DNA of 64,000 bases, from assembly GCF_007829835.1 (NCBI RefSeq), contig NZ_VIWP01000010.1, forward strand, positions 1 through 64,000, read 5' to 3'. The translations under genes and the position numbers were made by a program. The notes under the pieces were generated by a model. The model was not told the DNA's origin. It was given only the letters and a program-made list of their open reading frames with translations, and did no database searches. The first letter of the stretch is position 1; every line of letters begins with the position of its first letter. Source of the stretch: Neorhizobium alkalisoli. GTDB taxonomy: Bacteria > Pseudomonadota > Alphaproteobacteria > Rhizobiales > Rhizobiaceae. Positions 1-64,000 of the stretch are shown piece after piece.

Positions 1-157
1 TCAGCGCATTTTTGGTGGGATATCCCAGCTGGCGAATGGTCGCGTTAAGCCGCTTGCCAAGCCGGATATAGAGTTCAACTGCTCGAAGTCTGTCTGCGTA
101 GGAATACATGAACTACCTCCTGGTGGTCCAAGTTTTCGTCCGCACCCCCACCGGCTC
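1..157 (-). mobile_element. Edge of an IS3-like insertion sequence (partial)
   Basis: The minus strand from about position 112 down to 1 reads as the start of a transposase OrfA. It opens with ATG (110-112) followed by Tyr-Ser-Tyr-Ala-Asp-Arg-Leu-Arg-Ala and contains a helix-turn-helix-like stretch ending Pro-Thr-Lys-Asn-Ala-Leu at the window edge. A GGAGG lies just upstream of the ATG. This start is typical of OrfA of rhizobial IS3-family elements. The element end is probably near 157, where a TGA that begins the presumed terminal repeat also closes the kinase-like frame. The rest of the element lies outside the window, so the family is assigned from about 37 residues only. Confidence 0.55.
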
Positions 158-710
158 AATTCCGCGTGGAAACCAACAGGCGAAACCACAAATCCGTCGG
201 TGGCAGCGAAAAGGTCGTCCTGAGGTCTCGAACGAAGATGTTTTGCGGCTTTAGGTCTTGGTGAACCAGGCCGCGACCGTGACAGTGCGCGAGACCTGCC
301 GACAGCTGAATCAACAACGACAATCGCCCGAGATCACCCCAATGAGGATCCTCTATGAAATCGGACAGATCGCCCTCCCAGCGCCGGAAAAACGCGATTG
401 GCACCCCAAGGATAAAGATGACGTCAAACGGCCAATGTACGTTAGGATGGTAATGCGCCGCCGTCTGCAGCTTGATCTCACGCAGGAAGCGCTCCGCCCG
501 TTCAGCTGGTGAAATGTCTTCGCGCCGTCGCGGGAATTTAGCGCAGGTCAGTCGAGGAAAGACGCTATCGCCGTTATCGAGGAAGACGATTTCACCCGAG
601 AAGCCCGCGCTACTGTTTAACGCCTTTTGCGCCTTGCCCCAAAAAGCGAGGAGCTGATCGCGGAGTGGGATTGGAAGCTCGTAGAACGCGTCAGACGGAA
701 TTTCGGTCAA
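156..710 (-). pseudogene. Ser/Thr protein kinase-like gene, 3'-truncated by the IS
   Basis: The 184 residues resemble the N-lobe and first part of the C-lobe of a eukaryotic-type protein kinase. The clear hallmark is the catalytic loop His-Gln-Asp-Leu-Lys-Pro-Gln-Asn near residues 150-157, preceded by a helix containing Leu-Ala-His-Cys-His. The activation-segment DFG and everything after it are missing, because the frame stops at 156-158 where the IS3-like element begins. The start is TTG at 710 with GGAG six bases upstream. A kinase ending here would lack the Mg-binding DFG and substrate lobe, so it is called a disrupted gene. The upstream 95-codon frame at 829-1116 runs in the same direction and may belong to the same unit. 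Confidence 0.6.
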
Positions 711-828
711 CTGTATCTCCCGACCTGGACGGAAGCTTTATAACGTTCCAGCTGGGCCGCTTCTATCAGTTTGGACGTCGATCTGGCTTTCAACTTCGCC
801 GATCCTCGCGGGAGCGTGGAGGGATTCG

Positions 829-1116
829 TCAAAGAGGGCGCTCTGCCTTGACGCGAGCCGCGCTCAGAAGCAGCTGCATGTACGTCTCGAAGCTGACGCC
901 GTCCGCCCGGTTGAGGCTGGCGACCAAAGGGTCGTGGATGAGGTCCACCAGGCTCAGCTCCAAGATCGGCGAATTGAACCGTCCCGAATGATGGGACAGC
1001 GGATGCGAAGAGAGCTCCTGATCGCCGTTGGCGCAGCTCTCGACCATCCGGAGCGCGTCAACGACCGACACGTCGAAGGTTGATGATCGCGGATGCGTGT
1101 TAAGCGTTGCCGTCAT
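829..1116 (-). CDS. Hypothetical protein (95 aa), upstream of the kinase remnant
   Basis: A 95-residue frame with ATG at 1116 and GGGAG about seven bases upstream. No family is recognised. It has no membrane segment or signal peptide, and the composition is mixed with several His and Ser in the middle. It sits 118 bp upstream of the kinase-like frame on the same strand and could be the first gene of that unit, or the front half of a larger protein that has lost its frame. Support is the ribosome site, strand and lack of a better competing frame, so this is a moderate call. Confidence 0.4.
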   Translation of the reverse strand: MTATLNTHPRSSTFDVSVVDALRMVESCANGDQELSSHPLSHHSGRFNSPILELSLVDLIHDPLVASLNRADGVSFETYMQLLLSAARVKAERPL

Positions 1117-1400
1117 CGTCGTCTCCCTCGTAAACAGGCTGTAGTCCGATAAGCCACTGATGTCGCCGAACGGGGCCAGACTAATTTCAGGAGAGCCGCC
1201 CGGCTAGCATACTTTGGTGTACTCAGCGCTCGCGCATGGAAAATCACCATGGAACGAGCATGGGATACACCCGTGACCCCGATGGCATACCTAAGTTCAG
1301 TTACGTAAGCCGTGGTTCGACGTCAGTGTGGTTCCGCTGGAATGCAAAGCGTTGCATCCGAGCAGTTTCAGCGAACCAAATCGCAGTGAGGGCGACGAAC
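1117..1400. other. Intergenic region between divergent genes
   Basis: About 280 bases between the minus-strand hypothetical gene and the plus-strand hydratase relic. A plus-strand frame extends through part of it from 1236, but that segment has no recognisable protein similarity and lies upstream of a better start at 1401. The stretch is expected to hold the divergent promoters. No convincing -35/-10 pair or operator was found by eye. Confidence 0.4.
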
Positions 1401-2207
1401 ATGACGACTGCATCAGGAATCCAGATTGGCAGGGCATATCTATCTCAAAACCGTGTTCGTGACCAACGCCTCTTCGAGCTTCCCGCTCATACGTTGCGGT
1501 CTCGTCGCAAGTCGAACGGTGCTTCCCTAACTATCGAGAGGCCGGAGAAACCCGGCTCAATCGTTGGAGGTCAACGCGGTAACGGGCATGACGGCGCGAG
1601 CAGGGCGGGCTATGCCGTCCTCGGTTTCTCCGAACCCGTCCAGCGCCATTTCGGCGCTTCATGCCCCCGGCTTATGCAGGCCGACGGCGGTAGACGGTTT
1701 TCGGACGATGACATGTCGGTTCACGAGAACACCGTCGGCTACCAGATCGACATCGCTTTCGAAATCGCGCGTGAGTATCCGTTCGTCGGCGAGGATATCA
1801 CCGCCGAGTCCGTTTCGAGGGTCATCGCTGGCGTATATCCGGTCCTGGTTGCCTTCAACGGCTACCGACACCGCTCAGGCCGTCTGACGCGGATCGATCA
1901 CGCGGAAATCACAATGGAGTCCACGCCGATCCCGTGCATGGACCTTTCCGGAGATGTGGACGTGCGTGCTGTCGTGCACAGGGACGGCCGCACCGCATGG
2001 GATGTGACGTCCATGCTCGTTCGCCCCCTTAGGGCATTGCTGTGGACCGCCGAACGACTGCGGGAAGAGGGTTCCCGGCTGAAAAAAGGAGATATAGTGA
2101 CGTCCGGCACCTATCCCTTTCTTCTCGACATCCGTCCGGGCGACCGTTTGATCGCGGACGTGGTCGACAAGGCCGAGATCAGCCACAGGTTCGAGAACGG
2201 TGTATGA
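1401..2207 (+). pseudogene. 2-keto-4-pentenoate hydratase/FAA-hydrolase-family relic, frameshifted
   Basis: The last ~165 codons (about 1710-2207) resemble the MhpD-type hydratase half of the fumarylacetoacetate-hydrolase superfamily. They include a Gln-Ile-Asp-Ile-Ala-Phe-Glu segment where the metal-ligand acidic residues usually lie, and a C-terminal Lys-Gly-Asp-Ile-Val-Thr-Ser-Gly-Thr followed by Pro-Gly-Asp-Arg. The N-terminal part is broken up. A start at 1401 (Met-Thr-Thr-Ala-Ser-Gly) fits the family, but the expected Trp-Lys-Val-Gly-type segment near 1555-1575 reads in a different frame, and the frame returns near 1605. At least two small indels are needed, so the gene is probably inactive. 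Family enzymes hydrate 2-hydroxy-penta-2,4-dienoates or related acids; the substrate here is unknown. Confidence 0.45.
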
Positions 2208-2209
2208 TG

Positions 2210-5041
2210 TCAGGCGGCCGGAACGCTTGGCCGATCTACCGCTTCAAAAGCATCATCCGGCCGCGTGGAGTGGTATGCTTCGGCCACCGCGGCATGCGCT
2301 TCATCCTCCGTCCCCGGTAGAAGAGCGTCGCGGAAGCCGACCGCGGCCTTGAGCTGGAAGGCACGCGCACCCTGCTGGCGCGCTGTCGAGATCGCAATGC
2401 GAAAGGTTTCGGCCGCCAATTCCGCATTCGTTGGAACGATGAACGTCGCCTTGAGCCGCAGGAGCTCGGCAAGCTGGAACTGCTCGCCCGTTTCCGTCGC
2501 CCGGCCGATCGCGCGGTCGATCAGATCAAGGGATTCCCTTGTTCGTCCCGCGCGGAATGCGCACTCCGCCTGGGCGGCGGCGATGGTGGTCGCGGTGTTC
2601 GCATGCATTTGGGCGTCGGCGCGGACGAGAGCCTCGTTAAGCAACGCTTCGGCTTCTTCCAGCCGACCATCCGACAAAGCCACTTCGCCCTTTAAGCCGA
2701 TTGCCAAGGCCTCGAAGGCAGGAAGTCCGTTGCTGGTGGTGATTTTGTGAAGGTCCGCTGCGAGTTCCTGCGCTCTGTCGAGATCTCCCGACCAAAGGAA
2801 AACGCCCGCTCCGTGCGTGAGCGCGATCGCCAGGCAGACGGCGTTGCCGTATGTGCGAGATTCCTCCAGCGCCAGCTCGACTTCCTGAAGGGCCCTGTCC
2901 GTTTCTCCCTCTATCCAAAGCGTCCTGGCGTAGAGCGAGCGCGCTCTTACGAGCTGTAGCATCGCTGTGAACGAAAGGTCGAGGAGGGGATATCTGGGGA
3001 CGGCGGCCTCCAGGTAATGGCGCGCCTGCGCTAATGAACCGAGATAGGCAAGCGTCGTCCCGTTCATCCAGCCGCACAGGAGCCTGGCCTTGGGAATGTT
3101 CGCCTCGGCCGAAAGAGCCTCGAAATCCCTGGCTGCCTCAAGACCCTCTTGATACTTTCCTATCCTGGTGATGAAGACGTTATAGGCCGCTAGCGTGCGC
3201 ATCTCGCGCCCGACATCTCCAAGCTCCCGGCACAAATCCAGGCATCGACTGTAGGCCGTCTTGACCTGAAGCATGGAATGTACCGCCATCGTCCCCGTCA
3301 GGGCCACGGCTTCGCAAAGAGACGCTTCAGTCGCGAGGTCGAGCTCGGTCGCCGTCGCGAGCGCTTTCGCCGCCCACGACCCGCATTCCGTCAGGAGCCC
3401 CATTTCGTAGAAAAGCGGCCAGGACGACGCGATGAGCGCGACGCCGACATCGTCATTTCCATCCTCGGAAAAGCACCATCTCAACGCAGACCGGACATTG
3501 GCAAGGAGGTCGCTGGTTCTGTTCTGCTCGCCCCATCTCTCGAAAGGCGGGGTCAACTCGGTCAGCTTCCGCGTGAAGGCAAGAAAATAGCTTGCATGTT
3601 CTTGGCTGGCGCGGGCGAGTTCGCCCTCGTGCTGCTGAAGGGCTTCCCCTGCATAGGCGCGGGCGGTCTCGGTGAGCCGATAAAGCTGTTGTCCGGTCTG
3701 AAGCGAGATGAGCGACTTTTCCGCCAGGCTCTCGCAGAGATCGAAGACTTCTTCTTCGGTGGTGTCCATAAAGGCAGCCACCGCTATCGCCATCTCCGGC
3801 GTGAAGCCCCCGTTGAACACGGACAGGGCCCGGAAAAGCGCCTGCTCCTCGCGGGTAAGCAGGTTGTAGCTCCAGTCGAACATCGATCTCAGCGTCTGAT
3901 GACGCGGAAGCGCTGCTCGTCGGCCTCGCCAGTGAAGTCGAAAGCGGTTCTCGAGCAGTTGGACGACACCCGAAATTCCATGTGCGCCGGCGCGACCAGC
4001 CGCCAGTTCCAATGCCAATGGGATGCCGTCGAGCCGATGGCATATCTGCGCGGCCTTGCTCGCGTCTTCGTCACCGGGTTCACCTCTCAGTCCCGCAGCG
4101 GCAGCCCTGTCGAAGAAAAGCTGGACGGCGGGAAAGTGCTCGATGTCCGCAGCTGAGATGGCCGCGCCGGGAGGTGGTGCTTCGAGTGGCTGGAGGTGCA
4201 GAACTATCTCGCCTTCCACCCGCAGTGCTTCGCGGCTGGTGGCGAGTATATGAAGACCCGGCAGGGCATCGAACAGTGATTCTGCCAGTATCGAGACGTC
4301 TTCGACGATGTGCTCGCAGTTGTCCAATACCAGCAGGAGACGGCGACCGTCCAGGTTCCCGACGATGGATGTCAGGAGATTCGGGGCGGAGGTGTTCAGG
4401 CCTAGAACGTTCGCCAGACCCGTCAGAAGTTCCGCGGCGTCCTTGAGAGCGACCAAGTCGTAGTAGTAGACGTGGCCCTCGAATTCGTCGAGCATCTGGT
4501 GTGCCGCCGCGACGGCAACGGTCGTCTTTCCGATGCCGCCGGATGCGACAACCGTGACGAAGCGACGATCGAGGATATCGGCGACGAGCTCCGCGACAAC
4601 ACCGTCACGCCCAATCATCCGTTTAAGCGGAGGAGGGACATCGATGGTCGGGCGTGTTGCGGACGTCGCGGGAAGGGAGGTATGCGTGACCGCTTCTAGC
4701 GGCGCTTCCCTTTCGACCGGAGCGATAAAACAATAGCCTCGCCCCGGTATGTTGCGAACGTACTTCTCCCGGTCGCCGTCGTCCAGAGCCTTTCGGAGCG
4801 ATGCAATCTGCACCCTGATCGAGCTTTCTTCCACGAAACTCGAAGGCCAGGCGTGACTTACGATGGTGTCCTTCGAAACCACTTCCCCGGCGTGCTCCAG
4901 CAACAGGGTCAGGATGTCCGTCGCGCGGCTGCCGATTTCGCACGGTTCCCCGTCGCGCTGTAGCGAGCGCTGGGACGCCAAGAAGCGATATGGGCCGAAC
5001 GTGTAAATCATGGTGCCGTCACACTGAGTCAATCTCAGCAT
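2210..5041 (-). CDS. Winged-helix DNA-binding / STAND (NB-ARC) ATPase / TPR-like transcriptional regulator
   Basis: A large regulator of about 943 residues. Residues ~12-108 form an OmpR/CadC-type winged helix, with Arg-Gly-Tyr-Cys-Phe at the wing. A STAND/AfsR-like ATPase follows, with Walker A Gly-Gly-Ile-Gly-Lys-Thr-Thr near 168-174 and Walker B Leu-Leu-Leu-Val-Leu-Asp-Asn-Cys-Glu-His downstream. The C-terminal half is helical, Ala/Leu/Glu-rich and TPR-like. There is no membrane segment, so it is cytoplasmic. Several starts are possible. ATG at 5041 is chosen because an inverted repeat at 5064-5080 lies upstream and the winged helix starts soon after; the frame extends to GTG at 5116, and ATG at 5011 is another option. 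Such proteins are thought to switch DNA binding on after ligand and ATP binding; the signal is unknown. The divergent neighbour is an NTF2-like gene. Confidence 0.8.
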   Translation of the reverse strand: MLRLTQCDGTMIYTFGPYRFLASQRSLQRDGEPCEIGSRATDILTLLLEHAGEVVSKDTIVSHAWPSSFVEESSIRVQIASLRKALDDGDREKYVRNIPGRGYCFIAPVEREAPLEAVTHTSLPATSATRPTIDVPPPLKRMIGRDGVVAELVADILDRRFVTVVASGGIGKTTVAVAAAHQMLDEFEGHVYYYDLVALKDAAELLTGLANVLGLNTSAPNLLTSIVGNLDGRRLLLVLDNCEHIVEDVSILAESLFDALPGLHILATSREALRVEGEIVLHLQPLEAPPPGAAISAADIEHFPAVQLFFDRAAAAGLRGEPGDEDASKAAQICHRLDGIPLALELAAGRAGAHGISGVVQLLENRFRLHWRGRRAALPRHQTLRSMFDWSYNLLTREEQALFRALSVFNGGFTPEMAIAVAAFMDTTEEEVFDLCESLAEKSLISLQTGQQLYRLTETARAYAGEALQQHEGELARASQEHASYFLAFTRKLTELTPPFERWGEQNRTSDLLANVRSALRWCFSEDGNDDVGVALIASSWPLFYEMGLLTECGSWAAKALATATELDLATEASLCEAVALTGTMAVHSMLQVKTAYSRCLDLCRELGDVGREMRTLAAYNVFITRIGKYQEGLEAARDFEALSAEANIPKARLLCGWMNGTTLAYLGSLAQARHYLEAAVPRYPLLDLSFTAMLQLVRARSLYARTLWIEGETDRALQEVELALEESRTYGNAVCLAIALTHGAGVFLWSGDLDRAQELAADLHKITTSNGLPAFEALAIGLKGEVALSDGRLEEAEALLNEALVRADAQMHANTATTIAAAQAECAFRAGRTRESLDLIDRAIGRATETGEQFQLAELLRLKATFIVPTNAELAAETFRIAISTARQQGARAFQLKAAVGFRDALLPGTEDEAHAAVAEAYHSTRPDDAFEAVDRPSVPAA

Positions 5042-5063
5042 AGAAGGCCCGATACCCTCCGCC

Positions 5064-5080
5064 AACCTAGCTGGTAGGTT
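5064..5080. promoter_or_regulatory. Inverted repeat upstream of the winged-helix regulator
   Basis: Arms AACCTA (5064-5069) and TAGGTT (5075-5080) with a 5-bp centre form a perfect repeat 23 bases upstream of the chosen start. It may be an autoregulatory operator. It would lie inside the coding region if translation began at 5116, which argues for a later start. Confidence 0.35.
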
Positions 5081-5357
5081 AGGTTTGTATCCCGGAGACG
5101 CTTCGCCCCGGTACACGCTTTCACGCCCGATCCCGACGTTATGTCGCGCCGTTAAATAGGCGGGAAATCACCGCTGTCCTCAGGAGCGCCTTTTCACATC
5201 GTTTCACATGCCATTCCGAAGGGTCCATGCGACAGTGAAGGTGTGGAAAGCAGTCGAGCAAAGCTGCCTAACGCGGCAGACGAGGCGATGGCATGCCTCA
5301 AATGCCAATAGATACAGCCACGTGACGATACACCGCTCTTGGAAGGTCGGCCAACCG

Positions 5358-5726
5358 ATGAACGCACACTCAACCCCGGAAATGATGAACCGCAAGGTCA
5401 TTACGGACTTTGTCGAAGCGATCAACTCGCGCGACATCGAGCGGCTTCTGGCGCTCTTCGCCGCCGACGCGATAGTGAACGACCAGTTGAATGAAGTTCA
5501 GGGCCTCGCCGAAATCGGGGAGTGGGCGAAAACCGATGTAGCGGGCGTGTCCCTGTCGATCGAGGCGATTTCCATCCGTCGACACTACGGCAGCACCATC
5601 ATGAAGGGCAGCGTCGACGGTACGTTCGACAAGCGCGGGCTACCGGACCCGCTGCTCTATAAATTCTATTTCGTGCTTTCTTTCGAGAAGATCGCGCTGT
5701 TGGTGGTTCTCCGGGACGAGGCCTGA
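5358..5726 (+). CDS. NTF2/SnoaL-like domain protein
   Basis: A 122-residue protein beginning Met-Asn-Ala-His-Ser-Thr. Its layout is that of a SnoaL-like NTF2 fold: an N-terminal helix with Val-Ile-Thr-Asp-Phe-Val-Glu-Ala-Ile-Asn-Ser-Arg-Asp, then the Leu-Phe-Ala-Ala-Asp-Ala strand, and a curved beta-sheet ending Leu-Leu-Val-Val-Leu-Arg-Asp-Glu. The frame is open from 5208, but the first 50 codons do not look like protein, and GGAAGG upstream of 5358 is an acceptable ribosome site. Family members are isomerases, cyclases or binding proteins, so no reaction can be assigned. It is divergent from the STAND regulator, which may control it. Confidence 0.6.
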   Translation: MNAHSTPEMMNRKVITDFVEAINSRDIERLLALFAADAIVNDQLNEVQGLAEIGEWAKTDVAGVSLSIEAISIRRHYGSTIMKGSVDGTFDKRGLPDPLLYKFYFVLSFEKIALLVVLRDEA

Positions 5727-5735
5727 CGACGGCTG

Positions 5736-5756
5736 CTCCCCCGATCCATGGGGGAG
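5736..5756. terminator. Perfect hairpin after the NTF2-like gene
   Basis: CTCCCCC, a 7-base loop and GGGGGAG start ten bases after the stop codon at 5726. There is no T-run on either side, so it is a terminator-like hairpin or an mRNA 3'-end stabiliser. Confidence 0.5.
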
Positions 5757-5984
5757 GTCGGGAAGCGCGATGCCTGCTACCTGCATCACTTGAGACCGAA
5801 TAATACCTGAAAAAGAACGAATTGAAGGGTCGCGAGCAAAGCATTCCTTATTCGAATGTCACCAGCGCAACCGTAATCGCATCCAGTCGCATGGACTGTT
5901 TTCTTTACTTAAATTTCTAGCATCACCGCTGGTTTCGGTCCTCGGGTGCCGATTTCACCGACGGTGAAGGGCGGAGTGAACGAT

Positions 5985-7301
5985 ATGAATATGACGACGT
6001 TCCCCAATGACGACCTCGATCCAACATGTTTGAGGGAAATGAGCCGTCGGCTCAAAGAGCTCGAGGTCAGCGAAGCGCGCTACCGGACGCTGTTCAACAA
6101 CGTGCCCGCCGCCGTGCTGCAGGTGGACGCAAGCGATGTGGAAGAGGCTTTCACCAACCTAAAGCACAGCGGCGTCGAGGATATCGACGCGTTTCTTCTC
6201 GAGAATCCGCAACTGGTCGATCAGGCCAACAATTCCGTGATCGTAAGGGAGGTGAATGACGTCGCGCTGACACTTTTCGGAGCCACGGATATCTCTCAAT
6301 TGCTGGCCCCCGTCGCCTATGTCTTCGCCGGAACGCCAGAGGCGTCCCCGAACGTGATGTCCGCCCACTTCCGAGGACGGCCAAACCATTATCAAAGGCT
6401 CAAAATCAAGACCTTCGACGGCAGGACCATCGACGCCGCTCTCATGGTCTCCTTTCCGCAGGCGGCTGCCAATTTCGATACATCGGTGCTGATGATCATC
6501 GACATGACCGAGCAGGTCCGCATCGAGAAGGAGCTCAAGAAGATGGAATCCGAATTCGCTCACTTCTCCAAGCTGTCCATTCTCGGAGAGTTTTCCGGGG
6601 CGATCGTCCACGAGGTCAGGCAGCCATTGTCGGTGGTCGCCAATGACGCCGCTACAGCGGCACGCTGGCTCCAGCGTAACGATCTCAACCTGCCAAAGGT
6701 ACGAGAGCTCGTCGAAAGAATCGAGGAAAGCGTCCGTCGTGCGAACGAGGTCATCAAGCGTGTCCAGGACATGGCGACCAAGGCGACGCCCGAGAGGCAA
6801 ACGTGCGACCTCAACCGACTGGTCGCCGGAGCGCTTACGTTCGTCAAGAAGGAAGCGACCCGCAGATCCGTGACGATCAGCAGCAATCTGTCTGCGGAAA
6901 TCGCGACGGTTGAGGCCGATCCGGTTCAGATCCAGCAGCTTGTCGTCAATCTCGTCGTCAACGCGATGCAGGCGATCGAGAGGACGCATGCGCAGTCCGG
7001 GCGGGTGCAGGTAACCACCCGAAGCGACGGTGAGCGAGCCTTCGTCGAAGTTCACGATACGGGACCGGGCATCCCGGACGGGATTGCGACGGAAATCTTC
7101 GAGAGCTTCTTCACGACCAGGAAGGAGGGAATGGGCATGGGGCTGTCGATTTGCCGTTCCATTGTCCAGAGCCACGGCGGCGTCATTTCGGCGCGGAACA
7201 CCTCGGAGGGCGGCGCGGCATTCGAAGCTTGGCTGCCTCTCGTGTTTGTCGAGACGGACAATGCACCGGAAACCGAGACGAGCCGACAACCCGCAGAATA
7301 G
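5985..7301 (+). CDS. PAS-containing sensor histidine kinase
   Basis: A soluble histidine kinase of 438 residues. A PAS-like sensor covers roughly residues 25-180 and is followed by a short coiled linker. The dimerisation/phosphoacceptor box is Val-His-Glu-Val-Arg-Gln-Pro-Leu-Ser (His209). The ATPase domain has N-box Asn-Leu-Val-Val-Asn-Ala-Met-Gln-Ala, G1 Asp-Thr-Gly-Pro-Gly-Ile-Pro and G2 Gly-Met-Gly-Met-Gly-Leu-Ser. No membrane segment is seen. ATG at 5985 is preferred over the open frame from 5946 because GGAG lies eight bases upstream. It is followed after 24 bp by a FixJ-type response regulator, the obvious partner. The arrangement recalls FixLJ-like pairs, but haem-binding features were not identified, so the signal is unknown. 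Confidence 0.85.
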   Translation: MNMTTFPNDDLDPTCLREMSRRLKELEVSEARYRTLFNNVPAAVLQVDASDVEEAFTNLKHSGVEDIDAFLLENPQLVDQANNSVIVREVNDVALTLFGATDISQLLAPVAYVFAGTPEASPNVMSAHFRGRPNHYQRLKIKTFDGRTIDAALMVSFPQAAANFDTSVLMIIDMTEQVRIEKELKKMESEFAHFSKLSILGEFSGAIVHEVRQPLSVVANDAATAARWLQRNDLNLPKVRELVERIEESVRRANEVIKRVQDMATKATPERQTCDLNRLVAGALTFVKKEATRRSVTISSNLSAEIATVEADPVQIQQLVVNLVVNAMQAIERTHAQSGRVQVTTRSDGERAFVEVHDTGPGIPDGIATEIFESFFTTRKEGMGMGLSICRSIVQSHGGVISARNTSEGGAAFEAWLPLVFVETDNAPETETSRQPAE

Positions 7302-7325
7302 ACGGAAGGCGCAGGAGGACCTGAT

Positions 7326-7985
7326 ATGATACACTCGATGGAACTGCAGAATGCCGCACCGTTGATCACGATCGTCGACGACGAAGACATCGTCCGCAAA
7401 TCGTTGATCGATCTTTTCGGCTCTTTCGACATGCCCGCGGTAGCCTTTGACGGTCCTGCCGATTTTCTCGCGGGCTTCGATCCGGGGCGTCCGGGTTGCA
7501 TACTTCTCGATATCAACATGCCTGATTTCAACGGTCTCGAATTACAGAAAAGGCTGTCGGCGATGGGCTGCAGCCATCCGGTCGTCTTCATAACTGGCTT
7601 CGAGGACGTCAGGATTTCGGTGGACGCGATGAAGGCCGGGGCGACCGACTTCTTCCTCAAGCCCTTCGACAGCAAGAAAGTTGTCGCCGCAGCCCTCAAG
7701 GCCATCAATCTCGATGGCGAACGTAGGACTGAACGCGTCAACCTCGACAACGCCCACAACTGCTATGGAAAGCTGACGCCCCGGGAACGTGAAGTTCTCA
7801 AGTTCGTCACCGACGGCCTGCTGAACAAGCAGATCGCCTGGGAGCTGGGGATCAGCGAGATCATGGTGAAGCTGCATCGCGGCCGCATGATGAAGAAGAT
7901 GGAGTGCCGGACATTGAGCGAACTGGTGCGCCGTTACGACCTGCTGGCCGCGGCGGACGCGATGGGGGAAAGCGCGAGGACCTGA
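7326..7985 (+). CDS. FixJ/NarL-type response regulator
   Basis: A 219-residue response regulator. The receiver (about 12-130) has the acidic pair Asp18/Asp19, phosphoacceptor Asp62 in Leu-Leu-Asp-Ile-Asn-Met-Pro, a Thr in Val-Phe-Ile-Thr-Gly and Lys in Phe-Leu-Lys-Pro-Phe. The C-terminal LuxR-type helix-turn-helix begins at Leu-Thr-Pro-Arg-Glu-Arg-Glu-Val-Leu. AGGAGG lies about eight bases before the ATG. It is co-directional with and 24 bp downstream of the histidine kinase, so the two form a two-component operon. The recognition-helix region reads Glu-Ile-Met-Val-Lys-Leu-His-Arg-Gly, close to FixJ-class regulators. Targets are unknown. Confidence 0.9.
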   Translation: MIHSMELQNAAPLITIVDDEDIVRKSLIDLFGSFDMPAVAFDGPADFLAGFDPGRPGCILLDINMPDFNGLELQKRLSAMGCSHPVVFITGFEDVRISVDAMKAGATDFFLKPFDSKKVVAAALKAINLDGERRTERVNLDNAHNCYGKLTPREREVLKFVTDGLLNKQIAWELGISEIMVKLHRGRMMKKMECRTLSELVRRYDLLAAADAMGESART

Positions 7986-8006
7986 AGGGGCGGACCTTGC
8001 GCTCGT

Positions 8007-8450
8007 TCAGCGATACCCGACGCCCATAACGTACTCCTTCAGCAATTCCTCCTCGCTTTCGGCCTCCCGCAAAAGGCCACCTAGAATGTCCCGGGCGTTT
8101 ATAACGCCGATCGCGCATCCGTTTCGATCTTCGACCGGAAGGTGTCTGAAGCTGTTTTGGCTGAGCACCCGCCAGACCTGCTCGAGCTCATCGGTAGGCT
8201 CGCAGCTGACAATCTCCTTCTGCATCACGGACGCGACAGGAACCGCCGGATCCAGCCTGCCGCTTCGTACGAAGCTGCGCATGAGATCGCTCTTCGTGAT
8301 TATCCCGGCAAGTCGCCCGTCATCGCGGCACGCCAGCACCATTTCGGCTCCGTCCCGGAATAACGTCGCGGCGTCGAGCGCCGGAGCGTCAGGCGAGATT
8401 TTAACAAGGCGGGCTCTCGCCCTGTCGAGAATCTGCTCTACGAAAACCAT
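8007..8450 (-). CDS. CBS-domain pair protein
   Basis: A 147-residue protein consisting almost only of two CBS motifs (about 8-65 and 72-130). The first includes Gly-Ile-Ile-Thr-Lys-Ser-Asp-Leu-Met-Arg and the second Gly-Val-Ile-Asn-Ala-Arg-Asp-Ile-Leu, both typical adenosine-nucleotide-binding endings. ATG at 8450 is chosen because GGGAG lies about nine bases upstream and the 40 upstream codons of the open frame are not protein-like. Stand-alone CBS pairs sense AMP/ATP or related ligands and act on partners; the partner is not evident. The gene converges on the FixJ-type regulator, with only 21 bp between the stops. Confidence 0.8.
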   Translation of the reverse strand: MVFVEQILDRARARLVKISPDAPALDAATLFRDGAEMVLACRDDGRLAGIITKSDLMRSFVRSGRLDPAVPVASVMQKEIVSCEPTDELEQVWRVLSQNSFRHLPVEDRNGCAIGVINARDILGGLLREAESEEELLKEYVMGVGYR

Positions 8451-8811
8451 TGACTTCGTCTCCCAAGGTGACCGGATGGGCGCGCCATCGGCCGTTGAAC
8501 GCCGACACGGTCCGGAAGCAGTGAGACATGAGACCCTGCGTAGGCGGCTCCTCAAGCTAGCGTCGGGCACTTTCCAACGGAAGCTATACCTCCGTTTGCC
8601 TTAGTCGCATGGTGAAGGCGGGCCTTCTCTATCAAACGGGAAGAGCAGGGCCGTCCCGGCGGATGGACGACCCTGCTATCGCGTGCCGTTCGCTGGTCCC
8701 TGCCGACGAGGATAGCGGGGACATCTTCTGTAGAGGCGGTCTACATGGACGCGATCTGCGAGAACGAGAATACACGCCCTGATACGCTGATCCATGTAGA
8801 CCGAGGTATAC
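8451..8811. other. Intergenic region without a gene
   Basis: About 360 bases between two minus-strand genes. It contains the strong hairpin at 8645-8676 and should hold the promoter of the CBS-domain gene. No coding frame in it is convincing. Confidence 0.5.
8645..8676 (-). terminator. Long hairpin downstream of the HlyD-type gene
   Basis: GCAGGGCCGTCC (8645-8656) pairs with GGACGACCCTGC (8665-8676) over an 8-base loop with one mismatch. It lies about 135 bases after the HlyD stop and lacks a clear T-run. It could be a terminator or a rhizobial extragenic palindrome. Confidence 0.4.
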
Positions 8812-10014
8812 CTATTCGTCCCGCATCGGCCAGAGTCCCTCGAACGCGGAGCGTCCGTTCGCTGTATCGATCCGCGGGACCACGGACATGCCGGACCGCA
8901 GGCTGCCCGAGAGATCGCCAGCGTCCACGGCGATCTTGACGGGGACACGTTGAACGATCTTCGTGAAGTTGCCCGTGGCGTTATCGGTGGGGATCAGCGA
9001 AAACTCCGAACCGCTACCCGGAGACAGGCTCTCCACCTGGCCGCCGATCTCAATGCCGGGGAAACTGTCGACGCTGATCACGACGGGCTGGCCGACCTTG
9101 ATATCCGTAAGCTGGGTTTCCTTGAAGTTGGCGACGACGTAGACGGAGTGAAGCGGCACGACTGCCATGAGCTGCGTTCCGGCGTTCACGAGTTGCCCGA
9201 TCCTGAGCGTTCGCGCGCCGACCGTACCGTCGACAGGTGAGACGATGCGCGTGTAGGCCAGGTTCAGTTCCGCCTGCGCGACCTGAGCCTCCACCTTGTG
9301 GCGTTGAGCGGTAGCCTGGCTTTTCTGCGTCTCGAGCACCGGAATCCGGTCTCTGGTGGCGACGACATTCGCCTCGTCGCGCTTTACGGCCGCTTCTGCC
9401 TGGTCCCGGACGGAGACGGTCTGCTCCGCACGTGATTGGGAACCCGCGCCGTTCGTGATGAGTTTGCTCCATCGTTCCGCGTCCGCTTCGGCAAAGACCA
9501 AAACGGCTTTTGAAGCGTTCAATGCGGCTTCCGCCTGCTGGACAAGAGAGCGTTGCAGATTGATCTGTGAATCGACGTTCCTTATGGCGGCGTTGGCGGC
9601 TTCCAGGTCGGCACGGGACTGGGAGAGCGCAATCTGGAAGTCCCGGTCGTCGATGCGCGCCAGCAGCTGTCCCGCTTTGACCGAGTCGTTGTCGTTGACC
9701 AGAATTTCGCGGATGTATCCCGAGACCTTGGGAGCCACGGCGGTGAAGTCCGCCTTGAGATAGGCGTTGTCGGTCGTCTCGATGTAGCGATCCACGACCA
9801 GATATCGATATCCCGTCTGCCCGCCGACGACGAAGGCTGCAATGACAGCGGACGCCAGCATGAGCGAGCGGAATCTTCTGCGCTTCGCACCCTGGGGCGG
9901 CTGCTCAGCGGATGTCGACGAAACCGGGGCGGCTGCTTCGCATGGCCCGACAATTCGAAGTCCTTCCTGAGTTCCAGCGACTGCGAATGCTTCCGGCCGA
10001 GGCAGTTCAACCAT
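8812..10014 (-). CDS. HlyD/EmrA-family membrane fusion (periplasmic adaptor) protein
   Basis: A 400-residue adaptor subunit of a multidrug or small-molecule exporter. A Lys/Arg-rich N-terminus is followed by one membrane anchor at about residues 49-70. Next are a first lipoyl-like half with Pro-Lys-Val-Ser-Gly-Tyr-Ile, a long helical hairpin rich in Ala, Glu and Gln (about 125-250), and the second lipoyl half with Ile-Val-Ser-Pro-Val-Asp-Gly-Thr-Val-Gly. GGGAG lies about seven bases before the ATG. The usual EmrB/DHA2 partner is not adjacent. The nearest DHA2-type transporter is at 16.1-17.7 kb on the same strand. The gene is divergent from a LysR regulator, which probably controls it. Confidence 0.85.
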   Translation of the reverse strand: MVELPRPEAFAVAGTQEGLRIVGPCEAAAPVSSTSAEQPPQGAKRRRFRSLMLASAVIAAFVVGGQTGYRYLVVDRYIETTDNAYLKADFTAVAPKVSGYIREILVNDNDSVKAGQLLARIDDRDFQIALSQSRADLEAANAAIRNVDSQINLQRSLVQQAEAALNASKAVLVFAEADAERWSKLITNGAGSQSRAEQTVSVRDQAEAAVKRDEANVVATRDRIPVLETQKSQATAQRHKVEAQVAQAELNLAYTRIVSPVDGTVGARTLRIGQLVNAGTQLMAVVPLHSVYVVANFKETQLTDIKVGQPVVISVDSFPGIEIGGQVESLSPGSGSEFSLIPTDNATGNFTKIVQRVPVKIAVDAGDLSGSLRSGMSVVPRIDTANGRSAFEGLWPMRDE

Positions 10015-10091
10015 TTTGTTTCTCCCGATCTCAAGGGTTGCGATCCGACGCTCGCCCTTTTGCCCGTAAGAATGCCCCCGAATTCAGGCTG

Positions 10092-10123
10092 TGATAATCG
10101 GCGAAGATATGAAAGGATTATCA
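10092..10123. promoter_or_regulatory. Inverted repeat in the hlyD-lysR intergenic region
   Basis: TGATAATC (10092-10099) and GATTATCA (10116-10123) are perfect complements separated by 16 bases, between the divergent HlyD-type and LysR-type genes. Position and spacing suit a LysR-family operator acting on both promoters. Confidence 0.5.
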
Positions 10124-10150
10124 AGTGTCGGTTTAAGATGGGCGGAGATC

Positions 10151-11050
10151 ATGGACAGGTTGACGAGTTTGGAGGTGTTCGGCCGGGTCGTCGAGACGGG
10201 CGGTTTTTCAGCCGCCGCCCGCAAGTTGAACATGTCCACGACAATGGTCGCCAACCACATCAAAGCCCTCGAGGAAAGCCTCGGCGTTCTGCTCCTCCAA
10301 CGTACGACGCGGAAGGTAAGCCTGACGGAAACGGGGAAGTTCTATTACGACCGCTCTTCGACCATATTGATGGACCTCGAAGAGGCCAACGAGGCCGTCG
10401 GCGCGTTGTCGTCGACGCCTCGGGGGCAACTTCGCATGTATACGAACTCGTCCATGGTCCAGAGCCTGGCGGCGATCACGGACGAATTTGTCGAGCGCTA
10501 TCCGCAGGTGACGATCAGCCTGGATATCGGGGAACGCATGGTGGACATGATCGACGACGGCTACGACCTGGCGATAAGGATGACGACGCCGGACTCGAAC
10601 CTGATCGCTAGAAAGCTGGCGACCTGGAGGCACCTTGCGGTCTGTTCGCCGGAGTATGTCCTGCGGCACGGAGCGCCGGAAAAACCCGGCGACCTCGTCG
10701 ATCATAACTGCCTCAGGTATGCCCTATACGCCTTCGGCGACCTCTGGCGCTTTGTGGATCGCCAGGGTTCGATCGTGGAAACACGCGCGAGGGGCAGCGT
10801 CGTCTCGAGCAGTGCCGATCTCCTGCGCGATCTCGCCGTGCGCGGAAGGGGGATTTTTCTCGCCCCGAGCCCGGTCGTCGTCGAGGACATCGCGGCCGGA
10901 CGGCTCGTTTCCGTCATGACGGGTTACGAGGGCGTGGAATTCACGATCAGCGCCATCTTCCCGAACCGCAATCACCTGCCCAGCAAGGTCCGGCTCTTTA
11001 TCGATCTGCTGGTCGAGCGCTTTGCGCGACTGCCGCAGTTCGCGGCGTGA
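10151..11050 (+). CDS. LysR-family transcriptional regulator
   Basis: A 299-residue LysR regulator. The N-terminal winged HTH (about 1-60) includes Gly-Gly-Phe-Ser-Ala-Ala-Ala-Arg-Lys-Leu-Asn-Met-Ser and Leu-Glu-Glu-Ser-Leu-Gly. The effector domain (about 90-290) has Arg-Gly-Gln-Leu-Arg, Asp-Leu-Ala-Ile-Arg-Met and a late Leu-Pro-Ser-Lys-Val-Arg-Leu-Phe-Ile-Asp, as in the DsdC/AaeR-like groups. The start at 10151 is preferred over the open frame from 10091 because GGAG precedes it and the inverted repeat at 10092-10123 would otherwise be coding. It is divergent from the HlyD-type gene and followed by two alpha/beta hydrolases, which are plausible targets. The inducer is unknown. Confidence 0.88.
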   Translation: MDRLTSLEVFGRVVETGGFSAAARKLNMSTTMVANHIKALEESLGVLLLQRTTRKVSLTETGKFYYDRSSTILMDLEEANEAVGALSSTPRGQLRMYTNSSMVQSLAAITDEFVERYPQVTISLDIGERMVDMIDDGYDLAIRMTTPDSNLIARKLATWRHLAVCSPEYVLRHGAPEKPGDLVDHNCLRYALYAFGDLWRFVDRQGSIVETRARGSVVSSSADLLRDLAVRGRGIFLAPSPVVVEDIAAGRLVSVMTGYEGVEFTISAIFPNRNHLPSKVRLFIDLLVERFARLPQFAA

Positions 11051-11354
11051 CGCTTCGCCTCTCGTGAAGAATCTTTAGCGGCGTATCGAGCTATCACGCG
11101 ATCCCTTCACCATAAGCGTGTCTGAACTCTATCGCCCGCGATAGGCCCGGTTCGCTGCACCAAGGGCCTGGCACACCTCCGTATAGCTTACCCGTTCCTC
11201 CGGAAAAGCTAGCTTCTGCGTCGGCTTGACCGTCGTCCGACTGCGTTGGCGCAGCCTCCGGCAGTGGCCTCCGCGACCACCGCCTTTCCCACACAGTCGA
11301 TCGATTCTGACCGCGTTGAAGGTCGCGTATCAATCGCAAACCAAGGAGTTGGAA
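11051..11354. other. Intergenic region before the secreted hydrolase
   Basis: About 300 bases after the LysR stop. It contains the small hairpin at 11129-11144 and should hold the promoter of the first hydrolase. No convincing coding frame is present. Confidence 0.45.
11129..11144. terminator. Small hairpin after lysR
   Basis: CTATCG, a CCCG loop and CGATAG form a perfect 6-bp stem about 80 bases after the LysR stop. There is no T-run. It could also be an operator half-site. Confidence 0.3.
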
Positions 11355-12134
11355 ATGTTGAAAGCAATCAAAACCGCGCTCGTGGCAGCGCTTCTTTCCG
11401 CCGTCGCTTTGCCTGTATTCGCAAGCGGCTCGAAGCCGACGGTGGTTCTCGTCCACGGCGCGTTTGCCGACGCGTCGAGCTGGAGCGGCGTGATCGCCAA
11501 GCTGGAAAAGGACGGCTTTCCCGTCATCGCGGTGGCCAATCCTTTGCGAAGCGTCAAATCGGATGCCGACTATGTCAGGCGCGTCGTGTCGGGCGTCGAC
11601 GGTCCCGTTGTCCTCGTCGGCCACTCCTACGGCGGCTCTGTCATCAACGACGCCGTGCCGACCGACGGCAACGTAAAAGCCCTGGTCTTTGTCGCGGCCT
11701 TTGCACCGGAGGTGGGCGAGAGCGCCGCCCAGCTGTCGGGCAAGTTCCCCGGCAGCACGTTGGGGGGAACCCTCGGGAAAGCCGTCGAGCTCGAGGGAGG
11801 CCAGAAGGACCTCTACATCCAGCAGTCCAAGTTCCACGAGCAGTTCGCGGCCGACGTCTCGAAAGACGAAGCCGTTATCATGGCGGCCACGCAACGCCCA
11901 GTCACCGAAGCGGCGCTAGGCGAACCGTCCGCGAAGGCCGCCTGGAAATCCATCCCGTCGTGGTTCGTCTACGGCGATGCGGACAAGAACATCCCGCCGA
12001 AAGCTCTTTCCTGGATGGCTGAACGGGCAGGTTCCAAGGAGACGGTGGTCGTAAAGGGCGGCTCGCATGTCGTCATGGTGTCCCATCCGGCGGTCGTCGC
12101 CAAGGTCATCGAGGATGCGGCGGCGCATAAGTGA
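11355..12134 (+). CDS. Exported alpha/beta hydrolase (Ser nucleophile)
   Basis: A 259-residue alpha/beta hydrolase with a Sec signal peptide (Met-Leu-Lys-Ala-Ile-Lys, then a hydrophobic core ending Val-Phe-Ala-Ser near 24). It has an oxyanion segment His-Gly-Ala-Phe (34-37), nucleophile Ser91 in Gly-His-Ser-Tyr-Gly-Gly, an acidic residue in Tyr-Gly-Asp-Ala-Asp (208/210) and His238 in Gly-Gly-Ser-His. AAGGAG lies seven bases upstream of the ATG at 11355; the open frame before it is not used. The family includes salicylate-esterase/EstC-like enzymes that act on small esters, but the substrate is not known. It is followed after 62 bp by another exported hydrolase and preceded by a LysR regulator. 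Confidence 0.85.
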   Translation: MLKAIKTALVAALLSAVALPVFASGSKPTVVLVHGAFADASSWSGVIAKLEKDGFPVIAVANPLRSVKSDADYVRRVVSGVDGPVVLVGHSYGGSVINDAVPTDGNVKALVFVAAFAPEVGESAAQLSGKFPGSTLGGTLGKAVELEGGQKDLYIQQSKFHEQFAADVSKDEAVIMAATQRPVTEAALGEPSAKAAWKSIPSWFVYGDADKNIPPKALSWMAERAGSKETVVVKGGSHVVMVSHPAVVAKVIEDAAAHK

Positions 12135-12196
12135 CAGCCGCGATGGCGACGTTCGGACGTCGCCATCGCCTCCCGAAGTCAAAAAGGACAAATCCA

Positions 12197-13228
12197 ATGG
12201 TCAACGACGACATGATCAGTCGGCGCAGCCTCCTGATCGCAGGGTCGGCTGGTGTCGCCTTTTCCTCGCTCCGTCTTTCACCCTCAAACGCTGCGACCGC
12301 AGCCGAAGGCAACGCCATGAGCCAGGGCTCTTTCGGAACGCTCAAGTCGATCAAGGCGGGCGTGCTGAACGTCGGATATCACGAACTGGGTCCCTCCGGC
12401 GGCCAACCGATCATATTGCTTCACGGCTTTCCCTACGACATCCAGAGTTATGTCGATGTCGGACCACGTCTGGCCGCCGAAGGATACCGGGTCATCGTAC
12501 CGCATCTCAGGGGGCATGGTGCCACCACGTTTCTCGATGCAGCGACGCCACGATCCGGCGAGCAGGCCGCGATCGGACAGGACCTCGTCGATTTCCTGGA
12601 TGCCTTGGGTATCCGAAAGGCGATCTTTGCCGGATATGACTGGGGCGGCAGAGCCGGATGTGTGGCCGCGGCGCTCTGGCCCGAAAGATGCTCCGGGCTC
12701 GTATCGGTCAACGGATACCTCATCCAAGATATCGCGAAGTCGAATCTGCCCGCTCCGGCGAGGGTAGAGCGTGGCTTCTGGTACCAGTTCTATTTCCAGA
12801 CCGAGCGAGGAAGGGCGGGGCTGGACGCCCACCGGAGGGATATCGCCGAAATCATGTGGCACGACAATTCTCCGACGTGGAAGTTCGGCAAAGAGGTGTT
12901 CGAACGATCCGCACCTTCCTTCGACAACCCGGACTATGTCGACGTCGTGATCCACTCCTATCGGCACCGTCTCGGCGGAGCGCCAGGATATCCTGACTAC
13001 GCCGAACTCGAGGCGCGCCTCGCGGCCCAGCCAGTGATCACCGTTCCCACCGTGACCCTCGACGGCGATTCCGACGGCGTTATCCCGGCTACGGACGGCA
13101 AGGCGAGCGCGGGCAAGTTCTCGGCCAAGCGGGTGCATCACGTCGTCACGGGGGTCGGCCATAACCTTCCCCAGGAGGCTCCGGAAGCATTCGCGGACGC
13201 CGTCATGGAGGTCGCCGCGCTCGGATGA
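12197..13228 (+). CDS. Tat-exported alpha/beta hydrolase (Asp nucleophile, epoxide hydrolase/dehalogenase type)
   Basis: A 343-residue protein. Arg-Arg-Ser-Leu-Leu-Ile-Ala-Gly at 9-16, followed by a hydrophobic stretch, looks like a twin-arginine signal. The alpha/beta hydrolase core has His-Gly-Phe-Pro (76-79) and Gly-Tyr-Asp-Trp-Gly-Gly, where Asp148 sits at the nucleophile position as in epoxide hydrolases and haloalkane dehalogenases. A late Gly-Val-Gly-His-Asn supplies the catalytic His. AAGGA lies nine bases before the ATG at 12197. The Asp nucleophile separates it from the Ser hydrolase just upstream; the two may be co-transcribed and LysR-controlled. The substrate is unknown: an epoxide or halogenated compound is possible but unproven. 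Confidence 0.82.
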   Translation: MVNDDMISRRSLLIAGSAGVAFSSLRLSPSNAATAAEGNAMSQGSFGTLKSIKAGVLNVGYHELGPSGGQPIILLHGFPYDIQSYVDVGPRLAAEGYRVIVPHLRGHGATTFLDAATPRSGEQAAIGQDLVDFLDALGIRKAIFAGYDWGGRAGCVAAALWPERCSGLVSVNGYLIQDIAKSNLPAPARVERGFWYQFYFQTERGRAGLDAHRRDIAEIMWHDNSPTWKFGKEVFERSAPSFDNPDYVDVVIHSYRHRLGGAPGYPDYAELEARLAAQPVITVPTVTLDGDSDGVIPATDGKASAGKFSAKRVHHVVTGVGHNLPQEAPEAFADAVMEVAALG

Positions 13229-13273
13229 TCCCGTTTCCAAGTTTAATTGCGCTGCTTTGGCAATTTTCGGCAC

Positions 13274-13357
13274 AGCGCCGACATCCTGACGGCCTATTCC
13301 CGTGCCCCGGATAAATCGCTATGGTTCCTGGAGGTGTATTTCGCGCGGTCATGCTGA
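13274..13357 (+). pseudogene. 3' fragment of a second dps gene
   Basis: These 28 codons read Ser-Ala-Asp-Ile-Leu-Thr-Ala-Tyr-Ser-Arg, then Asp-Lys-Ser-Leu-Trp-Phe-Leu-Glu, and end with TGA. They match the C-terminus of the intact Dps at 18070-18549. By eye 65 of 84 bases agree, so this is a remnant of a diverged paralogue and not a recent copy. Upstream of 13274 the similarity stops abruptly. Confidence 0.65.
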
Positions 13358-13444
13358 AGAGATCGCTCCGATCGCGACAGCGCAGCCTCTATCTTACGGG
13401 CGAGGGGCAGAGTGCGGCCCGCGTCCTATTTGGAGGATCATGTC

Positions 13445-14242
13445 TTGGCGGCAGACACACTCGCGCTCTTGATTGACGGCGACAACGCGTCACCCAAAAT
13501 CATCTCGGGCCTACTCGCGGAAATCGCCAATTACGGAACAGCTAGTGTCCGGCGCATCTACGGGGACTGGACAAAGCCCAATCTCGGCGGCTGGAAGGAA
13601 TGCTTACTCGAGCATTCGATCCAGCCCGTACAACAATTCGCCTATACGACCGGGAAAAACGCGACAGATGGCGCGATGATCATCGACGCAATGGACCTCC
13701 TGTACACTGGAAGGTTCACCGGGTTCTGTATCGTCTCGAGCGATAGCGACTTTGCCAGGCTAGCGTCGCGCATCAGGGAGCAGGGCGTGACTGTATACGG
13801 GTTCGGCGAGCGCAAGACACCTCGTCCGTTTATTACCGCGTGCGACAAGTTCATCTACGTCGATGTCCTCAGTTTCGGTGCTGAAGCTACGCAGTCTGCC
13901 ATTCCGGTCGATGGGAGAGCGCCGGCGGAGCCTAAAAAAATCGTCGCCGTGGCGAAGCCGGAAATCGACAAGCCTTCCGCATCTCAAGGTGTTGCCGCGG
14001 GCGGCAAGCTGGACAGGGCTGCCCTTGATATGCTGAGGAAAGCAGTCGAGGCCTCGGGAGATGAAGACGGCCGTGCCAATCTAGCCCGTGTAGGTGCCCA
14101 TCTCGCCAAGCAGTCTCCGGATTTCGACGCCCGCAATTACGGATTTGCAAGATTGAGCGATCTCGCCGACGCATCCGGGATACTCGAAGTCGAGCGGAGC
14201 GGCGAACAGAACAAGATAGTCACAGTCAGACTGAAGCGTTGA
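13445..14242 (+). CDS. NYN/PIN-domain (LabA-like) protein with C-terminal OST-HTH/LOTUS domain
   Basis: A 265-residue protein. The N-terminal ~150 residues form a NYN/LabA-type nuclease-like domain. Acidic positions include Asp11 and Asp13 in Leu-Ile-Asp-Gly-Asp-Asn, Asp in Ala-Thr-Asp-Gly-Ala-Met-Ile-Ile-Asp, and Ser-Ser-Asp-Ser-Asp-Phe. A Lys/Pro/Ala linker leads to a ~75-residue OST-HTH (LOTUS) domain, a proposed RNA-binding module. TTG at 13445 is chosen because GGAGG lies eight bases upstream; GTG at 13412 is an in-frame alternative. NYN proteins are thought to be metal-dependent RNases. The neighbours do not reveal a target, and the gene seems to stand alone. Confidence 0.8.
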   Translation: MAADTLALLIDGDNASPKIISGLLAEIANYGTASVRRIYGDWTKPNLGGWKECLLEHSIQPVQQFAYTTGKNATDGAMIIDAMDLLYTGRFTGFCIVSSDSDFARLASRIREQGVTVYGFGERKTPRPFITACDKFIYVDVLSFGAEATQSAIPVDGRAPAEPKKIVAVAKPEIDKPSASQGVAAGGKLDRAALDMLRKAVEASGDEDGRANLARVGAHLAKQSPDFDARNYGFARLSDLADASGILEVERSGEQNKIVTVRLKR

Positions 14243-14259
14243 AGAGCTCGTTGGGGCGC

Positions 14260-14276
14260 GGCTCGTCCATCGAGCC
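14260..14276. terminator. Short hairpin after the NYN gene
   Basis: GGCTCG, loop TCCAT and CGAGCC form a perfect 6-bp stem 18 bases beyond the stop at 14242. No T-run follows, so terminator function is uncertain. Confidence 0.3.
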
Positions 14277-14393
14277 GACATCGACCTTGACTTGATCTCC
14301 CATCTTACCGCTGCGGTGTCGTTAACATGGAAGCTGGGATGTCCGGTTACACACACTTCAGTATACTGCACCTCCGTCGAGGCGGAGGGTACC

Positions 14394-15215
14394 GTGGGCG
14401 ATCCATCCACCACGGGGTCACTCAAGATGTCATCGTTGCTCGCCGACCGAATGCCCAACCAAAAAATCTACGAGCCTGTCATACTCGATGGACCCCGCGA
14501 GGAAGCCGGGCCCATGTTTTTCGCAAGGCATACAGTGTCGGAGCTGCGGCATTGGCCCGCCGAGAGATTGAAATCGATGGGTGCGATACCTTTCCCTGTC
14601 GGATACTGCGGCCAAAGTGACCAATACGAAACAAAGGTTTGGGCCGACGTCCTCAAACAGGTCGCGGACGCCATCGCTTCATGCGATGTGATCACCGTCA
14701 TCGGGAGCAGCTCGTCTTCCTTGGAACTCGATAGCGTGCAGACCCTGCTTCACCATTACGCGCGCAAGCCCGTCGAAGTCATAAAGTGCTTCGCCGACAT
14801 CGGGCCCGGCTACATCTGGTCCAGCACCGCAGAGCACCATTCCATGCCGGACACAGGTGCCCGAAGAGTGGCCATCGCTCTCGGCTCCGTGCCTCCTTGC
14901 CATGAATTCGGGAACTTTTCGAACTGCACGCATCTGTTCGTCCATGAGCACCTTATCCCCGCCTTCTTCGCCGTGTCCGGCAAAGCGTTTGCGGTGCCGA
15001 TGTCTCTTGGCGGATGGAAGCTCTCGCATATCGCGTTCCACCGACTGCTCGATATCGAGACAGAACTGTGCTCCGGGGATAGCTATCGGCGGATGTTCGA
15101 CGAGACGGGCGGGTTTTCGCGTCCGCTCTGCTTCATCATGGCTGAGTTGCTCACGGCAGTTCATCTGCGTCGGGGTATTGCGGCCCGCGTGTATCCGGGG
15201 GGAGTCGTCGATTGA
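14394..15215 (+). CDS. Protein of unknown function (273 aa)
   Basis: No family is recognised. The frame is open from 14292. GTG at 14394 is proposed because GGAGGG lies just upstream, and ATG at 14427 is an alternative. Visible features are a run of five Ser before Leu-Glu-Leu-Asp in the middle, and a Cys/His-rich stretch: Pro-Pro-Cys-His-Glu-Phe-Gly-Asn, then Cys-Thr-His-Leu-Phe-Val-His-Glu-His. That stretch could bind a metal. There is no signal peptide or membrane segment. The gene stands between the NYN gene and a convergent RegA-like regulator. Coding potential is supported by length and codon pattern, not by similarity. Confidence 0.55.
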   Translation: MGDPSTTGSLKMSSLLADRMPNQKIYEPVILDGPREEAGPMFFARHTVSELRHWPAERLKSMGAIPFPVGYCGQSDQYETKVWADVLKQVADAIASCDVITVIGSSSSSLELDSVQTLLHHYARKPVEVIKCFADIGPGYIWSSTAEHHSMPDTGARRVAIALGSVPPCHEFGNFSNCTHLFVHEHLIPAFFAVSGKAFAVPMSLGGWKLSHIAFHRLLDIETELCSGDSYRRMFDETGGFSRPLCFIMAELLTAVHLRRGIAARVYPGGVVD

Positions 15216-15399
15216 TGGCGCGCCGGGCCGGACACCGCGATGAGCCTCATCGGCGGACCGGGTCGGCATGACAATCCGGTCCGATCTTCGAATGGCCAGC
15301 AACATCGAGGAAGGCGGCGATACCGCGAGTAAATCCACACCTCGTCGGCCTTCGGGGAATTATGGGGAATCCCTGGGATTTCCCGCGCCGAACGTGCGA

Positions 15400-15421
15400 C
15401 CGTCCGATCTCGTTCGGACGG
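15400..15421 (-). terminator. Hairpin after the RegA-like regulator
   Basis: CCGTCCGA (15400-15407) and TCGGACGG (15414-15421) form a perfect 8-bp stem with a 6-base loop, starting 15 bases past the regulator's stop on the minus strand. There is no T-run. Confidence 0.5.
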
Positions 15422-15435
15422 CCAACCGAGGTCGC

Positions 15436-15999
15436 TCAGGCGCTGGGCTGATAGCGCTTGAGCATGCGTTGAAGGGAGCGTCGATGCAGGTTCAGGTGTC
15501 GGGCCGCGAGAGAAACGTTCGATCTGGTTCGTCTCATGACCTCCTCGATGTGCTCCTGCCTCACGCGATCCGGTTCCTCGATCCTGCAATCGGGCGGGAT
15601 GTTCGCCGATCCGTTCAAAAGGATGCTCGCCAGGAAATCGTCGTCGGTGGGTTTGGGAACGAAATCGTCAGCGCCCGCCTTCACGGCCGCAACCGCAATC
15701 GGCACATCGGCAAACCAGCTATGAATGACGACTTTCGTGGATGGCAGCCGTGACGAAGCCCACTTGACGAACTCAAGTCCGGTTCCGTCGGGAAACCGCA
15801 TTTCCGTTACGACGATAGATGGCTGCACCGCAAGACACGCTGCCATGGCTTCGGAGAGCGTCGAACTTCTCATCACACGGCAGCCTCTTGCAATAAGGTT
15901 CGAGGCAAGCGATTCCGTCTTCTCGATAAACGGGTCGGCGATGACCACCGTCACGCGTGACGGTATCGGATAATCCTTGAATTCCCCGTTGTTTTCCAT
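15436..15999 (-). CDS. RegA/ActR/PrrA-like regulator with Glu at the phosphoacceptor site
   Basis: A 187-residue protein with the RegA/ActR layout: a receiver-like domain (about 15-125), a linker containing Pro, and a Fis-type helix-turn-helix at the C-terminus (Val-Ser-Leu-Ala-Ala-Arg-His-Leu-Asn-Leu-His-Arg-Arg-Ser-Leu-Gln-Arg). At the phosphorylation site, Val-Val-Thr-Glu-Met-Arg-Phe-Pro-Asp-Gly aligns with the family's Val-Val-Asp-Leu-Arg-Leu, placing Glu66 where Asp is expected. The upstream acidic pair is reduced to Ala21-Asp22; the conserved Lys is kept in Pro-Lys-Pro-Thr. Such a protein may be locked active or act without phosphorylation. It lies 93 bp downstream of the DHA2 transporter gene on the same strand. 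No cognate kinase is adjacent. Confidence 0.82.
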   Translation of the reverse strand: MENNGEFKDYPIPSRVTVVIADPFIEKTESLASNLIARGCRVMRSSTLSEAMAACLAVQPSIVVTEMRFPDGTGLEFVKWASSRLPSTKVVIHSWFADVPIAVAAVKAGADDFVPKPTDDDFLASILLNGSANIPPDCRIEEPDRVRQEHIEEVMRRTRSNVSLAARHLNLHRRSLQRMLKRYQPSA

Positions 16000-16092
16000 T
16001 GGCTTGCCTCATCCCTGGTTGATGAAGCCAATCTACCGAGGCCCTTGAGTTTCAACTACTATACGGGTGGATACCACGATAACGCGCCGGGC

Positions 16093-17691
16093 TTACTTCG
16101 CTGCCTTAGGTGCGAGAACACGACCGAGCACGATTTTCCATATGATCAGGGTCGGGGCCGCACCGAAGAAAAACAGCGTGATCGCAAAGAAGGCGGTATC
16201 GAAGGCTATCGTCGTGGATTGAAGGGCGACGGCCTTGCCGATCAAAGCCACCGCTTCCTTGCTGGCCAATCCGGCCTCCGTCCCGTGGCTGGCGAGGAGT
16301 CGACCGAGGTTTCCGATGCGTGCGATCACCTCCTCGCGTCCGGGGAGAATATGGGCCGCCAACACTGCTCTGTTGTGTGCCGTCTGGTCTTCGATGAAGG
16401 TCTGAAGGAACGAAATACCCGCGAGCCCGCCCATCTGACGGCCTATGCTGAACAAGGCAACCCCATAGATCAGGAGTGTCTTGTCGAGGCTTAGAAGCGT
16501 GACCAGCGTGATCGAAAGGAAAAGGAATCCGAGCGCGAGGCCTCGTATCAAGATTGCTGGTGTCATGTCGGGAATCCCGCTGCCGCTACTGGAGCCCGAC
16601 AACAACCACATCGCCAGCATCAGGCCGAGGATGCCAAGCGGTATGGTGATAACACCCGGCAGCTTGAGCTTCTGGATCATAAAGGCCGTAAGGAAAAGCG
16701 AGCCGACGAACATCAGTGTGCTGGGCAGAAGCAGGCTCCCGGCTGCGGTAGGCGTCATCCTGAGGACGGAAACAGCAAAGGAAGGTATGACGAAACTGCT
16801 CCCGAGAAGCGCAAATCCGGCAGCGAGGCTCGCCGCGATCCCAAACGCGAAATTGGCGTTGCGGAAGACCGCGAAATTGAACGTGGTCGCCTTGTCGGGT
16901 GCGAAGAGCTGGCGGACGACCTGAATGCCGAGTGCAGCCATGCCGACAATGGTGGCCCATACGACGGTGCTGTCTCCGAACCAGTCCCAGCGATTTCCCT
17001 GGTTGAGAACGAATGTCAGCGTGAAGGCGGCGACGGCAAAGAGGATCAAGCCTACCGCGTCGAACCTGATCTTCGGGCTGTCCACTTCTTCCGCCTGTGG
17101 CGCGAGAGCGAGCATCACGATGCCAGCGATACCGAAGGGCACCGAGCACAGGAAGATGACCGACCAATCGATCTGGTCGAGGAGCCATCCCTGCATGTAG
17201 GGGGCAAGCGTCGCCGGAGCGACCACCGATCCGACCGCATACACGCTTTGAACGAACGGCTGCTGCCGCATCGGGAATACGCGGAAGAGCAGCGACTGCG
17301 CGCCGACGAGAAGCACGCCGCCGCTAGCGCCTTGAAGAAGCCTCAGGCCGAACATGACGTTGAGGTCGCCCGTATAGGCGGCACTGTAACAGGCCGCCGT
17401 CATCACCGCCCCGGCGATCATCACGGAGCGATAGAGATTGAACGCGCCAGCAAGCCAGGGGGTTGAGACGAAAGCAACGAGCTTCGCGGCGGTGTAACCG
17501 TAGTCGAGCTTGGCGAACTCGTCGGCAGATGCATGCGTACCGCCCATGATGTCGAGCCGTGCCATCGACAAGGCAGTTCCTGCGATGGCGTCGGTCAGAA
17601 CGATCGTCATCGCTCCGACAAGGAGGAAAACGGCGCTCGCGGTCGAACCCGAGCGGGGTACTCCGGCTGAAGTAAAGGAAATGTCTGCCAT
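16093..17691 (-). CDS. MFS transporter, DHA2 (EmrB/QacA-like) family, 14 TM
   Basis: A 532-residue integral membrane protein with about 14 hydrophobic segments. The second half of the first bundle contains Leu-Arg-Leu-Leu-Gln-Gly-Ala-Ser-Gly-Gly, and a later TM carries Gly-Arg-Gln-Met-Gly-Gly-Leu-Ala-Gly-Ile, as in DHA2 drug:H+ antiporters. The N-terminus is hydrophilic and short. DHA2 pumps usually work with an HlyD/EmrA adaptor. The only such adaptor here is at 8.8-10.0 kb on the same strand, so a split pair is possible but unproven. Downstream lies the RegA-like regulator gene. The export substrate is unknown. Confidence 0.85.
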   Translation of the reverse strand: MADISFTSAGVPRSGSTASAVFLLVGAMTIVLTDAIAGTALSMARLDIMGGTHASADEFAKLDYGYTAAKLVAFVSTPWLAGAFNLYRSVMIAGAVMTAACYSAAYTGDLNVMFGLRLLQGASGGVLLVGAQSLLFRVFPMRQQPFVQSVYAVGSVVAPATLAPYMQGWLLDQIDWSVIFLCSVPFGIAGIVMLALAPQAEEVDSPKIRFDAVGLILFAVAAFTLTFVLNQGNRWDWFGDSTVVWATIVGMAALGIQVVRQLFAPDKATTFNFAVFRNANFAFGIAASLAAGFALLGSSFVIPSFAVSVLRMTPTAAGSLLLPSTLMFVGSLFLTAFMIQKLKLPGVITIPLGILGLMLAMWLLSGSSSGSGIPDMTPAILIRGLALGFLFLSITLVTLLSLDKTLLIYGVALFSIGRQMGGLAGISFLQTFIEDQTAHNRAVLAAHILPGREEVIARIGNLGRLLASHGTEAGLASKEAVALIGKAVALQSTTIAFDTAFFAITLFFFGAAPTLIIWKIVLGRVLAPKAAK

Positions 17692-18069
17692 GGCAGTCGC
17701 TCCGTCGTCGGCACCATTCGGGATCGAGAACGCGGTGCACGTTAGGGAGCCGACAATGCCCTGCCGTGGCGGGCGCGATAATCACCTCTTTGCTGAATGG
17801 ACCCTCAAGCGGGGGTGTAAGGTGTTGCGCGCACCATAATCAAACAGCCGACAGCGATCGGGAACTAGGTGGGCTTTGGTATACTCGCGTCGGGCATAAT
17901 CGCCTGACGCATGCAGCCAAGAACACGCCGCCGCGGTTTGCCTGAAAGCTAGAGCAGCCCTTTGTATACGTATGCCGCCGCCTCCCGGTTTGATTACCTG
18001 TGCACCACTCCTTGTCGCGGGGCACGCCCGACATAAGTGCCAACGCAACATTTCAGAACGAGGTAAGCC
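17692..18069. other. Divergent intergenic region between the DHA2 gene and dps
   Basis: About 380 bases with no convincing gene. It should hold the promoters of the DHA2 transporter (minus) and dps (plus). No clear OxyR, Fur or extracytoplasmic-sigma site was recognised by eye. Confidence 0.45.
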
Positions 18070-18549
18070 ATGAAGAGCCGCAACACGCTGGACACGAATG
18101 CAAAGAAGGCCGCGATCGACGTCATCGGCCACCTGGTCGCGGACAGCATCGATCTCGCGCTGCTCACAAAGCAGGCCCACTGGAACCTGCGTGGGCCGCG
18201 CTTCATCGCGATCCACGAGATGCTCGACGGGTTCCGCACGGACCTCGACGGACATGTGGACACGATGGCGGAGAGAGTGGTGCAGCTCGGAGGCACCGCG
18301 CTCGGCACGGTGCAGGCAGTCGGCGAGGCAACCCGGCTACCCGCGTATCCCACCGACATCAATGCCGAAGACGATCACCTCAAGGCGCTGATCGATCGGT
18401 ACGGCGCGGTGGCGAGCAGTGTCCGGGAAGGCATCGACCAGGTCGACGAGGCGGGCGATGCCAACAGCGCCGATATCCTGACCGCGTATTCCCGTACATT
18501 GGACAAGTCGCTCTGGTTCCTGGAATCGCATTTCCCGCGTTCCGCCTGA
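18070..18549 (+). CDS. dps: Dps-family DNA-binding ferritin-like protein
   Basis: A 159-residue Dps: a dodecameric mini-ferritin that oxidises Fe(II) with hydrogen peroxide and shields DNA in starved or stressed cells. The dinuclear site residues are all present with canonical spacing: His37 in Gln-Ala-His-Trp-Asn, His49, Asp53, Asp64 and Glu68. The N-terminus carries several Lys and Arg residues that could contact DNA. The ATG is preceded by GAGG at about seven bases. The C-terminal Trp-Phe-Leu-Glu-Ser-His-Phe matches the diverged fragment at 13274-13357. Downstream is a strong hairpin. Confidence 0.93.
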   Translation: MKSRNTLDTNAKKAAIDVIGHLVADSIDLALLTKQAHWNLRGPRFIAIHEMLDGFRTDLDGHVDTMAERVVQLGGTALGTVQAVGEATRLPAYPTDINAEDDHLKALIDRYGAVASSVREGIDQVDEAGDANSADILTAYSRTLDKSLWFLESHFPRSA

Positions 18550-18583
18550 AGAAAGCGGGCCGTCAGCACAGACGAGATTTCAA

Positions 18584-18618
18584 AACGGGCGCGTCTCTCA
18601 CTCGGGAGCGCGCCCGTT
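18584..18618 (+). terminator. Terminator-like hairpin after dps
   Basis: AACGGGCGCG (18584-18593) and CGCGCCCGTT (18609-18618) form a perfect 10-bp GC-rich stem with a 15-base loop, 35 bases after the dps stop. No T-run follows. Confidence 0.6.
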
Positions 18619-18859
18619 CTGCGTGAGCGGCACGCGCGTCCGTATGGGATGGCCGCTCGACAGCCTCACTGGACACCGGGGGACTGTCTGTCGGGCGACG
18701 ACCATCGCCGGGTGAGCGTCCCTTTGCACCCCGCAACGCTAGTTCCGTCCGGATGAAATGAAAATGGAGCTGACCAAGGAACAGCGGGTCCGCAATAGGT
18801 GTTCCTCCGAACGGCGCGCCTTGCGGCACGTGAGGCTATCGATGCCGGGAGGAAATACC

Positions 18860-19195
18860 ATGCCGAAATTCTTGACGATCGGTTACGGGGATCGCGCAAG
18901 CTACGACCGTCTCGATGAGGGCAAAAGAGCCGCGGCCCACGCCCATGACGCACTCTTGGTCGAGCGTGGCGCTGAAATGGGGATCGCGGGCAAACCCGTG
19001 CAGGTCCGCAACCACGACGCCAGTGGCCCGGACGTCAGCAAAGGCCAGTACCTGAAATCCGATCTTCCGGTGGCGGGCTTTGCGATCATCGAGGCGGCCG
19101 ACATCGAGGAGGCAGCCGAACTCGTCTCGAAAACACCCTGTGCCGTGGCGTACGGCGTCGTGGAAGTATGGCCGCTGGAAAAGGCGGGTTCCTAG
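18860..19195 (+). CDS. YciI/DGPF-like domain protein
   Basis: A 111-residue protein starting Met-Pro-Lys-Phe-Leu-Thr-Ile-Gly-Tyr-Gly. GGAGG is seven bases upstream of the ATG at 18860, so the longer open frame from 18758 is not used. It has the ferredoxin-like fold pattern of the YciI/DGPF family, ending with the strand Ala-Tyr-Gly-Val-Val-Glu-Val-Trp-Pro-Leu. Family members are small dimeric proteins, mostly without an established reaction and often next to ECF sigma factors; none is seen here. It is followed after 21 bp by another small conserved gene, probably in one operon. Confidence 0.7.
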   Translation: MPKFLTIGYGDRASYDRLDEGKRAAAHAHDALLVERGAEMGIAGKPVQVRNHDASGPDVSKGQYLKSDLPVAGFAIIEAADIEEAAELVSKTPCAVAYGVVEVWPLEKAGS

Positions 19196-19216
19196 TTCGC
19201 AAAGGAGCGTGAAACG

Positions 19217-19600
19217 ATGGCAACCAGAGTTCTGCTCATCGGCATCCATCCAGATGCCGTAAACATCACCGATCCCTCGCTGCCGAAGGGGATAACGCAC
19301 GAGAAGATCGCGGACGGGATAGAGAAAGCCCTCGCGGACATGCGCGGTCGCGGCTGGCACGCCGCGTTCTGCGACCTGAGGCCCGAAACCGCGGTCGCCG
19401 ATATCGAGGCGTCGCTGGCCGAAACTTGGGACTGTATCGTCGTCGGTGGCGGCATTCGCATACCGCCCGACAACCTCATGCTATTCGAGGCCGTCATCAA
19501 CACGGTGATACGGCTAGCTCCCGGAACGCCGATCTCGTTCAACACGGCTCCCGAGAACAGCGCCGACGCGGCCGCGCGATGGAAGGGCCCGAAAGCCTGA
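19217..19600 (+). CDS. Conserved hypothetical protein (127 aa), Rossmann-like
   Basis: A 127-residue protein with AAGGAG nine bases before its ATG, 21 bp downstream of the YciI-like gene. The first strand Val-Leu-Leu-Ile-Gly-Ile-His-Pro-Asp, a second Trp-Asp-Cys-Ile-Val-Val-Gly-Gly-Gly-Ile-Arg, and a late Ile-Ser-Phe-Asn-Thr-Ala-Pro suggest an alpha/beta fold with glycine-rich turns. I do not recognise a named family with a known reaction. The spacing and shared strand support co-expression with the YciI-like gene. Confidence 0.65.
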   Translation: MATRVLLIGIHPDAVNITDPSLPKGITHEKIADGIEKALADMRGRGWHAAFCDLRPETAVADIEASLAETWDCIVVGGGIRIPPDNLMLFEAVINTVIRLAPGTPISFNTAPENSADAAARWKGPKA

Positions 19601-19621
19601 GGCGGCGGCCGCGTTCGGTCG

Positions 19622-19822
19622 TTAGATGACGGAGACGTTTTCCGCTTTCGACTTGCCCGTTTTCCGGTCCTGGCCGACTTCGAACCTGACCTTGTCTCCC
19701 TCGCGCAACGAGCCTCCTCCGAGCGATGAGACGTGAACGAAGACGTCCTGACCGCCGCCGTCGGGCGTGATGAAACCAAAGCCCTTGTCGTTGTTGAAGA
19801 ACTTAACCGTACCTGTAGCCAT
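19622..19822 (-). CDS. cspA: Cold-shock domain protein (CspA family)
   Basis: A 66-residue single cold-shock domain. RNP1 is Lys-Gly-Phe-Gly-Phe-Ile (13-18) and RNP2 Val-Phe-Val-His-Val-Ser, the aromatic RNA/ssDNA-binding face. Length and order match bacterial CspA proteins, which bind single-stranded RNA and relieve secondary structure. The ATG is preceded by an AT-rich leader with GGAA at about nine bases. The gene converges on the small conserved gene upstream, 21 bp apart. Alphaproteobacteria carry many paralogues, so the exact member is uncertain. Confidence 0.92.
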
Positions 19823-19967
19823 TAAAAATATTCCGAATAGTTGCGGGTGATCTGCTAGGGCAACCTAGTGGGACCGCGCCGTCTGATCAACTCCTAACGC
19901 GACCCTGCGTTCGAGCTTATGTTCAACAGCCTCCTTGGCCAACCATAAGAGCAAAGGCGTCCCCCAG

Positions 19968-19995
19968 AAAAAAGCCGCCCCGGTTAAGGGGCGGC
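19968..19995 (-). terminator. Rho-independent terminator (minus strand)
   Basis: On the minus strand GCCGCCCC, loop TTAACC and GGGGCGGC are followed at once by a run of six T. This is a classical intrinsic terminator. It lies 145 bases beyond the stop of the small minus-strand gene at 20141-20317. Confidence 0.8.
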
Positions 19996-20140
19996 AAGGC
20001 GGATCGACATCCGCGCTTCGGGCTTGGAGGGGAACAACCCCAGCAAGTCGCCGCGGTCGAGAGCGGGGGAGGATCGGGGCGACAAGTAGAAGCTACTCGA
20101 TTACCCCTCGGCGATGCAGATATACGTTGGTTTGTGGACG

Positions 20141-20317
20141 TTACGCACGCTTGTCTCCGGGGCGCGTGACCGACCGTTCCGGAACGCTGCCGGGCGCGAT
20201 CGGATCGCTGGCCGGAAAGGTTTCCTCCAGCGCTTCTTCGAGATAGTCGTCCTGTTGCCGCTTTTCGTTTCCCGTCAAATCTCCTTCGCGGGGGCTTTGC
20301 TTCTTCTCATCGATCAT
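20141..20317 (-). CDS. Small conserved hydrophilic protein (58 aa)
   Basis: A short acidic protein beginning Met-Ile-Asp-Glu-Lys-Lys and containing Leu-Glu-Glu-Ala-Leu-Glu-Glu-Thr-Phe-Pro-Ala-Ser-Asp-Pro near the middle, a motif seen in small hypothetical proteins of rhizobia. ATG at 20317 has GGAGAGG upstream; the longer frame to 20455 overlaps the divergent MFS leader and is not protein-like. No function is known. An intrinsic terminator lies downstream. Confidence 0.6.
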   Translation of the reverse strand: MIDEKKQSPREGDLTGNEKRQQDDYLEEALEETFPASDPIAPGSVPERSVTRPGDKRA

Positions 20318-20524
20318 GTGGCCTCTCCGTTTTCTGGTCCGCCACCAAGGAACTCGGCTCACGACAGCATCAGTGTCGGGGCCAGGGGCGTGTCGATGGA
20401 AGCGGATGGTCAAGGGGCTACACTTTAAGCGCAGCGGCGAACGGAATCGATGCAAACCAAAGTTTGCCTAGCGCCTCTCATAAAGATCGGATGCTCTGCC
20501 GCGGAAACGCTGAAGGGAAAAGCC

Positions 20525-21820
20525 GTGGAGAGGCACAACGACAACGACAGGCATGCCCGTTCATTTCGCGGCGCGGCGACTGCTATGCTATGCAGCGGAA
20601 TAGAATTCTTCGACGTCACGCTGTATGCGATCTTTGCGTTGACCATCGGTCGGACCTTCTTTCCAAGCGACAACCCGGAAACGCAACTGCTCACAACACT
20701 GGCCGTATTCGGTGCGAGTTTCGTCGCCCGACCGTTCGGTGGCGTGATCGTCGGAATTTTCGCCGACAGGCATGGGCGGCGCGCCGCGTTGATCCTGACC
20801 GCCGGGGCCATGGCGACGGCCACCGCGGTCATCGCGCTCATGCCGGGGTACGATCAAGTCGGATGGGTCGCCCCCGCTGTTATATTGCTGGCACGTCTTG
20901 TCCAGGGTTTCGCCTTTGGCGGAGAAATAGGCCCTTCCACCGCGTATGCCTACGAGATCGCCCCCCAGCACCGCAGAAACCTCTATGCGAGTTGGCAGCC
21001 TGCCGGCCAGGGGCTGGCCACCATGGTCGCCGCTATCTTCGGGTTGGCTCTCGGAGCTATTCTCGGCCAGGGTGTGCTCGAAGAATGGGGATGGCGTATT
21101 CCTTTTCTCGTTGGTTCGATAGCGCTCTGGATTGCTCTCTTTTCGCGGAGAGCGATGTCGGAAACCCTGCCGAGAGCGGCGGAGGCGGTCCGTAGCAGCG
21201 GAGGACGGACCATCGTGGAGTTGCTGACAAGATATCCGACGACCCTCATTGCGATCGCTTCGCAAATCGCGTTCGGGACCATCTCGATCTACGTCTGCAC
21301 TTACATGAACACGTATCTGCAGAAGACGTTCGCGCTGCCGCCAACCATATCGTACGCCGCGACAGCGGTGGCGGGATTATCGATCTGCGCCGGATCGGTC
21401 GCGGGAGGGGCGCTGGCAGACGCTTTCGGATACAGGCGCGTCATTTACTGGTCACGAGGCATACTTCTCTTCGCGATCTATCCACTCTTTTCCGTCGCCC
21501 ACACCTCCGTCTACGGGGTCCTGCTGCTTAGCAGCGCGTTTCCCTTCCTTGCCATGGTCAGTGGCGGGGCGAGTTTCGGGGCCATCACGGGCGCTCTTCC
21601 TGCAAGCCTGCGCAGTACGGGGCTATCCGTCACATACGCTGTCGTCGTTTGCCTGCTGGGAGGTTCGATCCAGTTCGTCATGACTGCATTGATCGCCTTC
21701 ACCGGAGACCAGTTGGTGCCAGCATACTGCATGGTAGTCGCGACCTTGATTGGGATCGCGGGCGTTCCTTGGCTTACTCATGGACAGAAAAGCGGCGTCC
21801 TCGTAGCTGTTGTTCCATAA
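20525..21820 (+). CDS. MFS transporter, metabolite:H+ symporter (MHS/ProP-like) family
   Basis: A ~431-residue membrane protein with 12 predicted hydrophobic segments. The MHS hallmarks are Ser-Gly-Ile-Glu-Phe-Phe-Asp in TM1 and the loop Asp-Arg-His-Gly-Arg-Arg after TM2, followed by Arg-Leu-Val-Gln-Gly-Phe-Ala-Phe-Gly-Gly-Glu. The family imports carboxylates, betaine, proline or similar with protons. GTG at 20525 with AAGGGA upstream is preferred; the frame stays open back to ATG at 20450, but those 25 codons look unlike a membrane-protein start. It stands alone, convergent with the HyuB end of the next island. The substrate is not predictable. Confidence 0.82.
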   Translation: MERHNDNDRHARSFRGAATAMLCSGIEFFDVTLYAIFALTIGRTFFPSDNPETQLLTTLAVFGASFVARPFGGVIVGIFADRHGRRAALILTAGAMATATAVIALMPGYDQVGWVAPAVILLARLVQGFAFGGEIGPSTAYAYEIAPQHRRNLYASWQPAGQGLATMVAAIFGLALGAILGQGVLEEWGWRIPFLVGSIALWIALFSRRAMSETLPRAAEAVRSSGGRTIVELLTRYPTTLIAIASQIAFGTISIYVCTYMNTYLQKTFALPPTISYAATAVAGLSICAGSVAGGALADAFGYRRVIYWSRGILLFAIYPLFSVAHTSVYGVLLLSSAFPFLAMVSGGASFGAITGALPASLRSTGLSVTYAVVVCLLGGSIQFVMTALIAFTGDQLVPAYCMVVATLIGIAGVPWLTHGQKSGVLVAVVP

Positions 21821-21867
21821 ATCGTCCTTATGCCGCAAAGCGTGCCTTTTCAGACGCTTATGCTATT

Positions 21868-21885
21868 CCGCTGACCCGTCAGCGG
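21868..21885. terminator. Hairpin between convergent MFS and hyuB genes
   Basis: CCGCTGA, loop CCCG and TCAGCGG form a perfect 7-bp stem 47 bases after the MFS stop, in the 210-base gap between convergent genes. Only short T-rich patches follow. Confidence 0.45.
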
Positions 21886-22030
21886 TTCGACTCCTTTCAA
21901 GACAAACCCAGGTATCTAAATGTTAAAACCCGAGATTGTGAGCATCGATAAACAAGTGGGCGAAATTGACTGGTGTTCCTTGTTCACTGAAACTGCCCTC
22001 TGCCTCAAGATTCGGGAGATTGTTTTATAC

Positions 22031-23602
22031 TTACTGGCGACCCCAGCCGCCGCCGCCTGCGGTTTCCATTTTCACCGTGGTTCCTGCTGAGACACGCGTC
22101 GTGCTCTTGCCCGGCAGGCTGCGCTCACCATTGCTGTCAGCAACGGTGATGCGTGAACCGCGTGCTGGCGATCCGCCCATCACGCCCCAAGGCTCATGTC
22201 GGGTGCGGTCGAGATGCACGGTGAGCACCGAATCCGCGTTGACGAGGATCGTCCGGCGCAGACCGAGGCCGCCGGCAAATTCTCCTGCTCCGCCGCTGCC
22301 ATCCACAAGGCTGTAATCCAGGACGGTCAGGGGATATTCGCGCTCGATCAGTTCAACCGGCGAATTGGCGGTATTGGTCATATGGCAATGCACGCCGCTT
22401 GCGCCTTCTTTTCCGGGAAGCCCGCCCTGGCCGCCGGCATAGGTCTCGACATAGGAATAGGAGCGGCCGGTGGCCGGATTGGCGCCGCCGAGGATCAGGG
22501 CGTTCATACTTCCGGTCGAGGCGGCGATTGGCTTTTCCGGGCGGATCTGGTTGAAGGCGCCGATCAGGGCATCGGTGATGCGCTGGCTGGTGATCGATGT
22601 GCAGAGCGCCACGGGAGAGGGGGCTGCAGCATTGACGATCGAGCGGTCCGGCGTGGCCAGCACGATGCAGCGGAAAAGGCCGGCGTTCGACGGAATATCC
22701 GGATCGAGCATGGCCTTGACCACGTAAAGCACGCAGCTTGCGGTCAAAAAGACCGGCGCGTTGACCGGACCGGCAACCTGCCCCGACGTTCCTTCGAAAT
22801 CGGCATGCAGTTTGCCATCGGCAATCGTCAGTTCGACGCTGACGGTCAGATCGACATCCTTGCCGTCTTCATTCCATTCGAGTGTGTCTGAAAAGCTGCC
22901 CTTTCGGCCTTCCAGCGCCCGAAACGCCGCTTCCAGCCGCTTTTCGGTCGTCGAAAGCAGGGTCGTGACGGCGCCTGCGAAACGGTCCTTGCCGGTTCGT
23001 TCGACAAGAGCGGCCAGCCGGCGGGCGCCGGTCGTGTTGGCGGCCGCCTGCGCCAGCAGGTCGCCGGCCACCATGTCCGGCGTCCGGCTGGCAAGCTTGA
23101 AGAGTGAAAGCGTCGAACGCTCGACCTTCCCGTCGCGCACCAGGATCATCGGCGGAACCCGCAGGCCTTCCTGGGTGATGTCCACCGTTCCGAGCGCAAG
23201 GCTCCCCGGCGCAAAGCCGCCGAGATCGACCTGATGAGCCATGTTGGCGACATAACCAAGGCGCTCGCCTTCGGCATCGACCGGCGCGATGACGACGACA
23301 TCGGGAAGGTGCGAGCCCGTCAGCCAGGGGTCGTTCGTGACGACCATCGTGCCGGGCGCGATATCCTCGCCCAGATTGGCGATGGTACGGCTGACGACAC
23401 CGGCGATCAGGCCGAGATGGACCGGGATATGTTCGGCCTGCGCGATCAGCTGACCTTCGGCATCAAAGACGCCACAGGAGAAATCACGACGGTCGCGGAT
23501 GTTGATCGAATGGGCAGTGCGGATCAGGGCCGCGCCCATTTCCTCGGCAACCGCCTGAAGGCCATGGCGGACGACTTCGGCAAGAATGGTATCGCTCTTC
23601 AT
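22031..23602 (-). CDS. hyuB: Hydantoinase B / 5-oxoprolinase beta-type subunit
   Basis: A 523-residue HyuB-family subunit. The N-terminus carries the family pattern Asp-Arg-Arg-Asp-Phe-Ser-Cys-Gly-Val-Phe-Asp-Ala-Glu-Gly, then Pro-Val-His-Leu-Gly and Asn-Asp-Pro-Trp. The C-terminus has Gly-Gly-Gly-Gly-Trp-Gly. With HyuA it makes an ATP-dependent amidohydrolase opening a cyclic amide (N-methylhydantoin, 5-oxoproline) or carboxylating a ketone. Its ATG overlaps the HyuA stop (ATGA), showing translational coupling. The subfamily cannot be told from sequence alone. It is the last gene of the leftward arm of the left divergon, which starts with the desulfhydrase-like gene. Confidence 0.88.
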   Translation of the reverse strand: MKSDTILAEVVRHGLQAVAEEMGAALIRTAHSINIRDRRDFSCGVFDAEGQLIAQAEHIPVHLGLIAGVVSRTIANLGEDIAPGTMVVTNDPWLTGSHLPDVVVIAPVDAEGERLGYVANMAHQVDLGGFAPGSLALGTVDITQEGLRVPPMILVRDGKVERSTLSLFKLASRTPDMVAGDLLAQAAANTTGARRLAALVERTGKDRFAGAVTTLLSTTEKRLEAAFRALEGRKGSFSDTLEWNEDGKDVDLTVSVELTIADGKLHADFEGTSGQVAGPVNAPVFLTASCVLYVVKAMLDPDIPSNAGLFRCIVLATPDRSIVNAAAPSPVALCTSITSQRITDALIGAFNQIRPEKPIAASTGSMNALILGGANPATGRSYSYVETYAGGQGGLPGKEGASGVHCHMTNTANSPVELIEREYPLTVLDYSLVDGSGGAGEFAGGLGLRRTILVNADSVLTVHLDRTRHEPWGVMGGSPARGSRITVADSNGERSLPGKSTTRVSAGTTVKMETAGGGGWGRQ

Positions 23603-25629
23603 TTCTGCATCCTGATGATGAGGTCGCCGTGTTCGTCGACAAGAAGCGTCTGGGCGCCGACGATCAGTGTCGTATCCTGCTGCTCGACGATCAGCGGTCC
23701 GGTCAGCTCGGTCCCGAGCGCAAGCCGGGCGCGGTCATAGACGGGCACATCGACCATGGCGCCTTCGAACCAGAGCGGCGAGCGGGCGATGGCGGGGTCG
23801 TCGCTCGGCGTGATGACCGGAACCGGCAATTTATCGGATGGCGGCGGCGCGCTGGCGGTCAGCCGCAGCAGGCAGATCTCGACGCTTTCGCTGCGGCGGT
23901 CATAACCGAAGCTGCGATGATGCGCCTGGTGGAAGGCTTCGACGGCCGCTTCGAGGCCATCGCCGGTCCAGGCAATCGGCAGCTGGTGGCCCTGGCCGCG
24001 ATAGCGCATTTCCAATACGGGCGAGAACGTCACGGACTTGAAGTCGATGCCATCCTTCTTCGACTGGGTGAACACCTTGCAGCCCAGGATTTCGATCGCC
24101 ATTCGGATGTCGGAATCCGACTTGGTCTCCGCAAGGCCGGAGATCATCGATGTCTCGTCATGTTTCCAGGGCGCCAGAAGAAGGCCGATGCCACAGAGAA
24201 GGCCGGGCGAGGGCGGCACGATGACGGTCTCGACATCCATTTCGGCACAGAGATCGACCGCGTGCAGCGGGCCGGCACCACCGAAGGCCATGACCGCAAA
24301 ATCGCGCGGCTCAAGCCCGCGCTCGACCGTGATACGGCGCATGCCGCGCACCATGGCCGCATTCACGACCTGTAGGATGCCGACTGCGGCCTCTTCGACG
24401 GAAATGCCGAGAGGGCCTGCGACATGCGTCTCGATCGCCCTTGCCGCTTTTTCGCGGTCGATGACGATGCCGCCGCCGATCTCGCGGCCCGGCCGCAGCC
24501 GTCCAAGGATGACATTCGCATCGGTCACCGTCGGGCGTTCGCCGCCCTTGCCATAGGCGGCCGGGCCCGGGCGGGCACCGGCGCTTTCCGGGCCGACCTT
24601 CAAAAGGCCGCCGGCATCCACATGGGCAATCGAGCCGCCGCCGGCACCAAGCGTGATGATGTCGAACATCGGCACGCGCAGCGGAAAGCCTTCGATCTCG
24701 CTTTCATAGCGGGTGAGGATATGGCCGTTCTCGATCAGGCCGACATCGAAACTGGTGCCGCCCATGTCGATCGTCACGACATTTGCGTAACCGGCCGCTT
24801 CGGCAAAACGGCGAGCGCCGATCATGCCGGCCGCGGGTCCGGAAAGACAGGTATGGACGGCCTTGACACCGCTTGCCGTTTCGATCGGCATGACGCCGCC
24901 GCCAGACTGCATGATGGCGGGCTCGGCCGTGACGCCGTCGGCGATCAGCGTATTGGCGATGCGCTCCAGATAATCCTTTAGCGGCGGCATGAGATAGGCG
25001 TTCATGACCGTCGTCGAGGTGCGTTCGAATTCGCCCGGCTCGGCCAGGACGTCGGAGGAAATCGAGATTTTCAGCTCCGGCGCCATGGCGCGGACAATTT
25101 CGGCCACGCGCTTTTCATGAGCGGCGTTGGCATAGGAATGCAGGAAGGAAATCGCGACCGTCTCGATCCCGGCCGCAAGCATCGCTTCGACGGCAACGCG
25201 CACCGTCTCCTCGTCGAGCGCTTCGGTAACGGCGCCGTCCGGCCCCAGCCTTTCGCCGATCTCGTAGATGAGTTCGCGCGGCACAAGCGGTTCGGGCTTG
25301 CGTGCATATTGATCGTAGAGATGGGCGCGGGTCTGGCGGCCGATCGCCAGCACGTCGCGGAAACCGCGGGTGATGAGAAGCGCGGTGCGTGCGCCGCGCC
25401 GCTCCAGGATCGCATTGGTCGCAACGGTTGTGCCGTGGGCAAAGCCGGAGAGTTCACCGGGCGAAATGCCTGCCATGCCAAGCGCCGTCCGTGCCGCCTC
25501 CACCACGGCGGTGGCCTGATGGCCCGTCGTGGTCGGTGTCTTCACGAAGAAGGTCTTGCCAGTCTCCTCTTCGAAGAGGCAAAGGTCGGTAAACGTGCCG
25601 CCGACATCACATCCGATGCGATAGACCAT
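23599..25629 (-). CDS. hyuA: Hydantoinase A / 5-oxoprolinase alpha-type subunit
   Basis: A 676-residue HyuA-family subunit with an ASKHA-type ATP-binding core: Gly-Cys-Asp-Val-Gly-Gly-Thr-Phe-Thr-Asp at the N-terminus and Asp-Met-Gly-Gly-Thr-Ser-Phe-Asp-Val in the middle. Gly-Gly-Ala-Gly-Pro-Leu-His-Ala follows near 430. Length matches N-methylhydantoinase A proteins. ATP phosphorylates the ring amide, which is then hydrolysed with HyuB. The ATG follows the upstream desulfhydrase stop by three bases, so the three genes form one operon. Alternatives are 5-oxoprolinase or acetone carboxylase relatives; the nearby glutathione/dipeptide-type importer slightly favours an oxoproline-like ring. Confidence 0.9.
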   Translation of the reverse strand: MVYRIGCDVGGTFTDLCLFEEETGKTFFVKTPTTTGHQATAVVEAARTALGMAGISPGELSGFAHGTTVATNAILERRGARTALLITRGFRDVLAIGRQTRAHLYDQYARKPEPLVPRELIYEIGERLGPDGAVTEALDEETVRVAVEAMLAAGIETVAISFLHSYANAAHEKRVAEIVRAMAPELKISISSDVLAEPGEFERTSTTVMNAYLMPPLKDYLERIANTLIADGVTAEPAIMQSGGGVMPIETASGVKAVHTCLSGPAAGMIGARRFAEAAGYANVVTIDMGGTSFDVGLIENGHILTRYESEIEGFPLRVPMFDIITLGAGGGSIAHVDAGGLLKVGPESAGARPGPAAYGKGGERPTVTDANVILGRLRPGREIGGGIVIDREKAARAIETHVAGPLGISVEEAAVGILQVVNAAMVRGMRRITVERGLEPRDFAVMAFGGAGPLHAVDLCAEMDVETVIVPPSPGLLCGIGLLLAPWKHDETSMISGLAETKSDSDIRMAIEILGCKVFTQSKKDGIDFKSVTFSPVLEMRYRGQGHQLPIAWTGDGLEAAVEAFHQAHHRSFGYDRRSESVEICLLRLTASAPPPSDKLPVPVITPSDDPAIARSPLWFEGAMVDVPVYDRARLALGTELTGPLIVEQQDTTLIVGAQTLLVDEHGDLIIRMQK

Positions 25630-25632
25630 GGT

Positions 25633-26649
25633 TCAGCCCGCCGTGGCGTTGGAAAGATCACTTGTGAGCAGGCCGGCATAGGGGTAGAGCGCCGGTGATC
25701 CACCGCAATGGATGAAGAGAACCGAGCTTCCCTTGCCGATCGAACCCTTTTCGACACAGCCGATAATGCCGGCGAAGGCCTTGCCGGTATAGACCGGATC
25801 GAGAAGCACGCCCTCGCTCTTGCCTGCAAGCTTGATTGCCGCATTGCCGTCTTCCGACGGGATCGAATAACCGGGACCGATATAGTCGTTCTCGATGCGG
25901 ATCTCGTCCGCCGTCCAGCGCTTCTCGTAAGCGAGAAGCTCGGCCGCGGCATTTGCCATGACGGCAATGCGCTCGCTGAACGGGACGGCGCTGCCGGTCA
26001 CCGCGATGCCGACCACTTCCGTCTTCGGCATGAACATGGCGCAGCCGACATGCAGGCCGGCCAGCGTGCCGCCCGATCCGACGGGGGCGACGATGTAATC
26101 CGGCGTGGCAGTGCCGGAGGCGGCATATTGCTCGGCGAGTTCCTTGACAGCATTGACATAGCCCATGGCGCCGAGTGCCGAGGCGCCGCCGAGCGGGATG
26201 ATGTAGGCCTTCTCGCCGCGGGCTTCTGCCTCATCCGCATGGTGCTGCATGCGTGGGTTGATCTCGGTGAAATAGGCGTCCGGATCAAGGAAATCGATGT
26301 CCGCGCCGAACAGATGGTCGAGCAGAAGATTGCCCTGATAGAGATCCGGGCGGTTGCCGCGCAGGACGAGGATCGGCTTCATGCCGAATTTCCGGGCCGC
26401 GGCGGCGGTCATGCGGGCATGGTTGGACTGGTGACCGCCGGTCGTAATCAGCACCTTGACGCCCTGCGCCACCGCGTCTGCCATCAGATATTCAAGCTTG
26501 CGAACCTTGTTGCCACCGCCGCCGAAGCCGGTGAAATCGTCGCGCTTGACGGAGAGCGAGATGCCAAGTTCCGCGCTCAGCCGCTCCAGCTTTTCGATCG
26601 GTGTCGGCAGGAAGCCGAGGGAGAGGCGGGGGATGTCTTCAAGCTTCAT
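25633..26649 (-). CDS. D-cysteine desulfhydrase / ACC-deaminase-family PLP enzyme
   Basis: A 338-residue fold-type II PLP enzyme. The PLP lysine is Lys48 in Gly-Gly-Gly-Asn-Lys-Val-Arg-Lys-Leu-Glu, followed by Thr-Thr-Gly-Gly-His-Gln-Ser-Asn-His-Ala-Arg, the phosphate and substrate loop of the D-cysteine desulfhydrase/ACC deaminase group. Such enzymes split D-cysteine to pyruvate, sulfide and ammonia, or act on related beta-substituted or cyclopropane amino acids. ATG at 26649 has GAGG eight bases upstream. It is the first gene of the leftward arm, about 55 bases from the shared palindrome. True ACC deaminase has specific active-site residues that I could not verify, so desulfhydrase-like is the safer name. 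Confidence 0.85.
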   Translation of the reverse strand: MKLEDIPRLSLGFLPTPIEKLERLSAELGISLSVKRDDFTGFGGGGNKVRKLEYLMADAVAQGVKVLITTGGHQSNHARMTAAAARKFGMKPILVLRGNRPDLYQGNLLLDHLFGADIDFLDPDAYFTEINPRMQHHADEAEARGEKAYIIPLGGASALGAMGYVNAVKELAEQYAASGTATPDYIVAPVGSGGTLAGLHVGCAMFMPKTEVVGIAVTGSAVPFSERIAVMANAAAELLAYEKRWTADEIRIENDYIGPGYSIPSEDGNAAIKLAGKSEGVLLDPVYTGKAFAGIIGCVEKGSIGKGSSVLFIHCGGSPALYPYAGLLTSDLSNATAG

Positions 26650-26703
26650 GAAATGATCCTCGTTTTCGAGCGCAGCGCATCGGAGGGCTTGGTCGCTCAC
26701 TAT

Positions 26704-26720
26704 GGATATATCATATATCC
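26704..26720. promoter_or_regulatory. 17-bp palindromic operator, left divergon
   Basis: GGATATAT, centre C and ATATATCC form a perfect palindrome in the gap between the desulfhydrase-like gene (minus) and the fused ABC ATPase gene (plus). Read on the minus strand it agrees at 15 of 17 bases with the site at 37265-37281 beside the gntR-type gene. It is the likely binding site of that regulator. Confidence 0.7.
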
Positions 26721-26818
26721 TATATCAGCGCTGGCAAGATGCTTTTATTTGTGGCATGCAACATAATGAGGCAGAGATGTCCTCGACCGCCTTCTGACGA
26801 CCCCCGAAAGGATTTGAC

Positions 26819-28663
26819 ATGGCTGAGCCCGTGATCAGCGTTTCCGGCTTGAAAACATCATTCCGCAGGAAAGGCCTGTGGCTGCCGGTCGTGCACGATG
26901 TCTCGTTCGAGGTTGCTGCCGGTGAAACGGTCGCTCTGGTCGGGGAGAGCGGATCGGGCAAAAGCGTCACGGCCATGTCGGTAATGCGGCTCTACCAGCC
27001 AGATACATGCCGCATTGAAGGCGAAGTCAGGCTCGAAGGGCAAAACCTTCTGACGCTGCCGGAACGGAAGATGCATGACATCCGCGGCAACCGGATCGCG
27101 ATGATCTTTCAGGAGCCGATGACCAGCCTCAATCCGTCGCTGACGATCGGCGACCAGATTTCCGAAGTGCTCGTTGCCCATCGCGGCCTTTCCTTCGGCG
27201 CGGCCGCCAAGGAGACGCTGGGGCTGATGGAAAAGGTCCGTATCCCGTCGGCGGCCAAGCGCATGGAGGAATATCCGCATCAGCTGTCCGGCGGCATGCG
27301 CCAGCGCATCATGATCGCCATGGCGCTCGCCTGCCGTCCGCGGCTCCTGATCGCCGACGAGCCGACCACGGCCTTGGACGTGACGATCCAGGCGCAGATC
27401 CTCGAACTGATCAAGCTGTTGCAGGAAGAAGAGGGAATGGGCGTCCTCTTCATCACCCACGACATGGGCGTCGTCGCCGAGATCGCCGACCGTACGATCG
27501 TCATGTACAAGGGAGAAGCGATCGAACGCGGAGAGACCGAGCAGGTTTTCGCCGACCCTCAGCGTGCCTATACGAAAGCGCTGCTATCGGCCGTGCCGAA
27601 ACTCGGCTCCATGACCGGTGAGGCAGGCCCCGCGCGTTTCCCGCTGATCGATGTCGAAAGCGGCGAGCCCGTTGCCATGCCGCCGGTCGAGGACACCGTG
27701 TCGATAAAGCCCGAACCTCTCCTGCAGGTCCGCGATCTCGTCACCCGTTTCGATATTGGCGGCGGCTTTCTGGGCTCGACGTCCGGCCGCGTTCATGCGG
27801 TGGAAAATATCTCTTTCGATCTGAAGGCCGGCGAAACGCTGGCTCTGGTCGGAGAGAGTGGTTGCGGAAAATCGACCACGGGCCGTACGATCATGCGGCT
27901 GCTCGACGCCAATTCGGGGTCGGTAAAGCTCGATGGCAAGGAACTTCTCGACCTTTCCAGCCAGCAGATGCGCGACATGCGCCGGCATATCCAGATGATC
28001 TTTCAGGATCCGTTCGCCTCGCTCAATCCGCGTATCGAGGTGGGCGATGCGATTGCCGAGCCGCTGCTTGCCCATAATATCGCCTCGGGCAAAAAGGACG
28101 CTCGAGATCGGGTGGCTGAGCTAATGGTCAAGGTCGGGTTGCAGCCGGACATGGCAAGCCGCTTCCCGCACGAATTTTCCGGCGGCCAGCGGCAGCGTAT
28201 CTGCATCGCCCGCGCGCTTGCCATGGCGCCGCAGGTGATCGTTGCGGACGAGGCCGTGTCGGCGCTCGACGTGTCGATCAAGGCGCAGGTGATCAACCTG
28301 ATGCTCGATCTGCAGGAAAGCATGGGCCTTGCCTATCTGTTCATCTCCCACGACATGGCCGTGGTCGAGCGGATGAGCCATCGCGTCGCGGTCATGTATC
28401 TCGGCGAGATCGTCGAGATCGGCCCGCGTCAGTCGATTTTCGAGAACCCGCAGCATCCCTATACGCGACGGCTACTGGAGGCCGTACCGATCCCCGATCC
28501 GACCCGCCGTGGCATCCGCCGAGGTCTCAGCAATGACGAGATCAAGAGCCCCGTCAGGCCCTTGTCCTATGTCGCGCCGAAGCGGGAGTATCGCGAAGTA
28601 TCGCCAGGCCACCTGGTTCAGGTCTTCGGCGATGAATGGGGTAATGCCGCAGTTGCGGCCTGA
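26819..28663 (+). CDS. Fused dual ATPase of a dipeptide/glutathione-type ABC importer
   Basis: A 614-residue protein joining two ABC ATPase domains, like GsiA or a DppD-DppF fusion. Domain 1 has Walker A Gly-Glu-Ser-Gly-Ser-Gly-Lys-Ser (42-49), signature Leu-Ser-Gly-Gly-Met-Arg-Gln-Arg and Walker B ending Ala-Asp-Glu-Pro. Domain 2 has Walker A near 344-351, signature Phe-Ser-Gly-Gly-Gln-Arg-Gln-Arg and Walker B ending Ala-Asp-Glu-Ala. Both domains end in the oligopeptide-family C-terminal extension. It must work with the binding protein and permeases of the right divergon at 33.9-37.2 kb, since no other permeases of this class are present. Its promoter region holds the shared palindrome about 100 bases upstream. 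Confidence 0.93.
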
Positions 28664-28693
28664 AGCTTGGGAAAGGGGTCAGGGAACGTGTCG

Positions 28694-29389
28694 ATGCAGA
28701 ACCGGGTTGCAATGATCAGCGGTGCCTCACGCGGCATTGGCGCCGCCATTGCGGAAAAACTCCTGGCCGAAGGCTGGGCCGTCAGCCTCGGTGTTCGGAC
28801 GCCTGAAACATCGACGTTCGTCGGAAATCCGAACGCCTTGGTCTGCCGTTTCGATGCGCTCGATCCGGCAAGCGAACGGAGCTGGGTCTACCAGACGATC
28901 GCCCATTTCGGCCGGCTGGACGGGCTGGTGCACAATGCGGGCATGATGATCCCGAAAACCGTGCTGGAGGCGGAAGACGCGGATTTCGACATGATCTTCA
29001 ACGTCAACGTCAAATCGCCGATGCGCCTTTCCCAACTCGCATGGCCGCATCTGGAAAAGGCGGCCGCAGGCCGTGTCGTGACCGTCGCGTCGCTTTCCGG
29101 CAAGCGGGTCAAATCGGCGGGCTCGGGTCTTTATGCCATGTCGAAATTTGCGGTGGTTGCTCTAGGTCATGGCCTTCGCCAATGCGGCAAGGACAGTGGC
29201 GTTCGTTCGACGGTCATCTGCCCGAGCTTTGTCGCAACCGATATGGGAAATGCGCTCGCCAATCGCGACAGCGCGGAATTGACCCAGCCGGAAGATATTG
29301 CCCGGATCGTGCATATGGTTCTCGAACTTCCCAAGACGGCGAGCATTGCCGAAATTCCTGTGCATTTCAGCGTGGAAGACTGCTACTGA
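28694..29389 (+). CDS. Short-chain dehydrogenase/reductase (SDR)
   Basis: A 231-residue classical SDR. The cofactor motif is Gly-Ala-Ser-Arg-Gly-Ile-Gly near the N-terminus; His-Asn-Ala-Gly, an active-site Ser in Val-Ala-Ser-Leu-Ser and Tyr-Ala-Met-Ser-Lys (about 146-150) complete the catalytic set. It oxidises or reduces an alcohol/carbonyl using NAD(P). ATG at 28694 is chosen, with AGGGA upstream; GTG at 28688 is an alternative. It follows the ABC ATPase by about 30 bp and precedes the FAD oxidoreductase by one base, so all three are co-transcribed. The substrate is unknown. Confidence 0.88.
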   Translation: MQNRVAMISGASRGIGAAIAEKLLAEGWAVSLGVRTPETSTFVGNPNALVCRFDALDPASERSWVYQTIAHFGRLDGLVHNAGMMIPKTVLEAEDADFDMIFNVNVKSPMRLSQLAWPHLEKAAAGRVVTVASLSGKRVKSAGSGLYAMSKFAVVALGHGLRQCGKDSGVRSTVICPSFVATDMGNALANRDSAELTQPEDIARIVHMVLELPKTASIAEIPVHFSVEDCY

Positions 29390-29390
29390 C

Positions 29391-30740
29391 ATGAACGCCC
29401 CCCTCATTCATCGCGGCCCGGCGATCACGGCGGTCGCGAATTCGCCAAAACTTCCCAAAAGCGTCGATGTGGCGATCGTCGGCGGCGGCATTATCGGCGT
29501 TTCCACCGCCTTCTTCCTGGCCCGGCAAGGCATCCGCGTCGCACTTCTCGAAAAGGGCGAGATCGGCGGCGAGCAATCCGGCCGCAACTGGGGCTGGGTC
29601 CGGCTTGCGGGTCGCGATCTGCGCGAACTGCCGTTGATGCTGCAATCCCATGCCATATGGGACACGCTGCGCCAGGAAACCGGTTTCGATGTCGGATATC
29701 GCCGGCGCGGTATTCTTTACGCGGCAAAAACGCCCGAAGCACGCGATCGCCACCGGCGCTGGGCGGCTGCAGCGCGCGAATTCGGCATCGATGCCCGAAG
29801 CCTCGACCCTTCGCAGGTCGCCGGTTTCGTGCAGGGCCTCAACCGTATGGTGTTCGGCGGTATGTACGTGCCGGAAGATGCCGGCGCGGAGCCACAGCTC
29901 GCAGCCCCTGCCATCGCATCCGCGGCACAAGCGGCGGGCGCCTTCCTCTTTCAGCAATGCGCCGTACGTGGTCTCGATATCGAGGCGGGCAAGGTTGCCG
30001 GCGTGGTGACCGAGAACGGCCGGATGAAGGCCTCGACGGTGATCGTCGCCGGCGGTGCCTGGTCGTCGCATTTGCTCTCGCGCCATGGCGTGCGTCTGCC
30101 GCAACTCAGAGTGCTCTCCTCGGTGATGCGCACGGCACCGCTCGAGACCAGTATCGAACCCGCAATGGGCTTTTCGGATTTCTCCATCCGCAAGCGGCTT
30201 GATGGCGGTTATACCGTCGCGTCCTCGGCCACCAGCCTCGTCGATATCGTGCCGAACAGCTTTCGTTTCTTCCGGGAGTTCATGCCGGCCTTCCGGCTGG
30301 AGCGGAAATCGCTGAAGCTGCGTTTCGGCAAGCCGTTTTTCGACGAACTGGTCGCATACAGGCATCGGCCGTTCGATGAGAAAAGCATTTACGAAACCAT
30401 CCGGGTTCTCGATCCGACGCAGGATGCGGAGCTGCTGGCCGGTGTCGAGGCCTATATGCGAGCCGGCATTCCGGCTTTCCGCGACGTGCCGATCGTACAG
30501 AAATGGGGCGGCATGATCGATACCACGCCGGATGTGATCCCGGTCATCTCGAAAGTCGAGGCGCTGCCGGGCCTTGTGATCGGCACCGGCTTTTCGGGCC
30601 ATGGTTTCGGCATTGGTCCGGGGGCGGGACGATTGCTGTCTGAGATCGCCACCGGCAGCACCCCTTGCGTCGATCCGGCCCCGTTCCGTTTCTCACGCTT
30701 CAGCGACGGAAGCCCGATCGAAATCCAGAGCTGGCTTTAG
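29391..30740 (+). CDS. FAD-dependent oxidoreductase, D-amino-acid-oxidase (DAO) family
   Basis: A 449-residue DAO-family flavoenzyme related to DadA, sarcosine and glycine oxidases. The ADP-binding motif is Val-Gly-Gly-Gly-Ile-Ile-Gly in the first 50 residues, then Leu-Glu-Lys-Gly-Glu and Asn-Trp-Gly-Trp-Val-Arg. The C-terminus has Gly-Thr-Gly-Phe-Ser-Gly-His-Gly-Phe-Gly-Ile-Gly-Pro, the second FAD contact. It would oxidise an amine or amino acid to an imine. The ATG comes one base after the SDR stop. Its 3' end overlaps the convergent sulfurtransferase stop by a few bases, so the two arms of the island meet here without a gap. Confidence 0.9.
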   Translation: MNAPLIHRGPAITAVANSPKLPKSVDVAIVGGGIIGVSTAFFLARQGIRVALLEKGEIGGEQSGRNWGWVRLAGRDLRELPLMLQSHAIWDTLRQETGFDVGYRRRGILYAAKTPEARDRHRRWAAAAREFGIDARSLDPSQVAGFVQGLNRMVFGGMYVPEDAGAEPQLAAPAIASAAQAAGAFLFQQCAVRGLDIEAGKVAGVVTENGRMKASTVIVAGGAWSSHLLSRHGVRLPQLRVLSSVMRTAPLETSIEPAMGFSDFSIRKRLDGGYTVASSATSLVDIVPNSFRFFREFMPAFRLERKSLKLRFGKPFFDELVAYRHRPFDEKSIYETIRVLDPTQDAELLAGVEAYMRAGIPAFRDVPIVQKWGGMIDTTPDVIPVISKVEALPGLVIGTGFSGHGFGIGPGAGRLLSEIATGSTPCVDPAPFRFSRFSDGSPIEIQSWL

Positions 30741-31558
30741 ACTTCCTCGGCCGGGCCGATCTCCAGCGGCAGGGCGGCATTGCCCGCCCATTCATGCCAG
30801 GATCCGACATAGATCTTCACCTTGTCGTAGCCAGCAAGCTTCAGGCCATAAAGCGCGGTCGCGGCGCGAGCGCCGCGGTGGCAATAGGTAATGATTTCGC
30901 GATCCGGCGACAGGCCGGCCTTTTCGGCGATCTCACGGATCTCGGCGGCAGGCCGGTATTTCCCGTCCTTCAGCATGTCCTCGTAGAATGCGAAATGCGA
31001 ATGGGGAATGCGGCCCGGACGTGCGCAGCAGGGATGCAGGAACGTTCCTTCAAATTCCGCCTTCCGGCGGACGTCGAAGACGTCGGCATCGTGATCCGCA
31101 TGATTCAGCACCTCTTGCGTGGAGGCGACGAGAGAACGATCGAACCGGAAGCCACCGGTGTTCGATTGTGCAATGACTTCTGGCAGGCCAATTCCTGACG
31201 CGGTACCACCTCCTGCAGCCTTCCACGCCTGAATTCCGCCATCAAGGACCAACCCGCCTTTCAAGCCGACGAACTCATAGAACCATAGGCCGCGTGGTGA
31301 AATCATGCCGGTCTGCTCCTCGAAGAACACCGGGATGCGGTCGCCGCCGAGACCTAGCCGGTCGAAAGATTCGCGCGCGCCCGCAGCCATGCCGGCAATT
31401 CCAGCCTCGTCGCTTTCCGGAATGAAGTAGTCATAGACGTTGAGACTGATCGCGCCCGGAATGGTTGCTTCGCGCCAGACTGCTTCGGGGCGGACATCGA
31501 CCGGAACGAGCCTGCCTTCCGGCAGCGTGCGGATGAGTTCGGCGGCGGTGATGATCAT
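30737..31558 (-). CDS. Two-domain sulfurtransferase (thiosulfate/3-mercaptopyruvate type)
   Basis: A 273-residue protein of two rhodanese modules. The N-terminal module (about 5-125) lacks an active Cys. The C-terminal module (about 140-265) carries Cys226 in Ile-Thr-Tyr-Cys-His-Arg-Gly-Ala-Arg, the persulfide loop. Enzymes of this layout move sulfane sulfur from thiosulfate or 3-mercaptopyruvate to cyanide, thiols or proteins. ATG at 31558 has AAGGAA six bases before it; the open frame extends far upstream but there overlaps the cyclodeaminase gene. Last gene of the leftward arm of the right divergon. With the desulfhydrase-like gene it points to a substrate containing reduced sulfur. Confidence 0.88.
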   Translation of the reverse strand: MIITAAELIRTLPEGRLVPVDVRPEAVWREATIPGAISLNVYDYFIPESDEAGIAGMAAGARESFDRLGLGGDRIPVFFEEQTGMISPRGLWFYEFVGLKGGLVLDGGIQAWKAAGGGTASGIGLPEVIAQSNTGGFRFDRSLVASTQEVLNHADHDADVFDVRRKAEFEGTFLHPCCARPGRIPHSHFAFYEDMLKDGKYRPAAEIREIAEKAGLSPDREIITYCHRGARAATALYGLKLAGYDKVKIYVGSWHEWAGNAALPLEIGPAEEV

Positions 31559-31587
31559 GGCCGGTTCCTTGTCTTCGTCTTTATGGA

Positions 31588-32577
31588 TCAGATTGAAGGC
31601 AGCAGCGTGCCGATATACATCGCCGCGGCGCTGCGCAGAATGCGGGCGGCAAAGGCGATATCGAAGACGTTGAGCCCGAAACTCGAGAAGTAGAGCGACG
31701 CGTCGGCCTGTGGCTTCCAGCCATCCAGAAGGATGGCTGGAAGGTCCGCCGCCACACGCTCGGCCGAAAACTGCCCGGCGCGATACATCTGGAATAGGCT
31801 CTTGGCGCTCTTGTTCGCGAAATCGCCCCAGAGATCGACGGTGACGATATCTGTCGCCGCGATCGTCTCGAACATGACTTCGTGAAAGCCGATCTGCATG
31901 ATCAGCCTGCCGGGCCTCACCACCGAGGCGTCGATGAATGGCTGGGGCGCCGAAGTGCAGCAGATGACGACATCGACGTTCGCGATCGCATCGGCCAGAT
32001 TGGCATGCGGCACCAGCCGCGTTGCCGCCGCTGTGGCGGCGGCCTGTTCTATCAACGTATCGAGATGGGCACGCGTGCGGTTCCAGAGATGGATCGCCTC
32101 GATCTCCGGAAACAGCGCCAGCAGCATGTCGAGATGCGACTGCGCATGCTGGCCGGCACCGAGAAGGGCAACCGATCTGATTCCGCCGGCTTTCAGCGCG
32201 CGTATCGCCGCTGCGGAGACGGCGGCGGTCCGCATGCGGGTGAGAAGGGCGCTTTCGACGCTGCCGACAGGCGCGCCATCGGCAAGGCGGTTGATGATGG
32301 TCGTGCTGCTGATACTCGGCAGGTCGCCGATCGGTTCGGCGCGGTGCACGGTCCACTTCAGGCCCGCCGCATCATAATCGCCGCCGACAAAGGCCGGCAG
32401 GCCATAGGCCTTGTTGCGGGGATCCATGCCAAGCGGCATGACGCTTTCGGCGACCATGCCTGCCCGGCCATCGCGCAGGAGCCGGATTGTCGCGTGCACG
32501 TCCTCGACGGCGGCCGTCCAGTCAAGAGCGCCGGCCTCGATCGCGTCGGTGCGGGAAAGGTGGCGGATCGTGGTCAT
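31588..32577 (-). CDS. Ornithine cyclodeaminase/mu-crystallin-family enzyme
   Basis: A 329-residue protein of the OCD/mu-crystallin family. The Rossmann motif is Val-Ala-Leu-Leu-Gly-Ala-Gly-Gln-His-Ala-Gln-Ser-His in the middle, preceded by Leu-Thr-Arg-Met-Arg-Thr-Ala-Ala-Val-Ser-Ala, the usual substrate/cofactor helix. Members include ornithine cyclodeaminase, alanine dehydrogenase and ketimine reductases that act on cyclic sulfur-containing imines. In this sulfur-flavoured cluster a ketimine or imino-acid reductase role is plausible, as inference. The ATG overlaps the M20 stop by four bases (ATGA), and the sulfurtransferase follows after 29 bp. Confidence 0.88.
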   Translation of the reverse strand: MTTIRHLSRTDAIEAGALDWTAAVEDVHATIRLLRDGRAGMVAESVMPLGMDPRNKAYGLPAFVGGDYDAAGLKWTVHRAEPIGDLPSISSTTIINRLADGAPVGSVESALLTRMRTAAVSAAAIRALKAGGIRSVALLGAGQHAQSHLDMLLALFPEIEAIHLWNRTRAHLDTLIEQAAATAAATRLVPHANLADAIANVDVVICCTSAPQPFIDASVVRPGRLIMQIGFHEVMFETIAATDIVTVDLWGDFANKSAKSLFQMYRAGQFSAERVAADLPAILLDGWKPQADASLYFSSFGLNVFDIAFAARILRSAAAMYIGTLLPSI

Positions 32578-33923
32578 GCCGCACTACCCTCGCTGCCCAT
32601 GAGGTCGAGCCATGTCGCGATCGACTGGATGAAGCGGCGGAACCCTTCGAGCGTCATGAATTCGTCGATCCCATGCGCATTGCCGCCACGGCCGGCACCG
32701 GCGAGCAGAAAGGATTCCGCATGAGGCGCAAAGGCATAAGCTGGCGCTGCCCCGATCGCCCACGGCCAGATCTGCGGCACGGTTTTGGCGGTGGTCTCGT
32801 AGCTTTTCAGCAGAGCCGAAACGCCGGGCGCGCTCGCGGCAAAACGAAAGCCCGGATAGCTGTCCGCGACGTTCAGAACCGCGCCGGGCGCGGCGTCCAG
32901 CGCTTTACGGTATTCTGCAAGAAAATCGGAAGGATCGAGGGATGGCGGCGTACGCAGTTCGAAACCGGCGCGTGCGCCATGCGGGATCACGCCGTCCGAA
33001 CCGAGTGGCAGGCTTTCCAGGCTCGATATGTTGAAGGACGCCGTGGACAGCACGTGTTCGAGCAGGGTCCGGGCATCGCCGTTCAGCGAAAAAGTCTCGG
33101 TCTTGCGAAAGCGCAGCTCGGCCTTGGGATCGAAAGCCGCGGCCAATGTGGTGACGATGCCGGTCGCCTCGTCGTCGATCGCAATTTTCGCGAGTTCGCC
33201 GGTTGGCGGCTTGCCGATCAGGGACAATGCTTCGACCAGGCGGCTCGCGGGATTGGCGATCCATGGCGCATTGCTGGAATGAATGGCCGCCTTCGGCCCG
33301 CCCCACGCACCGCCATCGACGCGGACCTCGCCCTTGGCAATGCCTGAAAAGCCGAGATAGACGCGTGGCGGCCCGCCGCCATATTCGCAGAAGGACGGAA
33401 AGATCGCCGATGCGCTTTTTCGAACGGTGCAGGCCGGATCGGCGAGATAGTCGCGCATCGCGCCGCTGCCGCTCTCTTCCTCGCCATCGACGAGGATCTC
33501 GACATTGACGCGCAGCCTGCCGGCATCCGCCAGCGCCTTGACGGCAAAAAGCATGCCGGCGAGCGGTCCCTTGTTGTTTTCGGCGCCGCGGGCAACGAAG
33601 CTTTCGCCAATGCCGTCGAGATCGACGATGCCGCCCTTGAACGGAGCAACCGACCAGCTATCCGGCGTGGCCGGCATCACGTCATACATATTGTAGAGGA
33701 TGACCGTCACCGGTGCCCCGACATCGAGGCGGGCGTGAATGACGGGCGGGCGGCCACGCGACGATGCCGAGGAGACGATCGAGGCGCCGAGTTCCGTTTT
33801 CAGCCAGTCGATGACGGCATCGGCCTGCTTCTGAAGTTCCGGTGTATCGCCCTTGACCGATGGAATGGCGCACCATTGCCGCGTCAGGTCGAGAGCCGCG
33901 TCGAAAATGGCGTCGGAGATCAC
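32574..33923 (-). CDS. M20-family metallohydrolase with substituted metal ligands
   Basis: A 449-residue M20 peptidase/amidohydrolase-like protein. GTG at 33923 overlaps the permease stop (GTGA), and no ATG lies near. The usual first zinc ligand His in Gly-His-x-Asp is Met79 (Tyr-Asn-Met-Tyr-Asp-Val-Met-Pro); Asp81 is kept. The bridging Asp two residues before Lys-Gly is Asn116 (Ala-Glu-Asn-Asn-Lys-Gly-Pro). The catalytic Glu pair in Asp-Gly-Glu-Glu-Glu-Ser-Gly-Ser (about 148-150) and the C-terminal His in Gly-Asn-Ala-His-Gly are present. It could be a mononuclear enzyme, use another metal, or have a changed role. Context suggests it acts on the imported peptide or amide. Confidence 0.83.
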   Translation of the reverse strand: MISDAIFDAALDLTRQWCAIPSVKGDTPELQKQADAVIDWLKTELGASIVSSASSRGRPPVIHARLDVGAPVTVILYNMYDVMPATPDSWSVAPFKGGIVDLDGIGESFVARGAENNKGPLAGMLFAVKALADAGRLRVNVEILVDGEEESGSGAMRDYLADPACTVRKSASAIFPSFCEYGGGPPRVYLGFSGIAKGEVRVDGGAWGGPKAAIHSSNAPWIANPASRLVEALSLIGKPPTGELAKIAIDDEATGIVTTLAAAFDPKAELRFRKTETFSLNGDARTLLEHVLSTASFNISSLESLPLGSDGVIPHGARAGFELRTPPSLDPSDFLAEYRKALDAAPGAVLNVADSYPGFRFAASAPGVSALLKSYETTAKTVPQIWPWAIGAAPAYAFAPHAESFLLAGAGRGGNAHGIDEFMTLEGFRRFIQSIATWLDLMGSEGSAA

Positions 33924-34840
33924 AGCCTGATCCTCGGGTTCAGCCAGACATAGGCGAGATCGACGAGGAAGTTGACGATGACGAAGACGGCCGCGGCAAA
34001 CAGGACGACCGCCTGTACGACTGGAAAATCGCGGTTCTGGATCGCCTCGACGGCAAGCCGCCCGATCCCCGGCCATGCGAAAATGATCTCGGTGACCAGC
34101 GCGCCGCCGAGAAGCGACGCGAAATACATGCCCTGTACGGTGATGACCGGGATCAGCGCGTTTCGCAGCGCGTGATGGACGATGATCCGCCACGAGGAAA
34201 TGCCTTTGGCACGGGCGGTGCGGATATAGTTCTCTCCGAGGACCTCGATCAGGCTGGCGCGCACCAGCCGGGTAATCGCGCTGAGATAATAGGCGCCCAG
34301 TGCAATCGACGGCATGATCAGATGCACTGCCGAGCCGATGCCGCTTGACGGCAGCCAGCGCAGTTTCAGCGAGAACAGGATGATCAGCAGCAATGCCAGC
34401 CAGAAGACGGGAATGGCCTGGCCGAGCAGCGAGATGATGCGGATGGCGAAATCGATCGCGCTGTTCTTGCGGACCGCGGCGATCGTGCCGAGCAGGAAGC
34501 CGAGAAGCGAGCTCCAGAGAAGCGCCGTCATTGCGAGAAGGGCCGTCGCCGGCAGGCGCTCAATCAGGAGATCGAGTGCAGGGCGCTGGAAGCGCAACGA
34601 GGTTCCCAGTTCGCCGGTGACAGCACTTGCCAGAAAGCGGCCGTACTGGATCCAGATCGGATCGTTGAAACCCATCGCCTGACGAAAGGCTTCGAGTTCT
34701 TCGCGCGAGGCATCGGGCGACATCATCATCGCAGCCGGATCGCCGGTCAGAAACAGCGCGAAGAAGACGATGGCCGAGACGCCGAACATGACGACGAGGC
34801 CTTGCAGCGCGCGTCCGGTGATAAAGCTCAGGGTCTTCAT
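33920..34840 (-). CDS. ABC importer permease, DppB/GsiC type
   Basis: A 306-residue inner-membrane permease with six hydrophobic segments. It has the oligopeptide-family N-terminal segment (Phe-Ile-Thr-Gly-Arg-Ala-Leu-Gln) and the EAA loop Thr-Ala-Arg-Ala-Lys-Gly-Ile-Ser near 230. It pairs with the DppC-type permease directly upstream (2-bp gap) and the M20 gene overlapping downstream. It forms the translocation pore of the island's importer with the dual ATPase encoded 7 kb away. Confidence 0.92.
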   Translation of the reverse strand: MKTLSFITGRALQGLVVMFGVSAIVFFALFLTGDPAAMMMSPDASREELEAFRQAMGFNDPIWIQYGRFLASAVTGELGTSLRFQRPALDLLIERLPATALLAMTALLWSSLLGFLLGTIAAVRKNSAIDFAIRIISLLGQAIPVFWLALLLIILFSLKLRWLPSSGIGSAVHLIMPSIALGAYYLSAITRLVRASLIEVLGENYIRTARAKGISSWRIIVHHALRNALIPVITVQGMYFASLLGGALVTEIIFAWPGIGRLAVEAIQNRDFPVVQAVVLFAAAVFVIVNFLVDLAYVWLNPRIRL

Positions 34841-34842
34841 GG

Positions 34843-35682
34843 TTATGTGTTCCTGCTGTCGGCACGCCGCACGAGCCAGTCGCCGATCAGATTGCAGCCG
34901 ATCACCAGCGCGCCGATGACGAGGCCCGGATAAAGCACCAGCCAGTTGGCGAGCAGGATGAAGGAGCGTCCTTCACCGATCAGGTTGCCGAGCGTCGGGG
35001 TCGGTGGCTGGACGCCGAGACCGAGAAAGCCGACCGAGGCTTCCAGAATGATCAGGCGCGGCAGGTCGAGCGTCATCAGGACCGTGATCGGGCCGACGAT
35101 GTTCGGCAAGACATGGCGAAAGATGATGACCATGTCCGACAGGCCGATCGAGCGCGAGGCGTCGATATATTCCAGCTCGCGGATTTCCAGCGTCTTTGCG
35201 CGCGCGACACGGGCAAACACCGCCCAGCCGGTGACGCCGAGCACGACGACCAGATTTCCCATGCTCGGGCCAATGACGGCGACGATCAGGAGAATGAGGA
35301 GAATGAACGGGATGGCGAGCTGCACATCGACGGCGCGCATGATGATGATGTCGAACCAGCCGCGGTAATAACCGGCGATCATGCCGAGCGTCGTGCCGAG
35401 CACGACCGAGATCACGGAAGCGGCCAGAACGATCGACAGCGAAATCGCCGTGCCGAGCCCCAGCCGGGCGAGGAGATCCCGCCCGAGCTGGTCGGTTCCC
35501 AGCGGATGGAACTCTCCGCCGATGACGGAGAGCGGTGGCTTGAATGTCGCGGTGAGGGTGCCGCGCACCGGATCGATCGGCCACAGGAGTGGCACGAAGA
35601 CGCAGAGCGCCAGAACCGCAACCAGAAGGAAACCGGCGAACATTGCGTCCGCGTTTTCCCTGACATTCCAGAACCGTGTCAT
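34843..35682 (-). CDS. ABC importer permease, DppC/GsiD type
   Basis: A 279-residue permease. After an N-terminal transmembrane helix come the DppC-family periplasmic segment His-Pro-Leu-Gly-Thr-Asp-Gln-Leu-Gly-Arg-Asp, further helices and an EAA-type loop with Ile-Asp-Ala-Ser-Arg-Ser-Ile-Gly-Leu. It follows the binding-protein gene by six bases and precedes the DppB-type gene by two, so the three are co-translated. Partner of the dual ATPase in the left divergon. Confidence 0.92.
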   Translation of the reverse strand: MTRFWNVRENADAMFAGFLLVAVLALCVFVPLLWPIDPVRGTLTATFKPPLSVIGGEFHPLGTDQLGRDLLARLGLGTAISLSIVLAASVISVVLGTTLGMIAGYYRGWFDIIIMRAVDVQLAIPFILLILLIVAVIGPSMGNLVVVLGVTGWAVFARVARAKTLEIRELEYIDASRSIGLSDMVIIFRHVLPNIVGPITVLMTLDLPRLIILEASVGFLGLGVQPPTPTLGNLIGEGRSFILLANWLVLYPGLVIGALVIGCNLIGDWLVRRADSRNT

Positions 35683-35688
35683 GCTGAA

Positions 35689-37176
35689 TTACTGCTTCTT
35701 GATGTCGAAGATCGGGATACGCGCATCCGGACGGCCCTCGAAAGTGACCGACTTTGCCTTACCGTAAAGCGCGTCTTCCTGATAGAGCGGGATGACTGGG
35801 ACCTGTTCTGCGGCGAGATCCTGGATCTGGGTGAGAACCGCCGAGCGCTTGGCCGGATCGACGATCGAGCGGCTTTCGTCGAGCAGCTTGTCCATTGCCG
35901 GGATCGAGGCCGTCGAATAGGGTTCGCCGGTCTTGAAGATCGCGTAGACGGCGGCATCCGCATCGAGCGTCTGGGTCGAGCCCCAGCCGAGCATGAAGAT
36001 CGGCCCCTTGCGCGGAACCTGCTGGGTATAGACCGACCAGTCGAGAACTTCCTGATCGACCTTGACGCCGATATCGCCGAACTGCTGGGCGATCGCCTGG
36101 GCGACTTCGCCATCCTTCATGTAGCGATGGGTGGACTGCATCTTGATCGAAAAGCCGTTCGGCAGGCCGGCCTCAGTAAGCAGGGCCTTCGCCTTCTTCG
36201 GATCGAACGGGGTGACCGGCATGTCCTTGTAGCCGAAATCGGCGGCGCCGACCTGGGTGCCGCGCGGCGAGGCCATGCCCTGCAGGATGTTCGTGACGAT
36301 CGACTGACGATCGATCGCCATGTTGAGCGCCTGACGAACCTTGACGTTGTCGAGCGGCTTTTCGCTCATGACGAGGCCAAGATAGATGGTGAGGCCGCCG
36401 TTCTTGACCTGGACGAGATCGGCATCGGGGCTTGCCTTGACCATCGGTGCGATATCGACGGGCACGTTTTCGATCAGGTCGACTTCGCCGGTCAGAAGTG
36501 CGGTGATGCGGGCGGTGCCGTCCGGAATCGCACGCCAGGTGACCTTGTCGATCGACGGTGCACCGCGCCAGTAATCCTTGTTGGCCTGCAGGATGACATG
36601 CTGGTCCGGAACGAATTCGACGAACTTGTAGGGACCCGTGCCGACCGGCTTGCGGGCGAAGACGTCATTGCCGACTTCCTTCACGTATTTCGGCGGGACG
36701 ATATAGGCGGGATAACGGCTCATGCGGGTCGGCAGAAGCGGATCGGCGCCCTTGGTCTTGATGCGGACGGTCATCGGGTCGACGATCGAGACACTGTCGA
36801 TCGTGCGGATATAGGATACGGTCGGCGACTTGGCCGCCGGATCGAGGACACGGTCGATGGTGAACTTGACGGCTTCGGCATCCATCGGCTCGCCATTGTG
36901 GAACTTGACGCCGGGACGCAGCTTGAATTCCCAGGTCGTGTCGTCGATCGCGGTCCAGGAGGTCGCAAGGCCTGCAACGAGCTTCATGTCCTTGTCGCGC
37001 ATGACGAGCGTGTCGAAAATATTGTCGACGATGGTCGCGCTTTCCTTGAGGAAGCCGGGATCCATGGCGGTGGTGGAGGCGCCGCGTCCGACCACGAGAT
37101 CGGCTGCATTGGCAATCGCCGTGGTGACGGGCAGGAGCATGGATGCCGCAAGGGCTAAAGCAGCAAGTTTTTTCAT
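35689..37176 (-). CDS. Periplasmic solute-binding protein, family 5 (peptide/glutathione type)
   Basis: A 495-residue SBP_bac_5 protein with a Sec signal (Lys-Lys followed by an Ala/Leu-rich core ending Ala-Asn-Ala near 24). It carries the family segments Trp-Glu-Phe-Lys-Leu-Arg-Pro-Gly-Val-Lys-Phe-His-Asn-Gly and Gly-Thr-Gly-Pro-Tyr-Lys. It captures the substrate for the importer; the family takes peptides, glutathione, nickel complexes, opines and related amides, so the ligand is open. It is the first gene of the leftward arm, next to the palindrome at 37265-37281. Confidence 0.92.
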   Translation of the reverse strand: MKKLAALALAASMLLPVTTAIANAADLVVGRGASTTAMDPGFLKESATIVDNIFDTLVMRDKDMKLVAGLATSWTAIDDTTWEFKLRPGVKFHNGEPMDAEAVKFTIDRVLDPAAKSPTVSYIRTIDSVSIVDPMTVRIKTKGADPLLPTRMSRYPAYIVPPKYVKEVGNDVFARKPVGTGPYKFVEFVPDQHVILQANKDYWRGAPSIDKVTWRAIPDGTARITALLTGEVDLIENVPVDIAPMVKASPDADLVQVKNGGLTIYLGLVMSEKPLDNVKVRQALNMAIDRQSIVTNILQGMASPRGTQVGAADFGYKDMPVTPFDPKKAKALLTEAGLPNGFSIKMQSTHRYMKDGEVAQAIAQQFGDIGVKVDQEVLDWSVYTQQVPRKGPIFMLGWGSTQTLDADAAVYAIFKTGEPYSTASIPAMDKLLDESRSIVDPAKRSAVLTQIQDLAAEQVPVIPLYQEDALYGKAKSVTFEGRPDARIPIFDIKKQ

Positions 37177-37264
37177 GGGGCCTTCACTTCCTCTGGAGTT
37201 GGTATTTGTTATTCCTTGTCACGGTCCTCGTGCCGGATACGCAAAAGGCTTGTGAATGATGTGA

Positions 37265-37281
37265 AGATATATGATATATTC
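37265..37281. promoter_or_regulatory. 17-bp near-palindromic operator, right divergon
   Basis: AGATATAT, centre G and ATATATTC lie between the binding-protein gene (minus) and the gntR-type gene (plus). It matches the reverse complement of the palindrome at 26704-26720 at 15 of 17 positions. The arms pair except at the outer bases. Probable autoregulatory GntR operator. Confidence 0.7.
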
Positions 37282-37353
37282 TGTGTGGGCAAGATATAGG
37301 CAATTTCGAATCCGTGATAAAAAACGAGCATTTTTTCCAAGGGCGAGGGTCAG

Positions 37354-38046
37354 GTGAGTACGGCTTTGTTCAATGCGGCTCCTAGAAAGAGCCTGGTTAC
37401 CCATGTGGAGGACGAGATCCGCGCCGCGCTGATCGAAGGTCGGCTGGAGCCCGGCACGCGTCTGGTCACGAAAGATCTGGCCGATTCCCTCGGCATGAGC
37501 ATTACGCCCGTGCGCGAGGCGCTGGTCCGCTTCGCTGCGTCCGGCGTTCTGACCGCCGAGCCGGCGCAATCGTTTCGCGTGCCGACGATGACGGTGGCGC
37601 AATATTTCGAGATCGCCGAAATCCGCAAGGCGGTGGAGGGACTGGCGGCCTATAATGCCGCGCAGCAGATCGGTGCCGACGAGATCGCGGAAATGCAGGT
37701 GCTGCTGAAGAAGTACCTTGTGGCCAAGGCCGCCAAGGACCAGCATCTGGCGCTGACCCTGAACAAGGAATTCCGCTTCGTGCTCTATTCCGCGGCCCGC
37801 ATGCCGACCCTTCTTGGGGTGATCGAGATGCTGTGGTTGAAGGCCGGTCCGGGCTTCAATTATCTCTTTCCGGAAGCCCAAACGGGCTCAGGGGATCACC
37901 AGAACTATAACGGTCTGATGCAGGCGCTGCAGCAAAAGCAGGCCGCGGCCGCGCGAACGGCTATCGAACATGCGATAGACGATGGTGCGCGGATCGTCAT
38001 CGAGGCGCTCAAACGGCGCGAAGAACAGCCGATGGCCGTGAAATGA
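37354..38046 (+). CDS. GntR-family (FadR/FCD-type) transcriptional regulator
   Basis: A 230-residue GntR regulator. The winged HTH (about 10-75) contains Gly-Arg-Leu-Glu-Pro-Gly-Thr-Arg-Leu and Ser-Ile-Thr-Pro-Val-Arg-Glu-Ala-Leu. The helical C-terminal domain is of the FCD type, which binds small acids or amino-acid-like ligands, often through a metal. The start is GTG at 37354 with GAGG five bases upstream. It is divergent from the binding-protein gene and overlaps the bis-MGD oxidoreductase by four bases (ATGA). With the same palindrome at both divergent promoters it is the probable switch of the whole 22-43 kb island. Confidence 0.9.
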   Translation: MSTALFNAAPRKSLVTHVEDEIRAALIEGRLEPGTRLVTKDLADSLGMSITPVREALVRFAASGVLTAEPAQSFRVPTMTVAQYFEIAEIRKAVEGLAAYNAAQQIGADEIAEMQVLLKKYLVAKAAKDQHLALTLNKEFRFVLYSAARMPTLLGVIEMLWLKAGPGFNYLFPEAQTGSGDHQNYNGLMQALQQKQAAAARTAIEHAIDDGARIVIEALKRREEQPMAVK

Positions 38047-40352
38047 CGTTGCCGGTCGTCACGAAAAATACCAAGATCCGCACAGCCGCCCATTGGGGCG
38101 TCTACGAAGTCACGTCCGAACCAGCTGGCGGCCTGAGCATCAAGGCTGCGTCGGAGGATCTCGATCCGTCGCCGATCGGGCTGCATATGGCGTCCAAAGC
38201 CCTGAAAAAGGTGCGGATTGCCCGGCCGGCGATCCGCAAGAGCTGGCTGGAGAACGGCCCCGGATCCAATCCGCATCTGCGCGGTCGCGAGCCGTTCGTC
38301 GAGGTGGAATGGGATGTCGCGCTCGATCTCCTTGCCAAGGAATTCCAGCGCGTCACGACGACTTTCGGCAATGAAGCGATCTTCGGCGGCTGCTATGGTT
38401 GGGCCAGTGCCGGACGGTTTCACCATGCGCAAAGTCAAGTCCACCGGTTTCTCAACCTGATCGGCGGCTATGTCAGCCATGTCGACAGTTACAGCTTGGG
38501 AGCGGGCAAGGTCATCCTGCCGCATGTCATTGCGGGATTAAGCCCTCTGCTCAATCAGCATACGTCCTGGGACGTGATGGCCGAAAATACCGAGCTCTTC
38601 GTCACCTTCGGCGGCATACCGGTGAAGAACGCCCAGATATCGCAGGGCGGTCCGGGCCGCCATCGGGTCCTTGCCGGCATGCGCAGCATGGCTAAGGCGG
38701 GTACGCGTTTCGTCAATATCAGTCCCGTGGGCGACAACATGCCCGTGGACAGCGAGTGGCTGGCGATCCGGCCCAACACGGACACTGCGATGATGCTGGC
38801 GATCGCTTATGTCCTGCATGTCAACGCGCTTGCCGACTTCGACTTCCTGCGCAGCCACTGCATCGGCTATGAACGCTTTGCCGATTATCTGACCGGTGTC
38901 ACCGATGGCATCACCAAGACACCCGCCTGGGCATCTGAAATCTGCGGCGTCCCGGCGGAACGGATAGAGGCACTGGCGCGGGAGATGGCATCGCACCGAA
39001 CCATGCTCAATATTTCATGGTCGTTGCAGCGCGCGGTGCATGGCGAGCAGCCGTTCTGGATGCTGATCACGCTCGCAGCCATGCTCGGCCAGATCGGTCT
39101 ATCCGGTGGCGGCTTCGGCGTCGGCTATGGCGCCATGAACTCCGTCGGCAACGACAATGTTCGCTTCAAGTTCGGGGACTTTCCGCAGGGGCTGAACCCG
39201 CTGAAGACCTTCATTCCGGTCGCGCGCATTGCTGATATGCTGCTCAATCCCGGCAGCCAATTCACCTATAACGGCAAATCCTACATTTACCCCGATATCC
39301 GGCTTGTCTACTGGGCCGGCGGCAATCCGTTTCATCACCATCAGGATCTCAACCGGCTGCTCCAGGCCTGGAAGAAGCCCGAGACGATCATCGTCAACGA
39401 ACCCTATTGGACGCCCACCGCCAAGCTTGCCGATATCGTGCTGCCGGTCACGACATCGCTGGAGCGCAACGACATAGCCGCCGCTAGCGGCGAGGATTTC
39501 GTCGTCGCGATGAAGAAGGTGGAAGAGCCCTTCGGTCAATCCAGAAATGATTTCGATATCTTCAATGCGCTCGCCAAACGCATGGATATCGACTTCTCCG
39601 AAGGGCTCGACGAGGAGGGATGGCTGCGCCGTCTCTATGACGTCTCGCGCGAAAACGCCGGAGCAATGGACATTCAGATGCCGGATTTCGACGATTTCTG
39701 GCAGCAGGGCTTGTTCGATCTCGGGCAAGAAGCGAAGCCGGTAATCATGCTCGACGACTTTCGCCGCGCGCCAGCCAAGCATCCCCTATCTACCCCGTCG
39801 GGACGGATCGAGATCTTCTCCGAAACCATTGCGAACCTTGGCCTTCCCGATTGCGCCGGTCATCCGACCTGGCTCGAGCCGGCTGAATGGCTTGGTGCGG
39901 CATCGCGTGCGAAACAGCAATTGCACATGATCTCGGACCAGCCCGTGCGCCGCCTGCACAGCCAGCTTGACGCCAGCCCCCACAGCAGGGAAGGCAAGGT
40001 TGCCGGCCGCGAACCGATCCATATCAATTCCGCCGATGCTGCCGCGCGTGACATCGGTGACGGCGATCTGGTCGAGGTGTTCAATGATCGTGGCCGTCTG
40101 ATCTCGGCTGCCGTCGTCTCAGATGCGATCATGCCCGGCGTGCTGCGGCTTTCGACCGGGGCATGGTTCGACATGGATTATGACGCGGGTATTGAACGGC
40201 ATGGCAATCCAAATGCCGTTACGCTCGATGTTCCTGCGTCCTCCCTCTCGCAGGGCTGTAGCGCCCAGACATGCATCGTGGGAATCCGCAGGCTGGAGCT
40301 CAAACAAGCCACGCCTGTCCTGGCCTTCGAACACCCGGAATTTCAAAAATAA
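38043..40352 (+). CDS. Molybdopterin (bis-MGD) oxidoreductase, BisC/TorZ-like S- or N-oxide reductase
   Basis: A 769-residue molybdoenzyme of the DMSO-reductase family, closest in layout to biotin/methionine sulfoxide reductases and TMAO reductases. It lacks an N-terminal iron-sulfur Cys motif. The probable Mo ligand is the Ser in Gly-Trp-Ala-Ser-Ala-Gly-Arg-Phe-His-His (about residue 120). Later segments include Ser-Asp-Gln-Pro-Val-Arg-Arg-Leu-His-Ser and the C-terminal molybdopterin-dinucleotide domain. No Tat signal is visible, so it is probably cytoplasmic, like BisC. The ATG overlaps the gntR stop. In this context it may reduce a sulfoxide or N-oxide form of the imported compound; that is inference. 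Confidence 0.88.
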   Translation: MTLPVVTKNTKIRTAAHWGVYEVTSEPAGGLSIKAASEDLDPSPIGLHMASKALKKVRIARPAIRKSWLENGPGSNPHLRGREPFVEVEWDVALDLLAKEFQRVTTTFGNEAIFGGCYGWASAGRFHHAQSQVHRFLNLIGGYVSHVDSYSLGAGKVILPHVIAGLSPLLNQHTSWDVMAENTELFVTFGGIPVKNAQISQGGPGRHRVLAGMRSMAKAGTRFVNISPVGDNMPVDSEWLAIRPNTDTAMMLAIAYVLHVNALADFDFLRSHCIGYERFADYLTGVTDGITKTPAWASEICGVPAERIEALAREMASHRTMLNISWSLQRAVHGEQPFWMLITLAAMLGQIGLSGGGFGVGYGAMNSVGNDNVRFKFGDFPQGLNPLKTFIPVARIADMLLNPGSQFTYNGKSYIYPDIRLVYWAGGNPFHHHQDLNRLLQAWKKPETIIVNEPYWTPTAKLADIVLPVTTSLERNDIAAASGEDFVVAMKKVEEPFGQSRNDFDIFNALAKRMDIDFSEGLDEEGWLRRLYDVSRENAGAMDIQMPDFDDFWQQGLFDLGQEAKPVIMLDDFRRAPAKHPLSTPSGRIEIFSETIANLGLPDCAGHPTWLEPAEWLGAASRAKQQLHMISDQPVRRLHSQLDASPHSREGKVAGREPIHINSADAAARDIGDGDLVEVFNDRGRLISAAVVSDAIMPGVLRLSTGAWFDMDYDAGIERHGNPNAVTLDVPASSLSQGCSAQTCIVGIRRLELKQATPVLAFEHPEFQK

Positions 40353-40606
40353 CAAGCAGTTCCACGCGTCGGCTTTACGATTAAATGACAATAATCGCTC
40401 AACGTGTTGTCAGTTATCTACCTGGAACCCGTTGAAAGCCTCTTAGGTGCCGGATTTCTGAAATTCCAGGTCGTGTAACAAGGGTTCTAAATTCCATTAA
40501 GAGCTAGCAATTTTACCTCATCCTTCGCGTCTCTCGCTCGCTGCTTGAGGCCATACACCAAGTGGCACGATTAATTCTTCTCGTTATCCACCGGGAGCTG
40601 TTTTTC

Positions 40607-40756
40607 TTACCCACTTTTTGGGAGGCTATAGGTGCTGGCTTTCAGTTCTTCCTCTGGATAGGCAAACCAGTAGAAGCCCATATCGGCGAAACGTTGCGCT
40701 GCCATTGCCGCGCCGGGTTTCTTGTTTGCGACGCCGGCGGCCAACGCTTCCATGAC
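40607..40756 (-). other. Coding-like fragment on the minus strand
   Basis: About 50 residues ending at a stop at 40607 read like the C-terminus of a real protein (Ala-Asp-Met-Gly-Phe-Tyr-Trp-Phe-Ala-Tyr-Pro-Glu-Glu-Glu-Leu). I do not recognise the family. The frame continues further up only as the antisense of the CoA-transferase relic. It may be the tail of a lost gene joined at a recombination point near 40757. Confidence 0.25.
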
Positions 40757-41356
40757 GGCGAGAAGGTGGCGGCTCTGGCCCGGTTCGAGGCGGGCGCGGC
40801 AGGCCTGCCTTTCGCCCTGGTGAGGCTCGATCCAGGCGAGCTTCCGCAGGATGGTGTTTTCGCTATCGAAGATATTGCCGTGCAGGGGCAGGGGCCGGTG
40901 ACAGCGGTCAGGCGGCTGGAGCCGGACGTCGCACTCATCCATGCCCATGCTGCGGATATCCATGGCAATGTGCAGATGGATCTTGAAGCGCACGCGGATT
41001 TCGCCCGCGATCTGGCTTTGGCGCGTGCCTCGCGGCATGTCATCGTATCCGTCGAACAGATCGTCAGCCCACAGGCCATCGCCAAGGCGCCGCGCAACAT
41101 GGTCCTGGCGGCGACCGAAGTGGATTGCGTCGTCGAGGCGCCTTACGGTGCCTATCCGCTGGCCTGCGAGAACCGCTACGATACCGACAATCACGTGATC
41201 GGCAGCTATGCGGAGGCGATGAGCGGGACGGCGGATGGCTTTCGCACATGGCTGCATCACGAGGTTCGGTCACTCGACGACCATGCCGCCTATCTGAACC
41301 GGCTCGGTATGCGTCGCCTCCAGGCCGTGACGATCCGGCGATCGGTTTACGCATGA
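40757..41356 (+). pseudogene. CoA-transferase alpha subunit (GctA/family I type), 5'-truncated
   Basis: From about 40757 the plus strand reads as the C-terminal two thirds of a family I CoA-transferase alpha subunit. It has Phe-Glu-Ala-Gly-Ala-Ala-Gly-Leu-Pro-Phe, then Pro-Asp-Val-Ala-Leu-Ile-His-Ala-His-Ala-Ala-Asp and Gly-Asn-Val-Gln. The N-terminal glycine-rich region that starts such proteins is missing; the frame remains open back to 40562 but that part is unrelated. No beta subunit, which carries the catalytic Glu, is nearby. The gene is therefore a relic. The next gene, an acyl-CoA ligase, is also damaged. Confidence 0.6.
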
Positions 41357-41374
41357 CGTCTTACAGAGAAAGGC

Positions 41375-43122
41375 ATGGGAGCCATGGCGCTTAACAGCGA
41401 GGCGATAAACCAGGCCGGTGCCGGCGAAGCGATGTCCGAAAAAGCCTATCTGGCAATGCTTCGCGGTCTTTGGCGTAAGAACTGGCCGAAGACGTTGTAC
41501 GATACGCCCCAGGATCCGATGCCGGGCCTCGACCTGCCGCAGCGGCTGGCCGAATGGGCGCGTCTGAAGCCGCAGCAGACGGCAATCTGGTTTTATGGCC
41601 GCGCCTTCAGTTATGCCGAGCTTTTCGATCTCAGTGAAAGGCTGGCGTGCCGCCTTCTCGCCGAAGGGATCGTAGCCGGCGACCGGGTCGCATTGTTTCT
41701 GCCCAATTGTCCGCAGTTCACGATCGCCTTCCTGGCGGTCCTGCGGATCGGCGCCGTGCACTGCCCGATGAGCCCGCTGGCGAAACGCGCCGAACTCGAA
41801 CACCAGCTCCGCGATTGTGGTGCGCGGGCGGTTATCGCCTTGCAGTCGCTCATGCCGACTGTGGAGGCATGCGAGAACACCAACCTGTCGCTGTTCATTC
41901 GCACCCGCATTTCGGATGCAGTTCCAGCCGACCCCGCATTGCCGCTGCCGCCTATGGTGGCAGCGGAGGAAGCTTCTACGGTGCGGTGATGGACTTTTTC
42001 GAAGCGATCGCCATGACGCCGCGCCCCGATATCCCGGCTCGGGCAGCCGATCTTGGCCGGCTTGCCCCGGTCAACTACACAAGCGGCACGACGTCCTATC
42101 CGAAGGGCTGCCGGCACACGCAGGGCCATATGCTTTATACCGCGGCCGCCAATCATCTCCGGGCGGAGAGTTTTAGCGAGACGACGCTGAATTTCTTCCC
42201 GCAATTCTGGATCGCCGGCCAAAACCACGGACTGGTCTACCAGATCTTTTCCGGCACGACGCTGGTGCTGTTATCGCGCTGGGACCCGCTTGCCTTCATG
42301 ATGGCGGTTTCCACGCAGCGCGTCGGCGCCACGACAATGCTGGTCGACAATCTCGTCGAAGTCATGAACCATCCGCGGTTCGCCGAGTTCGACCTTTCAT
42401 GTCTCAAACTGATCCGCTGCGTGTCCTTCGTGAAAAAACTCGGCCTTGAGATCAGGCAACTCTGGACGGCGCACTATCCTGATGCGGTTCTTTGCGAATC
42501 CGCCTGGGGCATGACCGAAACGCACACCGCCAATACGGTGACAATCGGATTTCAGGACGACGACTTCGATCTGCGGTCGCGCCCCACCTTTGTCGGCGTT
42601 CCGTCTCCCGGCACGGACTTCAAGATATGCAGTTTCGAAACCGGCGAATTGCTGCCGCCGGGCAGCGAAGGAGAGATCTGTTGCCGCTCACCGGCCGTTT
42701 TCGATGGTTACCTGAATGCGCCCGAGGCGACGCGGGAAGCCTTGCGCGACGGCTGGCTTCATTCGGGTGATATCGGCCAGATCGATGAAAACGGATTCAT
42801 CCATTATCTCGGGCGAAAGAAGGATCTCATCAAGGTGAATGGTATGAGCGTGGCTCCGGCCGAGATCGAGGCAGTTCTGGTCACGCACCCGGCCGTCTTC
42901 GCCGTCGCCGTCGTGCCACGGCGCGATGAGCAGTGCGGCGAACGCCCGGTCGCATTCGTTGAATTGAAAAAAAATGCTGAGGCCGTTTCACCAGCCAGCA
43001 TGGCCGACTGGTGCAGGCAGCGCATCGCGACCTACAAGGTTCCCGAGATACGCGTTATTCCTGAATTTCCTCTCGGCACCACGGGAAAGATACGCAAGGA
43101 TGTCTTGCGTGACTGGTTGTGA
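41375..43122 (+). pseudogene. AMP-dependent acyl-CoA synthetase/ligase, frameshifted
   Basis: Two frames together make one ANL-superfamily ligase. The first (41375-41989) holds the N-terminal part with Leu-Phe-Leu-Pro-Asn-Cys-Pro-Gln-Phe. The second, from about 41960 to 43122, holds the A3 motif Tyr-Thr-Ser-Gly-Thr-Thr-Ser-Tyr-Pro-Lys-Gly, A5 Trp-Gly-Met-Thr-Glu-Thr, A8 around Gly-Trp-Leu-His-Ser-Gly-Asp-Ile-Gly and the C-terminal Lys in Gly-Thr-Thr-Gly-Lys-Ile-Arg-Lys. The frame changes near 41960-41985, consistent with loss of one base (or a sequencing error). A3 has Ser where Gly is usual. The intact enzyme would activate a carboxylic acid with CoA, perhaps the last step of the island's pathway. 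Confidence 0.75.
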
Positions 43123-43188
43123 TTGCCTGCCTGTCATGCTGTAGCACTTGATGGCGGGCGTTTTGAAGCCCGCCGAAAGGCGCGCGTC

Positions 43189-43533
43189 TCAGGTTGCTGA
43201 AATACGAAAAGCTTTGAGCAGATCTGCTGGCCTGGATTCCTTCGAAACGCCGGTAGCCGTGGTGATCACCGCGACGCGTTGCTTGAGAAGGTCGAGGCCT
43301 ATCACCTGTGCGGCAGGCAAAACGCCGAGACTTATGAATTTGCGGGTGATCTGACTTCGTAGCGCAGCGCTTCGCATGAGAACCAGTGTGCGACCGAGGC
43401 GACGATACACGAGCGTTGCAAGCATCGTCTCAGTTTGGCCTGTGCGCGCCGGAATTACGACGGAAGCCGGTTCAAAATGAGTGCCGACTGCAAAGTGGGC
43501 AGAAATTGCAAGTAAAGCGCCAACTTGGCAGGA
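43189..43533 (-). pseudogene. Fragment of a DEAD/DEAH-box (superfamily II) helicase
   Basis: The minus strand encodes Gln-Val-Gly-Ala-Leu, then Ile-Ser-Ala-His-Phe-Ala-Val-Gly, Val-Val-Ile-Pro-Ala-Arg-Thr-Gly-Gln-Thr-Glu-Thr-Met, Leu-Val-Tyr-Arg-Arg and Leu-Gly-Val-Leu-Pro. This matches the start of a helicase core, where the Walker A motif should read Gly-Thr-Gly-Lys-Thr. The Lys is Gln and the first Gly is Arg, so ATP binding would be lost. The fragment begins just after the peroxiredoxin stop on the same strand and fades after about 43260, with motif Ia onwards mostly gone. It is a relic, perhaps of a defence or restriction-type helicase. Confidence 0.6.
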
Positions 43534-43548
43534 TGACTAGCTCTATGA

Positions 43549-44151
43549 TCACCCGTTTTCGAAGTTTGCTGGACGAGGTCTTTTTGCAAGCCATCTGATG
43601 ACATCGTCCACATTTCTCTCCGGAGGGAAAACCGGATAAAAGACATGCTCGATGCGGCCATCCTCGATGATCATTGTCATTCGTTTCAGCAGCGTCAGCC
43701 CATCGGCATTGAACCTGGGCAATCTCATAGCCGACGAAAATGCGAGCGTGTGGTCAGACAGCAGTGGAAATGGAAGATGGAGCCTGGAGGCGACCTCAAT
43801 CTGGTAGTCGGTCACTTGGGTTGAAAGACCGAAAACCCGATGCACCCCGAGATTCTGGAGATGGCGAAAATGATCTCGAAAGGCACATGATTGTGGTGTG
43901 CAGCCTCTCGCGCCGGGGATAGCATCCCATCCATCGAGTGCCTGTCCATCGGGGGGACTGGTGCGTGGATACGCATAAACGACCGTCAGCCCGGGCGCCT
44001 GAAGATAGACGGATGTTCCATCTGTCGCCTGTAGGGAAATGGTCGGTATCACCGAACCTTTTAGGTGGCTTGCTTGACCGTCGTCTTCCGGCGCGATCGC
44101 CGGCGCGGCGACATCGGTCTTTGTCATCATAAACTCTCTGCCAACCTTCAT
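43549..44151 (-). CDS. Peroxiredoxin, AhpC/TSA family (BCP/PrxQ-like)
   Basis: A ~200-residue thiol peroxidase. The active-site segment is Gly-Cys-Thr-Pro-Gln-Ser-Cys-Ala-Phe-Arg-Asp, with Cys84 and Cys89 four residues apart as in PrxQ proteins. Tyr-Ala-Tyr-Pro-Arg-Thr lies on the preceding strand and Pro-Leu-Leu-Ser-Asp later. It reduces peroxides with thioredoxin-like donors. The start is uncertain: ATG at 44151 has GAGG about ten bases upstream, while ATG at 44130 or 44127 is also possible. It is divergent from a HAD phosphatase. Confidence 0.83.
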   Translation of the reverse strand: MKVGREFMMTKTDVAAPAIAPEDDGQASHLKGSVIPTISLQATDGTSVYLQAPGLTVVYAYPRTSPPDGQALDGWDAIPGARGCTPQSCAFRDHFRHLQNLGVHRVFGLSTQVTDYQIEVASRLHLPFPLLSDHTLAFSSAMRLPRFNADGLTLLKRMTMIIEDGRIEHVFYPVFPPERNVDDVIRWLAKRPRPANFENG

Positions 44152-44262
44152 TTTCAACAGACCTCTGCCAGCATCCCGATCTCCTAAGGCAGATGCCATT
44201 CGGCTATCGACACCATCGTGTCCATTTGATACCTGCGCTCCGAGGCAATCAAGGGTTCAAAG

Positions 44263-44976
44263 ATGACGTTGCAGTTTACCGGCGTAATTCTGGACCTCGA
44301 CGGTCTGCTGCTTGACACTGAGCGTCTCCAGTTCGAGGTAGGACCAGCTGTCGTAACTGCTTTCGGGTATAATCTCCCCGCAACCTTTTTTTATAGTCTT
44401 GTTGGCGTCGACAGAGCCGAGTGCGCCCGGCTCATTAGCCTGGAGGTCGGCGCAGAGATCGACGAGGTCGAGCTCAACAAGGCCTGGAACGCGGCGATGA
44501 ATGATCGGATGCAGGACGAGATTCCTCTTCGCCCGGGCGTTCACGCATTCCTTGACGCCTTGGACGAAAAGAAATTTCCTCGCGCTGTCGCAACCAATAG
44601 CTTTACCGCTCGCGCGGAATGGAAATTACGACACGCAGGCCTCCTTCACCGCTTCAACGCAGTCGTGGGAGCGGACCTGGTTTCCCGCGCGAAGCCTGCA
44701 CCGGATGTTTATATCGAGGCGGCCAATCGGCTAGGGTTGCATCCATCGGATTGCGTCGCTCTTGACGACAGTGATCTCGGCGTGAGAGCGGCTCTTGCCG
44801 CAGGCATGTTGAAAGTCATCCAGGTGCCTGACATGGTGGCCAGTCGCGATCTGATAGCACACCATCAGGCCTCCTCCTTGGATGAGGCTCAGGAGCTTCT
44901 TGCTCTCGCTCCTTCTCTGCGGGGTTCAGCGACATTGCCGATAGCTGCCAGAAAAATTTCAGGCGAAATGATGTGA
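44263..44976 (+). CDS. HAD-family phosphatase (beta-phosphoglucomutase-like)
   Basis: A 237-residue HAD hydrolase, subfamily I with an alpha-helical cap. Motif I is Leu-Asp-Leu-Asp-Gly-Leu-Leu-Leu-Asp-Thr-Glu (nucleophile Asp11, acid/base Asp13), motif II Ala-Thr-Asn-Ser, motif III the Lys in Arg-Ala-Lys-Pro-Ala-Pro-Asp, and motif IV Asp-Asp-Ser-Asp-Leu-Gly. It dephosphorylates or isomerises a small sugar phosphate or related metabolite; the substrate cannot be named. It stands alone between the peroxiredoxin and the inositol region. No strong ribosome site is seen before the ATG at 44263. Confidence 0.85.
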   Translation: MTLQFTGVILDLDGLLLDTERLQFEVGPAVVTAFGYNLPATFFYSLVGVDRAECARLISLEVGAEIDEVELNKAWNAAMNDRMQDEIPLRPGVHAFLDALDEKKFPRAVATNSFTARAEWKLRHAGLLHRFNAVVGADLVSRAKPAPDVYIEAANRLGLHPSDCVALDDSDLGVRAALAAGMLKVIQVPDMVASRDLIAHHQASSLDEAQELLALAPSLRGSATLPIAARKISGEMM

Positions 44977-45430
44977 TCACGCGAGCGAATCTAGGTTTGC
45001 GATCTGCCAGAAAGGGTCGTGAGAATGCTCAACCCTACGAAACGCCGGATGCAGCGTTCTTGATGAACTCGCTGCCATATTATCGGAGTGAAGCTATCGG
45101 TCGTGCTTGCAAAGCCGGGCAGCGCGCTCGTGCGAGCGACGGAAAACGTCAGGTGGCCCTTTAGGGGGCATCATTCTCGGCAAAGAAATCCTACTGGAAC
45201 GCCCACCGTGCTCGCATGCCAGGTCAAAATCGATGAGGGTTGAACTCATTGCGCAATACGCCGACCGTTATCCTGTGTCCGTATTCCAGCGATATCACCG
45301 AGCTAAATTCCTCTTCCTAAGGGCAGCAATCGCGCTTCGTGCGAGGGTCGTTTTCGGCGTATATCCGTTCAAAGTCTCGAACGGGGCTGGACCCGATGAC
45401 TTTCTTTGGGCAGCGGTTCACAATTTACGA
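44977..45430. other. Intergenic region without a recognised gene
   Basis: About 450 bases between the HAD gene and the end of the LacI regulator gene. A 142-codon plus-strand frame (45107-45535) runs through it and into the antisense of the regulator, but nothing in it resembles a known protein and no ribosome site supports it. No repeats or RNA genes were recognised. Confidence 0.4.
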
Positions 45431-46453
45431 TCATGCGCTCTCGCGGACAGTAAGCCTACCGGAAAACATTCTGTCGAAGTCTCGGTCTTCCGAACTACCC
45501 AAAACCTCGACCAGATATTCCGCCATATCGGTTAGAGGCTGGCGATAGGTCGTCAGCCGATAATTGGCACTTTCCGCCTCCGGTACATCGTCAAACCCTG
45601 TGACAGCGATATCTTCCGGGATACGGAGCTTGAGCTTGTGGCGTATTACATCAATCGCCCCGATTGCAATGGCATCGTTTTCACAGACAAGGATATCGGG
45701 GAAGTCGTCACGGTTACGTTTGGCCAGCGTCTCCTCGACGACGGCAGCGGAGAGTGCTGGATCATAGGCCGCTACCGGAACGGTTTCCGGCTCGCTCCCG
45801 AAATGCTCGCGCCAGTAATCGACGAAGGTCTCCTTACGTAATAGATGTGCCGAAGACGTACGCGGGCCGGCCAGGAACAAGGGTCGCCGATAGCCACGTT
45901 CATGCACGTAGTTGGCGATCTCCGTCATCGCACTGACATCGTCTACGGCAATCGAAATCGTGTTCGGATTGCGGGATGTGCGTGCAAAGATGATCAGCTT
46001 GCGGAACCGGCGTGCGTGAAGGGCCGCATCGAGCACGTCGTCATCGAACTGGATGCCGATCAGGATAACGGCATCAACGCGGCGCTGGCTGGCACTCATA
46101 AGCGCATGCCCGGCATCGTCACGGCCGAGCGTGTTGACAAGCAGGGTGTCCCAGCCCTCGCGCCGCAAAATGCGGGTCAGCCGCTCCATCATCACCAGCT
46201 TATGGGGATTGGCAAAATCATCGATCAGCAATGCGACGAGGTTCGTCCGGTCGGAGGCGAGGCTGGCAGCACGCAGGTCCGGCACGTAGCCGAGACGCTC
46301 GGCGGCAATGCGCACCTTCTCAAGGCTCTTGGGTGAGATCGAAGCTTCCTTGCGAAATGCCCGGTTGACTGTCCAGCGCGAGACGCCCGCCTCGGCGGCC
46401 ACGTCGTCTGCTGTGATGTTTCCCGCGAAGGAAGGTCTCTTTTCATCCGGCAT
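45431..46453 (-). CDS. LacI-family regulator of the inositol genes
   Basis: A 340-residue LacI regulator. The N-terminal HTH (about 13-60) contains Thr-Ala-Asp-Asp-Val-Ala-Ala-Glu-Ala-Gly-Val-Ser-Arg-Trp-Thr-Val-Asn-Arg-Ala and the hinge helix Tyr-Val-Pro-Asp-Leu-Arg-Ala-Ala-Ser-Leu. The periplasmic-binding-like effector domain ends with Val-Thr-Gly-Phe-Asp-Asp-Val-Pro-Glu, the usual late LacI motif. It is divergent from iolG, with two palindromes of LacI type in the gap. It is probably a repressor relieved by inositol or a catabolite. Rhizobia more often control iol genes with the RpiR-type IolR, so a LacI regulator here is worth noting. Confidence 0.88.
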   Translation of the reverse strand: MPDEKRPSFAGNITADDVAAEAGVSRWTVNRAFRKEASISPKSLEKVRIAAERLGYVPDLRAASLASDRTNLVALLIDDFANPHKLVMMERLTRILRREGWDTLLVNTLGRDDAGHALMSASQRRVDAVILIGIQFDDDVLDAALHARRFRKLIIFARTSRNPNTISIAVDDVSAMTEIANYVHERGYRRPLFLAGPRTSSAHLLRKETFVDYWREHFGSEPETVPVAAYDPALSAAVVEETLAKRNRDDFPDILVCENDAIAIGAIDVIRHKLKLRIPEDIAVTGFDDVPEAESANYRLTTYRQPLTDMAEYLVEVLGSSEDRDFDRMFSGRLTVRESA

Positions 46454-46526
46454 TGCGATCTCCCGAACCTTCTTGGACCGGTCCGCTCATAATTCATAGC
46501 GCATTTTCAAGCCGCTTGAAATTTAA

Positions 46527-46544
46527 TTTGCTCACGAGAGCAAA
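46527..46544. promoter_or_regulatory. LacI-type operator 1 upstream of iolG
   Basis: TTTGCTC, ACGA and GAGCAAA form a perfect 18-bp palindrome in the gap between the LacI gene and iolG. Confidence 0.7.
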
Positions 46545-46549
46545 GCCTC

Positions 46550-46565
46550 TTGCTCGCGTGAGCAA
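46550..46565. promoter_or_regulatory. LacI-type operator 2 upstream of iolG
   Basis: TTGCTC, GCGT and GAGCAA repeat the arms of operator 1. The two centres are 22 bp apart, about two helical turns, so two repressor dimers could bind on the same face. Confidence 0.7.
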
Positions 46566-46620
46566 AACTTGCGATCTTCCGGTTGAGGGCGGTCGGGACC
46601 TGCCCAATGGGAGGATACAA

Positions 46621-47613
46621 GTGTTGAAAGTCGGATTGCTCGGCGCCGGCCGGATCGGTCGCGTGCATGCTATCAATATCGCCGCTCACGCCCGCAGCCA
46701 GCTGGTTGCCGTTTCGGATGTGAACGAAGATGCAGTGCAATCGCTTGCCAGCGCGCATGGCGCCAAAGCCTCGACCTCGGAGGCGATCCTCAGTGACGCA
46801 TCGATCGATGCCGTGCTGATCGCCACATCGACGGATACTCATTCCGATCTGATCGAAAGAGCGACAGCTGCCGGCAAGCGTGTTCTCTGCGAGAAGCCTG
46901 TCGATCTGTCGCTGGAGCGTGCGCAGCGGTGCCTCTCTGCCGCTTCAAAGACCGGCATTCCGGTGATGATCGGTTTCAACCGCCGTTTCGATCCGAATTT
47001 CGCCGCCATCAAGGCTTCGTTGAAGGCTGGCGAGGTCGGCAAGCCCGAGCTTCTGTCGATCACCTCATTCGATCCCGCGCCGCCGCCGGTTTCCTATGTG
47101 AAAGTCTCCGGCGGCCTGTTCCGCGACATGATGATCCATGATTTCGACATGGCGAATTTCCTGATGGGTGCCGCACCGCAGAAAGTTCATGCAGCCGGCA
47201 CGTCGATCGTCGATCCGGAAATCGGCAAGGCTGGCGACGTCGATACTGCTGTCGTGACGCTAACCTATGCGGATGGACGCATTGCGGTCATCAAGAACAG
47301 CCGCCGCGCCGTTTATGGCTATGACCAGCGCGTCGAGCTGCTTGGCTCGGAAGGCCTGCTCTCGGCCGGCAACGTCCTTGAAAATACGGTTTCCAAATCG
47401 ACCAGCAAAGGTGTCGTCAGTGCGAAGCCGGAACTGTTCTTCCTTGAGCGCTACATGCGCGCCTATGCGGCGGAATGGGATGCTTTCGTCGCCTCGGTGC
47501 TCGATGGCGCTGAAGTGCCGGTGACGTTGGAAGACGGTGTCGCGGCACTGGTTCTTGCAGAAGCTGCAACGGAGTCGGCACGATCCGGAAAGAGCGTCTT
47601 GCTGGAGGTCTGA
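46621..47613 (+). CDS. iolG: Inositol 2-dehydrogenase (Gfo/Idh/MocA family)
   Basis: A 330-residue NAD-dependent dehydrogenase that oxidises myo-inositol to scyllo-inosose. The Rossmann motif Gly-Leu-Leu-Gly-Ala-Gly-Arg-Ile-Gly lies at the N-terminus. Lys92 in Cys-Glu-Lys-Pro-Val is the conserved catalytic lysine, and Met-Ile-His-Asp-Phe-Asp-Met provides the family's Asp and His. GTG at 46621 is chosen since GGGAGG lies six bases upstream; the frame is open from 46453 but that stretch contains the operators. It is first in the iol series and directly next to the two LacI-type palindromes. IolG paralogues can act on other inositols or sugars. Confidence 0.9.
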   Translation: MLKVGLLGAGRIGRVHAINIAAHARSQLVAVSDVNEDAVQSLASAHGAKASTSEAILSDASIDAVLIATSTDTHSDLIERATAAGKRVLCEKPVDLSLERAQRCLSAASKTGIPVMIGFNRRFDPNFAAIKASLKAGEVGKPELLSITSFDPAPPPVSYVKVSGGLFRDMMIHDFDMANFLMGAAPQKVHAAGTSIVDPEIGKAGDVDTAVVTLTYADGRIAVIKNSRRAVYGYDQRVELLGSEGLLSAGNVLENTVSKSTSKGVVSAKPELFFLERYMRAYAAEWDAFVASVLDGAEVPVTLEDGVAALVLAEAATESARSGKSVLLEV

Positions 47614-47698
47614 TACGGCGAGCGAAGGTGGTGCTGTTGATAAGAACCACTGCTGCTCGTTCACCGAGACCAGCAGCCACATCATAAGGAGCACATTC

Positions 47699-49621
47699 AT
47701 GAAGGCACTCGATGTCATCACCATCGGCCGCGCTGGTGTCGATCTTTATGGCGCACAGGTTGGCGGGCGTCTGGAAGACATGGGCTCGTTCGAAAAGTAT
47801 ATTGGTGGCTCTCCGACCAATATCGCCTGCGGTAGTGCTCGCCTCGGCCTCAAGACTGCATTGATCAGCCGCGTCGGCAACGAGCATATGGGGCGTTTCA
47901 TCCTTGAGCAGCTGAAGCGCGAGGGTGTCTCGACGGAGGGCGTGAAGATCGATCCCGAGCGCCTGACGGCCCTCGTCATCCTCGGCATTCGCGACGACAC
48001 GCAGTTCCCACTGATCTTCTATCGAGAAAACTGCGCCGACATGGCGCTCTGCGAGGATGATATCGACGAGGGGTTCATCGCGTCCGCCCGCGCCGTCGTC
48101 GTCACCGGCACACATCTGAGCAACACGAAAACCGAGGCCGCGGTTCTCAAGGCACTGACGCTCGCCCGCAAGCATGGGCTTCGCACGGCGCTGGACGTTG
48201 ACTACCGCCCGAACCTGTGGGGTGTCGCCGGTCATGGCGACGGCGAAAGCCGGTTTGTCGAAAGCGCCAGAGTGACGACCAAGCTCAAGGCGACGCTCCA
48301 CCTGTTCGACCTGATCGTCGGGACGGAGGAAGAGTTTCACATTGCCGGCGGCTCGACCGATACGCTGGAGGCGCTCCGCGCCGTGCGGGCGGTGAGCAGT
48401 GCCACGCTCGTCTGCAAGCGCGGACCGATGGGGGCGACCGCTTTTGAAGGCGAAATCCCCGACAGTCTCGACAAGGGGCAGTCGGGACAAGGATTTCCCA
48501 TTGAGGTTTTTAACGTGCTCGGTGCCGGTGACGGCTTCTTCTCCGGCCTTCTGCGCGGCTGGATGACCGGTGAGGACTGGCCGACTTCGCTAAAGTTCGC
48601 CAATGCCTGCGGCGCCTTCGCCGTCAGCCGTCACGGTTGCACGCCGGCCTATCCAACATTCGAGGAGCTGCAGTTTTTCCTCAAGCGCGGCGTTGTCCGG
48701 CCGGATCTGCGCAACGACCCGGATCTGGAACAGCTCCACTGGTCGACCACGCGCCACACCCGCGTCGATGGCGACTGGTCGACAATGCGGGTCTTTGCCT
48801 TCGACCATCGGGCGCAACTGGAGGCGATGGCCGGTTATTCGCTGAAGAAGGGCGCGGCCTTCAAGGAATTGTGCCTTCAGGCGGCGGTCAGCGTTCAGGC
48901 AGGCCGGTCCGGCTACGGCATTCTCTGCGACAACCGCATCGGCCGTTCCGCCCTGCACCGTGCTTCCGGGTCGGGTCTGTGGATCGGCCGTCCGGCCGAA
49001 TGGCCAGGTTCGCGGCCTCTGGAACTGGAGCCGGAACTCGGCAGTGATTGCGGAACGCTCTCGGAATGGGCGCGCGAGGATGTCGTCAAGGTTCTCTGCT
49101 TCTGCCACCCCGATGATGAGGCGGCAACGCGGGCAGGGCAGGAGGCCACCGTCAGGCGGCTCTTCGAGGCCGCCCGTCGCAACAGGCTGGAATTCCTCCT
49201 CGAAATCATTCCCTCAAAAGTCGCTCCCACGGACGACCGGACGGTCGCAACCCTGATTGGGCAGTTCTACGCCGCCGGCATCTATCCCGACTGGTGGAAG
49301 CTGGAACCGATGAAGACGGAAGCCGCCTGGGCCAATGCGATCGCGGCGATCGAGGCGCATGACCGGCATACGCGCGGCATCGTCGTGCTCGGGCTCGAAG
49401 CGCCGGAGGTAGAGCTTTCGGCCAGTTTCGAGGTCGCTGCCGGCTTCGGTCTGGTCAAGGGCTTTGCCGTCGGGCGTACGATCTTCGGCAATGCTGCACG
49501 GCGCTGGCTGACCGGTGAGATGACGGATGCGCAGGCAGTGGAGGATATGGCCGCGCGCTACCAGCGCCTTTGCGAGATCTGGGACGCGACGAGAGACAAG
49601 GCACGGGAGCAGGCAGTATGA
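47699..49621 (+). CDS. iolC: 5-dehydro-2-deoxygluconokinase fused to a DUF2090 aldolase-like domain
   Basis: A 640-residue fusion. The first ~330 residues are a PfkB-type kinase, with Gly-Gly-Ser-Pro-Thr-Asn-Ile-Ala near 37 and the catalytic Gly-Ala-Gly-Asp-Gly-Phe-Phe-Ser (about 280). It phosphorylates 2-deoxy-5-keto-gluconate. The C-terminal ~300 residues are DUF2090, which resembles class I aldolases (Phe-Ala-Phe-Asp-His-Arg at its start, Trp-Trp-Lys-Leu-Glu later) and probably replaces IolJ by splitting the phosphorylated product. AAGGAG lies eight bases upstream of ATG 47699. The stop overlaps the iolD start (ATGA). The fusion is typical of rhizobial IolC. Confidence 0.93.
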   Translation: MKALDVITIGRAGVDLYGAQVGGRLEDMGSFEKYIGGSPTNIACGSARLGLKTALISRVGNEHMGRFILEQLKREGVSTEGVKIDPERLTALVILGIRDDTQFPLIFYRENCADMALCEDDIDEGFIASARAVVVTGTHLSNTKTEAAVLKALTLARKHGLRTALDVDYRPNLWGVAGHGDGESRFVESARVTTKLKATLHLFDLIVGTEEEFHIAGGSTDTLEALRAVRAVSSATLVCKRGPMGATAFEGEIPDSLDKGQSGQGFPIEVFNVLGAGDGFFSGLLRGWMTGEDWPTSLKFANACGAFAVSRHGCTPAYPTFEELQFFLKRGVVRPDLRNDPDLEQLHWSTTRHTRVDGDWSTMRVFAFDHRAQLEAMAGYSLKKGAAFKELCLQAAVSVQAGRSGYGILCDNRIGRSALHRASGSGLWIGRPAEWPGSRPLELEPELGSDCGTLSEWAREDVVKVLCFCHPDDEAATRAGQEATVRRLFEAARRNRLEFLLEIIPSKVAPTDDRTVATLIGQFYAAGIYPDWWKLEPMKTEAAWANAIAAIEAHDRHTRGIVVLGLEAPEVELSASFEVAAGFGLVKGFAVGRTIFGNAARRWLTGEMTDAQAVEDMAARYQRLCEIWDATRDKAREQAV

Positions 49622-51450
49622 CTTCGATAAGACTGACGGCGGCGCAGGCCATGGTGAAGTGGCTGTCGGCGCAGATGACCGAAGAGGGCGAGCGTTTCGT
49701 CGATGGCGTCTGGGCGATCTTCGGTCATGGCAATGTGGCGGGTCTTGGTGAGGCTTTGCAGAAGGCGGGAAACAGCCTGCCCACTTGGCGGGGCCAGAAC
49801 GAACAGACCATGGCGCATGCCGCGATTGCCTATGCCAAGGCGATGAAGCGCCGGCGGGTACAGGCCGTCACGTCATCGATCGGGCCGGGCGCCACCAATA
49901 TGGTGACGGCGGCAGCGCTTGCGCATGTCAACCGTCTGCCGGTACTTCTCATTCCCGGCGACGTCTTTGCCAATCGTCGGCCCGATCCGGTATTGCAGCA
50001 GATCGAGGATTTCGACGACGGCACGGTCTCGGCCAATGACTGTTTTCGCCCGGTCAGCCGCTATTTCGATCGTATCACGCGGCCGGAACAGCTTCTGACG
50101 GCATTGCCACGGGCGCTGCGCGTCATGACGGATCCCGCCAATTGCGGGCCGGTCACGCTCTCCTTCTGCCAGGACGTGCAGGCCGAAGCCTATGACTGGC
50201 CGGAAGCCTTTTTCGAGCCGAAAGTCTGGCGCATCCGCCGCCCGGAGCCGGACGCCCGCGATCTCGACGAGGTCGTGGTTCTCATCCGTGCAGCGAAAAA
50301 TCCTGTCATCGTTGCCGGTGGCGGGGTGATCTATAGCGGGGCCGAGGCGGATCTCGCAGAATTCGCCATCCGTCACGCCATTCCCGTCATCGAGACACAG
50401 GCCGGCAAATCGGCACTGGCACAGAGCCATGCGATGAATTTCGGTGCAGCCGGGGTGGACGGTTCGGCGGCCGCCAATGCGCTTGCCCGCAAGGCCGATC
50501 TGGTGATCGGCCTCGGTACACGCTTTCAGGATTTCACCACCGGCTCGTGGTCGCTCTTTGAAGCGAAGGGACGTCGGCTCGTGTCGATCAATGTGCAGGC
50601 CTATGACGCCGACAAGCATGGCGCGACCGGTCTCGCCGCAGACGCCAAGGCTGCGCTCACTGCATTGGGCGAAAAGCTCGGCGATTTCCGCGCGCCTGCT
50701 CCTGATGCGGAGGCGCGAGCAGCGTGGCTTGCTGCCGTGGACAAGCATTGCGCAGCGCCCGAAAAGGCCGGTCTGCCAAGCGATGCACAGGTCATCGGCG
50801 CCGTGCAGCGGGCAACCGGCGAGAGCGCGATAGCCATGTGCGCGGCGGGCACGATGCCCGGCGCGCTGAAACTTCTCTGGCAACCGAGCCAGGGCGGCTA
50901 TCACATGGAATACGGCTTTTCCTGCATGGGTTACGAGATCGCCGGAGCGATGGGGTTGAAGCTGGCGCGACCGGAGCGTGAGGTCATCTGCTTCGTCGGT
51001 GACGGCTCCTACATGATGGCCAATTCCGAGCTTGCAACCGCGGTCATGCGCAAGGTGCCCTTTACCGTCGTTCTGACCGATAACCGGGGCTATGGTTGCA
51101 TCAACCGCCTGCAGCGCGGCACCGGCGGGGAGGCGTTCAACAATCTCTATCAGGATTGCAACGTCGAACAGCAGCCGCAGATCGATTTCGTCGCGCATGC
51201 CGCAGCGCTCGGAGCCGTCTCGGTGAAGGCAAGTGATATCGCCGATCTCGAACGGCAGATCGAGAAGGCCCGATCGCGTGATATCCCGACCGTCATCGTG
51301 ATCGATACAGATCCGACCGATGGTCCGGGCTTCGGCGATGCCGGCCACTGGTGGGACGTTGCCGTGCCGGAGGTCGGAGATACCGAAAAGCTGAAACAGG
51401 CTTACGCGCGCTATCTCGAAAGCGCCGAAAAGCAGAATACCGTCAATTGA
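49618..51450 (+). CDS. iolD: 3D-(3,5/4)-trihydroxycyclohexane-1,2-dione acylhydrolase (ThDP-dependent)
   Basis: A 610-residue thiamine-diphosphate enzyme that opens the inositol-derived ring dione. The N-terminal PYR domain has Gly-Gln-Asn-Glu-Gln-Thr-Met-Ala-His-Ala with the catalytic Glu. The C-terminal ThDP motif runs from Gly-Asp-Gly-Ser-Tyr-Met-Met to Thr-Asp-Asn-Arg-Gly-Tyr-Gly-Cys-Ile-Asn. The ATG overlaps the iolC stop. A 572-codon antisense frame across it is a shadow caused by GC-rich codons. Confidence 0.94.
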   Translation: MTSIRLTAAQAMVKWLSAQMTEEGERFVDGVWAIFGHGNVAGLGEALQKAGNSLPTWRGQNEQTMAHAAIAYAKAMKRRRVQAVTSSIGPGATNMVTAAALAHVNRLPVLLIPGDVFANRRPDPVLQQIEDFDDGTVSANDCFRPVSRYFDRITRPEQLLTALPRALRVMTDPANCGPVTLSFCQDVQAEAYDWPEAFFEPKVWRIRRPEPDARDLDEVVVLIRAAKNPVIVAGGGVIYSGAEADLAEFAIRHAIPVIETQAGKSALAQSHAMNFGAAGVDGSAAANALARKADLVIGLGTRFQDFTTGSWSLFEAKGRRLVSINVQAYDADKHGATGLAADAKAALTALGEKLGDFRAPAPDAEARAAWLAAVDKHCAAPEKAGLPSDAQVIGAVQRATGESAIAMCAAGTMPGALKLLWQPSQGGYHMEYGFSCMGYEIAGAMGLKLARPEREVICFVGDGSYMMANSELATAVMRKVPFTVVLTDNRGYGCINRLQRGTGGEAFNNLYQDCNVEQQPQIDFVAHAAALGAVSVKASDIADLERQIEKARSRDIPTVIVIDTDPTDGPGFGDAGHWWDVAVPEVGDTEKLKQAYARYLESAEKQNTVN

Positions 51451-51459
51451 GGAAAAGAC

Positions 51460-52356
51460 ATGATCCGCTACGGCACCAATCCTATCGCCTGGGCCAATGA
51501 CGACGACCAGAGCCTTGGCGCCAACATCCCGACCGAGCAGATCCTGCGCGAGGCAAGCGAGATCGGTTTCGACGGTATCGAGAACGGCCATCGCTGGCCG
51601 GATGATCCACAGGCTCTGAAAGATCTACTCGGGGGATATGGCCTCGCCTTCGTTTCCGGCTGGTTCTCGCTCAATCTCCTGTCGCAGTCTGTCGAGGAGG
51701 AGAAAAAGGCGATCCAGCCGCATCTCGACAAGCTCAAACACAATGGCTGCACGGTCTGCATCGCCTGCGAAACTTCGAATAGCGTGCAGGGGTTACAGGT
51801 GCCGCTATCGGAGAGCCCTGTTCTGTCTACCGAGGAAATGAAGGCGTTCGGCGCAAAGGTGGAAGAGCTTGCAGCCTTCACCGCAAGCCAGGGCATCAAG
51901 CTCGTCTATCATCATCACATGGGCACGGTCGTCGAAACGCCGGAAGAGCTCGACGCATTCATGGCGGCGACCGGTCCTGAGACACGTCTGCTCTTTGATG
52001 CAGGTCATTGCTATTTCGGCGGCGATGGCCGCGATCCGATCTCGGTGCTTGCACGCCATATCGACCGGGTCAGCCATTTCCATGCCAAGAACGTCCGCCC
52101 CACCATCATGCGGCAAGTCCGCCAGGAGGGACTTTCCTTCATGGATGGCGTGCGGGCCGGCGTGTTCACCGTGCCCGGGGATGAGGAAGGTGGTGTCGAT
52201 TTCGCGCCGCTGCTCGGCATCCTCAAGCGTGCCGGCTACGACGGGTGGATCGTCATCGAGGCCGAGCAGGACCCGGATGTCCGCAATCCGTTCCAATACC
52301 AGTCGCTTGGCCTGAAGACGCTCAAGGCCGAAGCCGCAAGCCTCAATCTCGTCTGA
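51460..52356 (+). CDS. iolE: myo-Inosose-2 dehydratase
   Basis: A 298-residue xylose-isomerase-like TIM-barrel protein that dehydrates scyllo-inosose (2-keto-myo-inositol) to the trihydroxycyclohexane-dione. It begins [11 protein letters not shown], the usual IolE start, and carries metal-site segments Tyr-His-His-His-Met-Gly-Thr, Asp-Ala-Gly-His-Cys-Tyr and Val-Ile-Glu-Ala-Glu-Gln-Asp. It follows iolD by nine bases and precedes iolB by 18, so it is part of the operon. Confidence 0.94.
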
Positions 52357-52374
52357 CAAGAGCAGGAGTTCGTC

Positions 52375-53172
52375 ATGTCGCATCTTCTCCATCGGCCTTT
52401 CGGTACGCATGGCAAGGTTCACGAGATCACGCCGGCGCTTGCCGGCTGGCGTCATGTTGGCTTCTCGCTCTACCGCCTACGGGCCGGCGAGACGGTGGCC
52501 GAGGCGACCGGCGAGCGGGAAGTGATCCTCGTCATGGTCGAGGGCAAGGCCGCGATGAAAGGTGCTGGCAAGGACTGGGGCGTGCTCGGTGAAAGGATGA
52601 GCGTCTTTGAAAGGTCGCCGCCGCATTGCCTCTACCTGCCGAATGGCAGCGAATGGACGGCAACAGCCGAAACCGATTGCGTCATCGCAGTTTGCACGGC
52701 ACCCGGCAAGGGTGGGCACGCGGCGCGCCGTATCGGCCCGGATGGCATAGCCCTGACCCAGCGGGGTGAGGGCAGCAACACCCGCTACATCAACAATATC
52801 GCGATGGAGAACGAGGATTATTGCGACAGCCTCCTGGTGACGGAAGTGTTCACGCCGGCCGGGCACTGGTCGAGCTATCCGAGCCATCGGCATGACGAAG
52901 ACGATTTCCCGCGCGTCACCTATCTGGAAGAAACCTATTATCACCGGATCAATCCGGCTGACGGGTTCGGCATACAGCGGGTCTATACGGACGATCTTCA
53001 GCTCAACGAAACGATGGCGGTGCATGACGGCGATGTCGTCTGCGTGCCGCGCGGGCATCACCCCTGCGGCGCGCCGCATGGTTTTGAAATGTATTACCTC
53101 AATGTCATGGCGGGGCCGTTGCGCAGATGGCGGTTCGTCGCCGCGCCGGCGGTCGCACATCTGATGCGTTGA
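52375..53172 (+). CDS. iolB: 5-deoxy-glucuronate isomerase
   Basis: A 265-residue double-cupin enzyme that converts 5-deoxy-glucuronate to 2-deoxy-5-keto-gluconate, the substrate of IolC. The metal-binding His cluster appears in Tyr-Pro-Ser-His-Arg-His-Asp-Glu-Asp, followed by Glu-Glu-Thr-Tyr-Tyr-His-Arg and a late Gly-His-His-Pro-Cys. It is the last gene of the iol series. An iolA (methylmalonate-semialdehyde dehydrogenase) gene is not in the window and is presumably elsewhere. Confidence 0.94.
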   Translation: MSHLLHRPFGTHGKVHEITPALAGWRHVGFSLYRLRAGETVAEATGEREVILVMVEGKAAMKGAGKDWGVLGERMSVFERSPPHCLYLPNGSEWTATAETDCVIAVCTAPGKGGHAARRIGPDGIALTQRGEGSNTRYINNIAMENEDYCDSLLVTEVFTPAGHWSSYPSHRHDEDDFPRVTYLEETYYHRINPADGFGIQRVYTDDLQLNETMAVHDGDVVCVPRGHHPCGAPHGFEMYYLNVMAGPLRRWRFVAAPAVAHLMR

Positions 53173-53366
53173 TGGATACGATCACTGGATCGACCATGAG
53201 GAAGGCGCCTCGACCGGACTGCGGTCAACTCCAGCTTCTTCCGAAAGGTTTTTTCTCCATCGTATTCCAGGACAGCGTTCCGATTCCCGTACCTATCGAT
53301 GCCTGGTCGATACGAAGCGCTCTGTAAGTTTGTTGTTCCTTCATTGCTCGAGACAATCGATACGGA

Positions 53367-53909
53367 TTGAGCATCAGCATGAAATTTGGCACGCTCGACA
53401 AGATGAAGCTCAGGAAGCCAGATAAAAAGGCGGCGGTGGCAAAGCCACAGCAGCTGTTGCGTGACCTGGCGATGACCCCTGACAAATTGTTCAGTGGAGC
53501 ATTTCGCAAACAGTATGGGGCCTTGTGCTTTCGGCTAGGCGAAGGCGGTCGGATCGAGATCCTGGTTATTACATCACGCGACAGCGGTCGCTGGGTATTG
53601 CCAAAAGGCTGGCCAATGAAAGGAAAGAAGCCGCATGAGGCTGCAACCATCGAAGCATGGGAAGAAGCAGGCGTGCGAGGCAAGGCAAGAAAGAGATCGA
53701 TCGGGTGCTACACGTATCTGAAGGAGCTGGACAGTGAAACGGTCGTTCCCTGCATCGTCGAAATGTTCCAGATTGAGGTCGAAGGGCTCGAGGCCAAGTT
53801 CAAAGAGCGCGGACAGAGAGCCCAGGCTTGGGTCAGCCCCGATGAGGCCGCGAGGCGCGTACGGGAAATCGACCTAAAGTCGCTTCTCGTCAATTTTCGA
53901 CCGCGGTGA
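53367..53909 (+). CDS. Nudix hydrolase
   Basis: A 180-residue protein. The Nudix box runs from Lys-Gly-Trp-Pro to Glu-Ala-Trp-Glu-Glu-Ala-Gly-Val. Compared with the consensus GX5EX7REUXEEXGU, the first Glu is Lys and the Arg is Ile, while the Glu-x-x-Glu-Glu metal ligands remain. This variant resembles diadenosine or diphosphoinositol polyphosphate hydrolases (DIPP/ApaH-like Nudix group). The N-terminal ~35 residues are basic and helical. It converges on the UgpC-type ABC gene and follows iolB after ~195 bp. A link to inositol phosphates is tempting but unproven. Confidence 0.8.
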   Translation: MSISMKFGTLDKMKLRKPDKKAAVAKPQQLLRDLAMTPDKLFSGAFRKQYGALCFRLGEGGRIEILVITSRDSGRWVLPKGWPMKGKKPHEAATIEAWEEAGVRGKARKRSIGCYTYLKELDSETVVPCIVEMFQIEVEGLEAKFKERGQRAQAWVSPDEAARRVREIDLKSLLVNFRPR

Positions 53910-53951
53910 CGCGGATCGGCGCTGTTACGGCCACGTCGAGCAAAGGTGGGC

Positions 53952-54995
53952 CTAGTTGCCGACCCTTTGGCCCTCCCGATTGAAGAAATGCAGATTTCTC
54001 TTATCAGCTGATACGCCAACCATCTCGCCGATCGCTATTTGCGTGCGCCCGGGCACGCGGAAGACCACCGGCTGCCCGGCAGCGGTTGTTGCGTGGACAT
54101 AGCTCTCCGCACCGACGAGTTCGACAGCTGCCACCGTGAGGCGGATGGCAAAAGTGCGAGACGGATGATCACCGAGGACGAGGTCCTCCGGCCTAATCCC
54201 GATCGTTTTCACGTCCGTGGTGATGTTCGCACCTGCTGCATTTATCGAACCGAGATCATTGCGTTCGATAAGGTTCATGGAGGGCGAGCCAATGAATGTT
54301 GCAACGAATGTCGTTGCCGGCCGCTCGTAGAGCTCGATTGGGGTTCCCACCTGCTCGATCCGCCCGCCGTTCAGGACCACGAGCCGATCAGCCAGCGTCA
54401 TCGCCTCCATCTGGTCATGAGTGACATAAATGCTGGTCGTTGCAAGCGACCGTTGCAGGCGCCTGATCTCGACGCGCATCTGCACACGCAGCTTGGCATC
54501 GAGGTTGGACAGTGGTTCATCAAACAAGAAGACGGCTGGTTTTCGCACGATCGCCCGGCCCATGGCGACGCGCTGCCGTTGACCACCGGAGAGCTGGCGC
54601 GGCTTGCGGTCGAGAAATTGCTCGATCTCCAGAGCCTTTGCCGCTTCGGTAATGCGTCGGTCGATCTCGTCCTTCGGCGTGCCGCGGTTCTTCAGACCGT
54701 AGGCGAGGTTCTGGCGGACCGTCATATGCGGATAAAGCGCATAGTTCTGAAAGACCATGGCGATATCTCGCTCGGCCGGTTCCAGCTCGTTGACACGCCT
54801 TCCACCGATCGAAACCTCGCCGGAAGTGATGCTTTCGAGGCCGGCCACCATTCTTAAAAGCGTGGACTTGCCGCAGCCGGACGGGCCGACCAGTACGATC
54901 ATCTCGCCGTCGGCAATGCTGAGGTCGACCCCCTTGATTGCTTCGATTGCGCCGCCGTAAGTCTTGCGGACATCGTTCAAATTAATCTGTGCCAT
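53952..54995 (-). CDS. ugpC: ABC transporter ATPase, UgpC/MalK type
   Basis: A 347-residue ATPase of the carbohydrate-uptake CUT1 class. It has Walker A Gly-Pro-Ser-Gly-Cys-Gly-Lys-Ser (about 36-43), signature Leu-Ser-Gly-Gly-Gln-Arg-Gln-Arg, Walker B with Leu-Phe-Asp-Glu-Pro-Leu-Ser-Asn, and a C-terminal OB-like regulatory domain with Gly-Ile-Arg-Pro-Glu-Asp. The ATG overlaps the upstream permease stop by one base (TAATG). It powers the UgpA/E-type permeases. It is last in the long minus-strand series from 63.5 kb. Confidence 0.9.
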
Positions 54996-55843
54996 TACTT
55001 TTCAGTCTCCACCAAACCTTTGACGAACCAGCGCTGCATCAGGACCACGACAACGACGGGCGGGATGATGGCGAGAATTGCAGTGACCATGACGTAATTC
55101 CATGGCGTCGACGCATCCGCGAAATCGACCATCCGGCGCAGGCCGATGATGATCGTGTTCATCTCGGCCTTGTCGGTGACGAGAAGCGGCCAGAGATATT
55201 GCGTCCAGCCGTAAATGAAGAGGATGACGAACAGGGCCGCGATATTCGTCAGCGACAGCGGCAGGAGAATGTCGCGCATGAAGCGGAAGGGCCCGGCATT
55301 GTCGATCCGTGCGGCCTCGACCATTTCGCCCGGTATCGTCAGAAAGAACTGGCGAAACAGGAAGGTCGCGGTCGCCGACGCCATCAGCGGCAGGGTGAGG
55401 CCCGCATAGGTGTTGAGAAGGCCGAGATCGACGATCACCTTGTAGGTCGGCAGGATGCGGACCTCGACCGGCAGCATCAGCGTGACGAAGATCATCCAGA
55501 AGAACAGGTTTCGAAACGGAAACCGGAAGAAGACGATCGCGAAGGCCGACAGGAAGGAGATGACGATCTTGCCGATCGCAATCGTCATGGCGACGACGAA
55601 GCTGTTGAAGAGCAGCCGTTCGAGGCTGACGCCGACAACCCTTTCGACGCCGCCGCTGATCGATTCCGTGTAGTTTTCCACCAGATGGCCGGCGGGGAGG
55701 AGGGGGAGCGGTGGGCGCAGGATGGCGGACGACGTCGCGGTCGACGCGACGAATGTGTAGTAGATCGGAAAGGCGACGATGATGATGCCGATGATGAGCA
55801 TCAGATGCGCCATGATCCGTGCAAGGGGGCGGTTTTCGATCAT
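54995..55843 (-). CDS. ugpE: ABC permease, UgpE type
   Basis: A 282-residue permease with six hydrophobic segments. The EAA loop reads [10 protein letters not shown] near 195, and the C-terminus Gln-Arg-Trp-Phe-Val-Lys-Gly-Leu is typical of CUT1 MalG-like proteins. It pairs with the UgpA-type permease nine bases upstream and the ATPase overlapping downstream. The class imports glycerol-3-phosphate or glycerophosphodiesters in characterised members. Confidence 0.9.
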
Positions 55844-55852
55844 GGTGCGACC

Positions 55853-56734
55853 TCACGCATAATGGACACGCCGCTCGACGAAGCGGAACTGGAAGGCGGT
55901 GAGCGCAATAACGATCACCATCAACACCACGGATTGGGCCGCAGATGAGCCTAGGTCGAGATTGACGAACCCGTCGTTGTAAACCTTGTAGACCAGCGTT
56001 TCCGTCGCCTTGGCCGGTCCGCCGCCGGTGACGGCATGGATGATGCCGAACGTGTCGAAGAAGGCGTAGACGGTGTTGACCACGAGGAGAAAGAAGGTCG
56101 TCGGGGCCAGAAGCGGGAAGACGATTGTCCAGAAACGGCGGCTGCCGCGTGCGCCGTCGATGGCGGCCGCCTCAAGCAGCGATTTCGGGATCGCCTGCAG
56201 GCCCGCGACGAAGAACAGGAAATTGTAGCTGATCTGCTTCCACGCGGCAGCGATCACCACGAGAACCATGGCCTGATCGCCGTTGAGAAGCGGATCCCAG
56301 GGCACGCCGTTTCGTCGCAGCAGATAGGCAAGCGTGCCCATGGCGGGATTGAACATGAACAGCCACAGCATGCCCGCAAGTGCGGGTGCGACGGCATAGG
56401 GAATAATCAGCATGGTGCGATAGAAGCCCTTGCCGCGCACGACGAGATCGGCCGCCGTCGCAAGCAGAAGCGCCACGGCCATGGCCAGAAAGGCGGTGGC
56501 GATGCTGAAGATCACCGTCGTCTTGAGCGATGACAGATAAGTTTCATCGGACAGGATGGCGGTAAAATTCGCCAGCCCGACAAAACCGCTCTGGAGTCCG
56601 AACGGATCCTCGCGCATCATCGACTGGTAAAGCGCTTGGCTTGCCGGCCAGAAGAAAAAGATTAGCGTCAGGACGATCTGCGGGGCAACCAGGAAATAGG
56701 GCAATATCCTGTTCGGGAAAATGACGTTCTGCAT
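55853..56734 (-). CDS. ugpA: ABC permease, UgpA type
   Basis: A 293-residue permease of the MalF-like class without the large periplasmic loop, with six hydrophobic segments. The EAA motif is [10 protein letters not shown] near 190. The N-terminus Phe-Pro-Asn-Arg-Ile-Leu-Pro-Tyr resembles UgpA. It follows the binding-protein gene after a hairpin-containing gap of 74 bases and precedes UgpE by nine bases. Confidence 0.9.
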
Positions 56735-56760
56735 GAGGCTCCTCCAGGCAGCGGGAAGGG

Positions 56761-56790
56761 CGGCTCCCGAAAATCGCGTCTCGGGAGCCG
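56761..56790 (-). terminator. Intercistronic hairpin after ugpB
   Basis: CGGCTCCCGA (56761-56770) and TCGGGAGCCG (56781-56790) make a perfect 10-bp stem with a 10-base loop, 18 bases beyond the binding-protein stop. Such hairpins commonly protect binding-protein mRNA and lower downstream expression; this one lacks a T-run. Confidence 0.6.
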
Positions 56791-56808
56791 GTTCGCGTCA
56801 CTTGAAGG

Positions 56809-58116
56809 TCACTTGCCGATGGCTTTCTGGATTGCCGCATTGCCGCGCTCGACCGCCTTGTTCAGCGCCGTCTTGGCATCCTGCTTGCCGGCAAGCATGG
56901 CTTCGAACTCTTCGTTCATGATGTCGCGAACCTGCGGCAGGTTGACAAGCCTCACACCCTTGGAATTCGGCGTCGGTGCCTTGCCCATCATCTGCTGGAT
57001 CGGCGTCTCGCGACCGGGATTCTTCTCGTAGAAGCCGGACGTCTTGGTTTCGTCATAGGCGGCGAGAGTGACGGGCAGGTAGCCCGAAACTTGATGCAGG
57101 CGGGCCTGGATCTTCGTCTGCGACAGGAAATGGAAGAAGGCAGCCGTTCCCTTGTATTCCGCATCGCTCTTGCCAGCAAAGACCCAGAGGCTGGCACCAC
57201 CGGGAATAGTGTTCTGCGGCCGGCCGTCGCCTTCATAATAGGGGAGCTGGCCGATCCCGTAATTCATGCCCGACTTGATGATGTCGCCAAGTCCGCCGGA
57301 CGATTCCGTCAGGATACCGCATTCACCGGATGTGAAGAGCTGTTTTGCTTCCGATGTGCGGCCCCCATAGCGGAACGTGCCGTCTTTGGCGAGATCGGCG
57401 ATTGACTGGAAGTGTTTGACGAAGAAGTCGGAATTGAACGCCAGCTTGACGTCTGTCCCGCCCAGGCCGTTCTCGTTGCTGCCATACGAAACATTATTCC
57501 AGGCGGCAAGGTTTTCTGTCTGGATCCATGTGAGCCATGTCGAGGTGAAGCCACACGATGCTGCCCCGCTCGTCTTGATCTTGCGGGCAGCGTCGAAAAG
57601 TTCCGGCCATGTCTTCGGCGGCTTGGTGGCATCGAGCCCGGCCTTCTGGAAGATGTCCTTGTTGTAATAGAGGATCGGCGACGACGAATTGTAGGGGAAG
57701 GAGAGCATCGTCCCATCGGGCTTGGAATAATAGGCGACGATGCCGGGCAGATATGCCGACTTGTCGAATTTGTAGCCGCCCTTGGTCAGCACGTCGGCCA
57801 CCGGCACGATCGCGCCCTGTGCGCCCATCATCACGCCGCTGCCAGCATCGAAGACCTGAATGATGGCCGGCGGCTGCTTGGCGCGGAAGGCTGCAATGCC
57901 GGCATTCAGCGTTTCCGGATAGGTGCCCTTGAAGACCGGCACGATCTTGTAATCGCCCTGGCTGTCGTTGAATTCCTTGGCGAGTTGATCGACGACCTCG
58001 TTGTTGGCACCGGTCATGGCGTGCCACCACTGGATCTCGGTCGCCGCCATGGCCGTCGAGGCCATCATTGTCGACATGCCGGTTGCGATGACTGCTGCTG
58101 CAATACTTGTTCTCAT
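56809..58116 (-). CDS. ugpB: Periplasmic binding protein, UgpB type (glycerol-3-phosphate family)
   Basis: A 435-residue family 1 binding protein with a Sec signal ending around Ala-Met-Ala-Ala. The mature start Glu-Ile-Gln-Trp-Trp-His-Ala-Met-Thr-Gly and the segment Gln-Val-Phe-Asp-Ala-Gly-Ser-Gly-Val-Met-Met closely follow UgpB, including Tyr/Trp positions that line the phosphate pocket. UgpB binds glycerol-3-phosphate and glycerophosphodiesters. Its gene lies 103 bases downstream of an inositol-monophosphatase-family gene, beyond a hairpin at 58155-58174, and is followed by the permeases. Close to iol genes, glycerophospho-inositol is a candidate ligand (inference). Confidence 0.9.
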   Translation of the reverse strand: MRTSIAAAVIATGMSTMMASTAMAATEIQWWHAMTGANNEVVDQLAKEFNDSQGDYKIVPVFKGTYPETLNAGIAAFRAKQPPAIIQVFDAGSGVMMGAQGAIVPVADVLTKGGYKFDKSAYLPGIVAYYSKPDGTMLSFPYNSSSPILYYNKDIFQKAGLDATKPPKTWPELFDAARKIKTSGAASCGFTSTWLTWIQTENLAAWNNVSYGSNENGLGGTDVKLAFNSDFFVKHFQSIADLAKDGTFRYGGRTSEAKQLFTSGECGILTESSGGLGDIIKSGMNYGIGQLPYYEGDGRPQNTIPGGASLWVFAGKSDAEYKGTAAFFHFLSQTKIQARLHQVSGYLPVTLAAYDETKTSGFYEKNPGRETPIQQMMGKAPTPNSKGVRLVNLPQVRDIMNEEFEAMLAGKQDAKTALNKAVERGNAAIQKAIGK

Positions 58117-58154
58117 GGATCTTCCTCCCTTTCCAATGAAGCCGACAAAGGCTG

Positions 58155-58174
58155 ACGGGATCCTCCAATCCCGT
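58155..58174. promoter_or_regulatory. Hairpin between the phosphatase and ugpB genes
   Basis: ACGGGAT, loop CCTCCA and ATCCCGT form a perfect 7-bp stem 39 bases upstream of the UgpB-type start. It could end transcription of the upstream genes, process the mRNA or act in the leader. No T-run is visible. Confidence 0.4.
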
Positions 58175-58219
58175 GTGGGCTGCCTTCACCTTGCGGATGA
58201 AAGCAGCACCATATCGTGA

Positions 58220-59047
58220 CTATGCGTGTTGGGCTGTTGTGGCGTCAACACCGGCAATGCGCATAAGGTCGTCGTGCGCGCCCGGACCGCCAGCAATCAC
58301 CGGCGAGCCCTTCGTCAGCCGCTCTCCCTCGGTGGGGAACGGATGATACCAGCCACCGGCTTCCTTCACGAGGCAGTAGCCCGCGAGGCAGTCCCAGGCG
58401 TGCATATAGGGCTCGTAGTAACCCACGAGACGGCCGGCCGCGACATAGGCCAGCATCAGCGCGCCTGAGCCATTGCGAATGAAGTTGCCGCCAGCCTCCA
58501 GAAGGCTTTCGACCATTTTCGCGACGAACGCTGGCGTGACGTGGCTGTTGGCACCGATCCCTGTGACAGCATTGCGGATGGTCTTGTCGGCCGCCAGCCT
58601 TAAAGGCTTGCCGTTCAAGCTGGCTCCGGCTCCTGCCATCGCGGCATACGTCTCGCCAAAACACGGCGCGTAGATCACGCCAACGACAGGGCTTCCTGCG
58701 TAAAGGAGGCCGATCGAGACGCACCAGTTTGGCATGCCGTTGACAAAGGGACTGGTGCCGTCGATCGGGTCGACGACCCAGGTAAAGCCGGAGGTGCCGC
58801 CCTGCAGTCCATATTCTTCGCCCAGGACGCCGTCCCCCGAAAAGGCATCGGCAAATCGCGAGCGGATCAATTCCTCCACTTCGCGGTCCGCGATGGAAAC
58901 GACATCCTGTGGATCACGTTTGGTTTCAATGACCAGCTTATCACGCTCATTGAAATAATGGAGAGCGAGGTCGCCTGCTTCCTTGGCAACGACCTGAGCC
59001 AGCCGGAACCTCTCTTCAAGGCCGGCGTTCGATGGGGAACTCATCAA
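58220..59047 (-). CDS. Inositol-monophosphatase-family phosphatase
   Basis: A 275-residue member of the Mg-dependent, Li-sensitive phosphatase superfamily. Metal-site motifs are Gly-Glu-Glu-Tyr near 77, Trp-Val-Val-Asp-Pro-Ile-Asp-Gly-Thr (about 90-98) and the late His-Ala-Trp-Asp-Cys-Leu-Ala-Gly. Family members remove phosphate from inositol-1-phosphate, histidinol phosphate, fructose-1,6-bisphosphate or PAP, and these cannot be told apart here. It sits between two ABC importers in one co-directional series and 5 kb from iol genes, so dephosphorylation of an imported polyol or sugar phosphate is likely. The gap to the upstream ATPase is 42 bases. Confidence 0.88.
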   Translation of the reverse strand: MMSSPSNAGLEERFRLAQVVAKEAGDLALHYFNERDKLVIETKRDPQDVVSIADREVEELIRSRFADAFSGDGVLGEEYGLQGGTSGFTWVVDPIDGTSPFVNGMPNWCVSIGLLYAGSPVVGVIYAPCFGETYAAMAGAGASLNGKPLRLAADKTIRNAVTGIGANSHVTPAFVAKMVESLLEAGGNFIRNGSGALMLAYVAAGRLVGYYEPYMHAWDCLAGYCLVKEAGGWYHPFPTEGERLTKGSPVIAGGPGAHDDLMRIAGVDATTAQHA

Positions 59048-59089
59048 AAAATCCTTTGCATGTTTGGCTTTTCAAAAGGGCGAAGCGGA

Positions 59090-60145
59090 TTAGCCAATGA
59101 TGGCGATCCCGCGATCGCGAAGTCCGATCCGGACCCTTGTCGATACCGGAAGCGGTTCATCGGCGGATGCATCAACGACGAAGAGTTTCGTCGATCCTGT
59201 GTCCACTTCGTATTCGACATGATCCCCAAGGTATGCGGAGTGAATGATGTTGCCGGAAAAGCCGGTCGTCGCGCCATCAGGAGAAAGGTCGATTGCGTTG
59301 GGTCGGATTGCAAGCTGTGCCGCACCTTGCGCCGCCTTACCGGCGGGTAGGCGGTGACGAAGGCCCGCAATGTCGATCAGGGCCTGTCCGGCGTCCACCG
59401 ACAGCACATTGCAATCGACCACATTGGCCTCACCCATGAAGTCGGCAATAAAGGCGGAGGCTGGCGCGTCGTAAAGGTCCCGCGGGGCGCCTTGTTGCGC
59501 AATCCCGCCGTCCTTCATGACGATGATCTGGTCGGACACGGCAAGCGCCTCGTCCTGGTCATGGGTCACGTAGACCGCGGTGAAGCCCAGTCTTTGCTGC
59601 AGTTCGCGGATTTCGGTCCTCACGCGCCGGCGCAATCGGGCATCAAGATTGGAGAGCGGCTCGTCGAGCAGAAGCACTTGTGGTTCGAGAACAAGTGCGC
59701 GTGCGACCGCGACACGCTGCTGCTGGCCGCCGGAAAGCTCGGCAGGCAGCCTGTGTCCCATCCCGCCGAGCCCCACAAGTTTCAGACCTTCTTCCGCTCG
59801 CTCGCGCGCCTCCCCACGCTTCAAGCCGGATGACTCCAGGCCATAGGCGACATTGTCGAGGGAGGTCATGTGCGGAAACAGCGCGTAGCTCTGAAATACC
59901 ATCGAGACATCGCGCTCGTTGGCGGGCAGCATGGTGACATCCTTGTTGCCGATCAGGATGCGGCCGGAAGTCGGATGTTCGAGGCCCGCTAGCATACGCA
60001 GCGTCGTTGTCTTGCCGCAACCGGAAGGGCCGAGCAGGGTGACGAGCGTACCGGGCTCTATCCTCAATGAAAGGTCGGGAACGGCCGTGAAGGCGCCAAA
60101 TGACTTGCGGACATTCTCGAAGACCACGGAGCCGGGATTGATCAT
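59090..60145 (-). CDS. ABC transporter ATPase, AfuC/FbpC-like
   Basis: A 351-residue ATPase with Walker A Gly-Pro-Ser-Gly-Cys-Gly-Lys-Thr-Thr near 39, signature Leu-Ser-Gly-Gly-Gln-Gln-Gln-Arg, Walker B Leu-Leu-Leu-Asp-Glu-Pro-Leu-Ser-Asn and a C-terminal TOBE-like domain. Its ATG overlaps the stop of the large fused permease by four bases. The FbpC/PotA-type group serves iron, sulfate, phosphonate and hexose-phosphate importers; the phosphatase downstream favours a phosphorylated ligand. Confidence 0.88.
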   Translation of the reverse strand: MINPGSVVFENVRKSFGAFTAVPDLSLRIEPGTLVTLLGPSGCGKTTTLRMLAGLEHPTSGRILIGNKDVTMLPANERDVSMVFQSYALFPHMTSLDNVAYGLESSGLKRGEARERAEEGLKLVGLGGMGHRLPAELSGGQQQRVAVARALVLEPQVLLLDEPLSNLDARLRRRVRTEIRELQQRLGFTAVYVTHDQDEALAVSDQIIVMKDGGIAQQGAPRDLYDAPASAFIADFMGEANVVDCNVLSVDAGQALIDIAGLRHRLPAGKAAQGAAQLAIRPNAIDLSPDGATTGFSGNIIHSAYLGDHVEYEVDTGSTKLFVVDASADEPLPVSTRVRIGLRDRGIAIIG

Positions 60146-62394
60146 GCTGCTTTCTCCTGAGCGATGGGCGTTGTTGCCGTAGCCGCGGGTGCGATCGTTG
60201 CAACCCGGTTTTCGCGCCGCAGACGGCGCTCTCCAACAAGCAGCTGGAAGCCGGCGATGACCGTCAGCATTACGACGATCAGCGCGGAGGAATAGGCAAT
60301 GGCAACGCCATATTGACCGTTCTCCACCAGTCCAACGATGAAGGCGGTCGACATGTTGTATTGCGCACTGACAAGAAAGATCACGGCGCTGATTGAGGTG
60401 ATCGCCCGCACGAAGGAATAGACCAGCGCGGCGGTGATTGCCGGTCTCAACAGGGGCAGGATGACCTTCCGGATCGTTCGGAAGCTATTTGCCCTCAGGG
60501 TCAGCGATGCTTCGTCGAGGCTCTTGTCGAGCTGGCTCATGGCCGCAACACCGCCGCGTACGCCCACAGGCATGTTGCGGAAGACGAAGCAGGCGACGAG
60601 GATCAGCGCCGTCCCCGTCATTTCAAGTGGCGGCAGGTTGAAGGCCATGATGTAGCTGATGCCGATCACCGTTCCTGGTATCGCAAAACTCAACATCAGT
60701 GCGAATTCGAATATGTTACGGCCGGCAAACTTCTGGCGAACGATGATATAGGCAGTGAGAAGGCCGACTGCTGCCGTCAACGGAGCAGAGATCAACGCGA
60801 TCTCCATCGTCGTCCAGAAAGAGTTCCAGGCAACACCGGACCACTCAATCGCACCATCATTGCGCAGGCCGACCGAGAAGGCCCTGACATAGTGATCAAT
60901 GGTCAGGCTGTTATCCAGCCCCCAGGTGCGGACGAAGCCACCGAACAGGATCATGCCGTAAATGACGAGCGTGAAGGCGATCCAAGGAAGTACGAGCGCG
61001 TGAACGGCGACCGACAGGCCGCGGGGCAGGGCGGCATGAGCGCCGGAATCGCCCTTGCCTGTCACCGTGGCGAAATTTTTGCCCGACAGCCAGAAGCGCT
61101 GCGCGATAAAGGCCGCCATCGTGAAAACAAGGAGGATCATCGCCAGAACCGCTGCGCGCGATGGATCATTCTGCGATCCGACCACGGCGAAGAAGATCTC
61201 GGTTGAGAGGACGCCGTTGCTGCCCCCAAGCACCATCGGATTACCGAAATCCGCCATGCTTTCGATGAAGCCGATCAGGAAGGCGTTTGCAAGGCCCGGC
61301 GTCATCAGCGGCAGGGAGACCCGCCAGAAGGTCCGCCAGCGATTGGCGCGGAGCGTTTGCGAAGCCTCTTCCATCGATGGACTGACGCCCTCGACGACAC
61401 CGATCAGGACGAGGAAGGAAATCGGGGTGAACGACAGGACTTGTGCGATCCAGATGCCGGTCAGGCCGTAGAGCCACCGGCTCGGTTCGGCGCCAGAAAG
61501 CGTCGCTAACCATTGGGTGACCACGCCGGACCGACCGAAGAGCAGGATGAGCGCTAGGCCGATGACAAAAGGTGGCGTGATGATAGGCAGGATGGTCAGG
61601 AGGCGAAGGCCCTTCTTGAAGGGAAAATTCGTGCGTGTCGCCACCAGTGCAAAGCAGAGGCCGAGCAATGTCGAGCCGCTGGCCGTCATAATGGCAAGCC
61701 AGAACGTACGCCAGCCAACACCACATCGGTTGCCGCCGATAAGGCAATCAAGGCTCCATATCGACGGATCCTGGATATTGGACGTGAAGCCGCTCGCATC
61801 GAAGGAGCCGTCGATCGACTGGAAGGCGGCAACAAACATGCTGCCGACGGGGTAGAAAACGAAGATCGATACCAGAACGATCAGTATCGAGATTGCGCCA
61901 ATGACGAATGCGTCGCCTTTCATGACGCCCCGCTCGGCAAGGCCGAAGGCAAACATCAGGACGAAAACGATGCCCATCGAGACGCCGCCGGCGCCCAAGG
62001 ATGGTTGTCCATCAGCGAGCGGACCGAAGAACATCTCAAGGAACGACCAGCTCCAGCCCGAAAAATTGATCGCCAAGCCCTGGAGAACCAGGAAAACGAC
62101 GCCCGCCGCACTGACACAAGATAACGCGGATCCGCGGCTTTCCGGCGCGGTCAAGAACCGTGTCGCACCCGCTGCCAAAAGCAGGAGGGCAGGGACTGCC
62201 AGCCATACCCGGTCGAATGCGAAGACTTCAAGGGCAAGCGGCGCATCTGCTGCATCATTCAGAAAGCCTGAAAGCCACCCGAAGCCGTAAAATCCACCCT
62301 CGATTCGGTACCATGGCAAGGCTACAAGGGCAGCGAGCCCGGCGATGAAGGCAATATCCTGCCTCCTATGCACCTTTCGGGCGATATGGGTCAT
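60142..62394 (-). CDS. Fused double-permease ABC protein, AfuB/FbpB-like
   Basis: A 750-residue protein with two permease modules in one chain. Each has about six hydrophobic segments and an EAA-like loop: Glu-Glu-Ala-Ser-Gln-Thr-Leu-Arg-Ala-Asn in the first half and Asp-Glu-Ala-Ser-Leu-Thr-Leu-Arg-Ala-Asn in the second. The N-terminus adds several extra helices. This layout is that of FbpB/AfuB importers. It lies 86 bases downstream of the binding-protein gene and overlaps the ATPase gene. No separate second permease is needed. Confidence 0.9.
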   Translation of the reverse strand: MTHIARKVHRRQDIAFIAGLAALVALPWYRIEGGFYGFGWLSGFLNDAADAPLALEVFAFDRVWLAVPALLLLAAGATRFLTAPESRGSALSCVSAAGVVFLVLQGLAINFSGWSWSFLEMFFGPLADGQPSLGAGGVSMGIVFVLMFAFGLAERGVMKGDAFVIGAISILIVLVSIFVFYPVGSMFVAAFQSIDGSFDASGFTSNIQDPSIWSLDCLIGGNRCGVGWRTFWLAIMTASGSTLLGLCFALVATRTNFPFKKGLRLLTILPIITPPFVIGLALILLFGRSGVVTQWLATLSGAEPSRWLYGLTGIWIAQVLSFTPISFLVLIGVVEGVSPSMEEASQTLRANRWRTFWRVSLPLMTPGLANAFLIGFIESMADFGNPMVLGGSNGVLSTEIFFAVVGSQNDPSRAAVLAMILLVFTMAAFIAQRFWLSGKNFATVTGKGDSGAHAALPRGLSVAVHALVLPWIAFTLVIYGMILFGGFVRTWGLDNSLTIDHYVRAFSVGLRNDGAIEWSGVAWNSFWTTMEIALISAPLTAAVGLLTAYIIVRQKFAGRNIFEFALMLSFAIPGTVIGISYIMAFNLPPLEMTGTALILVACFVFRNMPVGVRGGVAAMSQLDKSLDEASLTLRANSFRTIRKVILPLLRPAITAALVYSFVRAITSISAVIFLVSAQYNMSTAFIVGLVENGQYGVAIAYSSALIVVMLTVIAGFQLLVGERRLRRENRVATIAPAATATTPIAQEKAA

Positions 62395-62428
62395 GGCAAT
62401 CTTTCCGGTGTTGCGATCGATCGGGACC

Positions 62429-62463
62429 GCCCGACCCGGAGAAGCTTCTCACGCGGATCGGGC
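62429..62463 (-). terminator. Intercistronic hairpin after the AfuA-like binding-protein gene
   Basis: Outer arms GCCCGA (62429-62434) and TCGGGC (62458-62463) enclose an inner GAGAAGCTTCTC palindrome and a short CCG/CGG pairing. It lies directly after the binding-protein stop and before the permease, where transcript-stabilising hairpins are common. Confidence 0.45.
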
Positions 62464-62480
62464 AGCCGAGGGCGGGAAGG

Positions 62481-63509
62481 TCAGTTCGCCTTGGCGCCGA
62501 TCTCCTTGTCCCATCTCGACAGGAGCGACTTGCGGACGGTTGGGTCACCGTATTTCGCAAAGTCGTAGTCGATGAGTTTGATATCCTCAAACTTGGGTGC
62601 TTCTTTCGGCACTGCAGCCGATTTGTTGGACGGCAGCTGATAGGACTTTCCGTCCTTCATATGGGACTGCGCCTCGGCACTCAGAGCCCAATCATACCAT
62701 TTCTTGGCATTTTCCAGGTTCTTGGCGCCCTTGATGATTGACATCGAACCGATCTCGTACCCGGTGCCCTCGCAAGGAGCGACGGACTTGATCGGAAATC
62801 CTTCGACCGTCTGGGCGACAGCGTCGTGCATGAAGACGATACCGATCGTCGCTTCACCGCGCGCGGCGGCTTTCACGGGCGCTGAACCGGATTTGGTATA
62901 TTGCGAAATGTTGGCGTTGAGTTTGCCGAGATATTCGAAAGCCTTGTCCTCGCCCATGATCTGAACGAGCGTTGCAAGCGTGTTGTAGGACGTGCCCGAA
63001 GAGTTGGGATTGGCGATCTGAATCTCCCCCTTGTAAGCGGGATCGAGAAGATCAGCCCAGCATTTCGGCTCCTTCAGGCCCTTCTTGCTCAGCAGATCGG
63101 TATTGTAACCCCAGCCCAGCGCGCCGGCGTAAACGCCGACAGTGCGGAACTTGGCGCTCTCGGCCTGCTTTTTCGCCCAGTCCTGCAGCTGGTCGAATAG
63201 CGGCGACTTATATTCCTGTGTCAGGCCTTCGGCCGCTGCCTGAAGATGCGGATCACCCGTTCCGGCCCACCAGATATCCGTCTTTGGATTGCGTGCCTCC
63301 GCGCGGATCTTGGCATAGGTCTCGCCAGCCGACAGGCGCACCATGTTCACTTGAATATTGGTCTGCTTCTCGAACAGGTTTTTCATGACGTCGCAGACCT
63401 CAGGGTCTGCCGAGCAAATCATGTTGAGATCGTCTGCCGCATGTGCGGAAAAGGCAATAAGAGATACCCCCCCGGCAAAGACTGCCGCGGCCAATGTCGT
63501 GATACGCAT
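62481..63509 (-). CDS. Periplasmic binding protein, AfuA/Fbp-like
   Basis: A 342-residue binding protein with a Sec signal (Met-Arg-Ile-Thr-Thr-Leu, hydrophobic core, Ser-Ala-His-Ala-Ala). The mature protein starts Asp-Asp-Leu-Asn-Met-Ile-Cys-Ser and has a second Cys nine residues after the first, possibly a disulfide. Trp-Trp-Ala-Gly-Thr-Gly-Asp-Pro-His and Asn-Pro-Asn-Ser-Ser-Gly-Thr-Ser-Tyr match the class that includes ferric-iron, phosphonate and hexose-phosphate (AfuA) receptors. AAGGAGG lies five bases before ATG 63509; the longer open frame covers the promoter and operators. It is first in the series and divergent from a LacI regulator. Confidence 0.88.
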   Translation of the reverse strand: MRITTLAAAVFAGGVSLIAFSAHAADDLNMICSADPEVCDVMKNLFEKQTNIQVNMVRLSAGETYAKIRAEARNPKTDIWWAGTGDPHLQAAAEGLTQEYKSPLFDQLQDWAKKQAESAKFRTVGVYAGALGWGYNTDLLSKKGLKEPKCWADLLDPAYKGEIQIANPNSSGTSYNTLATLVQIMGEDKAFEYLGKLNANISQYTKSGSAPVKAAARGEATIGIVFMHDAVAQTVEGFPIKSVAPCEGTGYEIGSMSIIKGAKNLENAKKWYDWALSAEAQSHMKDGKSYQLPSNKSAAVPKEAPKFEDIKLIDYDFAKYGDPTVRKSLLSRWDKEIGAKAN

Positions 63510-63549
63510 ATTTTCCTCCTTTTGAGCGACGCCTCCACGTCGCACGCTT

Positions 63550-63565
63550 TTGCAAGCGTGTGCAA
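63550..63565. promoter_or_regulatory. LacI-type operator A, afuA-lacI intergenic
   Basis: TTGCA, six bases and TGCAA, 41 bases upstream of the binding-protein start. The overlapping 63543-63560 segment CACGCTT-TTGC-AAGCGTG is also a perfect palindrome, so either register could be the operator. Confidence 0.55.
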
Positions 63566-63636
63566 AGCTGTCACGTGATCTATTTCGTGTCAATAAAGAA
63601 TGCTGCGTTTGTGAGGCTTCTAAGCGTTCTGCGCTG

Positions 63637-63652
63637 TTGCACATGTTTGCAA
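63637..63652. promoter_or_regulatory. LacI-type operator B, afuA-lacI intergenic
   Basis: TTGCA, CATGTT and TGCAA repeat the arms and spacing of operator A, 87 bp away. A weaker third copy with 7-bp spacing lies at 63657-63673, just before the regulator's ribosome site. Confidence 0.55.
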
Positions 63653-63689
63653 TCCGGTGCATGTCTTGTGCAATATTTTGGAGCCTTGA

Positions 63690-64000
63690 ATGCCGAAAGA
63701 ATTTGTGAGCGCGCAGGAAGTCGCGGAGAAAGCTGGGGTGTCGCGTTCCGCGGTCTCTCGAGCTTTCACGCCCGGCGCAAGCGTGTCCGCGGAAACGAGG
63801 AGGCGGATTCTCGCTGCCGCCGAGGAACTCGGTTACCACGTAAACCACCTCGCCCGGGGGTTGATGAGAAATGAGACGGGTATCGTGTGTCTCGTGGTTT
63901 CGGAAGTCGCGACCCCATATCGGTCGGTCCTTTTGCGCGCGCTCACACAGCAGTTGCAGAGTGCCGGCAAGGTTGCGATGCTTATCAATACAGACCGGAC
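63690..64000 (+). CDS. LacI-family regulator (partial, runs off the window)
   Basis: The first 103 residues of a LacI regulator: Met-Pro-Lys-Glu-Phe-Val-Ser-Ala-Gln-Glu-Val-Ala-Glu-Lys-Ala-Gly-Val-Ser-Arg forms the HTH, with the hinge Tyr-His-Val-Asn-His-Leu-Ala-Arg-Gly-Leu and the start of the effector domain (Ile-Val-Cys-Leu-Val-Val). GGAG is seven bases before ATG 63690. It is divergent from the AfuA-like gene, with two TTGCA-N6-TGCAA sites between them. It is the likely controller of the 53.9-63.5 kb transporter/phosphatase series. The C-terminus lies outside the window. Confidence 0.9.
   Translation, partial: MPKEFVSAQEVAEKAGVSRSAVSRAFTPGASVSAETRRRILAAAEELGYHVNHLARGLMRNETGIVCLVVSEVATPYRSVLLRALTQQLQSAGKVAMLINTDR

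Follow-up and report, generated by a model that had tools for sequence, protein, structure and literature searches.

Textbooks present the M20 enzymes as cocatalytic di-zinc hydrolases, and the question raised by this locus is what becomes of such an enzyme when ligands of its metals are replaced in an intact gene. The window (the whole stretch of DNA that was analysed, 64,000 nucleotides of contig NZ_VIWP01000010.1 from Neorhizobium alkalisoli, GCF_007829835.1) contains an M20 gene of this kind on the minus strand, an open reading frame of 449 amino acids with a GTG start at 33923 and its stop at 32574. The start overlaps the stop of the upstream ABC permease gene (33920..34840), in keeping with an earlier note on this DNA that described the gene as intact within an operon. 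The same note stated that Met79 and Asn116 replace two ligands of the metal center (the first His and bridging Asp, respectively), and that the Glu pair and the late His remain; the comparisons below bear out both statements.

The M20 protein and its active site

The window protein matches the Pfam profile PF01546 Peptidase_M20 with 53.8 bits (cut-off 24.6), and among NCBIfam models it fits the M20 subfamily PRK06446 best, at 130 bits, under the cut-off of 369 for that model. No PF07687 M20_dimer match is reported for the protein at E 0.001; this profile passes in the relatives L028, L024 (P0002), and L105. The closest solved relative by sequence is Sso-CP2, the M20 metallo-carboxypeptidase of Sulfolobus solfataricus (4mmo; phmmer, E 2.9e-35). 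The structure prediction proposed in the earlier note yields an M20 fold: an AlphaFold2 model based on 54 aligned sequences (mean pLDDT 93.8, pTM 0.91) has 4mmo as its top structural match (Z 42.2, rmsd 2.2, 423 residues). Other top fold matches are CN2, DUG1, and 2pok, and the fold searches, Foldseek included, give no functional hint beyond M20. Carnosinase-type M20A dipeptidases (CN2/CNDP2, CN1, and DUG1, which is named Cys-Gly dipeptidase) are the next best structural matches (Z 37-38), and 5-nitroanthranilate aminohydrolase (5k8m-5k8p), which combines an M20 fold with an unusual reaction, is found among the fold matches at 13-15% identity to the window protein. The gene and the codons of its active site are as follows.

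32574..33923, minus strand: hydrolase of the M20A fold that lacks the ligands of metal site 1, 449 aa (profile, alignment, AlphaFold2 model, fold match to 4mmo)
33687..33689, minus strand: Met79 codon, first His ligand in canonical M20A (alignment, codon checked)
33681..33683, minus strand: Asp81 codon, Asp of HxD, kept (alignment)
33576..33578, minus strand: Asn116 codon, bridging Asp in canonical M20A (alignment)
33474..33479, minus strand: Glu149 (general base) and Glu150 (site-2 ligand) codons, kept (alignment)
33393..33398, minus strand: Pro176-Ser177 codons, acidic third site-1 ligand in canonical relatives (alignment)
33279..33281, minus strand: His215 codon, trans catalytic His, kept (alignment)
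32952..32954, minus strand: Arg324 codon, kept (alignment)
32673..32675, minus strand: His417 codon, late His and site-2 ligand, kept (alignment)

The window motif YNMYDV aligns with YNHYDV of Sso-CP2 and RGAENNKG with RGASDNKG, which places Met79 at the position of the first His ligand and Asn116 at that of the bridging Asp. A third loss lies after the next core strand, where Pro176-Ser177 stand at the position of the acidic third ligand (by sequence alignment, not by superposed coordinates) and where Sso-CP2 and 2pok have Glu. This third ligand had escaped the earlier note. Sso-CP2 shares the fold, the EE pair, the trans His, the Arg, and the late His with the window protein, but retains the His, the bridging Asp, and the acidic Glu; DUG1 (HYDVQP, DDTGP) and CN2 (HLDVQP, DDKGP) also keep the His and the Asp. 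Misalignment was considered and is ruled out: pairwise, profile, and multiple alignments concur, and the invariant residues flanking both motifs are kept.

PMC11511702 gives H91, D123, E158, E185, and H425 as the M20A metal ligands and D93, E157, and H226 as the catalytic residues. These ligands correspond to M79, N116, E150, P176/S177, and H417 of the window protein, with three of the five lost, and the catalytic residues to D81, E149, and H215, all three kept. The site-1 ligands of M20A (His of HxD, bridging Asp, and acidic third ligand) are therefore absent, while both site-2 ligands (the second Glu of the EE pair and the late His) and the catalytic Asp, Glu, and trans His are present. Judged from the alignments, one metal site has lost its whole set of three ligands, bridging carboxylate included. 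By the DapE assignment of ligands to sites (His67/Asp100/Glu163 and Asp100/Glu135/His349), the lost three make up exactly one metal site, and Arg324 presumably has a carboxylate-binding role. With all three site-1 ligands lost, a mononuclear or metal-free protein, as the earlier note had suggested, would be the natural reading.

Distribution and history of the altered site

Homologues were collected without motif filters from the genus, the family, the phylum, the order of genome G555, and plasmid records. The genus search found a homologue in 11 of 57 genomes and the family search in 6 of 297, the genome of the window included in both. A profile search of 398 genomes of the phylum gave 71 places, with matches above 229 bits in 11 genomes; 30 places were read (11 clade, 19 canonical), together with two more in the genome of the window (L172 and L175, both canonical). 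Within the order of genome G555, 21 of 147 genomes matched (loci were obtained for 20 of these 21), and 109 plasmid records contained a match, eleven of which were fetched. An additional contig scan with the peptide patterns YNMYDVM and [AG]RGAENNK, and hence biased to those motifs, contributed 76 loci. L009-L023 are Met/Asn without exception. A set of 137 sources, including the window, gave 132 rows, of which 107 are Met/Asn and 22 are His/Asp. The others are L024 (Leu/Asn), L100 (Thr/Asn), and L103 (Asn, with no residue at 79), and no His/Asn or Met/Asp mixture occurs among the 132 rows.

Columns were compared between 105 clade rows (79 core and 26 sister) and 25 canonical rows, leaving out duplicates, the decayed L100, and the short rows L149 (Met/Asn), L006, and L008 (both His/Asp). 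At column 79, 103/105 clade rows have Met (of the other two, one has Leu and one is gapped) and 25/25 canonical rows have His; column 116 is Asn in 105/105 and Asp in 25/25, respectively; and columns 176-177 are acidic in 0/105 clade rows versus 25/25 canonical rows. Glu149, Glu150, Arg324, His417, and Glu421 are kept in every row of both groups, His215 in 105/105 clade and 24/25 canonical rows, and Asp81 in 104/105 clade rows (one gapped) and all 25 canonical rows. The replacement is thus fixed in the clade and covers all three site-1 ligands, so that a canonical di-zinc site is very unlikely; the statement in the earlier note that a di-zinc site as in DapE or CPG2 seemed impossible is well supported.

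The same columns bear on two alternatives to a protein with one metal at site 2. The first is a metal-free enzyme, in which an M20 fold would catalyse by means of Glu149, Glu150, His417, and His215, possibly on an activated or non-amide substrate and perhaps in a new reaction. The change of Asp to Asn and the loss of every site-1 ligand would remove the bridging negative charge, and a further neutral residue lies near the site in 22/26 sister rows, where column 180 is Gln in place of the Glu of the core clade; however, Glu150 and His417, the site-2 ligands, would not both obviously be needed without a metal and are nevertheless invariant in the clade, and this alternative appears somewhat unlikely. 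The second is a dinuclear site rebuilt with other ligands (e.g., Cys179, Glu180, or Met79 in the subclade of the window) that might hold a softer second metal. Cys179 and Glu180 adjoin the lost third ligand and are invariant in 79/79 core rows, but the sister rows, which share Met/Asn or Leu/Asn, have Cys179 in 0/26 cases and an acidic residue anywhere at 174-180 in only 1/26. The altered site therefore exists without Cys179 or acidic ligands, and a rebuilt site is considered quite unlikely.

Bit scores at first suggest a simple division of the two states, with full-length clade rows above 229 bits and canonical rows below 156, yet five canonical plasmid rows score 126-189 and Sso-CP2 scores 226. 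This division is too simple, and reliance is placed on trees instead. Maximum-likelihood trees were computed with the trait columns removed, and contig-scan rows were sampled at intervals of four, six, and eight; the 68- and 66-row trees omit L117, L134, L142, L144, L150, and L151, and the 66-row tree also omits L103. In all trees the canonical rows fall on one side and every clade row on the other, with a split supported by an SH-aLRT of 92 in a quick tree of 74 rows, by 100/97 in a more careful 68-row tree, and by 100/97 in a tree of 66 rows to which Sso-CP2 and 2pok were added. The root is placed between the two sides by assumption, and long branches are flagged for L024, L105, Sso-CP2, and 2pok. 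Clade members come from Alpha- and Gammaproteobacteria, a Cytobacillus plasmid (L028; Bacillota), a Gemmatirosa plasmid (L163; Gemmatimonadota), an archaeal Thaumarchaeota MAG (L105), and a MAG assigned to Anaerolineae (L099, perhaps a binning error). The earlier note had asked whether Met and Asn are conserved in a clade, and on these trees the altered site marks one old, deep, and widespread clade.

Against six relatives, the window copy has a dN/dS of 0.11-0.14, indicating purifying selection, and this value, together with the fixation of the state in one deep clade, argues against decay. Sequencing error or a pseudogene was also considered for the window copy and is ruled out, as the same residues occur in many independent genomes, the frame is intact, and the dN/dS is low. 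Nonetheless, metal-ligand loss is a usual sign of a dead enzyme, and the protein might be a catalytically inactive relative that serves in binding or as a scaffold. A few genes of the clade do look broken. L100 has lost Met79, Glu150, His215, and His417 together, and its locus lacks the island described below except for the regulator and a 30% ATPase match, a pattern that would be as expected for a gene released from selection; additionally, L023 and L149 have one internal stop each, and L103 is in two pieces. A mere binder would not obviously keep the general base, the trans His, the carboxylate Arg, and the site-2 ligands in all 105 rows, and purifying selection and a place in a catabolic operon also stand against inactivity, which is regarded as very improbable.

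The genome of the window contains 27 M20 matches, the window gene included. Amongst the other 26, 14 loci have an alignable ORF and 12 are unmatched by the profile used; L005 and L176 have identical motifs and are evidently one gene, leaving 13 genes that were read. The first His is present in every one of them and the Asp in 12. The exception, L178, is His/Asn, but other ligands are also missing and it belongs to a different M20 subgroup.

The gene island around the M20 gene

Genes of the window, L026, and L027 were used as tblastn queries against 81 loci (L025-L105), some of which are cut by contig ends and most of which come from the motif-biased scan; the counts below include paralogues as matches.

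22031..23602, minus strand: hydantoinase/oxoprolinase subunit B (family in 24/81 loci; query from L027)
23599..25629, minus strand: hydantoinase/oxoprolinase subunit A (family in 22/81 loci; query from L027)
25633..26700, minus strand: PLP lyase, D-cysteine desulfhydrase/CuyA-like, start approximate (family in 66/81 loci; query from L026)
26819..28663, plus strand: fused double ATPase of a dipeptide-type ABC transporter (75/81 loci, paralogues included)
28667..29389, plus strand: short-chain dehydrogenase (SDR), start approximate (23/81 loci)
29391..30740, plus strand: FAD-dependent amine oxidoreductase (DAO family), start approximate (20/81 loci)
30737..31564, minus strand: two-domain rhodanese, sulfurtransferase-like, start approximate (63/81 loci)
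31588..32577, minus strand: ornithine cyclodeaminase/mu-crystallin family protein, overlapping the M20 gene (78/81 loci)
33920..34840, minus strand: ABC permease, dipeptide type (76/81 loci)
34843..35682, minus strand: ABC permease, dipeptide type (75/81 loci)
35689..37176, minus strand: periplasmic substrate-binding protein, SBP_bac_5 (72/81 loci)
37354..38046, plus strand: GntR/FCD regulator (70/81 loci)
38043..40352, plus strand: BisC-type molybdopterin S/N-oxide reductase (17/81 loci)

Between 22031 and 40352 the window carries every surveyed island gene that was looked for there. The remaining query, an SfnG fragment, matched its source only among the 81 loci, and no other family recurs as a neighbour in more than 8 of 79 loci. 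Judged by these recurrent neighbours, the M20 gene is part of a conserved catabolic island. The presence of a lyase, a rhodanese, and an S/N-oxide reductase suggests that the island substrate is probably an organosulfur amino-acid conjugate. This sulfur reading is drawn solely from the neighbours. The lyase has CuyA (D-cysteate sulfo-lyase) as its best model and belongs to the same family as CuyA and D-cysteine desulfhydrase, but at 328.6 bits it falls under the CuyA equivalog cut-off of 450; it passes the D-cysteine desulfhydrase subfamily model TIGR01275 (318.1 bits, cut-off 289.4). Mercaptopyruvate sulfurtransferase is only a distant match for the rhodanese (78 of 250 bits), and the best NCBIfam model for the binding protein is the glutathione binder GsiB (227 bits, cut-off 594). 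Candidate substrates include beta-lactam/penicillamine, thiazolidine or 2-oxothiazolidine, S-sulfocysteine, and Cys-Gly conjugates; the neighbours fit several of these and exclude none. PMC11742315 describes an M20A enzyme, PepV, that splits a Cys-Gly conjugate and whose metal-ligand variant D173A is inactive. Among the open-access literature matches listed, neither a described CuyA locus with an M20 protein of this kind nor a published account of the clade or the island was found.

The distribution of the island also bears on the altered site. In the archaeal MAG L105 only the M20 gene is matched among the island queries; the Cytobacillus locus L028 has peptide-type transporter matches but no lyase, ornithine cyclodeaminase, or rhodanese match; and seven loci (L152, L154, and L156-L160) have an M20 ORF and no island-type neighbours seen by eye. 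Since these relatives have the same site and lack the island, the chemistry of the island cannot explain the altered site; with no sign of the island beyond the core clade, the site change probably predates the pathway.

Metal use, reaction, and meaning for the family

The most likely reading of the window protein is a mononuclear (possibly metal-free) amidohydrolase that would feed organosulfur amino-acid catabolism. Metal site 1 is gone as a whole, with Met in place of the His, Asn in place of the bridging Asp, and Pro-Ser in place of the acidic third ligand, and at most one metal would remain, bound by Glu150, His417, and perhaps the carbonyl of Asn116. Substrate uptake would be through the dipeptide-type ABC transporter encoded in the operon, and the amide cleaved may be that of a dipeptide-like compound or an N-acyl amino acid, with Glu149 as the general base, His215 of the partner subunit stabilizing the tetrahedral intermediate, and Arg324 holding the substrate carboxylate. 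The cysteine-like amino acid released could then be broken down by the PLP lyase, the ornithine-cyclodeaminase-like protein, and the rhodanese encoded next door. The ligand losses, the clade, the purifying selection, the predicted fold, and the gene island are results of the analysis; the single metal, the amide hydrolysis, and the sulfur substrate are what we infer.

Because Glu149, Glu150, His417, His215, and Arg324 are kept, the simplest reading is that the protein hydrolyses an amide and that site 2, which survives, holds one metal; this reading has roughly an even chance of being correct. The kept catalytic and carboxylate-binding residues argue no less for ordinary amide hydrolysis by altered metal use than for the new reaction suggested in the earlier note. 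The titles of several structures (DapE, 3isz and 4o23; acetylcitrulline deacetylase, 2f7v) indicate that M20 enzymes can hold one metal. In such one-metal enzymes all five ligands are present and the metal sites are incompletely filled, whereas in the window protein the ligands themselves are gone. Moreover, the occupied site in mono-zinc DapE structures is site 1, the very site lost in this clade, so that a lone site-2 metal would be unusual, and a Glu, a His, and a neutral Asn would make a weak site.

The annotated clade members that were examined are labelled metallo-hydrolases by homology, and the present analysis flags a batch of likely mis-annotated proteins. It also marks a conserved gene island whose substrate is probably an organosulfur amino-acid conjugate. 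A clade that lacks exactly one metal site, and has lost little else of the active site, would be a natural experiment on the role of each metal. It is possible, if doubtful, that the whole M20-fold clade needs no metal, or just a single one at site 2, and carries out hydrolysis (or a different reaction, with a sulfur-containing conjugate as substrate) by means of the Glu-Glu-His machinery that is left. If true, such a clade would run counter to the rule by which M20 enzymes act as cocatalytic di-metal hydrolases.

Reading frames elsewhere in the window

38043-40352, BisC-type molybdopterin S/N-oxide reductase
35113-37158, open frame of 681 aa, antisense to the binding-protein gene

The reductase scores 929 bits, below the subfamily cut-off of 1018, and is matched in 17 of the 81 related loci. 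The antisense frame is probably a high-GC artefact.

Relatives and their surroundings

L100:9947-11272, decayed M20 relative, Enterobacter sp. R1(2018)
L158:9038-10417, Leu79/Asn116 M20 variant (also L024)
L152:8300-9832, L157:7948-9450, L159:9160-10728, sister-group M20 proteins with a signal-peptide-like N-terminus

The Enterobacter protein carries Thr79, Gln150, Pro215 and Arg417, and the island around its gene is gone, with only a GntR gene and an ATPase match at 30% remaining. The two Acetobacter loci (L095 and L089) both contain the M20 and OCD genes, and tblastn of these loci gave no match to the dipeptide-type ABC transporter; by eye, both have an ORF resembling a TonB receptor, and L095 also has an MFS-like ORF. 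About 5 kb from the Leu79/Asn116 gene lie ORFs (L158:1366-4217) which by eye resemble a sulfoacetaldehyde acetyltransferase and a sulfite exporter. The N-termini of the three sister-group proteins resemble Sec or Tat signal peptides by eye, and by contrast the window protein looks cytoplasmic.

A second M20 protein with Asn in the same genome

L178:287-1513 (contig C1, about 171286-172512), M20 protein

Here the bridging-Asp position is also Asn (VSNMKAG), the EE pair is replaced by GEL, the late His is absent from the alignment, and the first His is retained. This protein is an M20 member degenerate in a different manner.
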